DNA of 64,000 bases from Nitrosomonas halophila (GTDB taxonomy: Bacteria; Pseudomonadota; Gammaproteobacteria; Burkholderiales; Nitrosomonadaceae), in assembly GCF_900107165.1 (NCBI RefSeq), contig NZ_FNOY01000004.1, positions 1 to 64,000 of the forward strand, written 5' to 3'. The first letter of the stretch is position 1, and each line of letters opens with the position of its first letter. The position numbers and the translations under genes are program-made. Under the pieces are notes generated by a model. The model saw nothing but the letters and a program-made list of their open reading frames with translations, did no database searches and had not been told where the DNA came from. Of the stretch, positions 1 to 64,000 are shown piece after piece.

Positions 1-690
1 CTTTTTCGCGATCACCTTCAGGTACGGCTTCCACATATCCGAACAGACGTACTTGAGCTCGGCGCTGCGCTCCTGGCCAAACCAACGGAAGAAACCCAGC
101 AGGGTCTTCAACTTGCGCTCCTTGCCTATCCACAGCAACCGCTTGCAGTGGCTGTCGATTTGGTAGACCAAGGTCAGATACTTGTGCCCCTTCTTCCAGG
201 CGATTTCGTCAATCCCGATGGCGCGTACACCGCTAAGGTCCCGGTGCTCACGTCCCCACTGCACAGCCATCTCCACCGAGCGAAAGACACTCTCCCAAGA
301 GGTGCGGAACACCTCGGCGGTCTCTTTCCAACTCAAACGCTTCGCCCAACCGGCCAGGAACCAACCCATGGCTTGTGTCAGGGGCCGTTTGCCCAGCGCC
401 CACGGCATTGATTCGACCCGCACCCCGCATTTGGGGCAATCAACCCGGCGCGGGGCATACACCAGATAGGTCTTGATACCCCACAGCGGAACAAACTCAA
501 AACGCCTTTGCCCAAGACGGTCGTACCCAGCCCTTGGCATACCACAGACCGAGCATACGGCACGGCTGTTACGCCTCTCCACCACCTCGATCTCCAGATG
601 GGGAGTTTCTTTGCTGCCACCCCAGCGAACGCCAGCATAGACAAATGACTTGAATTTCTGCAGATGGTTTAAGATAGTCTGGATCTGCAT
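1..690 (-). CDS. ISL3-family transposase, C-terminal part cut by window edge
   Basis: The reverse strand is open from an ATG at 690 to the window edge, giving 230 visible residues with no stop. The N-terminus has a zinc-finger-like region with paired cysteines (CSVCG, then CPKCG), followed by a helix-turn-helix-like stretch (LSWKETAEVFRTSWESV) and the start of a DDE catalytic domain (GIDEIAWKKGHKY, whose first Asp is the expected catalytic residue). This order is that of ISL3 transposases, which cut and paste the element. The remaining catalytic residues lie beyond the edge, so activity cannot be judged. Confidence 0.88.
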   Translation of the reverse strand, partial: MQIQTILNHLQKFKSFVYAGVRWGGSKETPHLEIEVVERRNSRAVCSVCGMPRAGYDRLGQRRFEFVPLWGIKTYLVYAPRRVDCPKCGVRVESMPWALGKRPLTQAMGWFLAGWAKRLSWKETAEVFRTSWESVFRSVEMAVQWGREHRDLSGVRAIGIDEIAWKKGHKYLTLVYQIDSHCKRLLWIGKERKLKTLLGFFRWFGQERSAELKYVCSDMWKPYLKVIAKK

Positions 691-1435
691 CCCGCTCTCT
701 CCTGTGAAGTTGTTTGTGTCGCAACTTCATCTTCTCAGAGATTGGGCGGGGTGCTCCACTATCACCGGCCATGGTCTTACAAAAGGCGCTTTCGGTTACC
801 CACAAATTCTGCCGAGGAGCCAAAATTACATAAAACCCTACAGCAATGTTCAGTATATAACACAATCGTTTCACAACTCAAGCCCTAAAATTTCCTGGCG
901 CGGACTGGCCACGAAACCGCAAGATAAAACCCGCTACAAGGGTTTGAATTTACACTCTCACGATATAACCACTCCGTAAGTATTGATAAAAAACAGAATT
1001 CAACACGCAACACGATTAAAAACCACTCTCTGCAAAAGGGTAATAAAAAAATTGCAACTATTCAACCATCCTCCACTATCCACTACTAAGCAGGTGGCCA
1101 AAGAAAAGAAGCAGCAGCAGAGTAATATTAGTTGCCAATCGGTGCGCTTGCGCACCGCAAAACCACAATAGCCAAGCTGCAGGTATCACTCACAACTCTC
1201 CTGCACAACCGCCAGCAAACTTCAATTCCGCCCCGCTCACACCGGCGGCACGGCAAGATCCATAGCCAGACAAACATAGCCGACGCAATCCATCATGCCA
1301 TCACATTATCCAGACGCGGAGCGCTGCAATGACTTACAGCTTTAGTCCGATCACGGTAAAATCCCGATTAAAAATAATTTTTCAGTATCATCAATTTATA
1401 TAAAATGGCTCGGGTTTTGTAATAAGGGAGGGTGG
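691..1435. other. Gene-poor spacer between ISL3 and exoD
   Basis: This stretch holds no convincing coding sequence. Short open frames here lack ribosome binding sites and recognisable content. It contains the probable ISL3 end and a perfect palindrome at 1140-1157 (CGGTGCGC-TT-GCGCACCG) that resembles other GGTGCGC-type repeats in the window. Confidence 0.6.
799..821. repeat. Candidate terminal inverted repeat of the ISL3 element
   Basis: About 110 bases upstream of the transposase start lies an ACCCACA...GCCGAGGAGCC stretch that resembles ISL3 element ends as I recall them. The partner end is outside the window, so this is a weak assignment. Confidence 0.3.
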
Positions 1436-2050
1436 ATGGAAAATAAAGAACGCAACACATCTGAATTGTTGCAATTAATCGTGGTACAGAACACCAATGC
1501 AGTCATTACAGTCAATCAAATAAAAAACTCACTGCATGAGCGAGGATTTGGCGTTTTACTGGCCATTGCCGCCCTGCCGCTTTGCCTGCCCGTTCCCGTC
1601 CCGCCGGGATACACGACCTTCTTTTCAATCCCACTTTTCATTTTCTCGATACAAATGATGTGGGGCATGCAGGCGCCCTGGATTCCCAAATGGCTGGCCG
1701 ACAAGGAGATCAAGAAAGACAATCTGGAAAAATTAGTCAGCAAGGCGATGCCCTGGTTGCGCAAAATTGAAAGTTACCTGCATCCCAGGCTGACCTACAT
1801 CAGCGTGCACGCCTGGGAACGCATCATCGGGATTTTCTCGTTCATCTTCTCCATTTCCATCGCGCTCCCCATTCCCCTGACCAATTTTCCACCCGGCTGG
1901 GGCATACTCATCATGTCGCTGGGACTGCTCAGCAAGGATGGCCTCACCATCATCGTCGGCATGATTGTCGGCACCATCGGCATTGGCATCACGGTTGTAG
2001 TGCTCGCCCTGCTATGGATGGGTATTTCCATGCCGTCCTTTTATGGTTGA
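1436..2050 (+). CDS. Exopolysaccharide synthesis protein, ExoD family
   Basis: The 204-residue inner-membrane protein matches the ExoD family (PF06055). It shows the conserved PLCLPVPVPPGYTT segment near residues 50-65, and a second related segment (ALPIPLTNFPPGWGI) near 145-160 suggests an internal duplication. Several hydrophobic helices follow. A strong AGGGAGG ribosome binding site stands just before the ATG. ExoD proteins are needed for normal exopolysaccharide production in rhizobia, but their biochemical activity is unknown. The gene stands alone, just upstream of the sigma-54-linked envelope genes. Confidence 0.88.
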   Translation: MENKERNTSELLQLIVVQNTNAVITVNQIKNSLHERGFGVLLAIAALPLCLPVPVPPGYTTFFSIPLFIFSIQMMWGMQAPWIPKWLADKEIKKDNLEKLVSKAMPWLRKIESYLHPRLTYISVHAWERIIGIFSFIFSISIALPIPLTNFPPGWGILIMSLGLLSKDGLTIIVGMIVGTIGIGITVVVLALLWMGISMPSFYG

Positions 2051-2171
2051 TCGAAGCACATGTCGATTTCTTTTACACTGCCCGCACCCGTCTTGACTCC
2101 ATCCTGAACCACTCTGAGATTCCTTTTTATAAACATTCTGTTACACACCACCGCCGCGCCCCTAAATGACT

Positions 2172-2186
2172 TGGCACATATTTTGC
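2172..2186 (+). promoter_or_regulatory. Sigma-54 (-24/-12) promoter for the lytic transglycosylase
   Basis: The sequence TGGCACATATTTTGC has invariant GG (2173-2174) and GC (2185-2186) exactly ten bases apart and matches the sigma-54 consensus closely. It lies about 170 bases before the transglycosylase start, in otherwise non-coding DNA. A TTTACACTG sequence at 2072-2080 may be an upstream activator site, because the same 9-mer occurs upstream of the PEP-CTERM gene promoter. Confidence 0.8.
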
Positions 2187-2355
2187 TTATATTAGTATTG
2201 TATGGAAATGTATGCCCATGAATCATTTTCAGTCACGCTTCAGACAAAATGATTATCGCGTTCATGGTGCAGGTTTGACAGCTGGCCACTGAAAGCAGCG
2301 TGGAGACATAAATAAGCACAAAACCCAGGGCGGAATATTCCAAGGAGATCTCAGC

Positions 2356-3234
2356 ATGCGCATCGATTCCAGATTATTAGCGATATGGTTGGGTTGCTTG
2401 ATGACAAGCAGTCTTGCATTGGCCCAGGATAAAGAAACGCCACCCAGTCAAATCACCCAGGACATCGAAATGCTCGTGGCGGAGGCCCGGCGCCACGAAC
2501 ATGGTGAAGGCGTTCCTCAAGACAGAGAGAAAGCGCTGGAATTGTATTGCCGCGCCGCGCAAAGGGGCTCGGCCGAGGGACAATACGCGCTGGGTTGGAT
2601 GTACGCCAACGGCCGGGGCGTTGCACGCAATGACAACATCGCCGCGCAATTACTCACCATGGCAGCCGCCCAGGAACATCTTCCCGCAAAAAAACTGCTG
2701 CAAATCATTCCGCCACCGGATGAAACCAAGACACACCTCCCCGATTGCTGGCAAACACACCTCCACCAACCAGCCAAAGAATTTTATGTCAGCCAGCCTG
2801 TCTTCGCATTGGTGCAGAAATTAGCTCCTCAGTACCAAATTGATCCGCATCTGGTACTGGCAGTCATTTCCGTGGAATCAGCCTTCAACACACAAGCCGT
2901 ATCCGCAAAAAACGCACAGGGGCTGATGCAGCTCATTCCCGCCACAGCGGAAAGATTTCAGGTCAAAGATGCATTCGACCCGGAGGAAAACATCAAGGGC
3001 GGCATGGCTTATTTAAGATGGCTACTGGCCTTTTTCCAAGGCGATGTCGCTTTAGTGGCCGCCGCATACAATGCCGGAGAAGGCGCCGTGGAAAAACATG
3101 GCGGCATCCCACCCTACCCGGAAACCATCGACTACGTCGAAAAGATTCTTGGCCGCTACCAGAAAACCACCCATCCCTACCAGCCTGAAGCCGCCAACAG
3201 AACTGCTTTTATTTTCACTCGCGCCGATCATTAA
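2356..3234 (+). CDS. Periplasmic lytic transglycosylase with Sel1 repeats (SLT domain)
   Basis: The 292-residue protein begins with a signal peptide (cleavage near SLALA-QD, residue 24). It continues with two Sel1-like TPR repeats (about 35-110; note AQRGSAEGQYALGWMYANG) and a C-terminal SLT transglycosylase domain (about 150-270). The catalytic Glu is in the VESAFN motif, and the family motifs GLMQLIPATA and AAYNAGEGAV are intact, so the enzyme should cleave the MurNAc-GlcNAc bond of peptidoglycan. AAGGAG stands 10 bases before the start. The sigma-54 promoter upstream suggests control by an NtrC-type activator. The partly overlapping frame at 2414-2824 is a shadow. Confidence 0.92.
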   Translation: MRIDSRLLAIWLGCLMTSSLALAQDKETPPSQITQDIEMLVAEARRHEHGEGVPQDREKALELYCRAAQRGSAEGQYALGWMYANGRGVARNDNIAAQLLTMAAAQEHLPAKKLLQIIPPPDETKTHLPDCWQTHLHQPAKEFYVSQPVFALVQKLAPQYQIDPHLVLAVISVESAFNTQAVSAKNAQGLMQLIPATAERFQVKDAFDPEENIKGGMAYLRWLLAFFQGDVALVAAAYNAGEGAVEKHGGIPPYPETIDYVEKILGRYQKTTHPYQPEAANRTAFIFTRADH

Positions 3235-3490
3235 GGACTGCTCGACCACAAATAGAGTCGGCATTCTGCGCACTTGACCTTTGCGCAGACGGATTCTCCC
3301 AATCAGCTCTCCAGTTGTACCCTCTCACCACACCACTACGATCCAGAAAGATTAGGCAACCCAAGCATGCGGGCCACACTCCACAGCCGGCACTCGAAGC
3401 GCATTTGCTCGTAACATCGGACAAATATTTGCACAGTTTTATTCAAGCAGCAACGCCAAACAGAAATCACTACAGACAAAAGACCAAATT

Positions 3491-3514
3491 ATTTGTCTCT
3501 TTTAAGAGACAAAT
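3491..3514. promoter_or_regulatory. 24-bp near-perfect palindrome upstream of the FeeM-like gene
   Basis: ATTTGTCTCTT and its exact complement AAGAGACAAAT are separated by two bases. The loop is too short for a good terminator and no U-tract follows. It lies about 125 bases upstream of the sigma-54 promoter at 3638, a typical distance for an enhancer-binding site, so an activator binding site is possible. The rest of 3235-3775 is AT-rich and non-coding. Confidence 0.45.
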
Positions 3515-3637
3515 AAAATACAAACAGAACAATTAGTTAGTTACGGTAAGTGGTTTTTCTCACAAATATGGCGACAAATATCGTAGACACCATCCAAAAA
3601 TATTAATAACGCACTGATTAAACAACAATTATATTGA

Positions 3638-3652
3638 TGGCACGAATATTGC
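3638..3652 (+). promoter_or_regulatory. Sigma-54 (-24/-12) promoter for the FeeM-like synthase
   Basis: TGGCACGAATATTGC matches the sigma-54 consensus TGGCACG-N4-TTGC at every fixed position, with GG (3639-3640) and GC (3651-3652) ten bases apart. It is about 125 bases before the start of the FeeM-like gene and is the best sigma-54 site seen in the window. Confidence 0.85.
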
Positions 3653-3775
3653 TTATTTTTCGTCAGTGCCTCACTTTATAACTGAATTTTATCACCCTCC
3701 CTACTCACTGATGCAGAACTTTATAGACTGACATGCATTTGATTCGAACAAATATTCTATGAGGAATCGCCACCC

Positions 3776-4669
3776 ATGCTGACCAGTAATCAAACCCAGC
3801 CAGGAACTTCAAGAAAGACCCTTCGACAAACGCACCCGATACCAGATCAATATTCCTCAAATTACATGGCATTTGAAAGAACAGCAGAACCCCTTCCTGC
3901 TCTGCAATATCGCCCATCGCAAAACTGGATACCCCCCACAGACCGAGCGGCCCAGACAGATTGTTTATTGCAAACTGATAGCTACAGCATTCATCTGGTA
4001 AGTACGCTCAAGCAACGCATCAAAGCCAGCACTCTCATCAAGCGCATGTACGCCTCTCGCGGCTACCAGACTGACAGCGCGTCAGTCTTCTCTGCAATCC
4101 CTTTTCAGTACACTTACGAAGCACGCTGCGGGCAGCAAATCATTGGCACATTGACTTTAACCATAGATAGCAACAATGGATTGCTTGCCGATACACTTTA
4201 CAAATCCGAACTGGACCAATTCCGTGAACAGGGACACAAGCCATGTGAGGTATCAAAATTAGCCTTCGCTCCCAACAGCAGCTCCAAGGAAATCTTTGCA
4301 GCCTTGTTTCACATTGCCTATCTCTACGCACACGTACTGCATGATGCACAGGATGCCTTTATTGAAATCAATCCACGCCATATGTCTTTTTACCGGCGCA
4401 TGCTGGGCTTCTGCCAAATTGGACAGCAACAAACCTGCCCCCGGGTCAATGCCCCAGCAGTACTACTTCATTTGGATTTGGAATACATGGGCGCGCAAAT
4501 TACCTCCATGGCAGGGCAACTCAAACGGAGGGAAAGAAGCATATACCCCCTCTTTCTCACACGAAGCGAAGAAGAGGGGGTTATTCAGAGAATACAACCC
4601 AAAAAAACAATCACACACACGCGGCGTGAGTTCTATACCGATACTCGATTATCGCTGGCAAAAACATGA
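3776..4669 (+). CDS. FeeM-like long-chain N-acyl amino acid synthase (GNAT fold)
   Basis: The 297-residue protein resembles the FeeM/N-acyl amino acid synthase family, which joins a fatty acyl group from acyl-ACP to an amino acid. The diagnostic region is EINPRHMSFYRRMLGF near residues 200-215, preceded by a GNAT-like core with GTLTLTIDS and CEVSKLAFAP. The first 70 residues are polar and probably disordered. A GAGGA site precedes the ATG. The last 21 bases before the convergent hydrolase gene are non-coding. Near the 3' end, inside the coding sequence, a 10-bp inverted repeat (4545-4554 with 4572-4581) could form a strong hairpin. The substrate is not readable from sequence. It is one of three acyltransferase-fold genes in the window. 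Confidence 0.75.
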   Translation: MLTSNQTQPGTSRKTLRQTHPIPDQYSSNYMAFERTAEPLPALQYRPSQNWIPPTDRAAQTDCLLQTDSYSIHLVSTLKQRIKASTLIKRMYASRGYQTDSASVFSAIPFQYTYEARCGQQIIGTLTLTIDSNNGLLADTLYKSELDQFREQGHKPCEVSKLAFAPNSSSKEIFAALFHIAYLYAHVLHDAQDAFIEINPRHMSFYRRMLGFCQIGQQQTCPRVNAPAVLLHLDLEYMGAQITSMAGQLKRRERSIYPLFLTRSEEEGVIQRIQPKKTITHTRREFYTDTRLSLAKT

Positions 4670-4690
4670 TCACAGACGCGCCTGCTGCAT

Positions 4691-5986
4691 TTATTCAGCA
4701 GCAAAAGGAGCTTGGCAATCTTCAAGGCACATCAGATCGCGCAACTCGTTATTTCTGTCATCTGTAACAAGCCGCCGCACCCAATCTGTCAGCCTAACAC
4801 CCTCTGCACTGCTCTCCAGGTAGAAATAACCATCTGGTGGCACGGGCTTGAACAGATCTATCAATGCTGCATGGAACACTCCTGCACCTATGTAGTAATT
4901 TACATTTCCACTGGCAGCGACTCCATCAAAAGTGTCGCGCATTCTGACATGCCATTGCAGCCATATTTCGGGAGGTATATTGCTCCACCCCTCTGGATTG
5001 TTAGTTCCCGCATCGGTTTGTAGCATAATATTCAAGAAAAATGCTTGAATACCATCCCACGCAGTGGAATAAAAGGCAAATCGACTCCTTTTGAAATGGC
5101 CAGACAAGTCTGTCACCAGCTGCTGATAAAAAGTATTTGCATCATAGCCACCGACACGATCAATACCGGGGATCCAGGTCGCCAGCGTATCCCTAACCCC
5201 CCAAGGCCCTCCGTCGACCGAATTAAAGACTCGATCGACAAAAGGTTGTGTGAATACCCCCGCAGCCGCATCTACCAGCAAGGCAACGATAGCTCTATTT
5301 GGATAAAGGCTTTGCAATCGCGAGAAATTAAGCACGGCACCATAAGCACCTGCGCTGGAACCTGCTATCAGCACTTTCTCAGCACTTTTTCTGTCAAGAT
5401 TCTGCTTCATCCATTCCCTGACCGCCATGAAATTATCGAATCCCCGATGCTGAACCATTACCGGGTTGCCGGAATTCACGAACCCAAGTGGATCACTGTA
5501 CAGCATGTCACGCGAACCGATATGCACATCGCCAGTACAATACGGAATAAAGATGATATTCCATTCGCGAGTGGGATTGTCTTCGCGCGCAAGATCCATG
5601 ATACCGCCGACTATTTCTGGCATATTTTCCGCTTCAATGGTCGGGTTATAAACCGGGCGCACGCCTGCCACCAAGGAAGTCAAGCAAGTCGCATCATTCC
5701 AGCACGCCCCACCTCCATTGAAATAGATCAGTGTCTTGTCTTTCTTGACACCCTCCCGGAAATAGAAATGAAAAGGCTGATTGGGTATACCCATTTCGTC
5801 CGGCAAATAGCTGAATGCGCAGCCTGGTTTGATACTTCTATCTTGACCATTATCATCTACCACGGTCATTGACGTACTTGAAACTTCTATTTTCTGCCAA
5901 CCACTTGCAGCCACATTGAAAGCCAATAACACACACAAAAGATTCACCGAGAATTTTACAAACCCCTGAAGTCGGATCATATCCAT
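4691..5986 (-). CDS. Secreted pectinacetylesterase/Notum-family serine hydrolase
   Basis: The 431-residue protein starts with a signal peptide or anchor (hydrophobic residues about 10-26). It carries the hallmarks of the pectinacetylesterase/Notum family (PF03283): an oxyanion motif FNGGGACW (about 89-96), the nucleophile motif GSSAGA with Ser near 211, and a late FHAAL histidine. The family removes acyl esters from polysaccharides (pectin acetyl groups) or, in Notum, from a lipidated protein. The ATG at 5986 is preferred over an upstream TTG because GGGAGG lies seven bases before it. It follows the PEP-CTERM gene on the same strand, and a hairpin separates the two. Confidence 0.82.
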   Translation of the reverse strand: MDMIRLQGFVKFSVNLLCVLLAFNVAASGWQKIEVSSTSMTVVDDNGQDRSIKPGCAFSYLPDEMGIPNQPFHFYFREGVKKDKTLIYFNGGGACWNDATCLTSLVAGVRPVYNPTIEAENMPEIVGGIMDLAREDNPTREWNIIFIPYCTGDVHIGSRDMLYSDPLGFVNSGNPVMVQHRGFDNFMAVREWMKQNLDRKSAEKVLIAGSSAGAYGAVLNFSRLQSLYPNRAIVALLVDAAAGVFTQPFVDRVFNSVDGGPWGVRDTLATWIPGIDRVGGYDANTFYQQLVTDLSGHFKRSRFAFYSTAWDGIQAFFLNIMLQTDAGTNNPEGWSNIPPEIWLQWHVRMRDTFDGVAASGNVNYYIGAGVFHAALIDLFKPVPPDGYFYLESSAEGVRLTDWVRRLVTDDRNNELRDLMCLEDCQAPFAAE

Positions 5987-6007
5987 TACCAATCCTCCCA
6001 AATGTAA

Positions 6008-6039
6008 AAGGCCACCGCATATTATTATGCGATGGCCTT
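6008..6039 (-). terminator. Hairpin terminator after the PEP-CTERM gene
   Basis: On the reverse strand, AAGGCCATCGCATA pairs with TATGCGGTGGCCTT (one mismatch) around a four-base loop and is followed by TTTTACATTT. It lies 37 bases past the PEP-CTERM stop, so it probably ends or attenuates transcription before the hydrolase gene. Confidence 0.7.
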
Positions 6040-6075
6040 CAGAAAATTAATTTGAATACTTCAGAGTTGAGTTGC

Positions 6076-6936
6076 CTAGACAGCAATACGGCGCTGCCTT
6101 CTTCCTATACCAAGACCAACAAGTCCCAGGCCCAATAATGCCAATGTTGCCGGCTCCGGCACATCTACAAACGTGCCACCGGAAATATCAGCGGTTCCGC
6201 CAAAACACCAATCGCCTTGACCAGCAGTACCATCAAAGCAACTTCCATTTACCACAGCTGTATCAAACTGGTTCAAACGGCTTCTCAGGTTTGAAAATGA
6301 AGCAGTAATATCTATATCCGCAAAACCGCCGCTGCCATCAGCTACAGAATTTCCATTCAAAAAGCTTGCCACTGAACCAATGCCAAAGCTACCGCTCAAG
6401 TCAACATCATAGAGTCCAGCAGTACTGCCAGAAAGGACCTCTGCTCCGACCAAAGTTCCTGTGCCGATAATATCGCCATTATTGTTGAATCTAGCCCATT
6501 CAGTCAATCCACCAATAGCGATTAAGTTACCTGGAGAACCAGCTGCATTGGTTAGTAAATTCGAAAGCGGTGCATCGGCACGATAGATATCAATCACACC
6601 CGTATCAAACGAAACCGCCGACCCACCTGATTCTACAAAACCAGCAGAGTTGTTAAACGTGGCAATGTAATACAAAGTACAAGTGCCGCCACCGGCACAA
6701 TAACTGGTTTCGCCGTTAACAGTTGTAATTTGGCCATAGGCAGTTACATTCTGACCGTTTCCATCAATTAGTGTTTGAGCCAAAGTAGCTGTCTCAAAAT
6801 GAAAGTTATCTGGGTTATCACCTAAAGCACCAAAATCAATACCCCCGACAACAATAGCATTAGCCGACATCGAGGCAACCAAAGCACCACCCGCAAGGGT
6901 AGCAATCGCCATTTTCTTAAATTTGTTTATCATCAT
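6076..6936 (-). CDS. PEP-CTERM sorting domain protein, exosortase substrate
   Basis: The 286-residue exported protein has an N-terminal signal peptide ending near SANA (residue 27) and a Gly/Ser/Thr/Asn-rich middle typical of a secreted beta-sheet protein. Its tail is a classic PEP-CTERM signal: VPEPATLALL, a hydrophobic GLGLVGLGIG helix, and a basic RRQRR end. Exosortase is expected to cut at this motif and release or attach the protein at the surface. Two internal Cys pairs could form disulfides. AAGGAG precedes the start. A sigma-54 promoter lies about 80 bases upstream. No function can be assigned to the body of the protein. Confidence 0.93.
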   Translation of the reverse strand: MMINKFKKMAIATLAGGALVASMSANAIVVGGIDFGALGDNPDNFHFETATLAQTLIDGNGQNVTAYGQITTVNGETSYCAGGGTCTLYYIATFNNSAGFVESGGSAVSFDTGVIDIYRADAPLSNLLTNAAGSPGNLIAIGGLTEWARFNNNGDIIGTGTLVGAEVLSGSTAGLYDVDLSGSFGIGSVASFLNGNSVADGSGGFADIDITASFSNLRSRLNQFDTAVVNGSCFDGTAGQGDWCFGGTADISGGTFVDVPEPATLALLGLGLVGLGIGRRQRRIAV

Positions 6937-7013
6937 CTTGCTCCTTAAATTTCCGTCTAATGAAACTTACATATCACTCATGAAGACTAGAGTTCTAGCT
7001 CACTTCAATAAAA

Positions 7014-7028
7014 GCAAGTTGCATGCCA
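7014..7028 (-). promoter_or_regulatory. Sigma-54 (-24/-12) promoter for the PEP-CTERM gene
   Basis: Read on the reverse strand, TGGCATGCAACTTGC has GG and GC ten bases apart and differs from consensus only at the sixth base. It is 78 bases upstream of the PEP-CTERM start. Further upstream on this strand is TTTACACTG (7117-7109), also found before the transglycosylase promoter. Confidence 0.8.
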
Positions 7029-7146
7029 CTTCATTAAAAAGATATAAATGATATATATTACAATAGGTTATTATTTACTTATTTGCCGAAAGGCGCTCGG
7101 CACATCAACAGTGTAAAGAATTCCGACAGGGCTAAAAATGCAAATA

Positions 7147-8847
7147 TTAATCGATGCCGTATCTTCCCGACGCCAAAACTCCTACAGGATCGAGCGCGGT
7201 CTTGAGTTTCTGATTAAAGGCCTTCAATTCCGGACAGTACTGGTACAATTTCTGCCATCCGTTAACCCCGGCACGAAAATGCTGATACCCCTTGCTATGT
7301 GATAAATCCAGAATGGCGCTGTAAAGTTGCTCTGCACGCGCACACTCCGCTTCATCCAGGCGATCATACAAGATAACCATCAGCGGACAGACGCTGCGTG
7401 CATTGAATATCATGGTCGTCATGTAAAAATCGAAGTTGAATTTCTCGAACAACAATTCACATTCTCGTGTAAACGCCACGACTTCACTCCCACGAAAAGG
7501 GAGTACTGGCACAGACCACAAAATACCCAGATCATCGCGCCCAACGTGAATATCCTTTAGGGGGCGCTTCTTTCTGTATCGAAAATACCCCCGTCGCACA
7601 ACCGTCTCGACGGGCTTTCCTTCATGCAGATCGATCAGTCCCGGAAAGAGTCGAATCAATGCCAGCGAAGTGCCGAGTATTTTTCTTATGGCAAAATCGA
7701 TCAGCTTCAGCCACAACTTAGATTGAATTGTCTCCACTGCTTCAATTTGCTTACGAATGAAATGTGCACGCTTTTGAGTGAACACATTGATGCGCGTACA
7801 GGAATCCGATGCTTTCAATGTTTTTTTTGCCAACCGGCTCGCAGTCTTGACCATGGGACTGTGCCCATAAATACCGAAGGAACCTGTCCAGCCAGGCACG
7901 GAATATTTGCGTTTGAGTACCTCAAGTTGATTACGGCTGATAGCCTTTTTAGGCTCCACACCTTCATCAATCGCCTGTGTCAATAGTGTCAGAATTGCAA
8001 CGCTATTGGAAAACCGGCCGGTTTCATGGATCACGCCCGACAGCATCAATTCCCGCACCGTGTCCATGCATTTTGCCAGCGCGGCATTATCCCGGATATT
8101 CAGGCTGAATAGAGCGTAGTCCTGCGGTTTGCGCATCAGCCAAATTCCCGCTTTGGTGACAATACCGTAATTCGACTGACTGAATAGGCCTTCTATATAT
8201 GGCCCAACCCCCCATTTGTATAAATGTGCAGCACCTTTCCCAGCTTCCTTATTGGCAACACCGGTATGGATCATACTGCCATCGGCTAGCACCACCTCAT
8301 AACCGCAAAGATGCGCAAAGTGGTCACCGTATTTGGTTACACCCACGCCACGATCCAATGCATTGCCTATGACACTGCCAGTTGGTGGTCCACCTGGGGA
8401 ATCTGTCCACAATGCATAATGATTCTCCTCAAGAAAGCGATTCAGTGCCTCATAAGTCACACCAGGCTCGATAATGGCATATGCCAGTTCCTGGTCAACA
8501 TGAATGATTTTATTCATTCGGTTCAGCAGAACCACAAACGAATCCTCGCTTGTACTGGTATTCAGATACCCCCAGTTCTTGCCTGTACTGTAAACCCAGA
8601 GTTTGGCTTTACAATCAGTGGCAAGCCTGACCAATGTTTGAATCTGCTCAGGTGATTCCGGATAGATAAATGCATGCGGCTTGCGTGCATTGGCAACTGG
8701 ATCCTTGGCCAGCAAGTCATACTCATCGCCTGATCTGATGATTTGAGTCTCATTAAAATGCATCATGAGCGACTCGATAAAGATGTCCGTCTTCGTATCC
8801 ATCCCATCACCGTCATTGTCCAGTTTTGTAATATTTGTCAAACTCAT
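7147..8847 (-). CDS. FAD-linked oxidoreductase, vanillyl-alcohol oxidase / p-cresol methylhydroxylase family
   Basis: The 566-residue protein has an N-terminal PCMH-type FAD-binding domain (about 55-250: STGKNWGY for FAD contacts, GSVIGNALDRGVGVTKYGDH for the pyrophosphate and isoalloxazine region) and a C-terminal FAD-oxidase/VAO substrate domain ending PVGVLASGRYGID. Family members oxidise 4-alkylphenols or similar alcohols; whether FAD is covalently bound here cannot be told. No signal peptide is seen. GGGGAA precedes the start. An imperfect hairpin (7084-7102, TGCCGA with TCGGCA) downstream could be a weak terminator. Its link to the neighbouring PEP-CTERM gene is unclear. Confidence 0.82.
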   Translation of the reverse strand: MSLTNITKLDNDGDGMDTKTDIFIESLMMHFNETQIIRSGDEYDLLAKDPVANARKPHAFIYPESPEQIQTLVRLATDCKAKLWVYSTGKNWGYLNTSTSEDSFVVLLNRMNKIIHVDQELAYAIIEPGVTYEALNRFLEENHYALWTDSPGGPPTGSVIGNALDRGVGVTKYGDHFAHLCGYEVVLADGSMIHTGVANKEAGKGAAHLYKWGVGPYIEGLFSQSNYGIVTKAGIWLMRKPQDYALFSLNIRDNAALAKCMDTVRELMLSGVIHETGRFSNSVAILTLLTQAIDEGVEPKKAISRNQLEVLKRKYSVPGWTGSFGIYGHSPMVKTASRLAKKTLKASDSCTRINVFTQKRAHFIRKQIEAVETIQSKLWLKLIDFAIRKILGTSLALIRLFPGLIDLHEGKPVETVVRRGYFRYRKKRPLKDIHVGRDDLGILWSVPVLPFRGSEVVAFTRECELLFEKFNFDFYMTTMIFNARSVCPLMVILYDRLDEAECARAEQLYSAILDLSHSKGYQHFRAGVNGWQKLYQYCPELKAFNQKLKTALDPVGVLASGRYGID

Positions 8848-9056
8848 TTGGTATTCCCCGTGAATAATGATCAGGACACTTTTTCATACTCCCGTTTGAA
8901 TCAGCATCTCTGAAAGCTGAAAGCGACACCGCAGAACAACCTTCCTTGTAGCGCGACTTGCAATGGAAGAATTTTCACCATGTATGTTTATTAGCGACAG
9001 TTTATACTGATGGATTGAATTCCAACATTAAGACACGTCTTTTTGAAACAACACAC

Positions 9057-10289
9057 ATGTTGAGAACCTGGTCAAACTTTTCATTGTCGCTCCGCAACCT
9101 CGCACGCCACAAGCGGCGCAGCGGGATTTCGATTGGGTCGGTCGCTTTTGGGATCACTGCGCTGATTCTGGCCAGCGGTTTTATCGAATGGATTTTCGAT
9201 GATTTCCGGGAAACCACCATCAAATCCCAGCTGGGCCACTTGCAAATTGTCCGGCCCGGGTATCATGAAATGGGCAAGGCCGATCCTTATGCCTTTCTCC
9301 TGCCGGATAATTTGCCACAGCTGCACAACTCCGGTGATGAGATACATCAAATTGCGGCAATTGTGCCGCGGCTGAGCTTCAGTGGCTTGATCAGTCATGA
9401 CGAAGCGACGCTCTCATTCATTGGCGAGGGCATTGATCCACAGGAGCAGCTTTATTTCGGTGACGCCCTACAAATTTCGGCAGGCAAGAACCTGTCGCCC
9501 GACCGGCCTCACCATCTCATCATGGGCGAAGGCTTGGCGCGCAACCTAGGGGTCGCGGTGAAAGACCAAGTGGTGTTACTGGTCAATACTGCCTCGGGGG
9601 GGCTAAATGCCGTTGAAATGACTGTGGGCGGGCTGTTCTCCACCGTAACCAAATCCTATGACGACAATGCGCTGCGATTGCCGATCGAGACGGCCCGTGA
9701 GCTGCTGCGCACACCGGGCGCGCATAGCTGGGTTGTGCTGCTCAACGACACCGATCAAACCGATATGGTTCTGGCAAAACTGCGCGCTACGCTCCCGAGC
9801 GATCAATTCGAGATTGTACCTTGGCATGAACTGGCTGATTTCTATAACAAAACAACCGTATTGCTTGCCAAACAGGTGCAGGCCGTTAAATTAGTCATCG
9901 CACTGATTATTCTGCTCAGCATTTCCAATACGATGACCACTAACGTGATGGAACGAACCGGTGAGATCGGCACGGCCATGGCGCTAGGCGTCAAGCGCAC
10001 CGGGATTTTGCGCCAGTTTCTGCATGAAGGCATGTTAATCGGCTGCATTGGCGGCTTGGTTGGCATCGGGCTCGGCTTGCTGCTCGCCGAGATGATCTCC
10101 AATATAGGTATCCCCATGCCACCGCCACCCGGGATGGCGCGGGGTTATACCGGTGAGATACTTGTTTCGTCAAACATGATACTGGAAGCCTTTCTTCTTG
10201 CCATCCTCACTACACTCATTGCCAGCATCTATCCCGCCTGGAAGGCTTCACGCATGCAGATTGTGGATGCGTTACGGCATAATCGGTAA
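9057..10289 (+). CDS. ABC transporter permease, FtsX/LolC-E type (A)
   Basis: The 410-residue protein has one N-terminal transmembrane helix (about 20-45), a large periplasmic MacB/LolC-type domain, and three C-terminal helices (about 285-405) that form the FtsX core. A conserved GIPMPPPPG motif sits in the last periplasmic loop and recurs in the second permease of the cluster. I chose the ATG at 9057 because the family N-terminus (MLRTWSNFSLSLRNLARHKRR) starts there; the upstream extension is not family-like. With the second permease, the ATPase and the LolA-like protein it probably forms a machine that extracts a lipid or lipoprotein from the inner membrane. Confidence 0.86.
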   Translation: MLRTWSNFSLSLRNLARHKRRSGISIGSVAFGITALILASGFIEWIFDDFRETTIKSQLGHLQIVRPGYHEMGKADPYAFLLPDNLPQLHNSGDEIHQIAAIVPRLSFSGLISHDEATLSFIGEGIDPQEQLYFGDALQISAGKNLSPDRPHHLIMGEGLARNLGVAVKDQVVLLVNTASGGLNAVEMTVGGLFSTVTKSYDDNALRLPIETARELLRTPGAHSWVVLLNDTDQTDMVLAKLRATLPSDQFEIVPWHELADFYNKTTVLLAKQVQAVKLVIALIILLSISNTMTTNVMERTGEIGTAMALGVKRTGILRQFLHEGMLIGCIGGLVGIGLGLLLAEMISNIGIPMPPPPGMARGYTGEILVSSNMILEAFLLAILTTLIASIYPAWKASRMQIVDALRHNR

Positions 10290-10433
10290 TTATCGTTCAT
10301 GGCAAGACTTGCAAATCCGGCAACATGCAGAGCGTTGCACGCTATTTTCTGGGTTGTCGTGCAGGTTTGTACGGCTCACGATGACGAAGCATGTGTACAT
10401 TCCAGACACTGATCACACATTGATCGCAACAGC

Positions 10434-10491
10434 AACCGATCAATGCTCGGGTAGCTGTCGGTTGATCGGTGCGCAAGTACACCGATCAACC
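10434..10491 (+). promoter_or_regulatory. Mutually exclusive hairpins in the leader of the coiled-coil gene
   Basis: Three related segments occur in order: ACCGATCAA (10435-10443), its complement within GGTTGATCGGTG (10460-10471), and CACCGATCAACC (10480-10491). The middle segment can pair perfectly with either flank (9 or 12 bp), which would allow two alternative RNA folds. Another GC-rich stem (CCGCTGC with GCAGCGG) follows near 10502-10522. The rest of 10290-10602 shows no gene. Confidence 0.4.
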
Positions 10492-10602
10492 CGGATTACT
10501 CCGCTGCGCTTGCAGTAGCAGCGGTTGCGGGCGTCTGTTGCCTTTGATCTTTGGTGTGTTTGCCCCCATAATACCGGTCATGAAAACTTTTTTTGCAACA
10601 GA

Positions 10603-11121
10603 ATGAAAATACTGATTTTATTGGTTTTCTGCTTGTATTCCCTGCCAGCTTTCCCAGTGGATGTCGCGCCGCGTATCTCTGACCGGGAAATTATCGAATC
10701 GCTGGCGGAGCTGAAAGCTGGACAAAAGGCGCTTGAAGAAAGAATGGACCAGCGCTTTACCACCATGCAACAGCAAATGGATCTACGCTTCACTACCATG
10801 CAGGAGCAGATCGATCAACGGTTTGCGGCTGTCGATCAGCGCTTTGTTTCGATCGATCAGCGATTTGAGTTTCTGCAACAGTTGATGCTGGTGATGATCG
10901 CCAGCATATTCGGGCTGATCGGGTTCATCGTCTGGGACCGGTATACGACGTTACGGCCAATGGACCAGCGGTTGCGGCGGATCGAAGAAGATCTGGAAAA
11001 AGATCTCGAGCTGAAAGCGCCTGATGGTTCGCGCATTATCCGCCTAATCCATGCGCTGCGCGAGCTCTCCAAAGAGGATAAAAAGCTGGAAGCCGTTCTG
11101 CGCAGTTTCTCGTTGCTATAG
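10603..11121 (+). CDS. Membrane-anchored coiled-coil protein with DQRF repeats, unknown function
   Basis: The 172-residue product starts with a signal peptide or anchor (MKILILLVFCLYSLPAFP). It continues with a heptad-like coiled coil (about 30-88) that has repeated DQRF units (ERMDQRF, MDLRF, IDQRF, VDQRF, IDQRF), a transmembrane helix (LMLVMIASIFGLIGFIVW, about 90-110), and a charged cytoplasmic tail. The start is the ATG before the signal peptide; the reading frame extends upstream without family support. It sits between the two permease genes, so it may be an accessory of that transporter, but this is inference from position only. Confidence 0.7.
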   Translation: MKILILLVFCLYSLPAFPVDVAPRISDREIIESLAELKAGQKALEERMDQRFTTMQQQMDLRFTTMQEQIDQRFAAVDQRFVSIDQRFEFLQQLMLVMIASIFGLIGFIVWDRYTTLRPMDQRLRRIEEDLEKDLELKAPDGSRIIRLIHALRELSKEDKKLEAVLRSFSLL

Positions 11122-11253
11122 CACGCTTGTGGGAAGATGGAATAAATCCATATCGACTGCTGCGGGCATGGCGCAGCCATTCAAAACAGCGGCGGAATCC
11201 ACAAGCCCCGGATCACGCTGCACGACTCACTCACCCGCTTTTCCTTGTCACAT

Positions 11254-12465
11254 ATGTTCAAACTCGCTCTGCGTAACGTTTTCAGGCAAAAGACACACAC
11301 ACTCATGACACTGGTGGCGATCATTGCCGGGGTGGTCAGTATTATTCTGGCTGGAGGATGGGTGCAGGATATTTATGTGCAATTGGGCGAGGCCCTCATC
11401 CATTCACAGAGCGGCCATTTGCAAGTCTACCGCCAGGGGTACTATGAGGCTGGCTCACGCTCCCCGGAAAAATTTCTGATGGAGACACCTGGCTCGATCA
11501 AGCAACGCATTGCGAAGGAAGCAGCAGTCGAACAAGTGATGGCGCGGCTCAATTTCTCTGGCCTGCTCAATAATGGCAGAAGCGATCTGCCCATTATCGG
11601 CGAAGGCGTGGAGCCCGGGCTGGAAAGCGAATTGGGCAGCTTGGTTATGCTGACAGCTGGACGCCAGCTGACCGATAGCGATGCTTTTGGTATCTTGCTG
11701 GGCAAAGGGGTTGCGCGGGCGTTGCAACTCAAGCCAGGCGATCCAGTCACTTTGTTGGCCAACACACTGGATGGTGCGCTCAATAGTCTCGATTTCGAGG
11801 TCATTGGCATCTTTCAGAGCTACTCCAATGACTTTGATGCACGCGCGGTCAGGATTCCACTGCCTGCCGCCCAGGAATTGCTGGGCACAACGGGCGTCAA
11901 CGCGCTCGTCGTTTCCCTGCAGCGCACTGAGACGACTGAGCAGGTCGCGTTCCGATTAGCGCAACGGCTCGAGGCATTCGGACTGGAAATCAAAACCTGG
12001 ATGGAACTGAACGATTTTTACGAGAAAACCGTGGAATTGTATAAGGGTCAGTTTGGCGTGCTGCAATGGATCATTCTGGTCATGGTGATATTGAGCGTTG
12101 CCAACAGCGTCAACATGAGTATTTTTGAACGCGTCGGTGAATTTGGTACCATGATGGCCCTGGGTAATCGCAGCAGTCAGGTGTTCCTGCTCATTCTTTA
12201 CGAAAACTTCCTGCTGGGGCTGATCGGCGGCGGATTGGGTGTCGGCCTGGGTATTTTCCTGGCTACGGCCATTTCTGCCATCGGCATTCCGATGCCGCCG
12301 CCCCCCAATGCCGATCTCGGTTATGTTGCCCGTATCCAGATTGTCCCCTCGGTCATATTGCTCGCACTGAGCATCGGCTTCATCGCCACGGTGATTGCAG
12401 CATTACTTCCTGCCAGACATGTGGCACGCATACCCGTTGTCGATGCGCTCAGGCAGAATCTGTAG
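11254..12465 (+). CDS. ABC transporter permease, FtsX/LolC-E type (B)
   Basis: This 403-residue permease has the same build as permease A: an N-terminal helix (about 18-40), a periplasmic MacB-like domain, then three helices. It shares the GIPMPPPP loop motif and the closing VVDALRQNL. A TTG nine bases upstream is possible, but the ATG at 11254 fits the family N-terminus MFKLALRNVFRQKTHT. The two permeases are diverged paralogues and probably form a heterodimer as LolC and LolE do. Confidence 0.87.
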   Translation: MFKLALRNVFRQKTHTLMTLVAIIAGVVSIILAGGWVQDIYVQLGEALIHSQSGHLQVYRQGYYEAGSRSPEKFLMETPGSIKQRIAKEAAVEQVMARLNFSGLLNNGRSDLPIIGEGVEPGLESELGSLVMLTAGRQLTDSDAFGILLGKGVARALQLKPGDPVTLLANTLDGALNSLDFEVIGIFQSYSNDFDARAVRIPLPAAQELLGTTGVNALVVSLQRTETTEQVAFRLAQRLEAFGLEIKTWMELNDFYEKTVELYKGQFGVLQWIILVMVILSVANSVNMSIFERVGEFGTMMALGNRSSQVFLLILYENFLLGLIGGGLGVGLGIFLATAISAIGIPMPPPPNADLGYVARIQIVPSVILLALSIGFIATVIAALLPARHVARIPVVDALRQNL

Positions 12466-12716
12466 GGAAAAGAAGCGTCTTTTTCATCATGTTACCGCTG
12501 CACGGCGCATGGAATGCACCCTACGCCTCGGTGGGAATAGCTATCAAGCGTAGGATGTATTACCACCGCACCGTGATAAACGCCTTGTCTACCGCCCCCG
12601 TTACAAAGTCCAGCAGTGGCAAGAAAAGCTGTTGCGTTATCGCTGAGATTCAGAATTCCCAATCAGCTTCGTGCTGTAAAATTTTCCGACACTCGCTCAC
12701 AGGCTCCACAATCTCA

Positions 12717-14174
12717 TCAAAAAGAGAACCGCACTTCGGTATAGACCCTGTCATTATTCGCAAACCGGCCAAAGAGTCCAGTCGGCGGGCCATCAAATAT
12801 ATCCGCGCCAACTGCTAGGTGCCAGTTTCTCGCGAAATTCCAGCCGAGACGGGGTCGAAGCATGCGTTCACTGCGATTGAGGCTTTGAATCAGCAACACC
12901 TGCGCATCAAAATCCCGCCAAAAGCTGGCTTGCAGAAAAACGCTGGCGCCGTTTTCGTATTTGTCCGCAAAAATATCCCGGTCGTAACCCAGAAAAACGC
13001 GCTGAAAGAACTGCAGATTCAGGCGAACATCCCGAGGTAAAGGAAAATCCAGGCCGAGCGCATAGTCGATCGTATCCTGCCGCACCAGGCCATCGGGCGC
13101 GGTCATGCGGGTAACGTTGAAGCGGCGTCCATGCGTGTAAACAAATTCCGCCTTGAGCACCGCGCCGCCCAGATCCTTGGTCAGGGTACCGCCTGCCTGG
13201 TCGATTTGGCCATGGCGTGCCTGAAACAGCAGCGGTTCGTCAGGTTGGCTGACACGATGGAAAGTAGGACTGGCATCCAGGCTGTGATAATAAAACGCCG
13301 AGATATCCCAGCCCCGGATCAATTGGGAGAGGCGTATACCATAATTCGAATTGGCCAGATTTCTGCCTGAGCGGTCCCCCCCCAGGAATCTGACCGGTAC
13401 CGGCTCAGGCAAGGCGAAGGGGTAAAACTGCGCCCCCGGCCGGCCAATTTCATCCAGGCTCGCGAAGGGAATCCAGACCAGGTCGGCGTGAAAGTCATGC
13501 TTCGAGTATTCGGTACGAATGGCCCACTGCGGTATACGCAAGATATCGAAATCAGGCAGTACAAATTCGCGCATATCTCTTGCAGACACAACATCCGCAA
13601 AAAATAATCCAACCATCTCCCCCCAGATGATGTGCTGGCGGCCCACGCGGATATCGAAATCCTTGACCGAAATATCCAGGTAATTTTCCCGCAGAAACAG
13701 CTCGAAGCGATGATCCCGGCGCACAGGTCGCGGATAGAAATCCGAAATATCATGGATGGCATCATAATCGATCCGGGCGCTCAATTTCCATTTGATGTTT
13801 GGGCTCAACTGGCCGAGATTGGATAACTCCGAACGCAGCCGCAGCTTGGAGGCATGCGCCGGTTCTGCATAAGTATACGCGAACTCCAGTTGAGAAAAAC
13901 CGCGCCAGGAGGCTGTCTGCTGAAACATGCGTTGAGGAAAACCGGTATCGGCACCGTCATCATCCACATCTTCGAATAAATCGTCCAGGGCAGTGGCCTG
14001 TGCCACATGCGTCGCAAAAACTACATCCGGAGAAAAGACCGGTGTCCGAGGGCCACCAGCCAGGGAACCGCATGCCGCAATACTGCTCCATAATGCCAGG
14101 CATGGCAGCAACAAGCTCCGCAGTTTTTGGGTCGGCCATTTCATGGCACTGGAAAATGCTGCATCATCTCTCAT
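12717..14174 (-). CDS. DUF1302-family outer-membrane beta-barrel protein
   Basis: The 485-residue protein has a signal-like N-terminus (hydrophobic stretch about 18-35; a second possible start is the ATG at 14144) and then alternating strand patterns up to a terminal Phe (VRFSF), as in outer-membrane barrels. Conserved DUF1302 features include the GRQHIIWGE segment near residue 180. Members often sit beside transport systems for hydrophobic compounds. Here it is encoded back to front between the permeases and the ATPase, which suggests that it is the outer-membrane partner of that system. No clear ribosome binding site marks the start. Confidence 0.75.
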   Translation of the reverse strand: MRDDAAFSSAMKWPTQKLRSLLLPCLALWSSIAACGSLAGGPRTPVFSPDVVFATHVAQATALDDLFEDVDDDGADTGFPQRMFQQTASWRGFSQLEFAYTYAEPAHASKLRLRSELSNLGQLSPNIKWKLSARIDYDAIHDISDFYPRPVRRDHRFELFLRENYLDISVKDFDIRVGRQHIIWGEMVGLFFADVVSARDMREFVLPDFDILRIPQWAIRTEYSKHDFHADLVWIPFASLDEIGRPGAQFYPFALPEPVPVRFLGGDRSGRNLANSNYGIRLSQLIRGWDISAFYYHSLDASPTFHRVSQPDEPLLFQARHGQIDQAGGTLTKDLGGAVLKAEFVYTHGRRFNVTRMTAPDGLVRQDTIDYALGLDFPLPRDVRLNLQFFQRVFLGYDRDIFADKYENGASVFLQASFWRDFDAQVLLIQSLNRSERMLRPRLGWNFARNWHLAVGADIFDGPPTGLFGRFANNDRVYTEVRFSF

Positions 14175-14326
14175 TAAGCTGATTAGCGTCTTGAGTTCCG
14201 GAAAGCTGTTTGGTTATGCGAACAAAGCCGGCCTGAAACCGGCCTGTCCAAGCAAGCTCATTTTGATAAAGCCTGTCACAACGTTATTCAAGTAGAATGA
14301 TTGCAAAAAGTTCCTGGTATCCCTGC

Positions 14327-15016
14327 TCACAAGACGGCATGCGCTTCGACAAGTTGACCATCCTCGATCTGTATGAGCCGTTCAGCCAGTGCCATGACTT
14401 TGGCGTCATGAGTGGAAAACACAAAAGTCGTGCCGCTCTCCCGGTTGATCTGCTTCATCAACTGTAGAATACCCTCTCCTGTTTGATGGTCGAGATTTGC
14501 GGTGGGCTCATCGGCCAGAATGATTTTGGGATGTGTGGCCAGGGCGCGCGCAATGGCGACGCGCTGACGCTGGCCTCCGCTCAATTGATTGGGCCGATGG
14601 CGGGCAAATTTGGTCAATCCAACGATGTCGAGAAATTTTACAGTGCGCTCACGGCGCGCCTGCGCATTCAACTCCTTGAATTGCAGCAGAGGGTATTCAA
14701 CATTCTCTTCTGCGGACAATACCGGGAAAAGATTAAATGTCTGGAAAATAAAGCCGATAGTTCTAGCTCTGAGCTCGGCCAGTTGATCGGGGGTTTGTCC
14801 ACTCGTATCCTGACCATTGATAAGGATCTTTCCAGCCGTTGGCTTGTCGATACAACCAATCAGATTAAGCAGTGTGGATTTCCCGCTACCCGATGGACCG
14901 GCAATGGCAAGAAATTCACCGGCCTCTATTTGTAAATTAATGTCCTTGAGTGCCTGGACTCGGTCGGTACCGAGCACATACTCTTTACAGACGTTTTCAA
15001 AATACACAATACGCAT
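14327..15016 (-). CDS. ABC transporter ATP-binding protein, LolD/MacB type
   Basis: The 229-residue ATPase has all nucleotide-binding motifs: Walker A GPSGSGKST (about 38-46), Q-loop FQTFNLFP, signature LSGGQRQRVAIARAL (about 140-154), Walker B IILADEPTANLD and a switch His (STHD). Size and sequence fit the LolD/MacB group that works with FtsX-type permeases. It is divergent from the LolA-like gene with 72 bases between them and is the only ABC ATPase near the two permeases. Confidence 0.92.
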   Translation of the reverse strand: MRIVYFENVCKEYVLGTDRVQALKDINLQIEAGEFLAIAGPSGSGKSTLLNLIGCIDKPTAGKILINGQDTSGQTPDQLAELRARTIGFIFQTFNLFPVLSAEENVEYPLLQFKELNAQARRERTVKFLDIVGLTKFARHRPNQLSGGQRQRVAIARALATHPKIILADEPTANLDHQTGEGILQLMKQINRESGTTFVFSTHDAKVMALAERLIQIEDGQLVEAHAVL

Positions 15017-15088
15017 TCACCTGATCCTGAATAAATCCTTTCTTAGGTTTCTTAGTTTAGCTGGATAACTTTCTTATAAAAATTCGAT

Positions 15089-15862
15089 ATGACACTCAAT
15101 CCTCATGCATATTTACTGATTGCCGGCACTTTTTTGCTGGCCTTGGCACAGACTTTGTTCTTACCTCCGGCCAAAGCGGAAGAAGTCGATACTCTGGCCC
15201 AGAGTATACTGGAAAAAGCGGATGAGATTCGCTTCCCGCGCGGTAGCTTCCAGGTCGAAGTTGCCATACGCACCACTTCAGACCAGCAGTCCGAAGCTCT
15301 GCACCGCTACCGAGTGCTCTCCAAAGGCAATGAGAACAGCATCGTCCTGGTGACCGAACCCGCATCCGAACGTGGCCAGGCCATTCTCATGAAAGGACGC
15401 GATCTGTGGATTTTCATGCCCAGCGTGTCACAACCCATTCGATTATCACTCTCCCAGCGATTGACGGGGCAGGTTGCCAACGGCGATATCGCACGCGCCA
15501 ATTTCACGGGCGACTATCATCCCGAACTGTTGCGTGAGGAAACCATCGATGATGCAGATTATTATGTCCTCCAGCTAACTGGAGTGGACCGCTCCGTTAC
15601 TTATCAAAAAGTGCTGTTATGGGTAAATAAATCCAATTATTGGCCGTTTAAAGCAGAGTTCTATTCTGTTTCCGGCCGTCTGCTCAAGACCAGCCGTTAT
15701 GAAAACTTCGAAACGGTATTAGGCCGACTGCGTCCGATGCGCCTGGTCATGGAAGATGCCCTGAAACAAAATGAAATTTCGGTACTGGATTATTCGAATA
15801 TGAAATTACGCAATCTGCCCGACAAGATTTTTACCAAGAATTATCTAAAGAGACTTGAGTAG
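15089..15862 (+). CDS. Periplasmic LolA-like outer-membrane lipoprotein-sorting protein
   Basis: The 257-residue exported protein has a signal peptide (about 1-31, ending AKA) and the LolA-like beta fold of the PF17131 type (outer membrane lipoprotein-sorting protein). Typical segments are VLVTEPASERGQAILMKGRDLWIFMPSVSQPIRLS in the first half and LLWVNKSNYWPFKAEFYSVSGRLLKTSRY in the second. Proteins of this type carry a hydrophobic ligand across the periplasm. Beside an FtsX-type ABC transporter and a DUF1302 barrel, it is the natural shuttle of the system. Confidence 0.85.
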   Translation: MTLNPHAYLLIAGTFLLALAQTLFLPPAKAEEVDTLAQSILEKADEIRFPRGSFQVEVAIRTTSDQQSEALHRYRVLSKGNENSIVLVTEPASERGQAILMKGRDLWIFMPSVSQPIRLSLSQRLTGQVANGDIARANFTGDYHPELLREETIDDADYYVLQLTGVDRSVTYQKVLLWVNKSNYWPFKAEFYSVSGRLLKTSRYENFETVLGRLRPMRLVMEDALKQNEISVLDYSNMKLRNLPDKIFTKNYLKRLE

Positions 15863-16034
15863 GTCAGCAACCACCCGTTGATATCTGAGTTTGCGAAGAC
15901 ATCATCGCACGTGCCCGGGCGGCCCTGGATTGACGCTTGGTAATCGGTAAAGCAGTCGTACTGCTGCATGCAATCTGGCCGCAGATCAATCAGGTCATTC
16001 ACGAACGCTTAATCCATTTCAAAGAGATATTGAT

Positions 16035-16826
16035 ATGTTCTCGCGAGAATCCGCACACCTGGGCACGTCCTTTGAGCAATATTTCAGGATCGTGCCAGCA
16101 TTAACCGAGGCATTAAAATACGAAGCCTATCGCGTTCGTCACTCGGTTTTTTGTGATGATCTGCAGTTCGAACTGACTCGATTCAATAAATTCGAGATGG
16201 ACGAATATGATGCACATGCACTACATCTCCTGATTCGGAGCATCCAGAGTGAAACCTTTATTGGCTGCACCCGCATCATTCGTCCCTCGCCGGATATGGC
16301 CGATGGGCTCTTGCCGTTCGAAAGAACTTGTGCCGAGACCCTGGATCGCTCCATCATAGACCCATCAAGATTACCCAGAGACAAAATTGCCGAGGTCTCT
16401 CGCCTCGCTGTCGTGGCAACATTCCGCCGCCGCAAAGGCGAAGAAATTAGCCCCCTCGATATCACGGAATCGGACTATGGTGCCGGGCCTATTCCCCGTT
16501 TCCCTTACATTCCACTCGGCCTTTACATCGGAACCGTCGAATTGGCACGAATACATAACATCCAGATACTGTTCATGCTCACCGAAGAACGGCTGGCAAA
16601 ACATTTCAGTCGGCTAGGCGCCCAACTTGAATTTATTGGCGCACCAGTCGAGCACCGTGGTCTACGTTTCCCATCCATGGTGTATGTCGGCGACATCATC
16701 AATAATATGCGGCCGATCTTTCGTCCGCTTTATCAGACCATTGCCACAGAAATCAGAGCCGGTCTGGCTGGAAAAATAATTGTGACCCCATCCAACGAAA
16801 CTCAACGCAGCATCATCGGTTTCTAA
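16035..16826 (+). CDS. PEP-CTERM/exosortase system-associated acyltransferase (first copy)
   Basis: The 263-residue protein matches the exosortase-associated acyltransferase family (TIGR03694 type), with a GNAT-like fold related to acyl-homoserine-lactone synthases. Key regions are YRVRHSVFCDDL near residue 35, DEYDAHALHLLIR near 57, GCTRIIRPS near 78 and the strongly conserved AEVSRLAVVATFRRR near 121-136. An AAGAGAT site precedes the ATG. The likely reaction is transfer of an acyl group to an amine; the substrates are unknown. A second copy of the same length lies at 43200. No sigma-54 site was found in front of this gene. Confidence 0.85.
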   Translation: MFSRESAHLGTSFEQYFRIVPALTEALKYEAYRVRHSVFCDDLQFELTRFNKFEMDEYDAHALHLLIRSIQSETFIGCTRIIRPSPDMADGLLPFERTCAETLDRSIIDPSRLPRDKIAEVSRLAVVATFRRRKGEEISPLDITESDYGAGPIPRFPYIPLGLYIGTVELARIHNIQILFMLTEERLAKHFSRLGAQLEFIGAPVEHRGLRFPSMVYVGDIINNMRPIFRPLYQTIATEIRAGLAGKIIVTPSNETQRSIIGF

Positions 16827-17180
16827 TCTGTCCAAAAACAGACAGTCAGCAACATCCATCTGAAAGACGAAAAGCAATACAGGTTACCCATAACACCTGA
16901 ATCCGGCATTCTCGACCGAGAGGCCGGTGGTATCGGTTTTCAAAGTTTAGGGCGAGACATAACTTTACTGAATGGTCGCTCCCTTCCAGGGCGTCATAAC
17001 ATGCCACCAATCGAAAATCCGGGCCAATGCCTTTGCATCAACCTGCATATCCCTATACCAAGCCGGATAGCGACACAATAAAATCACTGACTGTAATTAA
17101 ATTGTCACAATCGGGCGAGATAATGCTCGAATTGATGGCGGTCATGACGATTACGCTATCACCGGTTATGGCAAACCCTG

Positions 17181-17339
17181 GGAGGCTGTCCGAGAGACTG
17201 ATCTACTGCGGACGAGCCTGATTGGCCGGATTTTACGATCCTTTTCGTTAAATAGAACGACTATTCGCCTCAAATGATCGGAAAAATCCAACTCAACCAG
17301 TCTCGCCCTCGCTACGATCGCTATTCTCGGACAGCCTCC
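17181..17339. mobile_element. MITE-like inverted-repeat element, GGAGGCTGTCC family, copy 1
   Basis: A 159-bp element begins GGAGGCTGTCCGAGA and ends with the complementary CTCGGACAGCCTCC. Its interior closely resembles the copy at 49524, including the stretch GATCCTTTTCGTTRAATAGAAC. No coding capacity is present. Flanks do not show a clear target duplication, so this copy is probably old. The remainder of 16827-17404 has no gene that I can support. Confidence 0.75.
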
Positions 17340-17404
17340 TAGCATTTACCGATAATCGATCGAACTGGTTTTTACTTCTCCTTCAGAACTTTTCACACAC
17401 GAAA

Positions 17405-18946
17405 ATGCTAAAAAGATTCGACCATCGTGCCCTTGTTGCCGCGCTGCTGGCTTTGTTTATTTCACACGAAACACACGCACAACAACTGATTTTATACGTC
17501 GATACAGTCACCAAACAGGTCTACACAGAACCCGGTAAAAACAGGGTAAAACTTGGCACTTTCCAGCAAGTGGATGACCCATCCACGCTCGCAGCTGACA
17601 AAACGGAAACCAAACCATCAGAAATCGACTTGGAACAGACCAAGGAAGAGCTCAGAAAAGTCAAACAGGAACTCGAAGAACAGCTGATGGCCAAGGAAAA
17701 GGCTGCCGAAGAAATGCTCGAGCAGGCAATCGACAAGAAGCTTGATAAAGCCACTCGTGCAGCAGATGCGATCGTGCGCAGCAAGATCCCCACAGCCATC
17801 AAACCTGATGCGGAAAAGAAATGGTATGACCGGATCGGTATGCGCGGCTATGTCCAGTTTCGTTACAACAAAAGTTTGTGGGGCGACAAGGACCAGGTCT
17901 CGTTCTGGCCGGATAGCTCGGTCGGGCCGGACAAATCATTCCTGATCCGGCGTGCACGGCTGATTCTTTTCGGCAACATCACCGACCATCTCTACCTGTA
18001 TATCCAGCCGGATTTAGCCAGCACACCAACCGGCTCCAGTACGACACATTTCGCGCAACTGCGCGATGCTTATGGCGACATTTTCTTTGACAAGAAAAAG
18101 GAGTTCCGTATTCGGGTCGGGCAATCCAAGATTCCCTATAGTTTCGAAAACTTGCAATCCAGCCAGCTTCGCCTGGCATTGGACCGCAATGATGCAATGA
18201 ACAGCTGTTGCCGGGATGAACGTGATATCGGGGCATTCTTTTACTGGACCCCTACCCACATCCGGGATCGGTTCAAAGACCTCATCACCAAAAACCTGAA
18301 AAGCTCGGGCGATTACGGGATGTTTGCCTTCGGTGTTTATAACGGACAAGGTGCCAACCGCGTCGAACTGAACGACCAGGTCCACATGGTCAGTCGCTTT
18401 ACCTACCCCTATCAATTCGAGAACGGTCAAATTTTCGAAGCGGGTGTGCAGGGCATCCACGGACGTTTTGTTCCGTCAGCCGGTCCTAACGCCGACGGCA
18501 TCACGCCGACGAGAAATGCACCCAACAAGGGTTTTAAAGACCAGCGCGTGGGTGTGCATGCGGTGCTCTACCCTCAGCCATTCGGTCTGCAAGCCGAATG
18601 GAACTGGGGCAAGGGTCCGCAGTTGGATGGCAGCCAAACGGTAATCGGCAATGGAACCTTGAACGGCGGCTATGTGCAGGCCATGTATAAACATGACAGC
18701 GAACGATGGGGTACCCTGTTTCCGTTTGTCAAATGGCAGTACTTCGATGGTGCGCTGAAGTTCGAGCGCAATACCCCCCAAAACCGCGTGAGAGATCTGG
18801 AATTCGGTCTGGAGTGGCAAATTTTTCCAGAACTTGAAATTGTGGCAACTTATGCCATGATGAATCGCACCGATGTCAGAAACCCACCCTACGATCGATT
18901 CAAGGCCGATATTCTTAGATTCCAGCTGCAGTGGAATTATTTCTAA
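17405..18946 (+). CDS. Phosphate-selective porin (OprP/OprO family) with coiled-coil stalk
   Basis: The 513-residue outer-membrane protein has a signal peptide (cleavage after THA, residue 25), a long charged coiled coil (about 70-130, KTEELRKVKQELEEQ-like), and then a beta barrel that ends in the terminal Phe (LQWNYF). The barrel start (GYVQFRYNKSLWG) and the RRARLILFGNITDHLYLYIQPD segment fit the OprP/OprO family (PF07396). A Cys-Cys pair lies in the NSCCRDERDIG loop. These porins pass anions such as phosphate or polyphosphate, but specificity here is not determined. It may be monocistronic. Confidence 0.84.
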   Translation: MLKRFDHRALVAALLALFISHETHAQQLILYVDTVTKQVYTEPGKNRVKLGTFQQVDDPSTLAADKTETKPSEIDLEQTKEELRKVKQELEEQLMAKEKAAEEMLEQAIDKKLDKATRAADAIVRSKIPTAIKPDAEKKWYDRIGMRGYVQFRYNKSLWGDKDQVSFWPDSSVGPDKSFLIRRARLILFGNITDHLYLYIQPDLASTPTGSSTTHFAQLRDAYGDIFFDKKKEFRIRVGQSKIPYSFENLQSSQLRLALDRNDAMNSCCRDERDIGAFFYWTPTHIRDRFKDLITKNLKSSGDYGMFAFGVYNGQGANRVELNDQVHMVSRFTYPYQFENGQIFEAGVQGIHGRFVPSAGPNADGITPTRNAPNKGFKDQRVGVHAVLYPQPFGLQAEWNWGKGPQLDGSQTVIGNGTLNGGYVQAMYKHDSERWGTLFPFVKWQYFDGALKFERNTPQNRVRDLEFGLEWQIFPELEIVATYAMMNRTDVRNPPYDRFKADILRFQLQWNYF

Positions 18947-18955
18947 AACACGGCA

Positions 18956-18998
18956 ACCCTACATAATTGAGAGCAATAGCTGCATTGCTATGTAGGGT
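18956..18998. terminator. Hairpin downstream of the porin gene
   Basis: ACCCTACATA pairs perfectly with TATGTAGGGT, with an inner GCAAT/ATTGC stem, starting 10 bases after the porin stop. No U-tract follows, so it may act as an mRNA-stabilising end or a repeat rather than a classical terminator. A second palindrome, GGTGCAC-CT-GTGCACC (18996-19011), abuts it. Confidence 0.45.
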
Positions 18999-19151
18999 GC
19001 ACCTGTGCACCGATTAGCTGGTGACTGTGCCATATACAGCTCATTTGCCAGCGGATATGCTTCCAGCACACCGCGCCATCACAAGCCACGCGGGCAGCGT
19101 GGTGGCCTGAAAAAAGTCGCGTGACCGCCAGTCGCCTCACCGAAGCTTCAT

Positions 19152-19184
19152 GCTGAGCAAGCGCACCCCACGCGCTTGCTCAGC
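19152..19184. terminator. 13-bp perfect hairpin between porin and yajQ
   Basis: GCTGAGCAAGCGC and GCGCTTGCTCAGC are perfectly complementary around a seven-base loop, between two convergent genes. There is no U-tract on either strand, so a bidirectional terminator role is only likely, not shown. Confidence 0.45.
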
Positions 19185-19251
19185 ACAATGTACATGGAAA
19201 TACGCGCGCTGCACGGTGAATGCAAAGCTTTGGCTGATTGAAGCAGGCGTT

Positions 19252-19737
19252 TTAATCCCGGAAATTACGGAATTGCAGGGGTTGCTCGTTAATGCTGCTT
19301 TTAACGAGCTGTATCACCTCCTGCAGGACATCGCGCTTGGTGCCGGTCACGCGCACCACTTCGCCCTGAATGCTGGCTTGGGCTTTGAGCTTGCTGTCCT
19401 TGATCAGCTTGATGATTTTTTTGGCCAGATCGCTCTCCACCCCAGTTTTTACCGTGACTTTCTGCCGGACTTTATTGCCGCTGATCTTTTCTATCGTGCC
19501 TTTATCCAAACTGCGAACATCGATTTCGCGCTTGGTGCACTTGGCGATCAAAATATCCATCACTTGGGAAAGCTTGAATTCATCATCGGCATAGACCTGG
19601 AGCTCATAATCACTCTGCTCGACTCTCGCATCCGAACCCTTGAAATCGAAGCGTGTCCCCACTTCCTTATTGACCTGATCGACAGCATTGCGAACCTCCT
19701 GCTTATCTACCTCGGAAACAATATCAAATGAAGGCAT
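19252..19737 (-). CDS. yajQ: YajQ-family nucleotide/c-di-GMP-binding protein
   Basis: The 161-residue cytosolic protein matches YajQ over its whole length (usual size about 160): [21 protein letters not shown] at the start, [10 protein letters not shown] near 31-40, [17 protein letters not shown] in the middle and [27 protein letters not shown]-like C-terminal half. Members bind nucleotides or RNA, and a Xanthomonas homologue binds cyclic di-GMP. It stands alone between the porin and arginine genes. Confidence 0.93.
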
Positions 19738-19924
19738 AATTTTTCCCCAATTCAGTTATTTCACTACTTTCCGATTGGCCGGAAAGAAAATGACGTCATT
19801 ATTCAATGCGGCTTTGGACCATTTTCAGTATGCATGTGCAATCCGCAAAAGTTCATCGTTGGTGATTGTTGTGCGCAAGCGCATCCTACGATGGCTGACC
19901 ATATCCGCCAACCATCGCCACGTA

Positions 19925-21139
19925 TCAGCTGTTACGCCGCGCCTGTGCAATACGCATTCTCAGTGCATTGAGCTTGATGAACCCTGCTGCGTCAGCATGA
20001 TTGTAAGCGCCTTCGTCGTCCTCGAAAGTCGCGATATTGGGATCGAACAATGAATCCGTCTTCGAATCACGTCCAATCACCATGACATTTCCCTTGTATA
20101 GTTTGACACGTACCCAGCCATTCACGGAAGTCTGCGATCCATCAATCATGGTTTGCAAAAGCTTCCGCTCCGGACTCCACCAGTAACCGTTATAAATCAG
20201 TGCTGCATAACGTGGCATCAGGTCATCCTTCAAATGCGCCACTTCCCGGTCGAGCGTGATGGACTCGATCGCACGGTGTGCGCGCAACATGATCGTTCCA
20301 CCTGGGGTTTCATAGCAGCCGCGTGACTTCATGCCAACATAACGATTCTCGACCAGATCCAGGCGGCCAATGCCATGTTTGCCGCCAAGTTGATTGAGTT
20401 TGGCCAGCACAGCGGCTGGAGAAAGTTTCTCGCCGTTCAGTGCAACAATGTCACCATGTTCGTATTCGATATCCAGATACTCCGGTTCATCGGGCGCTGC
20501 CTCAGGAGCTACCGACCAGCGCCACATGGATTCTTCGGGCGCTTGGGCCGGATCTTCCAGCGCACGCCCTTCATAGGAAATATGCAGCAAATTGGCATCC
20601 ATGCTATAGGGTGAGCCTTGCTTTTGCTTCATCTCGATCGGAATCCCCTGTTTTTCCGCATAGATCAGCAGCTTCTCACGCGAGGTCAGATCCCATTCAC
20701 GCCAGGGTGCGATAACGTGGATATCTGGTTGCAGCGCATAATAACCCAGCTCGAACCGGACTTGATCATTGCCCTTTCCGGTTGCGCCATGCGACACGGC
20801 ATCCGCTCCCGTTGCGCGCGCAATCTCGATCTGCCGCTTGGCAATCAGGGGTCTGGCAATACTGGTGCCAAGCAGATATTCGCCCTCATAAACAGTATTG
20901 GCACGGAACATGGGAAAGACATAGTCGCGCACAAACTCTTCACGCAAGTCTTCAATAAATATCTCCTTGATGCCAAATTGTTTGGCCTTGGCGCGTGCCG
21001 GTTCGATCTCCTCGCCTTGACCAATATCAGCGGTGAAGGTCACGACTTCACACTGATAGGTATCTTGCAGCCATTTGAGTATGACCGAAGTATCCAGTCC
21101 CCCTGAAAACGCCAGAACAGTTTTCTTAATTTTATCCAT
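19925..21139 (-). CDS. argG: Argininosuccinate synthase
   Basis: The 404-residue enzyme joins citrulline and aspartate with ATP to make argininosuccinate, the next-to-last step to arginine. The ATP loop FSGGLDTS is at residues 10-17. Typical segments follow: [19 protein letters not shown], the APEEAP-type insertion and [14 protein letters not shown] near 270. The ATG at 21139 is chosen over an upstream TTG because [14 protein letters not shown] is the family start. argF lies 39 bases upstream on the same strand, so they are probably cotranscribed. Confidence 0.96.
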
Positions 21140-21178
21140 ATCATTAATTCTCAATCAAAATTTTTGCCAGGCCCAGAA

Positions 21179-22102
21179 TCACCTGATATCAATCCTGCCC
21201 AGCAGCAAGTACTCCATCAAAGCCTTCTGGGTATGGAGGCGGTTCTCTGCTTCATCCCACACCACGGACTGTGGCCCATCGATCACTTCCGCATCCACTT
21301 CTTCCCCTCGGTGAGCGGGCAGACAATGCATGAACAGGGCATCCTGCTTCGCATAGGCCATCATCTCAGCGTCGACTCTGAAATCGGCAAAATCATTTTT
21401 GCGTACAGCAGTTTCTTCTTCAAATCCCATACTGGTCCAGACATCCGTGGTGACCAAATCGGCATCCTTAACCGCATCAAACGGAGAAGAAAACTGCTCG
21501 TAATGATCTGTTCCATACAAACCTGCCCGCTCGGGTTCCACTTCATAACCAGGCGGAGTTGCCACATGCACGTTGAAATCGAAAATTTCCGCCGCCTGCA
21601 GCCAGGTATTGCACATGTTGTTCGAATCACCGATCCAGGCCACCGTTCTGCCAGCAATGCTGCCACGGTGTTCCGTAAAGGTAAAAATATCTGCCAGGAT
21701 CTGGCAGGGATGGTATTCATCGGTCAGGCCATTGATCACCGGCACACGTGAATTCTCGGCAAAACGTTCGATGATCTGGTGCTCGTAAGTGCGAATGGTG
21801 ATGATATCGACCATCCGTGAAATCACGCGCGCGGCATCCTCTACCGGCTCGCCACGCCCCAATTGGGTATCGCGCGTGGAAAGGTAAATGGCGCTGCCGC
21901 CCAGTTGGTGCATGCCCGCCTCGAATGACAGGCGGGTACGGGTTGAATGTTTGTCAAAAATCATGGCCAGAGTGCGATCCGTCAATGGCCAGTAACGGCG
22001 GTATTGCTTGAATTCATTCTTGATCCAGCGCGTCCGGTCAAACAGATACTCATATTCCGTCCGCTCGAAATCCTTGAACTGCAAAAAATGCTTGGTTTGC
22101 AT
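21179..22102 (-). CDS. argF: Ornithine carbamoyltransferase
   Basis: The 307-residue enzyme transfers the carbamoyl group from carbamoyl phosphate to ornithine to make citrulline. The carbamoyl-phosphate loop STRTR (about 53-57), HPCQILAD (about 131) and the ornithine/catalytic HCLPAHRGEEV (about 263-273) are all intact. It feeds argG directly downstream. The presence of a true argF here makes it less likely that the ATCase-like gene at 59359 is an ornithine enzyme. Confidence 0.96.
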   Translation of the reverse strand: MQTKHFLQFKDFERTEYEYLFDRTRWIKNEFKQYRRYWPLTDRTLAMIFDKHSTRTRLSFEAGMHQLGGSAIYLSTRDTQLGRGEPVEDAARVISRMVDIITIRTYEHQIIERFAENSRVPVINGLTDEYHPCQILADIFTFTEHRGSIAGRTVAWIGDSNNMCNTWLQAAEIFDFNVHVATPPGYEVEPERAGLYGTDHYEQFSSPFDAVKDADLVTTDVWTSMGFEEETAVRKNDFADFRVDAEMMAYAKQDALFMHCLPAHRGEEVDAEVIDGPQSVVWDEAENRLHTQKALMEYLLLGRIDIR

Positions 22103-22459
22103 AAACTGTACTGCCTGCTAGTAAAAAATATCGTAACGATCGAGCATGCGGCTGATTGACCCGGTTTGCCATGCCATATGCCTGGAACAGCAGCAAACTG
22201 TCTGGTTACATGAAAAATATCGAATACCCACCCATATTTGGCTATGGGCCGATCAACGATTCTCAGCCCGATATCCTATCTCGCCAAGCAAGCACCTCAA
22301 GTTGGATTGCCAATAACATTCGGGCAGATTGCAGCATCATAACTTATCGCAGGTTTTGCGGTGCGCAAACACACCCCGAGTTGAAAGGCATGCCATGCGC
22401 CACGCTGCGCCGAGTATCGAGAGTCAGCACAGCGCCCGAATGCTCTGGATATGGGCTGG
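22103..22459. other. Spacer between argD and argF, nothing recognised
   Basis: The 357 bases between the two arginine genes hold no supported coding sequence or clear hairpin. A promoter for argF-argG is expected here, but no confident -35/-10 pair could be picked. Confidence 0.5.
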
Positions 22460-23629
22460 CTACTTCAGCCGATCTGTAAGAAATCGGTCGATGAGATCGG
22501 ATGTCTGGGCCACTACTTGCTCCGCCTCCGCTTGCTGCATATTCAATGCAGGTAACAAACGTACCACTTTTTCTGAAGTCACATTGATCAGCAGCTGACG
22601 TTCCAGCGCCTCGCGCACAAGCTCTCCACAAGCGATCGGCAGCTCGATACCCATCATCATCCCCTGCCCCCTGATTTTCAGTACGTCTTGCCAGGCCTGC
22701 AGCCGCTGTCTGAATCGCTCGCGCATAAAGTCGCCAATGGTGACCGCATTGGCCAACAATGCTTCCCGCTCGATCACTTCCAGGGTCGTCAATGCCGCTC
22801 TGCATGCAAGCGGATTCCCGCCAAAGGTCGAGGCATGGTTGCCCGGATTGAATAATGTCGCCGCTTTCCCGCTTGCCAGACAGGCACCGATAGGCATGCC
22901 AGACCCCAGCCCCTTCGCCAGCGTCATGACATCCGGCAGAATATCGCTGTGCTGAAAAGCGAACCATTTACCGGTCCGCCCCAGGCCACATTGCACCTCA
23001 TCCAGCATTAACAGCCATTCATTCTGATCACATATGTGGCGCAACCCTTGCAAATAGCTGGCTTGCGGAAAATTGACCCCGCCTTCGCCCTGATAGGTTT
23101 CGAGCAGGACCGCAACGATATTTTTGTTATGCGCAGCGACGTGCTGGACCGCAGCCAGATCGTCATAGGGTACGCGCACAAAGCCGGTGAGCAGAGGCTC
23201 GAATCCCGCCTGGGTTTTACGGTTGCCGGTTGCGGTCAATGTCGCCATCGTGCGGCCATGGAAGGAGCGCTCCATGACGATGATGGTCGGCAAATCGATC
23301 CCGCGATTGTGGCCATACAGCCGCGCCAGCTTGATGGCGGCTTCATTGGCTTCTGCACCGGAATTACAAAAAAAGGCGTTATCCAGCCCTGACAGTTTGG
23401 CCAGCCGCTCTGCCAGCAATGCCTGATTCTCGATATGATAGAGATTCGAGGTATGCACCAGGGTCGCAGCCTGCTCGCATAACGCGCGCGCCAATGCCGG
23501 ATGACAATGCCCAAGTCCACAAACAGCGATACCCGATAGCGCGTCAAGATAGCGAACGCCCCGGTCATCCCACAGCCAAACGCCCTCTCCCCTCACAAAG
23601 GTAACAGGCAGCCGTGCATAAGTATTCAT
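22460..23629 (-). CDS. argD: Acetylornithine aminotransferase
   Basis: The 389-residue class III PLP aminotransferase converts N-acetylglutamate semialdehyde to N-acetylornithine with glutamate. Seen motifs are NSGAEANEAAIKLAR (PLP phosphate contact), LDEVQCGLGRTGKWFAFQ with the PLP-binding Asp, and TLAKGLGSGMPIGA with the Schiff-base Lys. The ATG at 23629 (MNTYARLPVTFVRGEG) gives the usual family length; an upstream extension of 23 codons is not conserved. It is the first gene of the argD-argF-argG run. Confidence 0.94.
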   Translation of the reverse strand: MNTYARLPVTFVRGEGVWLWDDRGVRYLDALSGIAVCGLGHCHPALARALCEQAATLVHTSNLYHIENQALLAERLAKLSGLDNAFFCNSGAEANEAAIKLARLYGHNRGIDLPTIIVMERSFHGRTMATLTATGNRKTQAGFEPLLTGFVRVPYDDLAAVQHVAAHNKNIVAVLLETYQGEGGVNFPQASYLQGLRHICDQNEWLLMLDEVQCGLGRTGKWFAFQHSDILPDVMTLAKGLGSGMPIGACLASGKAATLFNPGNHASTFGGNPLACRAALTTLEVIEREALLANAVTIGDFMRERFRQRLQAWQDVLKIRGQGMMMGIELPIACGELVREALERQLLINVTSEKVVRLLPALNMQQAEAEQVVAQTSDLIDRFLTDRLK

Positions 23630-23674
23630 CAAATAGGACACAGCAAGTACACTCTTTTCTAATCTGAAAACAGG

Positions 23675-23694
23675 ACGGCGGCTTACGCCGCCGT
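23675..23694 (-). terminator. Strong GC hairpin after the ydbH-ynbE-ydbL run
   Basis: ACGGCGGC and GCCGCCGT pair perfectly around a TTAC loop. It lies between the end of ydbL and argD on the reverse strand. Only a poor U-tract follows (CCTGTTTTC), so efficiency is uncertain. Confidence 0.5.
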
Positions 23695-23894
23695 ACAAAA
23701 ATCAATCGTTCAATTTATCGCAATGCTGATTGCAGCACAAGTCACCCCATCCGGCAATAGGCACCCTCCAACCGAGAGCCCTTCACTTTGCCAAAGACCT
23801 CGAGCTTGGCAATGTTCACTTATTTATCATTTCATTTCAAGCGAAATCTCTCACCAGAAATGGCAACACCAACGTTGAACCGATGCGGCATGAT

Positions 23895-24314
23895 TTATTT
23901 TCTGCGCCAGGAGCCATCTGCCTGCTGATACCACCAACCCGGTTTTGCCAATGAGATCCAGCGCTGGCTGAAGGTGGCGCGAATATTGCTCTCCCACTCG
24001 GGATGACTGTTGGCGCGTGCAATTTCCCGGTAAAGCGCATTGCGATCCTGGTTTTCCGCAGTCACCAATTGATTGACCGTTTGTCGTGCAGCCAGGGGCA
24101 CAGCGTTTGCATCGCGCAGCATGATCAATCCATCGCGAGTCAGACCGACCGCACCGCTGTTATAGTAGGACTCCAGCTGGCTATGGCGCTGCTGCATGCT
24201 TTGCTTGAGCCGCGTAATTGCAGGGGTATTCGCTTCCAGGTCGGCTACGGCTTGACCGATCCCCGGCAAACACAACAAAACCAGTAGCATTAGCCGCCAT
24301 ATTACGATAGGCAT
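23895..24314 (-). CDS. ydbL: YdbL-family periplasmic protein (DUF1318)
   Basis: The 139-residue protein has a signal peptide (about 1-24, LLVLLCLPGIGQAVA) and the DUF1318 body, including GLTRDGLIMLRDANAVPLAARQTVNQLVTAENQDRNALYREIARAN in pieces that match YdbL. The ATG at 24314 is preceded by AAGGGG at good spacing; a frame extending upstream is rejected. YdbL is the third gene of the ydbH-ynbE-ydbL operon, whose products help move phospholipid to the outer membrane in E. coli. This protein is somewhat longer than E. coli YdbL. Confidence 0.85.
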   Translation of the reverse strand: MPIVIWRLMLLVLLCLPGIGQAVADLEANTPAITRLKQSMQQRHSQLESYYNSGAVGLTRDGLIMLRDANAVPLAARQTVNQLVTAENQDRNALYREIARANSHPEWESNIRATFSQRWISLAKPGWWYQQADGSWRRK

Positions 24315-24358
24315 GAGTGTACCCCTTTCAATCAAATAACGATGAGTAAACAACCGGA

Positions 24359-24550
24359 TCATTGTGATGTGCGCTCACCCGCTTCGCTCTCTGTCGCCGC
24401 CGGTTCTTCAATCTGCCACACTTCCTCGATGATTTTGTCGGCGACCTTCTCTGCTGCGGCGGCCGGAAAGTAAATATTGATCGTGACACATGCGGATAGC
24501 AACAATCCAGCAAATATCAGCAATACCGGAACCAAGTATCTTTTTGTCAT
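24359..24550 (-). CDS. ynbE: YnbE-family outer-membrane lipoprotein
   Basis: The 63-residue lipoprotein has a short signal peptide with lipobox LLSAC (Cys near 21), directly followed by VTINIYFPAAAAEKVADKIIEEVW, which is the conserved YnbE core. YnbE is thought to extend the YdbH beta structure at the outer membrane, completing a lipid-conducting bridge. It starts 7 bases after the ydbH stop. The tail (EEPAATESEAGERTSQ) is acidic and polar. Confidence 0.9.
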   Translation of the reverse strand: MTKRYLVPVLLIFAGLLLSACVTINIYFPAAAAEKVADKIIEEVWQIEEPAATESEAGERTSQ

Positions 24551-24556
24551 AGCATT

Positions 24557-26608
24557 TTAATGAATGATGGGACTGCCGCTTTTGATGGCATGCTCCAGAC
24601 GTTTGATCAGTTCCGGCCAGTCCACTTGCCGATTATAGCCCGTGATGGTAATTGCCGGCACACCACTTCCTTTGACCAACACATAACCCCGTTCGTTGCT
24701 GGACGCTGGTTCGATCCCTCCCATCTGACAGACACTGCCGCGCAATCGACAGCGCCAGCCTATCTCGGCGTATCTGAATTGCTCAAAAAAACTTAGCAAG
24801 CGCCGCTGGATCGCCGGCATGGCCGACGCGCCACCTAAGGCCGTCAGATTCTGGATCGCTGCTTGGCTGATACGCCGCTTATAGCGACCCGGACTGCTGG
24901 CAAGGCTGGCATCAAACCTGACCGGCTCCCAATTGACGAGCTCGAGATCACTGACCTCGACATCCACCCGTCCTTGTATTCTGCCAAATGAATAGGCCCG
25001 TGTCAGCAAATCGAGATCGATATGGTGCATCGCCATATCCATGGTCAAATGAGGGGTTCGGCTGAGGGGCTCGGTCAGCACCAGATTTCGCGCCACCACC
25101 ACGCCGTCAAACAAGTTGAAAACGAGCACCCCTTCCATCGTCATGACGGAAGCAGCATAATTCATTTTAGGAATGATGCCGGACAGGGTACCGAACATGG
25201 GCTGGATCTGCAGTGCTTCCGTCAGTTTCTCCATGGATACGGGGAAGAGCCGTCCATTGAATTGCCATTGCCAATCAGTCGCTTGCCGCGAAGCATTGAA
25301 ATTTTCCACCACCACTTTGCCGTCCAGCACTGGCAGCTCCACATAAGGCACGCTGAAATGCATGCCTTCGGTCTCGAGAGAAAAGTGCACCGAACCCAGC
25401 GGGATCCGCAAAATCTGGCCGTGCTCAAGCCGAATGGTTCCAGTCGACCGCCCATTGCTTTGCCAAGGAATATTTGCAACCAGCCCCTCGAACGAGAAAC
25501 GCTCACGGGTATCGATCAGGGTCACATCCTGCAAATCAAGCAGCAACGATTGTTGCCCGGTGTCTTGATAATGCCAGCTGAAGCCTGCCCGACCGCTGGC
25601 CTCGGTTTCGGCCCAAGCTGTTTCTGCAGCCAGCGGCTGGATGATGGACTTGAATAAAGCAGCCATCTCCAAATTCTCCGCCCGCAGCCGCGCTTGACGC
25701 AGCGCCAGCGCCGGGCGCTCGACTTCCCCGGAAAATGCGACCTGACCGATACCCGACAACGCCAGCTCCCCTCGCTCTATACGCAGAGACTGTCCGTTGC
25801 TCGTACCGCTGACAGCCAACCGATGACCGCCACCAGTAAAATAAAAAGGCTGCCAAAACACCCCACCCGCCAACCAGGCAAGCTGGCCCCGCCACTGCCA
25901 GCTACCCTGCTGCTTTCGTTGCGCATCCGCCTCCAGCTGCAAATGCACATCTTCACCGGCACGCAAACCCTCGGCGTCACTGAAGGATAATTCCGTGATC
26001 GCCAGTTTCGCGGCCCATTCCGTCAGCAAGGTTTCGCGCCCACTCAGACCGATTGTGCCATTGATTCTTGCCTGCCGAAGTTGCGGCCAGGCTGCATACT
26101 GCGGCAACAAGCCGGCCAGGCGCCTTCCCTGCCCATTTACTATGCGCAGCGAGCTTTGCCATCCTTCCGGGCGCCATGCCACGGCCAGATGCCATTTTTC
26201 TCTTCTGGCGGGTTCGATGGTCAGGACAATTTTTTTCTGCCGCAAAAACAGCTGCAATGAAACCGGCAAATGTTTACCGGCCAGTTGCAACTGGCCTGCA
26301 TCACAGTCGATCGACTGGCGGCCAATATTGAGACGTTCGCAGGAGAAGCGCAGATTGCGCCACACGCTTTCCCCGATAAGCAACTCATCCAGGTTGATTT
26401 CAAGGTGTGGCATTGGCGCGCCGCTCAAATGGAACTCGACCGACCTTGCACTGAAAGCAGGATGCTGAACTTTCTCAAGCGTGAAAGTAAAGGATGGAAT
26501 AGCTGCCTGTGCTGAAACGGAAACCAGACAAGCCAAGGCAGCCAGCCATGAACAGAGCGTTCGCCCACACCAGCAGCCCGTCCAATTAATATGACAGGAT
26601 ATTGCCAC
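24557..26608 (-). CDS. ydbH: YdbH-family AsmA-like intermembrane lipid transport protein
   Basis: The 683-residue protein has an N-terminal hydrophobic anchor (about 15-36) and a long beta-rich body typical of AsmA/TamB-like bridge proteins, with a YdbH-type C-terminal half (LVVARNLVLTEPLSRTPHLTMDMAMHHIDLDLLTRAYSFGRIQG in parts) that matches PF11739. YdbH, with TamB and YhdP, carries phospholipids between the membranes. It is shorter than E. coli YdbH (about 880). cysM ends 15 bases upstream, so the genes may be cotranscribed. Many open frames on the other strand are shadows. Confidence 0.87.
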   Translation of the reverse strand: MAISCHINWTGCWCGRTLCSWLAALACLVSVSAQAAIPSFTFTLEKVQHPAFSARSVEFHLSGAPMPHLEINLDELLIGESVWRNLRFSCERLNIGRQSIDCDAGQLQLAGKHLPVSLQLFLRQKKIVLTIEPARREKWHLAVAWRPEGWQSSLRIVNGQGRRLAGLLPQYAAWPQLRQARINGTIGLSGRETLLTEWAAKLAITELSFSDAEGLRAGEDVHLQLEADAQRKQQGSWQWRGQLAWLAGGVFWQPFYFTGGGHRLAVSGTSNGQSLRIERGELALSGIGQVAFSGEVERPALALRQARLRAENLEMAALFKSIIQPLAAETAWAETEASGRAGFSWHYQDTGQQSLLLDLQDVTLIDTRERFSFEGLVANIPWQSNGRSTGTIRLEHGQILRIPLGSVHFSLETEGMHFSVPYVELPVLDGKVVVENFNASRQATDWQWQFNGRLFPVSMEKLTEALQIQPMFGTLSGIIPKMNYAASVMTMEGVLVFNLFDGVVVARNLVLTEPLSRTPHLTMDMAMHHIDLDLLTRAYSFGRIQGRVDVEVSDLELVNWEPVRFDASLASSPGRYKRRISQAAIQNLTALGGASAMPAIQRRLLSFFEQFRYAEIGWRCRLRGSVCQMGGIEPASSNERGYVLVKGSGVPAITITGYNRQVDWPELIKRLEHAIKSGSPIIH

Positions 26609-26623
26609 GAAACCTCCCTGGTT

Positions 26624-27520
26624 TCAGGCCCCTCGGGAAGCGAAGACTCCGGTCGATAGATAACGGTCTCCCCGGTCACAGACGATGAAAACAATGACCG
26701 CGTCGCTGACCCGAGCTGAAACCTTCAGTGCAGCAGCCAGCGCACCGCCAGAAGAAATGCCGGTAAAGATGCCTTCCTCCCGCGCCAAACGGAGCGTCAT
26801 CTCCTCGGCTTCCTGTTGGGACACCAGCAGGACACGGTCGACCAGCTCCGGCTTGTAAATTTTTGGCAGATAAGCTTCCGGCCACTTGCGTATCCCTGGA
26901 ATCTGGGCACCTTCCTGCGGCTGGACACCGACAATCTCTATCTCCGGATTCTTTTCCATGAAGTATCTGGCGCACCCCATGATGGTGCCAGTTGTGCCCA
27001 TGCTGCTTACAAAATGCGTAATCCGGCCGTCGGTCTCATGCCAAATCTCGGGAGCTGTTCCTTCATAATGGGCCAATGGATTATCAGGATTGGCAAACTG
27101 ATCGAGAATGATGCCCTGACCGGCATCACGCATTTGTTCGGCGGTATCGCGGGCCTGTTCCATGCTGCCCTCTTTGGGCGTCAGAATGATTTCAGCGCCA
27201 AATGCAGACATCACCTGACGCCGCTCCACACTTTGATTCTCCGGCATCACCAGGATCATTCGATACCCCATCATCGCGGCCGTCATGGCCAGCGCTATCC
27301 CAGTATTCCCGCTGGTTGCCTCGATCAGCGTATCGCCTGGTTTGATGTCGCCTCGTTGCTGCGCACGCATGATCATGGAAAAAGCCGGTCTGTCTTTGAC
27401 CGAGCCAGCTGGGTTATTGCCTTCCAGTTTGGCTAAGATGACATTCCCGGTATCTCCAGATATGCGTTTGAGTTTGACCAGGGGCGTATGGCCGACGAAA
27501 TTCTGGATAGTCTTATACAT
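26624..27520 (-). CDS. cysM: Cysteine synthase B (O-acetylserine/thiosulfate type)
   Basis: The 298-residue PLP enzyme makes cysteine from O-acetylserine and sulfide, or S-sulfocysteine from thiosulfate. The PLP Lys is in GSVKDRPA (near residue 41), the substrate loop is TSGNTGIAL, and the phosphate loop is GTTGT. The CysM-specific segment VQPQEGAQIPGIRKWPEAYLP distinguishes it from CysK. The start is set at MYKTIQNFVGHTP; the nine-codon upstream extension is not conserved. Confidence 0.94.
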   Translation of the reverse strand: MYKTIQNFVGHTPLVKLKRISGDTGNVILAKLEGNNPAGSVKDRPAFSMIMRAQQRGDIKPGDTLIEATSGNTGIALAMTAAMMGYRMILVMPENQSVERRQVMSAFGAEIILTPKEGSMEQARDTAEQMRDAGQGIILDQFANPDNPLAHYEGTAPEIWHETDGRITHFVSSMGTTGTIMGCARYFMEKNPEIEIVGVQPQEGAQIPGIRKWPEAYLPKIYKPELVDRVLLVSQQEAEEMTLRLAREEGIFTGISSGGALAAALKVSARVSDAVIVFIVCDRGDRYLSTGVFASRGA

Positions 27521-27600
27521 AAGCCAAGCATAGACAGTTATGAACAAAACCTGATTATCTCACAGATAAACCCATACATCCGCTCTACAGTTGAATCAGA

Positions 27601-27632
27601 AAGCCCCCCATGACTTTCATCATGCGGGGCTT
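27601..27632 (-). terminator. Hairpin terminator after the comEA-like gene
   Basis: On the reverse strand, AAGCCCCGCATGA pairs with TCATGGGGGGCTT (one mismatch) around a short loop and is followed by TCTGATTC. It is about 50 bases past the stop of the comEA-like gene and in front of cysM. Confidence 0.65.
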
Positions 27633-27682
27633 ATTCACAAAAGATTGTTGATCGTATCAGGTTTGCTATTCTGACTGGAGAA

Positions 27683-27970
27683 TCATTGCGTTTCCATCGC
27701 TTGGTCAATCACACTGCCATCCTGAGTCGTTATTTGATCGCCAAGCTGTCTGATCATACCGGCGCCAATTCCATTGACACTGGCTAAATCCTCGATTGAC
27801 TGGAACAAACCATGCTTGTTACGGTGTTCGATGATCGCTTTTGCCTTGACTGGCCCTATCCCTTTCAACGCTTCAAGATCGGACTGGGTGGCGGTATTGA
27901 TATTGACTGCAGCAAAAACCGGGATATTGAAAACAAAAAGTGCCAGGAAAACCAGAAAAACTTTTTTCAT
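27683..27970 (-). CDS. ComEA-like helix-hairpin-helix DNA-binding protein
   Basis: The 95-residue exported protein has a signal peptide (MKKVFLVFLALFVFNIPVFA) and a single ComEA-type helix-hairpin-helix domain: VNINTATQSDLEALKGIGPVKAKAI, then FQSIEDLASVNGIG. Small ComEA proteins bind double-stranded DNA in the periplasm during natural uptake. GGAG precedes the ATG at 27970. No other competence gene is nearby. Confidence 0.9.
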   Translation of the reverse strand: MKKVFLVFLALFVFNIPVFAAVNINTATQSDLEALKGIGPVKAKAIIEHRNKHGLFQSIEDLASVNGIGAGMIRQLGDQITTQDGSVIDQAMETQ

Positions 27971-28158
27971 AGTGATCTCCATTCAGAAAAAAATGTTAAA
28001 GAACAACGTTCTTCTCACTCTACGATCTATTTTTTTCACGCCGCTGAAACTACTTGGTTCAACCGGCAGTGAAAATCAATCATCGGCACATTTTTTTTCT
28101 GACTTTAGTCAAATTGCTGTCGTGATACGCAAAACCGTTTGCTACGCGCGACTGGCGA

Positions 28159-30012
28159 TTATTTGCAAGCCTCCATCGCCAGTTCCAGTGCCAGCCAATC
28201 TTCCTCGAGTTGTTCAATTTTAGCTTCGAGTTCCTGGCGCCGCTGATTGAGCCGGGCAATCTTCTCCGACTGTGAATCGGTATACGTCGCCGGATCGGCC
28301 AATTGGTGATTGATGGCGGCCAATTCTGCTTGGGCAGCAGACAAAGACACATCCAGCTTGGTCTGCCTGGATTGCAGCGCCTTTTTGTTGGGGCGTGGCG
28401 CAGGCTTGCGAATCACCTTGGCAGGTTTGGATTTATCCGCCACCAGCGCGCCACGGCCCTCCAACCATTGCCTGTAATCTTCCAGGTCACCCTCGAAGGG
28501 CCGCGCCTCCCCATCCGCTACCAGCCACAGCTCATCCGCCACGGCCCGGATCAGGCTGCGGTCATGCGAAACCAACACAACCGCACCCGTATATTCCTCG
28601 AGCGCCAATGTCAATGCATCACGCATATCCAGATCAAGGTGATTGGTTGGCTCATCCAGCAAGAGCAAATGGGGTTGCTGGAATGCTAGCAACGCAAACG
28701 CCAATCGGCTTTTCTCGCCCCCGGAGAATGTGGCCACCGGCCGATTTTCCTCATCTCCCGCCAGGCCAAAGCGTCCCAGATAAGTTCTCAGATCAAGCTC
28801 CGTTTGCTTGGGTGCCAGCTGCTGCATATGCTGCAATGGTGTCAAGTCGCCGCTGAGATGTTCCAATTGATGCTGGGCAAAATAGCCGGTGCGTATATCC
28901 GGATGGATACTTACGCGGCCAGAAACCGGCTGAAGTTCGCCTATCAGCAGTTTAATCAACGTCGACTTACCCGCGCCATTCGGCCCCATGAGCGCAACAC
29001 GTGCACCGGCACGCAAGACGAGATTGGCGTCTGTGAATATTTTATGGCCGTCATAGCTGAAACTCGCGCCCTCAGCCTGCAGCAATAAATCCGGCCCGCG
29101 CTCCGGGGCCTCGAGTTTCAACCGATATTGTTCCGTCCCGTCCTGCACGGGTGTAATCCGCACCAGGCGCTCCAGCGCCTTGATACGGCTTTGCGCTTGT
29201 TTGGCTTTGGTTGCCTTGGCACGGAAGCGGCGCACAAAATCTTCCATATGCGCAATCTGCCGCTGCTGTTGCTGGAATGCCTGGGCTTGTTGCGCAATGC
29301 GCTCTGCCCGTGCCTGTTCGAAGTCATCGTAATGGCCACTGTAGGTATCCAGCGTGCGATCATGAATATGCGCAATACGATTGACGCAGGCATTCAGAAA
29401 TTCGCGATCATGCGAGACCATGATCAAGCTACCCGGATAACGCGCCAGGTATTGTTCCAGCCACATAATGGCTTCCAGGTCGAGGTGATTGGTTGGTTCA
29501 TCCAGGAGCAGCAAATCTGCGCGGCACATCAGTGCCCGCGCGAGATTGAGACGCATCCGCCATCCACCAGAAAAATTCCTGACCGGCTGACCCAGTGCTT
29601 CCTGAGAAAACCCCAGTCCATTCAACAGCTGCGCCGCACGCGCTTGCGCACCATAACCATCGATGGCCTCGAAGCGATGCTGCGCTTCAAACCAGTCAGA
29701 ATCATGCGAATCGCGTGCCAATATCTCTTGCAACCGGCGCAATTCCAGATCGCCATCCAGCACGAAAGCCAGTGCAGACTGATCGGAAGCCATAATCTCC
29801 TGCTCAACGGAAGTAATCGTCTTGCCGGCTTGCAGCGCAATCTCGCCCTGTTCGGGCAGCGCCTCGCCTTTTATCAAGCGAAACAGCGTCGATTTACCGC
29901 AACCATTCTTGCCGACCAAACCAATCCGCTGGCCGGAGAAGACCTGCAAGTTGATCTCATGCAACAGGGGAGCACCGTTTTGCAGAAAAGTAAGATTGCG
30001 AATTGTAAGCAT
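28159..30012 (-). CDS. ABC-F family ATPase, YheS type
   Basis: The 617-residue soluble protein has two ABC domains joined by a basic linker. It has two Walker A motifs (GKNGCGKST near 36 and GPNGAGKST near 347), two signatures (FSGGWRMRLNLARAL and FSGGEKSRLAF), two Walker B motifs ending DEPTNHLD, and a coiled-coil C-terminus (about 545-610). No membrane segment is present. ABC-F proteins act on the ribosome rather than in transport; length and C-terminal coil fit the YheS subgroup better than Uup or EttA. Confidence 0.92.
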   Translation of the reverse strand: MLTIRNLTFLQNGAPLLHEINLQVFSGQRIGLVGKNGCGKSTLFRLIKGEALPEQGEIALQAGKTITSVEQEIMASDQSALAFVLDGDLELRRLQEILARDSHDSDWFEAQHRFEAIDGYGAQARAAQLLNGLGFSQEALGQPVRNFSGGWRMRLNLARALMCRADLLLLDEPTNHLDLEAIMWLEQYLARYPGSLIMVSHDREFLNACVNRIAHIHDRTLDTYSGHYDDFEQARAERIAQQAQAFQQQQRQIAHMEDFVRRFRAKATKAKQAQSRIKALERLVRITPVQDGTEQYRLKLEAPERGPDLLLQAEGASFSYDGHKIFTDANLVLRAGARVALMGPNGAGKSTLIKLLIGELQPVSGRVSIHPDIRTGYFAQHQLEHLSGDLTPLQHMQQLAPKQTELDLRTYLGRFGLAGDEENRPVATFSGGEKSRLAFALLAFQQPHLLLLDEPTNHLDLDMRDALTLALEEYTGAVVLVSHDRSLIRAVADELWLVADGEARPFEGDLEDYRQWLEGRGALVADKSKPAKVIRKPAPRPNKKALQSRQTKLDVSLSAAQAELAAINHQLADPATYTDSQSEKIARLNQRRQELEAKIEQLEEDWLALELAMEACK

Positions 30013-30725
30013 GACTGAATGTAAAGATTAGGTTCGTTAAGCGCGACCCATCCTGGCGCAAGTAAAGCTTGAAAGAAAACTCATTCGACGCTATTTAAGG
30101 CATCATCGACCGGGCTTATGATGAAAGAGGCAACAGGAAGTATCATGGAGCGTCCCATCGCAGCAGGGTGCGTTGACACACCGCAAAACGATGACGGGTC
30201 GGGTTATTATGCGTAGATCAGCCTATTCTCGGATAGCCTCCTAGTCTGAATGAAACAGGAGCCAGAGCGATCCATCAAACGGCTTATTATGATGTTTTGC
30301 TTGCCAATTTTGCCTGATATTGCCCAAACAATCCACACCCGTCATTCAGCAGCAAACAACCGGCAACCCGCCATGAACAACTCCGGGACAACACATGGCC
30401 AGTGGTTCTTGAAAGACAAATCCATTTGCTCAAAATTTCAGCAAATTGCCAAATGGCTTTCTAAAACAGGGTGTTAGTATGCGCATCACCAAACAACACA
30501 CAAACTTATCCACAGGAATTGTGGACATATTGCAGCAGCCCAGTCCTGCGAAATTCATTGATGCCATGCAAGAACCGGCAAGCACCGGATCGCTGTGACA
30601 TCCCCCGACCTGCAATTAATGGAATCAATCGGCCTCTCCCCAAGAGCCAATTCCATTCAGATCGATACCATGACATACTGTTTGCTGGTCAAGCCCATAC
30701 TTCCATACTTCTGAAGGAATGACAT
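30013..30725. other. 713-base spacer with a MITE end fragment
   Basis: No coding sequence is supported. At 30223-30242 there is a solitary copy of the right end of the GGAGGCTGTCC repeat family (CTATTCTCGGATAGCCTCC plus T), without the left half. Other open frames here are short, lack ribosome binding sites and match no family that I know. Confidence 0.6.
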
Positions 30726-31226
30726 ATGTTGCTGATTAAATGGTGCCTCATCCTCATCGCTGTGATCGTACTGGTTACCGTCCTGGCGGGCCAGTCAGGG
30801 TTATTCAAGGGCAACAGACCCGGCGATCTGGGCGTTCGCGACGGCAAACTCAAGCCCCCCGCTGCCACACCCAATAGCGTCACGAGTCAGGCCAAACTCT
30901 ATCCGGAACACCCGCAACAAGGCTATGCCGATATTTCTCCTTTGGCCGTATATGGTGACGGACAGAATACACTGGGTTTGATCAAGGCAATCATTGAAGC
31001 CACTGCCGGCGCACAACTTATCGAAAGCCAATCCGATTATCTCTATGCCCAATTCACGACCCCTTTACTGAAATTCGTGGATGATGCGGAATTCTGGTTC
31101 GACCCCAATAGCAATGTTATTCATGTACGCTCCGCCTCGCGTCTCGGCAGGAGTGATCTGGGCGTCAATCGCAGACGTATCGAAACAATACGCCAACAGC
31201 TTGATGCCTTAGCGACCCCATCCTGA
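30726..31226 (+). CDS. DUF1499 domain protein, membrane-anchored
   Basis: The 166-residue protein has one N-terminal transmembrane helix (about 5-24) and a DUF1499 domain (PF07386), recognised by NRPGDLGVRDGKLKPP near 30, IEATAGAQLIESQSDYLYAQFTTPLLKFVDDAEFW in the middle and VIHVRSASRLGRSDLGVNRRRIE near the end. AAGGAA precedes the ATG. The function of the family is unknown. The penicillin acylase gene follows 113 bases later. Confidence 0.88.
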   Translation: MLLIKWCLILIAVIVLVTVLAGQSGLFKGNRPGDLGVRDGKLKPPAATPNSVTSQAKLYPEHPQQGYADISPLAVYGDGQNTLGLIKAIIEATAGAQLIESQSDYLYAQFTTPLLKFVDDAEFWFDPNSNVIHVRSASRLGRSDLGVNRRRIETIRQQLDALATPS

Positions 31227-31339
31227 GCGCTTATCATGCAAACGGATTGCGTCAAAACTGCAAATAATGGCTCAATGATCCTGTTCATCGTTGTCATGCC
31301 TTTCAGCTTGTTCAACCTGATATTCCAAAGTGTGACAAC

Positions 31340-33724
31340 ATGTTGCGCAGACTTCTGATCTTTTTGTTTGCCCTGGCGATGGCCAGTCTGGTCCTCATCT
31401 GGCTACTCCTGCAAGGCAGTCTACCCGCTTATGAAGGGAAGCACCCCCTTGCTGGCCTGCTCAGCACCGTAGCAGCCGAGCGAGATGCGTTGGGCAGTGT
31501 TACCTTGCGCGCCGAAAACCGTTCCGATCTGGCGCGCAGCCTGGGTTTCATTCATGCGCAAGAACGTTTCTTCGAAATGGATCTGCTGCGTCGTCAAGCT
31601 GCGGGCGAACTGGCGGAACTATTTGGTGCTGTGGCATTACCGGCTGATCGCAGAAATCGCGCACACCGCATGCGGGCGCGTGTCCGTGCCATGCTGGCGG
31701 AATTACCCGATGATCAGCGTGACCTGCTCGCTGCTTATCGGGATGGCGTCAATCAAGGACTGGACAGCTTGCAGGTACGCCCATTCGGATACCTGCTGAC
31801 ACAAACCACTCCGCACCCCTGGCGCAGCGAGGACAGTTTGTTAGTCGTCATAGCGATGTACATGACACTGCAGGAGGGCAGTATTGATCGCGAGCTGGGG
31901 CTTTCAGTCATGCATGCGGCGTTGCCGGAGTCAGCCTATCGGTTTCTGGTTGCCAGTGGCGGTGAATGGGATGCGCCGCTGAATGGCAACAAATTCAAAT
32001 GGCCCCCTCATCCTGCAATGACTGATATCGATTTGCGCGCACTCGATCAGCATCTTATCCAGGACATAGATTTTGAGGAAGTGCCTGCTGCGGGCAGCAA
32101 TAGCTTTGCCGTGGCGGGAGAGCTGGCGACAAATGGCGCATTGGTAGCAAACGATCTACATTTGCCCTTACGAGCACCCAGTTTATGGTTCCGCACGCGC
32201 CTGATTTATCCAGACCCCGCGCAACCGCACCAAAGCATTGATATTAACGGTGTCAGTCTGCCTGGTACCCCGGCCATAGTTGTTGGCGCCAATCGGCATA
32301 TCGCATGGGGCTTTACCAATGCGTATGGGGATTTTGCCGATTGGGTGAGAATCACGCTTGATCCAGCCGACGCCTCCCGTTACTACAATCATGGCCAGTG
32401 GAAAACCCTCTCGACCCAGCGGGAAACATTGCGCGTAAACGGTGCGCCTGATGAAACGCTGGAAATCCATGAAACGGAATGGGGACCCATCCTGGCCAGG
32501 GATCATGACGGCGCACCGCTGGCACTGGCCTGGGCAGCACACCGGCCAGGCGCCGTCAATCTCGACCTCATCGAACTTGAACGGACGACCAGTGCCGACC
32601 AAGCCGCCACCATCGCACAGAAAGCAGGCATTCCGGCACAAAATTTCATTGTCGGTGATCGACAGGGGAACATTGCCTGGACAATCGGTGGCCGCATACC
32701 TGCACGCATGGGTGACTACGACTTCAGTCTACCGGCAAACTGGGGCAGCCAGCCAATCGGTTGGAATGGCTGGCTTGACCACACGCATTACCCGCTGATC
32801 AAGAACCCGCCGGGCATGCGCCTCTGGAATGGAAACTCGAGAATGATCGATGGTGATTTGCTTGATCGGCTGGGTGACGGTGGTTATGAACTGGGCGCAC
32901 GCAGTAAGCAAATCCGTGACCAATTGCATGCACGCGACCATTTTTTGCCCACTGATCTGCTCGCAATTCAACTGGATAGCCGCGCACTGCTGCTCACCCG
33001 CTGGAAACACTTGCTTGAGCAAACGCTACAAAATACGCCTTCCACTGCAGTTTGGCGCGTGGAAATAGAGCAAGCGTTGCGCGACTGGGATGGCCAGGCC
33101 TCGCCCCACTCTGTCGCCTACCGGGTCGTTCGCGATTTTCGTCATGAGGTCATGAGACACACATTGAGCGGCTTTACCGCCATGATCAAACTGAAATTTC
33201 CAGATTTCATGCCCCCACGCTTGAGCCAGGCCGAGCATGCCGTGTGGAAACTGATTGAACAGCAACCACCACACTTGCTGCCACCTGGCCACGACAATTG
33301 GAATGGCTTGCTGGCAGCATGCGCAAAACATATTGCGAAACAAATGCTAACCCGGCCTGGCGGCATTGCCGCGCACACTTGGGGAGAGCAGAATACCGCT
33401 GAAATCCGGCATCCACTCAGCCGCGCCCTGCCGGCGTGGATCGCAAAGTGGCTGGACATGCCGGCAGATCCCATGCCTGGCGATCACCACATGCCACGTG
33501 TGCAAGTGAAAAGCTTCGGCGCCTCACTCCGTTTTGTCGTCACCCCCGGCCAGGAGGAATCCGGATTCTTTCACATGCCTGGCGGGCAAAGCGGCCATCC
33601 TCTCTCTCCCTACTATGGCAGCGGCCACCATGACTGGGCAACTGGAAACAGCAGCGCTTTTTTACCAGGTCCACCTGAACGGACACTGCAACTCTATCCC
33701 CCGAGTATGATTCCACATCCATAG
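31340..33724 (+). CDS. Penicillin acylase family amidohydrolase (Ntn hydrolase)
   Basis: The 794-residue precursor has an N-terminal hydrophobic segment (about 5-25) that exports it. It has an alpha-chain region with FIHAQERFFEMDLLRRQAAGELAELFG, and a self-cleavage site at G/SNSFAVAG (nucleophile Ser near 253). The beta chain contains NDLHLPLRAPSLWFRTRLIY and PSLWF-type substrate-site residues. The family (PF01804) hydrolyses amide bonds of beta-lactams, acyl-homoserine lactones or N-acyl amino acids. An AHL or N-acyl amino acid substrate is plausible beside so many acyltransferases, but is not shown. Confidence 0.9.
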   Translation: MLRRLLIFLFALAMASLVLIWLLLQGSLPAYEGKHPLAGLLSTVAAERDALGSVTLRAENRSDLARSLGFIHAQERFFEMDLLRRQAAGELAELFGAVALPADRRNRAHRMRARVRAMLAELPDDQRDLLAAYRDGVNQGLDSLQVRPFGYLLTQTTPHPWRSEDSLLVVIAMYMTLQEGSIDRELGLSVMHAALPESAYRFLVASGGEWDAPLNGNKFKWPPHPAMTDIDLRALDQHLIQDIDFEEVPAAGSNSFAVAGELATNGALVANDLHLPLRAPSLWFRTRLIYPDPAQPHQSIDINGVSLPGTPAIVVGANRHIAWGFTNAYGDFADWVRITLDPADASRYYNHGQWKTLSTQRETLRVNGAPDETLEIHETEWGPILARDHDGAPLALAWAAHRPGAVNLDLIELERTTSADQAATIAQKAGIPAQNFIVGDRQGNIAWTIGGRIPARMGDYDFSLPANWGSQPIGWNGWLDHTHYPLIKNPPGMRLWNGNSRMIDGDLLDRLGDGGYELGARSKQIRDQLHARDHFLPTDLLAIQLDSRALLLTRWKHLLEQTLQNTPSTAVWRVEIEQALRDWDGQASPHSVAYRVVRDFRHEVMRHTLSGFTAMIKLKFPDFMPPRLSQAEHAVWKLIEQQPPHLLPPGHDNWNGLLAACAKHIAKQMLTRPGGIAAHTWGEQNTAEIRHPLSRALPAWIAKWLDMPADPMPGDHHMPRVQVKSFGASLRFVVTPGQEESGFFHMPGGQSGHPLSPYYGSGHHDWATGNSSAFLPGPPERTLQLYPPSMIPHP

Positions 33725-33739
33725 AAAGGACTATCTCCC

Positions 33740-34234
33740 ATGAAAAAAATCTCTTTGATCGCTACGGGCCTGCTGTCTGTGATGCTCTCCGCTTCCATCC
33801 TGGCCAGCGATCCGGATACGCGACAAACACTTCAGCTCAATGCCATGCAGCGGCACCATATCCTCTCCGAAATGCGCGCGCTGTTACAGGGCACGCAGGC
33901 GATCATACAGTCACTGAGCGAAGAGGATATGGCGGCAGTCGCCAAGCATGCGCGTGCACTGGGCACAACCATGCCACATAAAGGGGAAAACCATCTTCGC
34001 TCGGTGCTGCCCGAAGCTTTCATGAAAATGGGCATGAGTGTACACCATGGCTTTGATCAAATCGCAGCTGAGGCCGAATCCACCAACAATGCGGGTGCCA
34101 TTCAAAAACGGCTGAGTGATACCATGCAAACCTGTGTCGCTTGTCACGCAGCCTACCAAATTCGGGTCGAGCGCTCCGCCCAGGGCAGCCAGGCGCATCC
34201 GCCACATGGCAAGCACAGAAGAGAGGCTGAATAA
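33740..34234 (+). CDS. Periplasmic monoheme cytochrome c (c-prime/c556-like)
   Basis: The 164-residue protein has a signal peptide (about 1-22, ending ILA) and a helical body with a single CVACH heme-binding motif near residue 131, close to the C-terminus. That is the arrangement of class II cytochromes (c-prime, c556). AAAGGA stands before the ATG, 15 bases after the acylase stop, so the genes may be cotranscribed. The tail is His- and Arg-rich. Its redox partner is unknown. Confidence 0.85.
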   Translation: MKKISLIATGLLSVMLSASILASDPDTRQTLQLNAMQRHHILSEMRALLQGTQAIIQSLSEEDMAAVAKHARALGTTMPHKGENHLRSVLPEAFMKMGMSVHHGFDQIAAEAESTNNAGAIQKRLSDTMQTCVACHAAYQIRVERSAQGSQAHPPHGKHRREAE

Positions 34235-34546
34235 ACCCGGAGTATTCAGTTGCCTGCTATTCTAGATAACCAATAGAATAGCGAAGTAATCGGCCGGATG
34301 CCGCAAATCGCGCCGAAGAAACACAAAGTAGCTAGCTTATGGCAAAGTGAGATGTGGCGCTGCAAAAGACCGATATAGCAATGGTGCATATTGCCCGTAG
34401 AATAGCGTGGTCATGGGTGACGTTATCGACATTGGTGAATCGACTCGGCGGATTATAGCCGCAGGGACGATATCCCGTTTGAGAGAGTGAGCAAGACAAC
34501 GTACCCGATGCAGCGCCCCATTTCACAACGAATGATGGAGCAAACC

Positions 34547-35908
34547 ATGCCAAGATGCAATCGCACGATCAAGCTTAAGCCGGGCAAATCGCGGACTGCC
34601 CTGACCATCACCCACCCCAATGCAGCCGGCATCGACATTGGCAGCGCCTCTCACTTTGTTGTCGTGCCACCTGACCGGGATGATGAGCCGGTACGGGAGT
34701 TTCCGAGTTTCACGGATGATCTTAATGCCTTGGCCGACTGGCTTGACGCCTGCGGCGTAGATACAGTTGCCATGGAATCCACGGGTGTGAACTGGATTCC
34801 CTTGTTCGAATTACTGGAGTCGCGCGGTTTCACCGTATTGTTAGTCAACGCACGTCATGTCAAGAACGTCTCGGGCCGTAAATCCGATGTACTTGATTGT
34901 CAATGGCTGCAACAGCTCATGACCTATGGCTTGCTTCGTGGCGCATTTCGTCCGTCTGATGAAGTATGTGTATTGCGCTCGCTGTGGCGCCAGCGAGGAA
35001 TGCTCCTGAAAACCCAGGGGCGTCATGTGCAGCACATGCAAAAAGCGCTTACGCAAATGAATATTCAACTCGCCAACGTTATCTCCGACGTCGTGGGAGA
35101 AACAGGGCAGAAGATTCTGCGCGCCATTGTTGCTGGCGAGCGAGATGGGCAGGTATTGGCCGCAATAAAAAATATACGTATCCGCGCCAGCGAGGACGAG
35201 ATTGCCAAAAGCCTGCAAGGCAACTGGCGTACCGAACACCTGTTTGCGCTTAAACAGGCACTCGCCATGTTCGACTTTATCGGTTTGCAACTGGCCGAGT
35301 GTGATCGAGAAATTGAAACCCAATTGAAAAGCTTGCAAGTACATGATGGTGAGCCACCCAAAAGCAAGAAGCGCAGTCGTCCCCGCAACGCACCAAAGTT
35401 TGATCTACGTACGCAACTGTACAGGATGTGTGGCGTAGATCTCACGCGCATTGATGGTATCGATGTCACTACCGCACTCGCGGTAATCTCTGAGACCGGA
35501 GCAGACATGACCCGTTTTACAACGGTCGGCCGTTTCACGAGTTGGCTGGGACTGTGTCCGGGTACCAAGATTACCGGCGGCAAAGTGATGAGCGGCAAGA
35601 CCAAACGGGTAACCAACCGCGCGGCCCAAGCCTTGAAGCTGGCCGCGGCGGCATTGCGCAGCAGCAAATCTGCGCTAGGTGCGTACTTCCGAAGAATGTG
35701 TGCGCGCATGGACAAGCCCAAAGCTGTGACTGCGGCTGCACACAAACTGGCGCGGCTAATTTACACGATGCTCACTAAAGGTGAGGAATATACCGATCGA
35801 GGCCAGGATTATTACGAGGAACGATACCGCCAGCGTGTATTGCGGAATCTGGCTCATCGTGCTGAGGAAATGGGAATGAAACTCGTTGTTAATGAAAATC
35901 TATCTTAA
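34547..35908 (+). CDS. IS110-family transposase
   Basis: The 453-residue enzyme has the N-terminal DEDD RuvC-like domain of IS110 recombinases (AGIDIGSASH with the first Asp, MESTGVNW with Glu, KSDVLDCQWLQ with Asp) and the C-terminal Tnp_20 domain (LCPGTKITGGK, then SALGAYFRR with the conserved Ser). GGAG precedes the ATG at 34547; a GTG further upstream (34487) is less likely. IS110 elements integrate with a guide (bridge) RNA encoded in a non-coding end. The 310 bases before the gene contain no other gene and could hold it. The exact element ends are not visible. Confidence 0.92.
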   Translation: MPRCNRTIKLKPGKSRTALTITHPNAAGIDIGSASHFVVVPPDRDDEPVREFPSFTDDLNALADWLDACGVDTVAMESTGVNWIPLFELLESRGFTVLLVNARHVKNVSGRKSDVLDCQWLQQLMTYGLLRGAFRPSDEVCVLRSLWRQRGMLLKTQGRHVQHMQKALTQMNIQLANVISDVVGETGQKILRAIVAGERDGQVLAAIKNIRIRASEDEIAKSLQGNWRTEHLFALKQALAMFDFIGLQLAECDREIETQLKSLQVHDGEPPKSKKRSRPRNAPKFDLRTQLYRMCGVDLTRIDGIDVTTALAVISETGADMTRFTTVGRFTSWLGLCPGTKITGGKVMSGKTKRVTNRAAQALKLAAAALRSSKSALGAYFRRMCARMDKPKAVTAAAHKLARLIYTMLTKGEEYTDRGQDYYEERYRQRVLRNLAHRAEEMGMKLVVNENLS

Positions 35909-36010
35909 ATATGTTGTGTTAAATCAGTTGCTTGGGAGGTGTTTCTTGAGAGCATTAACTGCTGGAGAAAACGCTTAGGCACCTGAAAGCGTTGCAAGGA
36001 TTTTTGATCC

Positions 36011-36043
36011 TTAGGGCTCGATAATGAAAATAACGGGCCCTTA
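36011..36043. mobile_element. Collapsed remnant of a TTA-flanked GGGCTCG inverted-repeat element
   Basis: TTA-GGGCTCG, 14 bases with the same ATAATGAA-like start, then CGGGCCC-TTA. Both ends match the 267-bp element at 40592-40858, including the flanking TTA duplication, but the interior is gone. It lies between the IS110 element and prsR, in a 314-base stretch without a gene. Confidence 0.55.
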
Positions 36044-36222
36044 CGTAAACGTCTTATCCTATGCGTTTATACACCGGCAGAGGAATTTCCCCGCTTGCAA
36101 ACAGGATTCAACCATTAATTTTCATGGAAACATGTCGATAAAACTTACACACCGTTTCAACAAACATTGAAGCGCTTCTGCAAAATCGCCATGTTGGCTG
36201 GCGCTACACGATTTCTTACAGC

Positions 36223-37581
36223 ATGAAAATGAACAAGGACTCAAAAAAACTGCTCGTAGTGGAAGATGACCCAGGGCTACAAAAACAATTACGCTGGAGC
36301 TTCGATAATTGTGAGGTGATTGTCGCATCTGACCGGGAAAGCGCGCTTGCGCAAGTTCGCCGGCATGAGCCAGCAGTCGTCACCATGGACCTCGGTCTGC
36401 CCCCTGATCCAGATGGCGCATCGGAAGGCTTGGCCACGCTTCAGCAAATTCTGGCACTGACACCCGATATCAAAGTCATTGTTTTAACAGGCAACCAGAA
36501 TCGCGCCAATGCTCTAAAAGCGATAGACCTGGGGGCCTACGATTTTCATCAAAAACCTTTTGATGCCAGCGTTCTGAACCTGATCGTGGATAGAGCCTTC
36601 TATCTGCACCAGTTACAACGCGAAAATCGGAAGTTGCTCCAATCATGCTCGGCTTCGCCGATTTCGGATTTCATCACCGGCGATCCCAACATGATCAAAA
36701 TATGCCAGCAAATCGAACGGGTTGCTTCGTCCGATGTGACAGTGACACTGCTCGGAGAAAGCGGGACTGGCAAGGAAGTACTGGCCAAAGCACTGCATCA
36801 ACTCAGCAATAGAAAAAAGAAACGCCTGATAGCGGTCAATTGTGCAGCCATCCCTGAAACATTGCTGGAGGCAGAGCTGTTTGGTTATGAAAAAGGCGCC
36901 TTTACCGGCGCCGCCAAACAAACTCCGGGCAAAATCGAGCTGGCCCAGGAGGGTACATTTTTTCTGGATGAAGTCGGTGATCTGCCCCTCTCGTTACAGG
37001 CCAAGCTATTGAGATTCCTGCAAGAACGCGTAATTGAACGTGTAGGAGGAAGAGAAGAAATTCCAATGGATGTGCGTATTGTCTGCGCAACACATCGGGA
37101 TTTGCGGGCAATGATCGGGAGCGGCACGTTCCGCGAGGATTTATATTACCGTTTATGCGAAATCAGCATCCCGATTCCCGCCTTGCGGGATCGTGTCGGT
37201 GATGCCATCTTGCTTGCCCATCACTTCAAAAATCAGTTCTATGCCAAAGAAAAGCGTCAGTCATTGAATTTCAGTCAGGACGCACTGGATGCGATTGATA
37301 GCCACCACTGGCCGGGTAACGTGCGTGAAATCGAAAACTGCATCAAACGCGCGGTCATCATGGCAGAAGGCCCTCAAATCACGGCAGAGGACCTGGGATT
37401 ACAGCCAGCAAACGTTTCTTCGCAACCCGCGACGCTGCGCGAAGCCCGGGACAAGGTCGAATGCGAAACCCTGGTCAAGGCATTAGCCAGAGTAGATGGC
37501 AATATCGCCAGGGCTGCCGAGCTACTGGGCGTCACCCGGCCCACGCTCTATGACTTGATGAACCGGCATGGACTCAAGTAA
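36223..37581 (+). CDS. prsR: PrsR, sigma-54-dependent response regulator of the PEP-CTERM system
   Basis: The 452-residue NtrC-type activator has a receiver domain (about 8-125; acidic EDDP, phospho-acceptor Asp in VTMDLGLPP near 55, Lys in FHQKPF). Its AAA+ domain (about 145-380) has Walker A GESGTGKE, the sigma-54 contact loop GAFTGA (about 222-227), Walker B FFLDEVGDL, and a Fis-type helix-turn-helix at the C-terminus (NIARAAELLGVTRPTLYDLM). The whole-length match is to the PEP-CTERM-box response regulator (TIGR02915). Three sigma-54 promoters within the first 7 kb are likely targets. Its usual partner kinase PrsK is not in the window; the IS110 element sits where it would be expected. Confidence 0.92.
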   Translation: MKMNKDSKKLLVVEDDPGLQKQLRWSFDNCEVIVASDRESALAQVRRHEPAVVTMDLGLPPDPDGASEGLATLQQILALTPDIKVIVLTGNQNRANALKAIDLGAYDFHQKPFDASVLNLIVDRAFYLHQLQRENRKLLQSCSASPISDFITGDPNMIKICQQIERVASSDVTVTLLGESGTGKEVLAKALHQLSNRKKKRLIAVNCAAIPETLLEAELFGYEKGAFTGAAKQTPGKIELAQEGTFFLDEVGDLPLSLQAKLLRFLQERVIERVGGREEIPMDVRIVCATHRDLRAMIGSGTFREDLYYRLCEISIPIPALRDRVGDAILLAHHFKNQFYAKEKRQSLNFSQDALDAIDSHHWPGNVREIENCIKRAVIMAEGPQITAEDLGLQPANVSSQPATLREARDKVECETLVKALARVDGNIARAAELLGVTRPTLYDLMNRHGLK

Positions 37582-37773
37582 ATGACGGAATATCAGCACC
37601 CTCTGTTCGGCAAACTGGACCGGATATAATGCATCTGCTTCGAGCTCATACAGCAAGTGCCAGTGCATCAGGCAAATACGTCACGGCACTTGCGATAATG
37701 CGCCTTTTTCAATATAACATTTATTTTCAACAATGATTTACGGGGCAAGACTGCCAGTCAACAATCCAATGAT

Positions 37774-39354
37774 ATGCCTAATCTTTTTCACGAACTGATT
37801 TACCAATCCGCCGAGAGAGGCGCGCAATCCGATGCGCTGATTGACCACAAGCAACATATGGACTATCCAACGCTGGCCGGTGCGGTTCAATCGACCGCCG
37901 GCGCCCTGCAAGCGTTGGGATTCAAGCGCGGGGAACGTCTGGCGGTCTACCTGGAAAAACGATTCGAAACGGTCATCGCCTTGTTTGGCGCATCTGCCGC
38001 AGGCGGGGTATTCGTCCCGATCAACCCATTGCTCAAAGCTGAACAAGTCTCTTATATTCTCAATGACTGCAATGTCAGGATACTGGTCACTTCCGCCGAA
38101 CGGCTGGCGTTACTCAAATCGGTGCTGCCAAACTGCCATGATTTACAAAGAATAATCGTAGTGGGCGAGACAAAAGAATGGCCGTTGATTGCCGGACTGG
38201 AAATCGTGCACTGGCAGCAGCTGCAAAAACCATTTGGAATGATGTATGCCCCGCACTGTATCGATAGTGATATGGCCGCGATTTTATATACTTCCGGCAG
38301 CACAGGCAAACCGAAGGGCGTGGTGCTCTCTCACCGCAATCTTGTAACCGGCGCCAAAAGTGTTTCTCAATACTTACGCAATCACGCTGAAGACCGAATC
38401 CTTGCTGTCCTGCCGCTCAGTTTCGATTATGGCCTGAATCAATTGACAACTGCTTTCCATGTCGGGGCAACCAGCATCCTCATGAACTATCTGCTCCCAC
38501 GTGATATTCTCACGCTTATCAAAAAGCAGCATGTCAGCGGATTGGCGGCAGTGCCGCCGCTATGGACACAGCTTTCACATCTGGACTGGCAGGATATCAA
38601 GACTCTGCGCTACATTACCAACTCGGGTGGCGCCATGCCGCGCTCGACTTTGGCACGTCTGCGGAGCGCCCTGCCCAATACACAAGTCTTTCTGATGTAT
38701 GGTTTAACCGAGGCCTTCCGGTCAACCTATCTGCCGCCGGAACAAATAGACAAACGCCCCGATTCCATGGGCAAGGCCATTCCCAACGTTGAAGTCATGG
38801 TTTTGCGAGAGGATGGCTCCCACTGTGCGCCAGGCGAACCCGGCGAACTTGTCCATCGTGGCCCGCTCGTTTCAATGGGTTATTGGAACGATGCCGACAA
38901 AACGGCGGCCTGTTTCCGTTCACTCACACCGCGTCAACCTGGCCTGACCATACCGGAGCTTGCAGTGTGGTCAGGCGATACGGTACGCATGGATGAAGAA
39001 GGCTATTTATACTTTATCGGCCGCCGCGATGACATGATCAAGACCTCCGGCTATCGCGTCAGCCCGACCGAAGTCGAAGAAGTGATTTACGCAACCGAAA
39101 AAGTGATCGAGGCCGCGGCTTTTGGCGTGCCGCATCCTGCGCTCGGTCAGGCCATCGTCGTCGTTGCAGTACCCAAGGAAAACCTCGATGTGTCACCAGA
39201 GATTTTACTGGCTGCTTGCAAAAAACACTTGCCCGCGTTCATGTTGCCCAGCCTCATCGAATTGAGGCAAGCCAGCCTGCCGCGCAATCCAAATGGAAAA
39301 ATTGACCGCAAAAGTCTCGCCACGGTATTTGAACAAGCTTTCATCACAGCATAA
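37774..39354 (+). CDS. Exosortase A system-associated acyl-CoA ligase (AMP-forming)
   Basis: The 526-residue enzyme belongs to the adenylate-forming superfamily and fits the exosortase-associated subgroup (TIGR03098 type). Motifs are the P-loop YTSGSTGKPKG (about 171-181), MYGLTEAF (about 308), SGDTVRMDEEGYLYFIGRRDDMIKTSGYRVSPTEVE in parts (about 405-440) and the catalytic Lys in NPNGKIDRK near the end. It should activate a carboxylic acid as acyl-AMP for loading on a carrier or CoA. The PLP decarboxylase starts three bases after its stop. Confidence 0.92.
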   Translation: MPNLFHELIYQSAERGAQSDALIDHKQHMDYPTLAGAVQSTAGALQALGFKRGERLAVYLEKRFETVIALFGASAAGGVFVPINPLLKAEQVSYILNDCNVRILVTSAERLALLKSVLPNCHDLQRIIVVGETKEWPLIAGLEIVHWQQLQKPFGMMYAPHCIDSDMAAILYTSGSTGKPKGVVLSHRNLVTGAKSVSQYLRNHAEDRILAVLPLSFDYGLNQLTTAFHVGATSILMNYLLPRDILTLIKKQHVSGLAAVPPLWTQLSHLDWQDIKTLRYITNSGGAMPRSTLARLRSALPNTQVFLMYGLTEAFRSTYLPPEQIDKRPDSMGKAIPNVEVMVLREDGSHCAPGEPGELVHRGPLVSMGYWNDADKTAACFRSLTPRQPGLTIPELAVWSGDTVRMDEEGYLYFIGRRDDMIKTSGYRVSPTEVEEVIYATEKVIEAAAFGVPHPALGQAIVVVAVPKENLDVSPEILLAACKKHLPAFMLPSLIELRQASLPRNPNGKIDRKSLATVFEQAFITA

Positions 39355-39356
39355 AC

Positions 39357-40592
39357 ATGAAGACCACCCATCCTCAACACGCACCCATGACCCAATTTCC
39401 CGTGCAGGATCACTGTCTGGTCATTGGCGATATGCCTCTCACACGCCTGGCCCAGCGAGTCGGATCCACGCCTTTTTACGCTTATGACCGGCAACTGATT
39501 ACCACCCGCGTCAATTCCCTGAGGCAGCACTTGCCCCCCAACATACACCTGCATTACGCAATGAAGGCCAATCCCATGCCAGCTGTTGTACAGCATCTGG
39601 CAAACCTGGTTGATGGCATTGATGTGGCCTCTGTTGGAGAAATGCAGGTGGCACTCAATGCAGGCGTCTCTCCCGAGAACATCAGTTTTGCAGGGCCTGG
39701 CAAAAGCCGGCAGGAACTCGCCTGCGCCATTGCTGCCGGGATCATTCTGAACGTGGAATCGGAAACCGAACTGGAACAAATCGCCGAACTGGCCCATGCA
39801 ACGGGGTTTCACCCCAAAGTGGCCATACGCGTCAATCCCGACTTCGAGTTAAAAGCATCCGGTATGAAGATGGGGGGAGGATCCAAACAGTTCGGTATTG
39901 ACGCTGAACGCGTTCCTGCGGTCCTGAACCGTATCGCAGCACTGAAGCTGGCGTTTGAAGGACTGCATATCTTCAGCGGCTCTCAGAATCTCAAGGTAGA
40001 CGCAATCCAGGAAGCGCATGAAAAAACCCTGCAGCTTGGCTTGCAACTGGCCTCGATCTCACCCATGCCAGTTCGGCACATCAATATCGGCGGCGGATTT
40101 GGTATCCCCTATTTTCCCGGAGATACGCCGCTTGACCTGAGTGCAGTAGGGGCCAACCTGGGCCAGTTGCTAATGGCAATCAAACCCCGATTGCCAGACA
40201 CTCGGTTTGTGATCGAGCTGGGTCGCTATATCGTTGCGGAAGCAGGCATTTATGTCTGCCAGGTACTCGAAAAGAAAATATCGAGAGAACAAATATTTTT
40301 GGTGACGAACGGCGGCCTGCATCATCATCTGGCCGCATCTGGCAACTTTGGCCAAGTGATCCGTAAAAATTACCCGGTTGCTGTCGGAAACAAAATGCAC
40401 CTGACCGAAACCGAAATAGCTTCAGTGGTCGGACCGCTCTGCACACCGCTGGATTTACTCGCTGACCGGATGAAGCTGTCCAAGGCCGAACCAGGAGACT
40501 TCATTGTCATCTTTCAGTCCGGTGCCTATGGACTGACTGCCAGCCCCACCTCTTTTCTTAGCCACCCGCCCCCAATGGAAGTTTTAGTTTAG
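39357..40592 (+). CDS. Exosortase A system-associated PLP-dependent decarboxylase
   Basis: The 411-residue enzyme is a fold-III decarboxylase related to diaminopimelate/ornithine decarboxylases and fits the exosortase-associated subgroup (TIGR03099 type). The PLP Lys is in HYAMKANP (about 62-69), the glycine-rich phosphate loop is NIGGGFGIPY (about 243), and the C-terminus SPTSFLSHPPPMEVLV matches the family. A second ATG at 39387 (MTQFPVQDH) is a possible true start. The stop codon TAG is completed by the first base of an inverted-repeat element. The acyl carrier protein that normally follows in exosortase loci is absent. Confidence 0.92.
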   Translation: MKTTHPQHAPMTQFPVQDHCLVIGDMPLTRLAQRVGSTPFYAYDRQLITTRVNSLRQHLPPNIHLHYAMKANPMPAVVQHLANLVDGIDVASVGEMQVALNAGVSPENISFAGPGKSRQELACAIAAGIILNVESETELEQIAELAHATGFHPKVAIRVNPDFELKASGMKMGGGSKQFGIDAERVPAVLNRIAALKLAFEGLHIFSGSQNLKVDAIQEAHEKTLQLGLQLASISPMPVRHINIGGGFGIPYFPGDTPLDLSAVGANLGQLLMAIKPRLPDTRFVIELGRYIVAEAGIYVCQVLEKKISREQIFLVTNGGLHHHLAASGNFGQVIRKNYPVAVGNKMHLTETEIASVVGPLCTPLDLLADRMKLSKAEPGDFIVIFQSGAYGLTASPTSFLSHPPPMEVLV

Positions 40593-40858
40593 GGCTCGTT
40601 AATGAATAACTTGGGCATACGTTGTTACGTATTCGGGAAAGATGCAAGGCGCGAGGCAAAGCCGAATGGTCGTTCCATTCGCAAGTCTCGCAACGCCGCA
40701 GATACCCGAATACGCAACAACCCTTCGGGCTGGGGTCGCTTTTGGCGCAGACCGGCGCTGCAAGCCACTTGTTGTGAATGACACAACGGCGTGTCCTGCG
40801 CCTTGGTCTGCGCCAAAAGCGACCCCAGCGTATGCTCAAGTTATTTATTAACGAGCCC
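40592..40858. mobile_element. MITE-like element with about 30-bp inverted ends and TTA target duplication
   Basis: The left end GGGCTCGTTAATGAATAAC and the right end are inverted copies with few mismatches over about 30 bases, flanked by TTA on both sides. Inside are two further nested inverted repeats: 40621-40637 with 40705-40721, and a perfect 23-bp pair at 40730-40752 with 40806-40828. There is no transposase. The first base supplies the G of the decarboxylase stop codon. Bases 40859-41057 hold only a spacer with a TATAAT-like box near 40950. Confidence 0.8.
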
Positions 40859-41057
40859 TTAAGCAACTGAGAACACTTTGACCACGCTTCTCTGAACAAC
40901 AAACCGGGCATACTCACTACTGTTCTCTGTCTGCCAGGGAAGCTCGTATAATGCTAGAAATGATTGTTATAAAAAGCATAAATTGTTATTTTCTGGGACA
41001 CCCAGGAAAACTGACTTAACCGTCATATCAAATAGATAATAAAGACAAGGAGATGAC

Positions 41058-42911
41058 ATGAGCGGCATATGTGGTTGGCTGGTAGCGGGCTCCACAGCGA
41101 CCGAGAATCAGCAGATCAGCGAACGCATGCGCAATCCACTGATTCGTTTCGATGGCAGCCCTGCACAAACCATCGCCAAAAATAATTTTGCGCTGACAGT
41201 TGCCGCAAAACCCAGCCATGCGCATCTGCATGAGGCAAACGGTCTGGCAGTAGGTGTATGGGGCAGAATAACATTCAGGGATAAGACGTTACAGGACCGC
41301 GCACAAGCAAAAGGCATTGCCGTGGTCCTGGCCGAGCAATGGCGTCAGAACAGAGAGAAAATATTCTCAGAAGTTACCGGAGAATTCGTCTGCAGCATTG
41401 TGGACAGCGATTTGCAAGAAGTGGTGCTTACCACCGATCCCTTGGGCACGCGCACGCTCTACTATCAAGTGCTGAATCAAGGTATTTTGTTCGGCACATC
41501 TACCGATGCCTTGCTTGGCCATCCACAAGCCAATTCACAAATCGATCCGCAAGGGCTGTTCAACTATCTGTATTTCCACATGATCCCGGGGCCCGGTACT
41601 ATTTATCAGGCACAGAATCGTCTGCTACCCGGTGAGTTTCTGCACTTCCAGGCCGGTCGCGTTGAGCGCAAGCGTTATACGCATGTGAAATTCGACGAAG
41701 ACTTGAATCGCCCCTTCCCTGACCTCAAACAAGAATTCCTATCGCTGCTCAAAGAAAGCATCAGAGAAGTGACACAACATCAGCGAGTCGGCGCTTTTCT
41801 GAGTGGAGGGACCGACAGTTCGACCGTGGCTGGCATACTGACGGAAATATCCGGCGTGCCTGCCAAGACCTACTCGATCGGCTTTGAAGCGACGGGTTAC
41901 GATGAAATGCATTATGCGCGTATTGCAGCCCGCCATTTTTCGACCGATCATCATGAATACTATGTCACCCCTGACGATGTGGTCGCGACCATCCCTAAAA
42001 TTGCCGCCATCTTCGATCAGCCATTTGGCAATGCCTCGGCCATACCCGCCTATTATTGCGCACGCATGGCGAAAGCAGATGGGCTCGATTTATTGCTTGG
42101 CGGTGATGGAGGCGATGAATTGTTTGGTGGAAATGAACGCTATGCCAAACAACATATTTTCTCGCTCTACGAAAAGATTCCAGCGTCGCTGAGAAACAAG
42201 CTGCTGTCACCACTGCTGCTATCCATCCCTCCCGATATTGGCCTGAGTCTTGCCCGCAAAGCACGCAGCTATGTGGCGCAAGCAACTGTCCCCATGCCGC
42301 ACAGAATGGAGACCTATAATTTGCTGATGCGTTATGGATTCGAAACGGTATTTTCCCCGGAGTTTCTCGCTCAAATCAACCCGCAGCAGCCTGCCACAAT
42401 GCTCGAGCAAACTTACCATGAGATCGAGGCACGCAGTTTAATCAATCGCATGCTTGCGTTCGACTGGAAATTCACACTCGCGGACAACGACCTCCCCAAG
42501 GTTGTGCAAGCCTGCCAGCTGGCGGGTATGGAAGTCGCTTTTCCACTTATCAGTGATCAAATCACCGCTTTTTCTTGTAAATTGCGGCCCCAGCAGAAAC
42601 TCAAAGGTACTCAGTTACGCTATTTCTTCAAGCAGGCATTACGCGGCTTTTTACCGGATGAAATCATTGCCAAGCAAAAACATGGCTTTGGCTTGCCATT
42701 CGGTGTCTGGCTGCAATCGCACAAACCTTTGAGAGAAATCGCTGCAGACAGTCTGAGCGATCTAAAATCACGCCATATCGTGCGTCCGGATTTCATTGAT
42801 CAGCTACTTGATCAGCACTTGCAGGAACATGCAAGCTACCATGGCACCATGGTATGGCTGTTGATGATGATGGAATACTGGCACAAGCAACACCTCTCAC
42901 GATCAAATTGA
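41058..42911 (+). CDS. Asparagine synthetase-like amide ligase lacking the N-terminal Cys
   Basis: The 617-residue protein has an AsnB architecture: an N-terminal Ntn-type domain (about 1-190) and a synthetase domain with pyrophosphate loop SGGTDSS (about 249-255) and GGDGGDELFGG (about 350). The start reads MSGICGW, so the residue that is the catalytic Cys2 in AsnB (MCGI) is Ser; the nearby Cys5 is not in the nucleophile position. The glutaminase half is therefore probably inactive, and the enzyme may use another amine, as beta-lactam synthetase does. Its place downstream of the exosortase ligase/decarboxylase pair suggests a role in the same pathway. AAGGAG precedes the ATG. Confidence 0.85.
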   Translation: MSGICGWLVAGSTATENQQISERMRNPLIRFDGSPAQTIAKNNFALTVAAKPSHAHLHEANGLAVGVWGRITFRDKTLQDRAQAKGIAVVLAEQWRQNREKIFSEVTGEFVCSIVDSDLQEVVLTTDPLGTRTLYYQVLNQGILFGTSTDALLGHPQANSQIDPQGLFNYLYFHMIPGPGTIYQAQNRLLPGEFLHFQAGRVERKRYTHVKFDEDLNRPFPDLKQEFLSLLKESIREVTQHQRVGAFLSGGTDSSTVAGILTEISGVPAKTYSIGFEATGYDEMHYARIAARHFSTDHHEYYVTPDDVVATIPKIAAIFDQPFGNASAIPAYYCARMAKADGLDLLLGGDGGDELFGGNERYAKQHIFSLYEKIPASLRNKLLSPLLLSIPPDIGLSLARKARSYVAQATVPMPHRMETYNLLMRYGFETVFSPEFLAQINPQQPATMLEQTYHEIEARSLINRMLAFDWKFTLADNDLPKVVQACQLAGMEVAFPLISDQITAFSCKLRPQQKLKGTQLRYFFKQALRGFLPDEIIAKQKHGFGLPFGVWLQSHKPLREIAADSLSDLKSRHIVRPDFIDQLLDQHLQEHASYHGTMVWLLMMMEYWHKQHLSRSN

Positions 42912-43199
42912 TAATTTGATTGATTTTCTTTTATCTCTGCTATCAAATCATGATAGATTGCAAGAATTAATTTTATGTCTCATTATGACGACATATTAAT
43001 TGAGGAACAAACGCTGATCATGCCATGGGTATGTCAGGCATATGCGTAGTTGATCAAACTGCCAGCCCTGAGATAAAAAAATAAAGGCAAATCACGAACA
43101 TATTCACTGAATTGAAACCGGGTCTGCATCATACAATAGAGTTTACTCAGTCTGAATCTATCGATTTCATTTTAAATCATACTTCGCCAAGAGAGCGTC

Positions 43200-43991
43200 A
43201 TGAACGATATCGAAGCAGCTTTCCATCAATATTTTGAAATCGTAACCGCTGATACCGAAGAGTTGCTTAAAGAAGTTTTTAACTTACGCTTTCGAATTTT
43301 GTGTGTGCATAACATCATCCCGGGTTTCAACAGCTCAAATTACCCCGAAGAATTGGAAAGTGATGAGTACGATAAACGTTCGGTTCATATTTTGCTACGC
43401 CACCGGCCAACCGGAATTTTTTTAGGGACCGCACGGCTCATCCTTCCCGACAGAGAACATCTTCACAAAAAATTCCCGACTGAATTGCATACCCGTTTTT
43501 TTCCAGGCTTTGCTCTAAACGAAACATCCCGTCAGCATACGGCCGAAATATCACGCTTCGCTGTTCTCAGCGACTTCTTCAGACGCAGAAGCAAGCTCCA
43601 TATGCCCTCCCAATCTACCAATCCAGCACACAAGCGCCAGGAACGTCGGCGTTGTCCTCACCCGTCACTGGGACTCGCGGTTGGGATTATCAAGCTATGT
43701 GCGCAGCACAATATCTATTACTGGCTCTCATCCATGGATCCTGCCTTGAATAGGTTGCTAGGGTTTTACGGTTTACAGCTCAACCCTATCGGCCCATCGA
43801 TCCATTATCATGGCATCCGCAGTCCTTACCATGCTTGTTTGTTCGATGTACTGGACAGAATGCACCGGGACCATAGAGCCATTTGGGAACTCGTCACAGA
43901 CCATGGGAAAATTTGGCCCATTGATCTCACATCGATACGTGCTAATTGGTTACCAGAATCCAATACTCATTACATCCGCGCGTCTCGATAA
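43200..43991 (+). CDS. PEP-CTERM/exosortase system-associated acyltransferase (second copy)
   Basis: The 263-residue protein is a diverged paralogue of the 16035 gene and has the same length. It shares EYDKRSVHILLRHR, GTARLILPD and the conserved AEISRFAVLSDFFRRRSKL segment (about 115-135). The middle is more basic (NPAHKRQERRR), and the predicted active-site region is intact. AGAGCG stands just before the start. The 288 bases before it hold no gene and no sigma-54 site that I could accept. It probably acylates an amine substrate different from that of the first copy. Confidence 0.84.
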   Translation: MNDIEAAFHQYFEIVTADTEELLKEVFNLRFRILCVHNIIPGFNSSNYPEELESDEYDKRSVHILLRHRPTGIFLGTARLILPDREHLHKKFPTELHTRFFPGFALNETSRQHTAEISRFAVLSDFFRRRSKLHMPSQSTNPAHKRQERRRCPHPSLGLAVGIIKLCAQHNIYYWLSSMDPALNRLLGFYGLQLNPIGPSIHYHGIRSPYHACLFDVLDRMHRDHRAIWELVTDHGKIWPIDLTSIRANWLPESNTHYIRASR

Positions 43992-43997
43992 TCATCA

Positions 43998-44468
43998 TTG
44001 ATACGATTGATTGTGACGGAAATTCTTGACTGCTGCCAACGACGCATCTTTTTGCTGATGCTGCTGGCCAGTTTCTTCTTCGTCGGTAATGTCTTGCCGG
44101 CCGACAATACAGTCGAGACCGTCGTTCATCCAAGCGTCAACACTGAACAGCTTTCCAAAAACTTGTTGCGTTCCATTTTCGGCATGCGCTTGAGAACATG
44201 GCAGGATGGTCTGCCGATCAGGGTTTTTGTCCTGCCTGACGATGCACCGTTACACAGCCTGTTTGCCAAACGGAAGCTCAATATTTTTCCGTATCAGTTG
44301 CGCGCCGCCTGGGACCGTTTGATTTTCTCCGGAACCGGTCAGGCGCCGATCACAGTGCAGTCGGAAGAAGAAATGCGGCTGCGTGTTTCGACCACACCGG
44401 GAGCAATTGGTTATTTAAGTGGAACCCAGATTGATGATAGCGTCCAAATTGTCCATGTCGACCAATAA
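43998..44468 (+). CDS. PstS-like small periplasmic binding-domain protein
   Basis: The 156-residue exported protein has a hydrophobic signal (about 16-35, FLLMLLASFFFVGNVLPA) and a single PBP-like lobe: SVNTEQLSKNLLRSIFGMRLRTWQDGLPIRVFVLPD, then VSTTPGAIGYLSG, as in phosphate-binding PstS-type proteins. It is about half the length of a full binding protein. Starts are uncertain: TTG at 43998 or GTG at 44013. It overlaps the barrel gene by 14 bases, so the two are translationally coupled. The ligand is unknown. Confidence 0.65.
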   Translation: MIRLIVTEILDCCQRRIFLLMLLASFFFVGNVLPADNTVETVVHPSVNTEQLSKNLLRSIFGMRLRTWQDGLPIRVFVLPDDAPLHSLFAKRKLNIFPYQLRAAWDRLIFSGTGQAPITVQSEEEMRLRVSTTPGAIGYLSGTQIDDSVQIVHVDQ

Positions 44469-45687
44469 CTATAAAACCTCCGTCACGGCCGTGTTGGGCT
44501 GTACAGCACTGGTCTGCGCCCTTTCATCCCCCAAAAGCCATGCCGACGAGCATCCGGATTCAGACCATCTAAATCAGCTGCGCGTACACGGATTTCTCAG
44601 CCAAGGCTATGTCAAAACGAACAAGAACAACTTTTTTGGCAAAAGTACGGGGGATGGCAGTTTTGATTTCCGGGAAATCGGCCTAACCGCATCACTGCGT
44701 CCACTATCAAAGCTGCAACTGTCTGGGCAATTACTGCACCGCAGCGCAGGTGAAGGCAGCAGGGGCGGTATCCGCATCGATTTCGGGTTTCTCGATTACA
44801 ATTTTATCAATACGCCCGACACAGAGTTTGGCATGCGTCTGGGCCGCATGAAAAATCCATTGGGATTCTATAACGATACGCGCGATGTACCCTTTACCCG
44901 CCCGAGCATACTGCTACCCCAGTCGATTTACTTTGATCGCACGCGTAATCTTGCACTGGCTTCGGATGGCGCCCAGCTTTATGGAGAATCACGCGCAGAC
45001 TGGGGCAATATTACTGCTCAATTCGGCACGGTGTTCCCGCAAGTAGACGATCGCGACACCGAAGTAGCCATTCTTCACCGTAGGCGACCAGGAGATCTTG
45101 AGACAAAACTTTCCTATATCGGCCGAATAGCTTATGAACAGGTTGACGGGCGGTTCCGATTAGCAGTCAGTGGCGCTCAGGTCAATGCAGGCTATGATCC
45201 GGCGATTGATGATGAGCTGGCCTCGGGTTCATTCAAATTCACGCCATTGATACTATCCGCACAATATAATGCAGAGAAATGGAGCATAACCTCAGAGTAC
45301 GCACTACGCATGTTTCGTTGGAAAAATTTTGATCACCCACTAATTGATCAAAAACTGACAGGCGAAAGTATTTATGTCCAGGGAATCTATCGCTTTTTCC
45401 CCAACTGGGAAGCCGTACTGCGCTATGATTTACTATTTACTGACAGGAAAGACCGGGATGGACAGAAATTTCACATGCAGACCAACCGTCAGCTCCCGGC
45501 ACATAGCCGGTTCGCCAAGGATCTAACTTTTGGTTTACGTTGGAATGCCACACCCGCCATTATGCTAAGCGCCGAATATCATCGAATCAATGGTACCGCT
45601 TGGCTCTCGCCGTTGGATAACCCTGATCAATCCATCACCGGAAGGAATTGGAATCTGTTTGCTTTCCAGGCTTCCTACCGATTCTGA
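44455..45687 (+). CDS. Outer-membrane beta-barrel protein, porin-like
   Basis: The 410-residue protein has a signal peptide (about 1-31, ending SHA) and an alternating-strand barrel that ends in a terminal Phe (FQASYRF). The segment GFLSQGYVKTNKNNFFG opens the barrel, and GMRLGRMKNPLGFYNDTRDVPFTRPSI is typical of DUF3373/OprP-like barrels. The ATG at 44455 is inside the end of the upstream gene. Together with the PBP-like gene before it and the GGDEF-EAL gene after it, it may form a nutrient-sensing set. Confidence 0.72.
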   Translation: MSTNNYKTSVTAVLGCTALVCALSSPKSHADEHPDSDHLNQLRVHGFLSQGYVKTNKNNFFGKSTGDGSFDFREIGLTASLRPLSKLQLSGQLLHRSAGEGSRGGIRIDFGFLDYNFINTPDTEFGMRLGRMKNPLGFYNDTRDVPFTRPSILLPQSIYFDRTRNLALASDGAQLYGESRADWGNITAQFGTVFPQVDDRDTEVAILHRRRPGDLETKLSYIGRIAYEQVDGRFRLAVSGAQVNAGYDPAIDDELASGSFKFTPLILSAQYNAEKWSITSEYALRMFRWKNFDHPLIDQKLTGESIYVQGIYRFFPNWEAVLRYDLLFTDRKDRDGQKFHMQTNRQLPAHSRFAKDLTFGLRWNATPAIMLSAEYHRINGTAWLSPLDNPDQSITGRNWNLFAFQASYRF

Positions 45688-45697
45688 TCATCGCCCT

Positions 45698-48628
45698 ATG
45701 AAACAGGTTATTTCCGAGAACCCGATCGCTTCAACAAAAACCAGTCCTCAGCCATCCCGGGCATTCGTGGGCTTGAGCTGGAAAATTTCCACATTGAGCA
45801 GCCTGATTCTGTTGCTCGTGGTGACGACATTCAGCGTCATTAACTACCAGAGTCTGCTGGACAGCATCGAACAGCAAAGGGAGACGCAATACCAGCGCTA
45901 TGCCAGGGAAGTTGAGAGCCTGATCGGACGCAGCGCAGAAAATTTACATGAGCTGATCCAAATCATTCCTTACTTGAAAGGTATGGAAAACAGCTTGCTG
46001 GCGGCAAATCCGGAGCAAATATACGCAAACTTTGATCGCTACTGGACGCTCTTCCAGATCCAGAACGACATAGAAGATGTACGTTTTTATGATGCGTCCG
46101 AATCGCTGTTGACAAGCTGGAGCAATTTTGAAGCCAATGGTTACCGGGACAATCTCATACTTGAGCATGTCCGGGAGGTCAATTCACGCGAGCAACCTGC
46201 TACCCCAATGATCTGTGTTGAAAGTTGCACGCAATATACCATCGAACCGCTTCTGATCAATGGCACGCGGGTTGGCGTAATTGCCATCGGTTCATCGCTG
46301 ATTGACGTATTCCTCAATTTCAGGCGCGCATCGGGTTCCGATATCGGCTTATTCATCAAGCAAAGGGATAATGCCTACGCCCCCCCCTCAGACACCGACA
46401 TGCATATCCCGGAATGGAACGTGCGCATTACTGCGCTAACGGACAGCAAAAGAAATCTTGCCATTCTGAACAAGGTAGCAAAAAAACACCCCGATCTTGA
46501 AAACATCGGGCAAGGCATACAGAACAAATGGAATGACCGGCATCACCAGATCAGATTGTTGCCCCTGCATGGCATCCGCGCCTCCGATCAGGCACAACTG
46601 GTCATCATCACTGAAGTCACCGACACTGTTCAGGCAATCAAGGACTCTATCTGGCGCATAGTCATTATTGGCCTGATTGGACTCGTACTCTCCGAAATCA
46701 TCCTATTCAGCGTACTCTCCCGGCCGCTTTCCCGGCTCAAGCATCTGGTATCCATTCTGCCACTGCTGGCTGGCGGTGGTTTTGGCGGCTTTCGCAGTGC
46801 GCTCGCCTCCCATCAACGTAAACGCCTGTTGGAAGATGAAATCGATCTGCTGTACGATGCGTCGTTGACGCTTTCCCATCGACTCGAGAAACTGGAAAAA
46901 CAAGTCGCCTATCGCACCAAGATGCTTATCAACCAGCGAGACGAGCTCAGCAAGGAAAAGGATTTCATCGAGAATCTGCTGGATACTGCGCAGGTCATTG
47001 TTCTTACACAAGACGCCGATGGAAAAATAGTCATGCTGAATGCTTACGGCGAGATGCTGACGCGCTACAGCGAGCAGGAACTGCAAGGCAGATATTTCCT
47101 GGAACTACTGGCGCCCGACAGCGAACATTATAATCTGGATGCGCATATGCTGGAAATCCGGCAGGGGCACCGCGACCAGTTGCGGCACGAAGCCGTAGTA
47201 CTATGCAAGGATGATTCAAAACGACATATCGCCTGGCTGCATTCGCGCTTAACCTGGCATGCAGGGGAAGATCCTTCCATGATCTTATCGGTAGGTCTCG
47301 ATATCACTGAATACAAACGCGTGGAAGGTCATTTGGCATGGCTGGCTGATCACGACCCATTGACCAATCTATATAACCGGCGCCGTTTCAGCGAAGAGCT
47401 GGAACAGATTCTCAGTTGGGCCGAACGTTATCAACATCCCGGGGCGTTATTATTTTTTGATCTGGACCGGTTTAAATATATCAATGACACCAGCGGCCAC
47501 CAGGCAGGCGATGCCCTGCTCAAAATGGTATCAGACATGCTTTCTCGCACCATTCGCACAGCAGATATCTCCGGCAGATTGGGTGGAGACGAGTTTGCGG
47601 TCATACTGCCAGAAATTACCCCAGAAGCTGCCATCGAGGTGGCCAAAAAAATTCTCAACCGCTTGAGCGAAACACAACTGACGCTCAACGGCAGAACCCA
47701 CAACATCGCTGCGAGTATCGGGATAGCCCTCTTCCCTGAACATGGCAACAATGTGCATGACCTGCTCGCTGCGGCTGACCTGGCCATGTACCAGGCCAAG
47801 GAAACCGGCCGTGGCACCTGGCACTTATTTTCCAATACCGACCAGGCACGTGAACGTGTCCACACACTGGTCTACTGGAAGGAAAAAATCGAGTACGCCA
47901 ATCTGCACGACCGCTATCAGCTTTATCTGCAACCGATCCTGTCACTGCATGACAAGACGATCCATCATTATGAAGTGCTGCTACGCATGCGGGACGAAGA
48001 TGGGACGATACATTCACCGGCCGCTTTCATCCCGGCAGCGGAACATACCGGTCTCATCCACAAGATCGACCACATGGTACTCCGCAAAGCGGTAGCACTG
48101 GCGAGCAGTATCAATCAGGAAGCAAGGCGGCGAATCGGACTGTCGATTAATTTATCGGCACACGCCTTCAACGACCCGGAATTACTGCCGATTATCAGCC
48201 AGACGATTTCGTCTTGTGGCATCGATCCCACGCTATTGATGTTCGAAATTACGGAAACAGCGGCCCTGGATAATTTGCCTGGCACCCGCAGCCTACTGCG
48301 CGATCTGAAAAAACTTGGATGTGGATTTGTGCTGGATGATTTTGGGGTCGGCTTTTCATCTTTCTATTATTTGCGGGAATTACCGGTCGATGCTGTCAAG
48401 ATCGACGGTTCCTTCATTCGCAATCTCGCCAGCAATCCCGATGACAGGATTCTGGTCAGTGCCTTGTGTAGCGTTGCGAAAGGATTTGGCAAGAAAATCA
48501 CAGCCGAGTTTGTCGAAAACCAGGCCATTCTGGATATGCTGGAGAGCATGGATATTGACTTTGCCCAGGGCTACCATATTGGCAAGCCGGCGCCGGCAGA
48601 TAACTTCTTCCCTACCTCAAAAAACTAA
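45698..48628 (+). CDS. Membrane sensor with PAS, GGDEF and EAL domains (c-di-GMP turnover)
   Basis: The 976-residue protein has a transmembrane helix (about 27-47), a Cache-like periplasmic sensor (about 50-320) with CVESC, a second helix (about 345-365), a coiled coil, a PAS domain (about 430-550), GGDEF (about 555-715; RLGGDEFAV intact) and EAL (about 735-970). EAL residues are kept: EVLLR, INLSAHAF, ITETA, LDDFGVGFSS, KIDGSF, QGYHIGKP. It could both make and degrade c-di-GMP; the dominant activity cannot be told. Its ATG is 11 bases after the barrel stop. A second open frame upstream is a shadow. Confidence 0.93.
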   Translation: MKQVISENPIASTKTSPQPSRAFVGLSWKISTLSSLILLLVVTTFSVINYQSLLDSIEQQRETQYQRYAREVESLIGRSAENLHELIQIIPYLKGMENSLLAANPEQIYANFDRYWTLFQIQNDIEDVRFYDASESLLTSWSNFEANGYRDNLILEHVREVNSREQPATPMICVESCTQYTIEPLLINGTRVGVIAIGSSLIDVFLNFRRASGSDIGLFIKQRDNAYAPPSDTDMHIPEWNVRITALTDSKRNLAILNKVAKKHPDLENIGQGIQNKWNDRHHQIRLLPLHGIRASDQAQLVIITEVTDTVQAIKDSIWRIVIIGLIGLVLSEIILFSVLSRPLSRLKHLVSILPLLAGGGFGGFRSALASHQRKRLLEDEIDLLYDASLTLSHRLEKLEKQVAYRTKMLINQRDELSKEKDFIENLLDTAQVIVLTQDADGKIVMLNAYGEMLTRYSEQELQGRYFLELLAPDSEHYNLDAHMLEIRQGHRDQLRHEAVVLCKDDSKRHIAWLHSRLTWHAGEDPSMILSVGLDITEYKRVEGHLAWLADHDPLTNLYNRRRFSEELEQILSWAERYQHPGALLFFDLDRFKYINDTSGHQAGDALLKMVSDMLSRTIRTADISGRLGGDEFAVILPEITPEAAIEVAKKILNRLSETQLTLNGRTHNIAASIGIALFPEHGNNVHDLLAAADLAMYQAKETGRGTWHLFSNTDQARERVHTLVYWKEKIEYANLHDRYQLYLQPILSLHDKTIHHYEVLLRMRDEDGTIHSPAAFIPAAEHTGLIHKIDHMVLRKAVALASSINQEARRRIGLSINLSAHAFNDPELLPIISQTISSCGIDPTLLMFEITETAALDNLPGTRSLLRDLKKLGCGFVLDDFGVGFSSFYYLRELPVDAVKIDGSFIRNLASNPDDRILVSALCSVAKGFGKKITAEFVENQAILDMLESMDIDFAQGYHIGKPAPADNFFPTSKN

Positions 48629-48679
48629 CAGTTCTGCCGCAATCGAATCAAAATAAATTTATACGCCTTGATTGGCCAT

Positions 48680-48705
48680 AAAAAAACCGCCCTAAAAGGG
48701 CGGTT
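48680..48705 (-). terminator. Intrinsic terminator of the small lipoprotein gene
   Basis: On the reverse strand, AACCGCCCT pairs perfectly with AGGGCGGTT around a three-base loop and is followed by a run of T. It lies 22 bases after the lipoprotein stop. It may also slow transcription arriving from the GGDEF-EAL gene on the other strand. Confidence 0.85.
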
Positions 48706-48726
48706 AAAGCTTCTTGGTCATATATT

Positions 48727-48870
48727 TTAATTCTCACTATCACCTACATTATCTGGCATGGAATCACGTTCCATCATCAGGCTTGGAGGATATTGAGCAG
48801 GTTTCTCTGCCATGCATGCAGTCAATGAGGATGCTACCAACAATGCAGCCAATACTAAAGTGAGTTTCAT
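48727..48870 (-). CDS. Small predicted lipoprotein of 47 residues
   Basis: The frame MKLTLVLAALLVASSLTAC gives a classic lipoprotein signal with lipobox LTAC (Cys at 19). The mature peptide has only 29 residues, with PAQYPPSLMMERDSMPDN and an acidic tail. A terminator follows closely. I do not recognise a family. A possible weak sigma-54 site lies upstream (48955-48969). Similar tiny lipoproteins occur in Nitrosomonas-type genomes, but I cannot name one. Confidence 0.65.
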   Translation of the reverse strand: MKLTLVLAALLVASSLTACMAEKPAQYPPSLMMERDSMPDNVGDSEN

Positions 48871-48954
48871 TTTGAGTCTCCCTATAGAAATAATTACATG
48901 AGTTAATAGTTCTTTTAACAGGTATTACTACCCGATTTTCATTTCAATAAAACC

Positions 48955-48969
48955 GCATGCTACATACCA
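48955..48969 (-). promoter_or_regulatory. Weak sigma-54-like site before the small lipoprotein
   Basis: On the reverse strand, TGGTATGTAGCATGC keeps GG and GC at the right spacing but has a poor -12 element (ATGC for TTGC). It is 85 bases before the lipoprotein start. Only a candidate. Confidence 0.3.
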
Positions 48970-49206
48970 GAACATGAATTAATTGTCCAGATAATTTATA
49001 CCCAACATGAAAAGGAACCTGATTCCTTGATCACATCAACATAAACCCACCGAATCAACTTCCTTCAATTAACTAGTACAGGATTATAATACAAGGGAAA
49101 ATCAGCTTTTACAACCTACTCTTGAATTTTTTTTATTTTACCCTCCGGCGGATTGAATTGCCCATGCCGCGGCATGGCGTGCAAGCACACCCTGTAATGA
49201 ATTTAT

Positions 49207-49966
49207 AAGAAACTGTTTGGAAATTTCCATTTTGTGCCCATCTCATCAACGTAGTATCCATGACAGCGATGCACAGTCGCTGAAAAGCATCTGAATGGCC
49301 ACGGCCCGTTGGGCCTCGCCAAGACGGCAGTCAAGATATGTGTGGCGGTAATTTTTACTGCCCCGTCATTGCGAGCGCAGCGAAGCAATCCAGTCTAACG
49401 CCAACCTGGCCTTGATGCCGAATACCTTGCCAGGCAAGCAGCAGGGAAGTGCTCATGGTTTTAGAAAAGCAATACGTATTAAGAAGCTGTTTGGAAATGC
49501 TGAACTTGAGTGAACGTGCCCTAGGAAGCTGTCCGAGAATAGACTGATCTACTGCGGACGAACCTGCCAGGCTGGATTTTCCGATCCTTTTCGTTGAATA
49601 GAACCACTATTCGCCTCAAATGATCGAAAAATCCCGCTCAGCCAGCTTCGCCCTCGCTACGATCGCTATTCTCGGACAGCCTCCTAATATGACGCATGTG
49701 GATACGAATGGTTTTTCCAAACTGCAAGCATCTTGGCAAGCGACTCGGTATCGAAGCCAAGCTGATGTTAGGCTGGATTGCTTCGCTGTGCTCGCAAAGA
49801 CGGCAGAAAACAATGGCCATCCGCAATTTCAACCGCCGTCTTGGCGAGGCCCAATGGGCCGCGCCATCCAGATGCTTCTCAGTGACAATGCATCACCGCA
49901 ATGGATATGATTGGGTATGACGTTAAAGAAATGGGCCTATAACGCAAATTTCCAGACTGCTTCTCA
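49207..49966. repeat. Pair of about 260-bp inverted repeats around a nested MITE
   Basis: Bases 49207-49470 and the reverse complement of 49690-49966 run in parallel with moderate identity: both start AAGMARCWGTYTGGAAATTT-like, contain GCATCTGRATGG and GGGCCTCGCCAAGACGGC, and then GCGAGCRCAGCGAAGCAATCC. Between them sits the 161-bp element at 49524. No gene is supported in 48971-49971; open frames here are repeat-derived. Confidence 0.7.
49524..49684. mobile_element. MITE-like inverted-repeat element, GGAGGCTGTCC family, copy 2
   Basis: The 161-bp element starts GGAAGCTGTCCGAGAATAG and ends CTATTCTCGGACAGCCTCC, giving 19-bp inverted ends with one mismatch. TA flanks both sides, consistent with a 2-bp TA target duplication. 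Its interior closely matches copy 1 at 17181. It has no coding capacity, so a transposase elsewhere would have to move it. Confidence 0.82.
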
Positions 49967-49971
49967 GATAC

Positions 49972-50388
49972 TCACTCTGCAATGATTTCATAATCATGCG
50001 TAATAGTAACGGTCGCTTTGAGCATCATGGAGGCGGAGCAATATTTCTCAGCAGAAAGGCTGATTGCACGTTCCACCTGGTGGGGATTGAGATCCTTCCC
50101 GGTCACGATGAAATGCAAATGAATATGCGTAAAGACTTTTGGATCTTTATCTGCACGTTGCGCATCGATCTCGATCGAGCAATGACTGATCGCCTGCCGC
50201 GCCTTGCGCAGAATAAGCACGACATCAAATGCCGTGCATCCGCCCAGCCCCATCAGCATCATTTCCATCGGACGCGGCCCCAGATTCTTCCCGCCAGCCT
50301 CCGGTGCGCCATCCATCAATACGGAGTGGCCACTATCAGTTTGCCCAAGGAAGCTGACGCCTTCTTGCCATGCAATTTTTGCTTTCAT
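49972..50388 (-). CDS. OsmC/Ohr-family peroxiredoxin-like protein
   Basis: The 138-residue cytosolic protein belongs to the OsmC family. The two catalytic cysteines are present in GLGGCTAFDVV (about Cys 51) and AEKYCSAS (about Cys 117), and the arrangement resembles the YhfA-type OsmC subgroup. It should reduce organic peroxides with thiol partners. The gene follows holA by 35 bases on the same strand. Confidence 0.9.
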   Translation of the reverse strand: MKAKIAWQEGVSFLGQTDSGHSVLMDGAPEAGGKNLGPRPMEMMLMGLGGCTAFDVVLILRKARQAISHCSIEIDAQRADKDPKVFTHIHLHFIVTGKDLNPHQVERAISLSAEKYCSASMMLKATVTITHDYEIIAE

Positions 50389-50423
50389 CAGTATTTTAAA
50401 ATTTGGCTCGGGGATTGCCGGGT

Positions 50424-51482
50424 TTAATTAACATGCTGCCCAGGATAACAATCCCCATTATTGTATAAATTACGGTGCCCGGCGAAACGCATTCCCAATT
50501 GCAAGAGCGCTTCCCAGGCATCACCCTGTGCCACCCCTTTGATGATACGATCGATATACGCCGCATGCCGGAGTGCGCCCATCAATAATTGCCGGTCAAC
50601 ATGCTGAAGCGTGCGGGCAATCAATTTCTGCTGAGAAGGCCATACCCGCTGCGCCTTCATGATCTGTGCCAGCGGAATGCCGCGCTTGGCATCAACGGCC
50701 ATGCATACTTTCAATAGCACGCGGATCTGTTCGGCGAGCACTGCCAATATTAATGGCGGTGCGGTACCTTCACCCTGCAGGCCCGATAAAACCCGGCTAT
50801 AACGCACCATATCAGCCATTAACAATGCTTCGGACAACTTTAAAACATCGTAGCGTGCGACATCCAAAATAGCATTTTTCACTTGTTCGAAGGACAGTCT
50901 GCCAGGAGGATAGAGCAATGCGAGCTTCTTGATTTCCTGATGTGCCGCCAACAAGTTGCCTTCCACCTTGTCCACAAAAAATTGCAGAACCTCACGATCA
51001 GCCGACTGCCCTTGTCGTTGCAGGCGTTGCGCTATCCAGCCAGCTAGTTGTCCACGTTTAACCAATGGCACCGCAATCACCAGACCTGCATGCTCAAGCG
51101 CCTTGAACCATTTGCTCGCCTGACCCTGCCTGTCAACCCCGGGCAGCATCACAAGCGTCACGGTATCGGCCGGCAAATTGTGGCAAAACATCTCGATGGC
51201 AGCGCTCCCTTCCCTGCCGGGTTTACCCGTGGGAATATGCAACTCCAGCAGCCGCTGCTCACCAAACAACGATGATTGGCAGCGCCATCGCTTCAGAAGC
51301 GCCCAGTCAAAACGCGAGTCCACTGTCAGCACTTCTCGCTCGGCATAGCCCTGGTTGCTCGCCTGGCTGCGTATCTCATCGGCGGTTTCCATGGCCAACA
51401 ACAGCTCGTCGCCCAGAATCACATACAGTGGCGCAATACCACTCCCAAGCTGTTTGGCTAGATGCTCAGGGTTCAGCTGCAT
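50424..51482 (-). CDS. holA: DNA polymerase III subunit delta
   Basis: The 352-residue protein matches HolA, the clamp-loader subunit that opens the sliding clamp. Family features are PLYVILGDELLLAMETADEIR at the start, a Walker-less AAA+ domain with DKVEGNLLAAHQEIKKLALL near 185-205, and a helical C-terminal collar domain (HAAYIDRIIKG). It lies directly after lptE (13-base gap), as in many betaproteobacteria. Confidence 0.93.
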   Translation of the reverse strand: MQLNPEHLAKQLGSGIAPLYVILGDELLLAMETADEIRSQASNQGYAEREVLTVDSRFDWALLKRWRCQSSLFGEQRLLELHIPTGKPGREGSAAIEMFCHNLPADTVTLVMLPGVDRQGQASKWFKALEHAGLVIAVPLVKRGQLAGWIAQRLQRQGQSADREVLQFFVDKVEGNLLAAHQEIKKLALLYPPGRLSFEQVKNAILDVARYDVLKLSEALLMADMVRYSRVLSGLQGEGTAPPLILAVLAEQIRVLLKVCMAVDAKRGIPLAQIMKAQRVWPSQQKLIARTLQHVDRQLLMGALRHAAYIDRIIKGVAQGDAWEALLQLGMRFAGHRNLYNNGDCYPGQHVN

Positions 51483-51494
51483 ACGACGGGCACA

Positions 51495-51989
51495 CTAACC
51501 AGGATTGATGGCTGAAATTTGCCGGATAATCTGCTGTACAGCGTCGTTCTGCATGTCCTTGTACAGCATTTCCTCTTCCGCAACCTTGGCTAACACCTGC
51601 GCATCCAAGAAAGGCAGAATGCGCGTCAACCTGATTTCGTTCAGGGTTAACAACTCCGCACCACTGGGATCCAGCAGCCGGGTTGCAACCCGATACCCCA
51701 ATTCAAATTCGCGCACTCTCCCTCCTCCTGAAAGAGAGAGGATACGCTTTTCATTGATAGCGCTGATTATCTGGATCACCACCTCGGCTTTTTCCATTTT
51801 TTTGACCACTTGCGCACGGGTATGGGTATTGATTGCCCGTTCCAAGTCAGAACCTATGGTCAGGCCGGCAGGCGCAGTAATATAAACCCGCTCAAATGGC
51901 AGTTCGGCTACTTCCCCCCGTAACTGAAAGCCGCAGGCGGCAAGAGTCGCCACAAGAAAAACCAGCAAAACGAATGATAATCTCGGCAT
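51495..51989 (-). CDS. lptE: LPS assembly lipoprotein LptE
   Basis: The 164-residue lipoprotein has a signal with lipobox LAAC (Cys at 19) followed by GFQLRGEVAELPFERVYITAP, the typical LptE start. LptE plugs the LptD barrel and helps insert lipopolysaccharide in the outer membrane. Conserved LDPSGAELLTLNEIRLTR and MLYKDMQNDAVQQIIRQI are visible. It begins 20 bases after leuS, forming the usual leuS-lptE-holA operon. Confidence 0.93.
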   Translation of the reverse strand: MPRLSFVLLVFLVATLAACGFQLRGEVAELPFERVYITAPAGLTIGSDLERAINTHTRAQVVKKMEKAEVVIQIISAINEKRILSLSGGGRVREFELGYRVATRLLDPSGAELLTLNEIRLTRILPFLDAQVLAKVAEEEMLYKDMQNDAVQQIIRQISAINPG

Positions 51990-52008
51990 CTGCAGAAACA
52001 GTCAGTGA

Positions 52009-54669
<2,661 letters not shown>

Positions 54670-54835
54670 CTAGTGCTTAATATGCACAGCGCCAAGAAAA
54701 GCCCAGGTGTAGGCAAGTCGCCTGGTGCTTGCCATGGAATTGATCGACTGCTTGCTTGCAATCAGCAATCGCGCGTGCAGTGATTTGCCAGATAATGGGC
54801 TCGATCAAGCCATAGCTGTTGCTTGCAGGAGCATG

Positions 54836-55915
54836 CTATTGGGCAACCAGCTCATCATTACTCTCCGGACATTGCTCGCGTGGCCAAGACCGAAGAATTG
54901 CCTGGATCACGGTAGCCAGAGGAATCGCAAAAAATACCCCCCAAAAACCCCAGAGTCCGCCAAACAGCAGAATGGCCGCAATGATCGCAACTGGATGCAA
55001 ATTGACGACTTCGCTGAACAGCACTGGAACCAGCAGGTTCCCGTCCAGGAACTGGATGATTGCATAGGCCAGCATGACATAGTAAAAAGATGGTGCCATA
55101 CCGAATTGAAAGTATGCCACCAGTGCCACTGGCAGCGTCACGACCGTAGCGCCGACATAGGGCACAAGTACCGATAAGCCGGTCAGTGTAGCCAGCAGCG
55201 TCGCATACTGGAGATTGAGATAACGAAAGATGACCCAGGTCACAAAACTCACGATCAATATCTCGATCAGCTTGCCTTGTACATAATTTCCGATCTGACG
55301 ATCGACTTCGACCCACACTTCATGCGTCAAACGCCGGTCCTTGGGCAAAAAACTGATCACCCAGTTGATTAACAGCGCCTTATCCTTCAACAGAAAAAAT
55401 ACCAGAATGGGCACCAGCACCAAATAGATCAGGATTGTGATCAGGGTCATCAGTGAAGCAATCGAGAAACCCAATAGCCGCTGGCTCAGCCGAATCAACT
55501 CGGTATTGAAACCGGCAAACACTTCACGAATCTGTTGCTCGGAGATCATGGCAGGGTACTTGGAAGGCAGCTGCAACAAGGCTTGCTGCACTTCGATCAC
55601 CATGAACGGTATTTGATGAAACAGCTGCCCCATTTGCCGTATCAGCAGCGGCAGCAACCAGAAAAAACAGGCCCAAAGTATCGCCAGAAACAGGACAAAC
55701 ACCACTGAGGTTGCAATCGAGCGACGCACCCCGCAAGCACGCAAGCGTCCTGCCATCGCATCGAGCAAATAGGCGATCACCAATGAAACCAGGAGCGGGG
55801 CAAGCATATGCCCAAACAACCATACCGACAATACCAGCAGCAGCACGATCAGCGCCAGCGCGACAATCTGCGGATCAGCCAGCTGCCGCCGGAACCATGT
55901 GAGAATCAAATCCAT
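54836..55915 (-). CDS. AI-2E family transporter (PerM/YdiK type)
   Basis: The 359-residue membrane protein has about eight helices and matches the AI-2E transporter family (PF01594): LSVLVPYVGATVVTLPVALVA near 250 and LDGNLLVPVLFSEVVNLHPVAIIAAILLFG near 290-320 are typical. AAGGAA precedes the ATG at 55915; the 20-codon upstream extension lacks support. Members export small signals or act as Na+/H+ antiporters, so the substrate is open. Confidence 0.9.
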   Translation of the reverse strand: MDLILTWFRRQLADPQIVALALIVLLLVLSVWLFGHMLAPLLVSLVIAYLLDAMAGRLRACGVRRSIATSVVFVLFLAILWACFFWLLPLLIRQMGQLFHQIPFMVIEVQQALLQLPSKYPAMISEQQIREVFAGFNTELIRLSQRLLGFSIASLMTLITILIYLVLVPILVFFLLKDKALLINWVISFLPKDRRLTHEVWVEVDRQIGNYVQGKLIEILIVSFVTWVIFRYLNLQYATLLATLTGLSVLVPYVGATVVTLPVALVAYFQFGMAPSFYYVMLAYAIIQFLDGNLLVPVLFSEVVNLHPVAIIAAILLFGGLWGFWGVFFAIPLATVIQAILRSWPREQCPESNDELVAQ

Positions 55916-56047
55916 GTCAGAATTTCCTTCAGTCCTACTTGCAACGTCAGCTGGCCATGCACTCGATCCAAACATTTATCCAGGCCATTGCCATCTATAC
56001 ACCTGTCTGGACCAATCGAGCAATGGACAAACAAATATTTTTCATCA

Positions 56048-57298
56048 TTAGAATGACTGCCTGGCGAAATCCAGGGCGGTATGCAGCAAAAGATTTGCAC
56101 CAATTTCCACATCCTGCCAATGCGTCCATTCGTCTGGCGCATGGCTGACGCCACCAATACTGGGTATAAATATCAGACCTGTAGGCGTGATCTTGGCCAT
56201 GTACTGCGCATCGTGCCCCGCGCCACTGGGCATCACCTCATAGTCCAGCTGCAATGCCTCGGCCTGGCGGCAAAACGCCTGAATCACCTCATCGGACATG
56301 GCCTGCGGCGCCAGCCAGCTCATTTGCTCAAACTCGAACATCAGATTATGTTTGCGGGCAATGGCGGATAACACTCGTCGACAGGAGTCGGCTAGATCGT
56401 GCATGACTTGTGGATCCGTGTCCCGGCCCACCAGGGTAAACTCGGCTTCCCCGGGAACAGTATGGGCATAACCGGGCTTAAGTTTCACCCACCCAATAGT
56501 TAACCGGCTTTTATCAGTACCGTCCTCGTCTATGATGCGCGGAATTTCATGCGCGAAATCGGCCAACCCCATAAACGCATCACTGCGCATATCCATCGGC
56601 GCGGTCCCGGCATGATTCGCCTTGCCTATCAGTCTCACCAGCCATTTATAAACCCCCGAAATCGCATCGACCACCCCGACTGGTTTTTTGATTCTTTCCA
56701 ACACCGGCCCCTGTTCAATGTGCAACTCCAGAAAAGCACGGAAATGCTTGGGGTCGACTCTGGCATTGAGTGCTTCCAGCGCGTTCAATCCAGCACGCGT
56801 CATTTCATCCCTGAGCAACATATGATTGGCGTCATGAGCGGTTTCCAGCCACTGCGGGGTCAGTTCCCCAGCAATCGCCTGTACGCCCATCATGCCACCG
56901 AAGCGCCCCTCTTCCTCGGCAAATGCATAAACCTCCAATGGATATTGGCAATGCAGGCCATGATCTCTAACGGTCCGCATGCATTCGAGGCCCGCCAACA
57001 CGCCCAAACTGCCATCAAACATACCGCCCGCAGGAACCGAATCAATATGGGAACCGATCGCCACCACCGGCCCTGAATGCTGCCCTGGCATGCTGCCAAT
57101 GATGTTGCCAGCACTGTCCATACGCGCATGAAAGCCTTCCTGCTCAAATTTCCTGATCAGCCAATCCCTGGCCTGCATATCGGCCTCGGTAAACCCCATG
57201 CGGAATACACCTTTGGATTCAGCATCGTAGCCAATACGAAACAATTCGAGCAGATCATTCTGCAATCGTGGCAATTTTATCGCCATTGCTTGGGTCAT
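56048..57298 (-). CDS. M20-family amidase (N-carbamoyl amino acid hydrolase/allantoate type)
   Basis: The 416-residue zinc hydrolase matches the hydantoinase/carbamoylase family. Metal ligands are seen in GSHIDSVPAGGMFDGSLG (His and Asp, about 82-95), AEEEGRFGG (Glu pair, about 128) and LELHIEQGPVLE (His, about 190), with a late SHAPDEWT His. The second ATG (57298) has better spacing to GAGG than the first. The enzyme hydrolyses carbamoyl amides of amino acids or allantoate and releases ammonia and CO2, of interest for an ammonia oxidiser. It is divergent from the symporter operon, with 106 bases between. Confidence 0.88.
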   Translation of the reverse strand: MTQAMAIKLPRLQNDLLELFRIGYDAESKGVFRMGFTEADMQARDWLIRKFEQEGFHARMDSAGNIIGSMPGQHSGPVVAIGSHIDSVPAGGMFDGSLGVLAGLECMRTVRDHGLHCQYPLEVYAFAEEEGRFGGMMGVQAIAGELTPQWLETAHDANHMLLRDEMTRAGLNALEALNARVDPKHFRAFLELHIEQGPVLERIKKPVGVVDAISGVYKWLVRLIGKANHAGTAPMDMRSDAFMGLADFAHEIPRIIDEDGTDKSRLTIGWVKLKPGYAHTVPGEAEFTLVGRDTDPQVMHDLADSCRRVLSAIARKHNLMFEFEQMSWLAPQAMSDEVIQAFCRQAEALQLDYEVMPSGAGHDAQYMAKITPTGLIFIPSIGGVSHAPDEWTHWQDVEIGANLLLHTALDFARQSF

Positions 57299-57404
57299 AA
57301 ACATTCCTCTTTAACTCAAAAAGACCCGCCTCGGGCCAGTAGGTTTTGTTTAGAGCGCAAACCAATGTTAGCATGTAAATAAATGGATAACATTGGAGCA
57401 CAGC

Positions 57405-57833
57405 ATGGGTAACACCCTGAAGCTGGTCTTGATACTGTTGCTTTTCTACGGCGGACCCGCATCAGCTGTCCAACAATTGGAATCAAGTGAAGGTTTCTTT
57501 ATACTGAATTTCAATCATTACAGCATGGTCTACGATGGCCTGAAAATCACGCGGTTGCCGGTCCCACACAGCCAGGCAAAACCGGATGATTTGCAACAAT
57601 TCGACATCACCGGACAGCGTCAAGTGACGCTCTCGGGTTTTGGAAACGGCGTCTATCAAGCCCGGCTCATCGACAGCCTGGGCGATAAAACGCCGGTTTT
57701 GATCGCTGAAATACATGTCCAGCACCGCTCCCTGAGTCAGGCTTTATTCCTGTTCGGCACGGGATTGGCGGTCTTCTTGCTACTGGCAGGCCTGTTATTG
57801 CATTTCCATTACAAAGAGCAAAACCATGCTTGA
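57405..57833 (+). CDS. Membrane-anchored periplasmic protein, unknown, at head of symporter operon
   Basis: The 142-residue protein has a signal peptide (about 1-21, ending ASA), a beta-rich periplasmic domain (about 25-105) and one C-terminal helix (ALFLFGTGLAVFLLLAGLLLHF). GGAG precedes the ATG at 57405. Its last 8 bases overlap the symporter start. I do not recognise the family; position suggests a periplasmic partner of the symporter. Confidence 0.72.
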   Translation: MGNTLKLVLILLLFYGGPASAVQQLESSEGFFILNFNHYSMVYDGLKITRLPVPHSQAKPDDLQQFDITGQRQVTLSGFGNGVYQARLIDSLGDKTPVLIAEIHVQHRSLSQALFLFGTGLAVFLLLAGLLLHFHYKEQNHA

Positions 57834-59256
57834 GGCACAACTGAGCGCGGAGCTGGCTTTAGCCATCTTGGTCGGTTTTGGCATACTGTGGATCGTCTTT
57901 GGTTGGTACTTGGGACGAAATAACCGCAGCATTGATGACTATGCCCTGGCAGGACGCAACGTTGGGCTTGCGTTTGCCACCGCGACCACCATGGCCACCT
58001 GGATTACCAGCAATACAACACTTGTCGCACCACAACTCGCCTACCAATTTGGCGTATGGGGCATGGTAGGCTATAGCATGGCAGCCTGGGGCCTGATTCT
58101 GTTCGCACCCATGGCGCAGCGAATCAAATCCCTAATGCCCCACGGCTTTACCAGCGGCGACTTCATTCGCATCCGTTACGGCAACCATGCCTGGGGCGTA
58201 TTCATGATCATCTCGCTGCTTTATGCCATCAGCTGGCTGGTCAGCCTGGGGATGGCAGGCGGCATCCTGCTAGCCTCGTTAAGCGAACTGGATTATCACA
58301 CCGGCATGCTGGCCATCCTGATCATATGCGTCGGCTATACCCTGCTGGGAGGATTGAAAGCGGTTATCGCCACAGATTTTGTGCAAGCGATTCTGATCCT
58401 GGCAGGTATCGTCATCATAGCCTGGGTTTGTATCGATACCGTCGGCATCGGCACCATCCACCAGAGCGTTGCCGCTTCACAACCAGAACTGCTCAATCTG
58501 GCCTTTCCTGCCGCCATCATGTTCTTGTTCAACAATATTTTCTTCGGAATAGGCGAGATCTTTCATTCCAACGTCTGGTGGTCCAGAGCCTTTGCCTTTA
58601 GAACAGGGGTAGGAAAAAAAGCCTTCTTGACCGGTGGCCTGCTATGGTTGCCGATCCCGATCGTGACCGGCTTTGTCGCACTGGCCGCGCTGACGCTGGG
58701 CATATTGCCACCAAGCGCTGACATGGTCGGACCGCTGGTAGCGGCCAAGTTACTGGGTTCTGTGGGCGCGGTTTTTGTATTTATCGTAGTTTTCTCGGCA
58801 CTCGCTTCCAGCATGGACTCCCTGCTGGCCGCCACATCTGACTTGATCACCCAGGACGGTTACAAACGCTTCATCAACCCGACAGCAGACAGCGAAAGAT
58901 TACTCAAAATCAATAAAAGAATTGTCATTGGCCTGGGAGTTATTACTGGGCTATTATGTTTACCCAAGATCGCGACACTCGCGGCACTGTTAAATTTCGC
59001 TGGCGCTTTTGTCGCCTCTGCTATTTGGCCTATCGTGTTCGGACTTTATCACCCCGGTCTGACTGGCCGTTTCGCCACGGCAGCCATGGCACTGGGTACA
59101 TTAACTGGCTTGACGCTTTATTTTGTTGTCGGGTTTTACGTGGCAGCCTTCAGCGCTTGCTTGATGTCGCTGGCTTGTTGCCTAGCGGGACTTTTACTGG
59201 CGCCCGGTGAATTCAACTGGCAAACCTTCAAGGCATCTCAAAATGTATCTGAGTGA
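57826..59256 (+). CDS. Sodium:solute symporter (SSS family)
   Basis: The 476-residue membrane protein has about 13 helices and matches the SSS family (PF00474). The start shows the characteristic YLGRNNRSIDDYALAGRNVG and WITSNTTLVAPQLAYQFGVWG, and the Na+-site region is SSMDSLLAATSDLITQDGYKRF (about 325-345). Substrate cannot be read with certainty, but proximity to a carbamoylase and an ATCase-like enzyme favours urea or another ureido compound. It overlaps both neighbours, so the operon is tightly coupled. Confidence 0.88.
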   Translation: MLEAQLSAELALAILVGFGILWIVFGWYLGRNNRSIDDYALAGRNVGLAFATATTMATWITSNTTLVAPQLAYQFGVWGMVGYSMAAWGLILFAPMAQRIKSLMPHGFTSGDFIRIRYGNHAWGVFMIISLLYAISWLVSLGMAGGILLASLSELDYHTGMLAILIICVGYTLLGGLKAVIATDFVQAILILAGIVIIAWVCIDTVGIGTIHQSVAASQPELLNLAFPAAIMFLFNNIFFGIGEIFHSNVWWSRAFAFRTGVGKKAFLTGGLLWLPIPIVTGFVALAALTLGILPPSADMVGPLVAAKLLGSVGAVFVFIVVFSALASSMDSLLAATSDLITQDGYKRFINPTADSERLLKINKRIVIGLGVITGLLCLPKIATLAALLNFAGAFVASAIWPIVFGLYHPGLTGRFATAAMALGTLTGLTLYFVVGFYVAAFSACLMSLACCLAGLLLAPGEFNWQTFKASQNVSE

Positions 59257-59365
59257 GTCTTTATTGACATTACTGGTCATAACAGCGTGCCTGGGCACGG
59301 CGCTGGCCCCGATTATTTTACTGCTGCTTTATAAGCGTGATCTCAAGGATAAATCATTATGGTAG
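59243..59365 (+). CDS. 40-residue membrane peptide, symporter small accessory protein candidate
   Basis: ATG at 59243 lies inside the end of the symporter gene, and the TAG at 59363-59365 lies inside the start of the carbamoyltransferase gene. The peptide MYLSESLLTLLVITACLGTA-then-LAPIILLLLYKRDLKDKSLW has one transmembrane helix and a short basic tail. Small accessory proteins next to SSS symporters are known. The double overlap argues that the frame is real and translated. Confidence 0.7.
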   Translation: MYLSESLLTLLVITACLGTALAPIILLLLYKRDLKDKSLW

Positions 59366-60432
59366 ATCCCAAACTCGAGGAAGTTATCCAATTTGAACGC
59401 ACTCGGCCGGATGTACATGGTGATGCGCATCCCAAGAAACTGCTCAGAGCGATTGTCGAAGAAGGCAATCACTTGGCGAAATTATCCGAACAACATATTT
59501 TTTCTTCGGATCAATTCGATCGTGCAACACTGCTGCAGCTTTTCCGCCTGGCTGCCAAATATGAAGCCAATCCAGGCCGTTTCAGCACTTCCCTGAACGG
59601 CCAGATACTGATCTCGGCCTTCTACGAGCCCAGCACGCGTACCCGCTTATCCTTTGAAAGCGCGTGGCACCGTCTGGGTGGCGACATCATGTCCATCACC
59701 GACCGCTCCACTACTGGTATTGCGAAAGGCGAATCGTTGCGGGATGTCGCCGAAATGTTCAACAACTATGGCGATTGTGTCGTTTTGCGCGACAGCAATG
59801 AAGAATCGGTCAGAGAAATGATGGCGGCGCTGCGCATTCCCATCATCAACGCTGGCAATGGCACCGATGAACACCCGACCCAGGCGCTGGCCGATCTCTA
59901 TACCATTTTCAAATGGCGGCCAGATTTGGTGACAAACGAGCCAGGCGAAAAATTGAAACTATGCCTGGTTGGACTGCCGGCAAAAATGCGCACTGTCCGC
60001 AGCCTGCTGAAGCTTATGTGCCATTTTCCCGATGTCTTCTCTAAAATCACAATCGTCAACGATAAACAAAAAAATGAGATGTTCGCTCATGGTCAGTTGG
60101 CACAGCTTGAACAAGCCGGACTGCAAATTGACGCCGCCAATGATCTTTATGAGGTCTTGCCGGAAGCGGACGTGGTTTATATCAATGCGATCGCCTGGGA
60201 AGGCAATGCCTATAAGCAGTATGGCAAGCGCTACCACCTGAATGCCCAATCGCCCCTCAAATCCGATGCGATCGTTCTGCATCCGCTGGCACGAAGTGTT
60301 GAATTATGCACCAGTCTGGATGATACGCCGCATAACTGGTATTTTTCGCAGGCCAGGGGGGCCGTATTTCTGAGAATGGCATTGCTCACCTGCCTAGTCA
60401 AACGCGCAGAAAGGGTGCTGGATGTTATCTAG
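59359..60432 (+). CDS. Aspartate/ornithine carbamoyltransferase family protein, ATCase-like
   Basis: The 357-residue protein has the transcarbamoylase fold. The carbamoyl-phosphate loop is STRTRLSFESAWHRLGG (about 93), a Lys-Gly-Glu loop GIAKGESLRDV (about 122) corresponds to the ATCase 80s loop, and there is a DEHPTQALADLY segment (about 173). The usual HPLPR becomes HPLARSVELCTSLDDTPHNWYFSQA, so the loop that holds the amino-acid substrate differs from classical PyrB. Length exceeds the usual 310. Operon context with a symporter suggests ureido-compound use rather than pyrimidine synthesis. The stop codon TAG ends with the first base of an inverted-repeat element. Confidence 0.8.
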   Translation: MVDPKLEEVIQFERTRPDVHGDAHPKKLLRAIVEEGNHLAKLSEQHIFSSDQFDRATLLQLFRLAAKYEANPGRFSTSLNGQILISAFYEPSTRTRLSFESAWHRLGGDIMSITDRSTTGIAKGESLRDVAEMFNNYGDCVVLRDSNEESVREMMAALRIPIINAGNGTDEHPTQALADLYTIFKWRPDLVTNEPGEKLKLCLVGLPAKMRTVRSLLKLMCHFPDVFSKITIVNDKQKNEMFAHGQLAQLEQAGLQIDAANDLYEVLPEADVVYINAIAWEGNAYKQYGKRYHLNAQSPLKSDAIVLHPLARSVELCTSLDDTPHNWYFSQARGAVFLRMALLTCLVKRAERVLDVI

Positions 60433-60592
60433 TACTCCGTTCCGCCAAACCGCTTACATGAAATCGCGCCTTCGCCTGTCATGCGTTGTTGCAAATCCTC
60501 GCCATAGCTACGGCTATGACTGCGGTTTGCGCCTAGCCTGGCAGGCGAATCCATCGATTTCATTTGTAAGCTAATTGACGGAACGGAGTACT
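60432..60592. mobile_element. MITE-like element with about 38-bp inverted ends and TA duplication
   Basis: The left end GTACTCCGTTCCGCCAAACC and the right end are inverted copies with a few mismatches, continuing to CATGAAATCG/CGATTTCAT. TA flanks both sides. The interior has a hairpin (CATAGC-TACG-GCTATG) and no coding capacity. Its first base completes the stop codon of the carbamoyltransferase gene. The remaining bases to 60820 hold no supported gene. Confidence 0.8.
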
Positions 60593-60820
60593 AGTCTTGC
60601 CTGCCCTGCTACTATGGCCACCCCCCGGCGTTCACGGCTGGGCATCTGCTTGCCGCCCCAAATACAATGTTCCAGATAAACGTGCCCCTGTTCACATGAA
60701 GCACAATCTTTCTGGACGCCACTGCTGGCCGAGAAACTCTGGCAACTCTGGCCGGAGAACCTGTTTCCATGAATCTTTACTCGCACCACGCTTGCGTGGC
60801 GCCACAACTAGGAGCTGATA

Positions 60821-62830
60821 ATGTGCGGAATCGCCGGCATCTTTGCCAACTCCCCTGAACGAAATATAGACTCCCAGATATTGGTCAATATGGCCGCCAT
60901 CATGCATCATCGAGGGCCGGATAACTATGGCTACTGCAATCCCAAACAAGTCGGCATCGGCATGAGTCACGCCCGGCTATCGATCATCGACCTGAATGAA
61001 GCCCGGGGCCGCCAGCCCTTTATTTTGCACGGCGGTCAAATCATTTTTGCGCACAATGGCGAATTCTATGATTATCAACGCCTGCGTGGCGAGCTGACCA
61101 TGCAGGGCGTACGCTTTGAGACAAAAAGTGATTCCGAAATCGTACCGCATCTCTATCTGCAGACCGGCATGGATCACACCCTGCGACAACTGCGCGGTGA
61201 ATTCGCTTTCTCTCTTTACGACGAACAGACCGACACCCTGTATCTCGTCCGTGACAGATTTGGCATCAAGCCCCTTTACTGGTCCCAGACCGCCAATCAC
61301 ATTGTTTTCGGCTCGGAGATCAAGGCGATACTGGCCCATCCGGAGGTCACCCCGGCATTCGACAGCCAAGGATTATTTCATCAATTGATCCAGGTAATGG
61401 TGCCGGGTACAACCGCTTTTAAAGGCGTGCATCAGGTCGAACCTGGCCACATGCTGAAAATCACGCGCCGGAACAGTGAGTTTCAGGTTGAGACCATTAA
61501 ATACTGGGACATGCATTTTCCAGTCCCGGCAGAACGCGCCAGGCATGATGACGAATATTATATTACCGGCGTGCGCGACCAATTGCTGCAGGCCGTGCAG
61601 CTGAGACTGAATGCCGATGTGCCGGTCGGTTGTTATTTATCGGGCGGCATAGATTCCTGCTCCATTCTCGGACTGGCTTCCGCAATCTCTCAGGAGCCGA
61701 TCCGTGCGTTCACCATCAGTTTCGACGACGAAGCATATGACGAAGCCAGCATCGCCGCTGAAATGGCGCATGCCGTAGGAGCCGAACAAGATGTTCTGAA
61801 ACTGAACGCCGATCTGCTATATGATAATTTTGCCCGCACTATCTGGCATACCGAGCGCACCATCTACAATACGCTGGCTGTAGCAAAATTGATGATGAGC
61901 CAGCATGTCACACACCACCACTATAAAGTGGTATTGACCGGAGAAGGCTCCGATGAGCTATTCGCCGGTTATCCGGCATTCAGAAAGGATATGTTTCTGC
62001 ATGGCATGGAAGGATTGCATGCCGAACAAGCCGCCGAATGGCAACACACGCTATCCGAGTCCAACAAGTTGTTCCAGGGTGCAATGCTGCCCAAGGACGA
62101 ATATGTATCGTCGGCAATCAATCGCAAGGTTGGCTTCACTCCCAGCTGCCTGCAACCGTGGCTGGGCTGCTCGGATCTGGCACGTCAGCTGCTGAATGAC
62201 GAGCGACGGGCAGAGCTTGCTGATTACGAGCCAGGCGAGGCCATTGCCGCGCGCCTGGATGAAAATTATCTTAAAGACCGCCACCCCCTGGATAAAGCGC
62301 AATATGTCTGGATCAAGACCATGCTCGAAGGGCAAATCCTCACTTGGGGTGGTGACAGGGTCGATATGGCCAACTCGATGGAAGCCCGGCCGGCCTTTCT
62401 CGATCATCATCTGGCAGAGTTTGCAGCCACCATCCCGCCCGAATTGAGAATCAGGGGAAATAATGAGAAATATGTGCTGAAAGAAGCGATGAAGCATCTG
62501 CTGCCAACTACCTTGTACGAACGTCAGAAATTTGCCTTCATGGCCCCCCCTGCCCATACGGATGACAAGAAATGGCAGAAACTCAAGGCATTATTTGCCC
62601 GTTACGCTTCACCTGAGCAATTGAAGCAAGCCGGCCTGATCAACGCCGACTATTTGCAATACCTGATGGAAAAGCAGGAAAATAGCGAAACACCGGCCGC
62701 CGACAAAATTCAGATCGATGCGATACTCAATCATGTGCTGGGCGTCATGTTGCTGCATCACCACTTTATTGAACAGGATCTCTCGCAATTGGCGCACGAC
62801 AAGGCACAGCAATTGGGATGGGTCGTATAG
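60821..62830 (+). CDS. asnB: Asparagine synthase (glutamine-hydrolysing)
   Basis: The 669-residue enzyme makes asparagine from aspartate with ATP and glutamine. It starts MCGIAGI with the nucleophile Cys2, has the glutamine pocket HHRGPDNYGY (about 31-40), and has the pyrophosphate loop SGGIDSC (about 272) and GEGSDELFAGY (about 376). All key residues are kept, in contrast to the amide ligase at 41058. AGGAG precedes the ATG. The DUF1538 gene follows 29 bases later and may be cotranscribed. Confidence 0.93.
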   Translation: MCGIAGIFANSPERNIDSQILVNMAAIMHHRGPDNYGYCNPKQVGIGMSHARLSIIDLNEARGRQPFILHGGQIIFAHNGEFYDYQRLRGELTMQGVRFETKSDSEIVPHLYLQTGMDHTLRQLRGEFAFSLYDEQTDTLYLVRDRFGIKPLYWSQTANHIVFGSEIKAILAHPEVTPAFDSQGLFHQLIQVMVPGTTAFKGVHQVEPGHMLKITRRNSEFQVETIKYWDMHFPVPAERARHDDEYYITGVRDQLLQAVQLRLNADVPVGCYLSGGIDSCSILGLASAISQEPIRAFTISFDDEAYDEASIAAEMAHAVGAEQDVLKLNADLLYDNFARTIWHTERTIYNTLAVAKLMMSQHVTHHHYKVVLTGEGSDELFAGYPAFRKDMFLHGMEGLHAEQAAEWQHTLSESNKLFQGAMLPKDEYVSSAINRKVGFTPSCLQPWLGCSDLARQLLNDERRAELADYEPGEAIAARLDENYLKDRHPLDKAQYVWIKTMLEGQILTWGGDRVDMANSMEARPAFLDHHLAEFAATIPPELRIRGNNEKYVLKEAMKHLLPTTLYERQKFAFMAPPAHTDDKKWQKLKALFARYASPEQLKQAGLINADYLQYLMEKQENSETPAADKIQIDAILNHVLGVMLLHHHFIEQDLSQLAHDKAQQLGWVV

Positions 62831-62859
62831 GAAGTTGATCTAAAAACAAGAGGTTCTTT

Positions 62860-63597
62860 TTGGCAAGCTTAATTCGTGCATTTCTGGCGTCTTTATTACG
62901 CAGTGGGCGTGACCTCCTCCCAATCATCGGCGTAGTCGCTTTTTTTCAGCTGCTCGTGCTGCAACAGGCGCTGCCTCAATTTACTGAAGTGGTGCTCGGC
63001 ACCTTGCTGGTTGTGGTTGGGCTGACCTTATTCATCTATGGCCTCGAAATGGGTTTATTCCCGATCGGCGAAAGCATGGCGCACGCATTCGCGCGCAAAG
63101 GCAGTATCCCATGGTTGCTCACCTTTGCTTTTGCACTCGGCTTCAGTACGACCATTGCCGAACCGGCCCTGATCGCCGTTGCTGGCGAAGCTGGCAGGAT
63201 GGCGGCACAAACGGGCGTGGTGATGGATACGCCAGCGGCAATCGCCGACTATGCGCTGGGACTGCGTCTAACCGTAGCGCTCGCTGTAGGGTGCGCGGTA
63301 ATGCTCGGGGTCATCCGCATCATCAAGGGCTGGCCGATCCATTACCTGATCATTGGTGGTTATGTATGGGTGATCATCATGACACTGTTCGCCCCGGCAG
63401 AAATTGTCGGCATTGCTTATGATTCTGGTGGCGTCACCACTTCCACCATTACGGTACCGCTGGTCACAGCACTCGGTGTCGGTCTGGCGGCTTCGATACG
63501 CGGACGTAATCCAATGCTTGACGGTTTTGGTATCATTGCTTTTGCCTCACTCACCCCGATGATCTTTGTCATGGGATATGGAATAATCATGTCATGA
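62860..63597 (+). CDS. DUF1538 membrane protein, first of a pair
   Basis: The 245-residue membrane protein has about six helices and the DUF1538 repeats (PF07556): [37 protein letters not shown] and the [20 protein letters not shown] region. It begins with TTG, supported by AGAGG seven bases upstream. Its stop overlaps the next start as ATGA. The family is uncharacterised; the two adjacent proteins probably form one transporter or channel. Confidence 0.85.
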
Positions 63598-64000
63598 GCT
63601 GGTTGCTTGCCCTCTTTGATACCTTGATTGCAACGCTGGGAGACATCTTTCCCATTGTAGCCATCCTATTCGGTTTTCAGCTCCTGATTCTTCGCCGTCC
63701 CCTCACCAATGCGCCACGCGTATTGTTCGGTTTTTTGTTCGTATTGCTCGGTTTGACTTTATTCCTGGTTGGATTGGAGCGCGCCCTGTTCCCAATCGGA
63801 CGATTGATGGCCGAGCAATTGACAGCGCCGGATTTTCTAAGGAATGCAGGCCCGTTACAGGATATCCCACTCGCCTGGGCCGATTATTACTGGGTACTGA
63901 TCTTTGCCTTCACCATTGGTTTTGCCACAACGCTTGCCGAGCCCTCTCTGATCGCTGTCGCATTGAAAGCCAACCAAGTTTCAGGCGGGCGATCCATGCG
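63594..64000 (+). CDS. DUF1538 membrane protein, second of a pair (cut by window edge)
   Basis: Only the first 135 residues are in the window. They repeat the family pattern: [20 protein letters not shown], then [23 protein letters not shown]. The start overlaps the previous stop by four bases, so translation is coupled. It is open to the end of the window. Confidence 0.85.

Follow-up and report, generated by a model that had tools for sequence, protein, structure and literature searches.

Three sigma-54-type elements lie within 5 kb of one another in DNA from Nitrosomonas, an ammonia-oxidising bacterium, each ahead of a surface-related gene. Do they form one regulon under the response regulator PrsR, as a preliminary description had proposed, or do they answer to more than one activator? 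Our analysis of the surrounding 64,000-nucleotide stretch (the window) and of related genomes makes it likely that they represent two enhancer-binding-protein circuits, one of PrsR and the other of a GlrR-like protein.

Three sigma-54 promoters in non-coding DNA

The elements TGGCACATATTTTGC (2172-2186, + strand), TGGCACGAATATTGC (3638-3652, + strand) and TGGCATGCAACTTGC (7028-7014, - strand) were found letter for letter where they had been placed. All three keep GG and GC ten bases apart, as claimed, and fit the TGGCAY...TTGC consensus. They lie outside ORFs of at least 100 amino acids and precede genes, with predicted RNA starts at about 2198, 3664 and 7002. Pfam searches bore out the names given to the downstream genes, which encode a lytic transglycosylase with Sel1 repeats and an SLT domain (2356..3234, +), a FeeM-like N-acyl amino acid synthase (3776..4669, +) and a PEP-CTERM protein (6936-6076, -). 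The top NCBIfam match of the last, floc_PepA, falls under its cut-off (51.5 vs 80 bits). The FeeM-like ORF scores 175.9 bits against PF21926 (gathering score 27) and also matches PDB 2g0b (FeeM; E 8.4e-14); its product probably makes fatty-acid-linked amino acids.

In the window, a loose sigma-54 pattern (up to two mismatches) stays close to background, with 113 matches against 93.9 +/- 10.6, a count that 4 of 100 shuffles reach. The strict pattern TGGCAY-N5-TTGC gave 50 matches in the whole genome and 7 for the reversed control. Of the 50 genomic matches, twelve fall outside ORFs of at least 100 amino acids, and the elements at 2172, 3638 and 7028 are three of these twelve. The window has one more strict match (20856-20870, -), which is within argG and is probably noise. 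The genome also encodes RpoN (473.8 bits, above the cut-off). Judged on their sequence, the three elements are true, correctly placed sigma-54 promoters.

PrsR boxes precede the transglycosylase and PEP-CTERM genes

The presence of PrsR (36223..37581, +) was confirmed: the protein contains the GAFTGA loop and scores 766.3 bits, above the NCBIfam cut-off of 502.6. Its surroundings agree with the preliminary description in part. Exosortase-A-associated genes are present at 16035, 37774-40592 and 43200, but no exosortase was found among the scanned ORFs, which are a part of all those in the window. Likewise, the expected pairing of PrsK with PrsR holds for prsR itself but not for a kinase gene adjoining it; a tblastn search of selected stretches of this genome with the PrsK of a relative returned weak kinase matches alone (28-29% identity).

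Exact TGTC-N7-TTTACA boxes stand upstream of two of the promoters: TGTCGATTTCTTTTACA (2061..2077, +), 94 nt before the -24 of element 2172, and TGTCGGAATTCTTTACA (7112..7128, -), 83 nt before that of element 7028. Since these boxes fit the PrsR site predicted by Haft et al. (2006), described in the available text as a 17-nt motif ending in TTTACA, a spacer and a sigma-54 motif (PMC1569441), this half of the regulation was already known. The genome has seven pairs of box and sigma-54 site, including these two. Across 85 Nitrosomonas genomes, 34 contain such pairs, with a single control match overall, and the box follows the distribution of PrsR closely (both in 31 genomes, box alone in 3, PrsR alone in 1, neither in 50). 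Homologues of the transglycosylase occur in 27 of the 85 genomes, and the pair is absent at 11 of these 27. Control of the 2172 and 7028 genes by PrsR is well supported by the sequence.

A GlrR-type promoter precedes the FeeM-like gene

No PrsR box, exact or with one mismatch, was found before element 3638. The promoter carries a palindrome, TGTCTCTTTTAAGAGACA (3494..3511), 126 nt before the element; it has the form TGT-N12-ACA, and an exact IHF consensus, a predicted site (3607..3619, -), lies between the two. This is the order of activator site, IHF site and sigma-54 element in published GlrR/QseF promoters, as given in the accessible parts of PMC6075780 and PMC8745638. As a control, E. coli glmY showed TGTCTCTTTTTAGCGACA, an exact IHF consensus and TGGCACAGTTACTGC, and the FeeM palindrome is nearly identical in its letters to one of the glmY sites. 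A GCGACA block (3571..3576, +), conserved in the alignment, hints weakly at a possible half of a second activator site.

The arrangement is conserved. With up to one mismatch in its core, the palindrome precedes all 17 FeeM homologues in the 85 Nitrosomonas genomes, and at 14 of the 17 a TGG-N10-GC element follows 125-131 nt beyond it. Eleven of these 14 promoters have an exact IHF consensus 30-32 nt before the -24, a feature that is not special to GlrR promoters (11/29 distinct palindrome promoters vs 13/58 box promoters). A similar site was found before 18/18 named Nitrosomonadaceae FeeM loci, 15 by script and three by eye, and a PrsR box with a sigma-54 site at 0/80 named FeeM loci. GlrR control of FeeM as a general feature of beta-proteobacteria was rejected: of 62 named loci outside the Nitrosomonadaceae, a GlrR-type site with a sigma-54 element was seen at L275 and L284 alone, in both cases more than 700 nt upstream, and L228 and L229 had no such site even in a looser scan.

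A candidate activator, accompanied by its own kinase gene, is encoded beyond the window on contig C119 (26327-27694). The protein is identical to E. coli GlrR at 252 of 442 residues (57%) and shares its domain architecture and the recognition helix RNRTEFYKLL. NF011695 (GlrR) is by far its best NCBIfam family, the next scoring 415.3 bits; because its score of 594.3 bits is under the cut-off of 763, we call the protein GlrR-like. At the position of QseG, between the kinase and regulator genes, is a 179-amino-acid ORF with a lipobox-like LTGC, for which similarity to QseG was not found.

Weighing the alternatives

Could the FeeM palindrome be a variant PrsR site, so that a single PrsR regulon covers all three genes? 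Both operators have TGT...ACA ends, PrsR is also encoded in 15 of the 16 FeeM genomes, and two PrsR boxes lie on either side of feeM in the window. However, the half-sites are spaced differently (TGT-N11-ACA for PrsR, TGT-N12-ACA for GlrR) and the recognition helix of PrsR differs from that of GlrR. Genomes with only one of the activators separate the operators: the palindrome is present in 5/5 GlrR-only and 0/5 PrsR-only genomes, and the box in 2/5 (G019 and G035) and 4/5, respectively, as raw counts with kinship ignored. Given this separation, the missing box before 3638 and its absence, with a sigma-54 site, from the named FeeM loci, a single regulon is unlikely and we reject it. The original claim is thus supported for the two genes with exact boxes and not supported for FeeM.

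Slightly less likely again is binding of the palindrome by another sigma-54 activator or an unrelated dimeric regulator. The genome does encode other activators (V4R-type on C39, FlrC-like on C77, a C152 protein and NtrX-like on C102), with three weaker matches on C82, C95 and C99. Nevertheless, the palindrome agrees with the GlrR consensus from the literature and with an actual site of E. coli GlrR, and among six activators compared by eye RNRTEFYKLL occurs in the C119 protein only. Moreover, 22 of 25 palindrome genomes encode a GlrR-like protein; the pattern is also present in three genomes with neither activator, and in two of the 22 (G063 and G036) it occurs solely with poor -24 elements. 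It is very improbable that the three elements are chance matches, as the near-background loose pattern might suggest, together with the exact PrsR boxes at 12675 and 14626 and a solitary TGTC-N10-GACA at 42976, which stand in the window without an adequate sigma-54 site. Against this, pairs of operator and sigma-54 element were scarce in reversed controls (2 against 39 listed matches in one scan, 1 in the scan for the box), single-base shuffles of 80 upstream regions (20 each) yielded no operator pairs, and the pairs recur before homologous genes. Taken together, the boxes, the palindrome, its conservation and the single-activator genomes lead us to conclude that two genes are probably driven by PrsR and the FeeM-like gene by a GlrR-like protein.

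A model of two circuits

The elements, their spacing and conservation, the encoded activators and their co-occurrence are read directly from the DNA. Binding, activation, phosphorylation, the signals and the FeeM product are what we infer from them. Phosphorylated PrsR would bind TGTC-N7-TTTACA some 83-94 bp upstream of the -24 at 2172 and 7028, and its AAA+ GAFTGA loop would open sigma-54 polymerase to switch on the lytic transglycosylase and the PEP-CTERM surface protein. The GlrR/QseF-like regulator would bind the palindrome 126 bp upstream of 3638, IHF would bend the intervening DNA at 3607-3619, and sigma-54 polymerase would then transcribe the FeeM-like gene.

What had seemed one regulon thereby becomes two circuits that can each be tested, and in ammonia oxidisers the FeeM-like gene gains a specific predicted activator and operator. 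We lean, by a modest margin, towards a wider proposal. In Nitrosomonadaceae, GlrR may have been rewired from its known enterobacterial role, control of the cell-envelope small RNA and rpoE, to a direct sigma-54 switch for a FeeM-headed surface and secretion programme. Its other targets would be a subtilase, exported haem proteins, a PEP-CTERM protein and one with a lectin domain. This switch would be separable from that of PrsR, the operators differing by one base in half-site spacing, and the two related activators offer a pair in which to study separation by operator spacing. In enterobacteria GlrR (QseF) has been tied to cell-envelope homeostasis (PMC6075780, available text), which suggests that envelope state may gate production of this lipid-amino-acid enzyme through GlrR. 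In the open-licence PMC literature we found no paper joining exosortase with GlrR or QseF and, among the matches listed, none that connects GlrR/QseF to FeeM or to N-acyl amino acid synthase and none on GlrR-type control of FeeM genes; the accessible portion of PMC12826045 mentions neither QseF, GlrR, TGTC nor enhancer.

Comparison with known systems

FeeM N-acyl amino acid synthases have a published link to exosortase systems. The gene at 3776 resembles that family in its domain match and in the exosortase-associated genes elsewhere in the window; its product is predicted by sequence.

The 2172 and 7028 promoters resemble the PEP-CTERM site of Haft et al. in having a TTTACA-ended motif, a spacer, a sigma-54 element and an encoded PrsR. 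The published spacer, in the available text, has a mean of 62.8 and a range of 32-92 (PMC1569441); those here are 83 and 94 nt, the latter just beyond that range. Unlike the system described there, one target is a lytic transglycosylase, PrsK does not adjoin prsR, and the FeeM promoter departs from the motif. A further parallel is pepA of Aquincola tertiaricarbonis RN12, for which the accessible text reports a mapped, RpoN1-dependent start of sigma-54 type with a predicted enhancer upstream (PMC9850573). The 7028 gene is likewise a PEP-CTERM gene with a sigma-54-type promoter and upstream predicted enhancer, but it belongs to another organism, is known from sequence and encodes a protein under the floc_PepA cut-off.

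The FeeM promoter differs from glmY and rpoE of E. coli, as presented in the available parts of PMC6075780 and PMC8745638, in its protein-coding target and in having one clear palindrome rather than three sites; the lineage is also different and, as noted, no QseG counterpart was recognised. In common are the TGT-N12-ACA site, the IHF consensus, the sigma-54 element and, between the activators, an identical recognition helix. The GlrR operator is thus nearly letter-identical in E. coli and beta-proteobacteria, while its target genes are quite different.

Predicted PrsR boxes precede two of the three sigma-54 promoters

The -24/-12 elements placed by the preliminary description at 2172, 3638 and 7028 (minus strand) are present in the window, and none lies inside an ORF of 100 aa or more. 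The genes behind them code, respectively, for a transglycosylase with Sel1 and SLT domains, a protein with a FeeM domain and a PEP-CTERM protein. A loose sigma-54 pattern was near background in the window (113 matches vs 93.9 +/- 10.6; 113 reached in 4/100 shuffles). Across the RpoN-encoding 3.21 Mb genome, in which the window is part of contig C87, a strict pattern gave 50 matches vs 7 in a reversed control; 12 of these, the three window promoters among them, were not within any ORF of at least 100 aa. On the minus strand, an inverted repeat and T run (6006-6042) between the PEP-CTERM gene and a downstream pectinacetylesterase-like gene look, by eye, like a terminator.

According to Haft et al (2006; PMC1569441), PEP-CTERM genes of proteobacteria are preceded by a 17-nt motif ending in TTTACA, a spacer (mean 62.8 nt, range 32-92) and a sigma-54 motif, and PrsR is the predicted binder of the 17-nt motif. 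Our box, TGTC-N7-TTTACA, is our own reading of this genome combined with that text. Exact copies lie at 2061-2077 (plus strand), 94 nt before the -24 element of the transglycosylase promoter and so slightly above the published range, and at 7128-7112 (minus strand), 83 nt before that of the PEP-CTERM promoter. The window scan found no box upstream of the FeeM-like gene. On sequence evidence, the proposed control by PrsR is well supported for the transglycosylase and PEP-CTERM genes, but not for FeeM, which has a GlrR-type site.

A box followed after 40-100 nt by TGGC-N8-TGC occurs at seven sites in this genome: the two window promoters, two sites before other PEP-CTERM genes (contigs C59 and C72), and sites on C73, C78 and C103. 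Such a promoter stands before three of the four PEP-CTERM genes that exceed the Pfam cut-off; the fourth, on C47, is absent from the list of sites. Behind the C103 promoter (locus L038:1212-1440) there is no ORF of note, and about 100 nt later a terminator-like GC hairpin and T run are seen by eye; a small RNA or a decayed gene is possible. The same pattern was found in 34/85 Nitrosomonas genomes, with one control match in total, and PrsR was above cut-off in 32/85 (both in 31, box only in three, PrsR only in one, neither in 50). All 27 genomes with transglycosylase homologues are box genomes. Upstream of these homologues, an exact box with TGG-N10-GC was found in 14/27 and one with one or two mismatches in two more; the search gave none for the other 11. 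In Aquincola tertiaricarbonis, RpoN1 dependence has been demonstrated for a PEP-CTERM gene whose mapped start is of the sigma-54 type (PMC9850573). The PrsR half of our finding would add members to an already known regulon.

A one-mismatch box (TGTCGATAAAACTTACA, 36133-36149) lies 74 nt ahead of the prsR start codon; no clear sigma-54 element was seen there by eye, and autoregulation is possible. Exact boxes at 12675 and 14626 also lack an adequate sigma-54 element. Of the PrsK/PrsR pair known from PEP-CTERM systems, PrsR is encoded in the window, but prsK does not adjoin it: in its place, a penicillin-amidase-family gene (31340-33724) and an IS110 transposase gene (34487-35908) precede prsR. 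In one relative (G011) prsK (905.3 bits) adjoins prsR, and in two others (G063, G001) an ORF of 793 aa lies ahead of it. That an N-acyl amidase-type enzyme is encoded close to a synthase system for N-acyl amino acids may be of significance. The window also encodes two exosortase-associated acyltransferases (TIGR03694; 16035-16826 and 43200-43991), both over cut-off.

A conserved palindrome at the FeeM promoter

The FeeM promoter carries the palindrome TGTCTCTTTTAAGAGACA (3494-3511). This genome has one other exact TGTCTCT-N4-AGAGACA, which is followed after 65 nt by a sigma-54 site and then by a gene for an S8 subtilase. In the genus, FeeM homologues number 17 copies in 16/85 genomes, leaving out a fragment in G017. 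In each of the 17, the 950 nt preceding the matched start contain GTCTC-N6-GAGAC with no more than one mismatch, and in 14 of them TGG-N10-GC lies 125-131 nt beyond this palindrome. A GCGACA block between palindrome and promoter is conserved too. In 11 of these 14 copies an exact IHF consensus stands 30-32 nt before the -24 element; its presence at this position is not exclusive (11/29 distinct palindrome promoters and 13/58 distinct box promoters among fetched loci).

Among the best 80 of 106 named loci of FeeM relatives, none had a PrsR box with a sigma-54 element. Eighteen were counted as Nitrosomonas, Nitrosospira or Nitrosovibrio, and 15 of these passed a script allowing up to two mismatches in TGTC-N10-GACA; single-base shuffles of the named loci gave no match of either kind. 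The remaining three of the 18 (L215, L218, L219) have the palindrome core, with AGG or CGG replacing TGG at -24 by eye. In a Propionivibrio locus (L284), a sigma-54 element and two TGTC-N10-GACA sites lie about 0.65-0.8 kb ahead of the FeeM relative; GlrR-type promoters may occur near FeeM outside Nitrosomonadaceae, possibly serving another gene. A further TGTC-N10-GACA at window position 42976, upstream of the acyltransferase gene at 43200, lacks an adequate sigma-54 element.

Ten proteins encoded behind the palindrome, nine from relatives plus our own subtilase, were scanned for domains. Over cut-off were two subtilases, a multihaem cytochrome c, a ricin-B-type lectin domain and PEP-CTERM; two di-haem peroxidase matches and one DUF5666 match were weak and below it, and two proteins had no domain match. 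With the cytochrome (L112) and one of the unmatched proteins (L108), over 500 nt separate the -12 element from the beginning of the ORF, which makes their link to the palindrome loose. Judged by eye from their N-termini, the proteins are probably exported, and the genes suggest a surface/secretion regulon.

The palindrome tracks a GlrR-like activator

Co-occurrence was counted over the 85 genus genomes, ignoring kinship. A GlrR-like protein (E <= 1e-150) was found in 32. The palindrome with TGG-N10-GC gave 39 matches, vs two control matches, spread over 25 genomes, 22 of which have GlrR. In two of the 22 (G063, G036), and in the three palindrome genomes that lack both activators (G090, G097, G103), the matches have poor -24 elements only; removing these five leaves 20 genomes, all with GlrR. 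FeeM genomes have GlrR in 16/16 and PrsR in 15/16. Where GlrR occurs alone (n=5), the palindrome is found in five genomes, the box in two, and FeeM and the transglycosylase in one each; with PrsR alone (n=5) the respective counts are 0, 4, 0 and 4; with both (n=27) they are 17, 27, 15 and 22, and with neither (n=48) 3, 1, 0 and 0. On sequence evidence, the FeeM promoter would belong to a GlrR-type circuit. For both circuits, we infer all protein–DNA contacts and expression effects.

Comparison with E. coli GlrR

The published site of QseF (= GlrR) is TGT-N12-ACA, with help from IHF and with the glmY and rpoE sigma-54 promoters as targets (PMC6075780), or TGTC-N10-GACA (PMC8745638). As a control, three exact sites were seen at glmY in E. 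coli K-12, among them TGTCTCTTTTTAGCGACA, together with exact IHF consensus matches and the sigma-54 element TGGCACAGTTACTGC. Besides PrsR, five proteins of this genome with the sigma-54 activator domain were read (on C119, C39, C77, C152 and C102); three weaker matches lie on C82, C95 and C99. For the C119 protein (C119:26327-27694), GlrR was the best family, at 594.3 bits (below the GlrR cut-off of 763) vs 415.3 for the next. An ORF at the position of QseG showed no similarity to QseG. The C119 protein and E. coli GlrR share 57% identity (252/442) and the helix RNRTEFYKLL, at which PrsR differs. As in E. coli, a kinase gene lies ahead of the activator gene, and its product is identical to GlrK at 145/466 residues.
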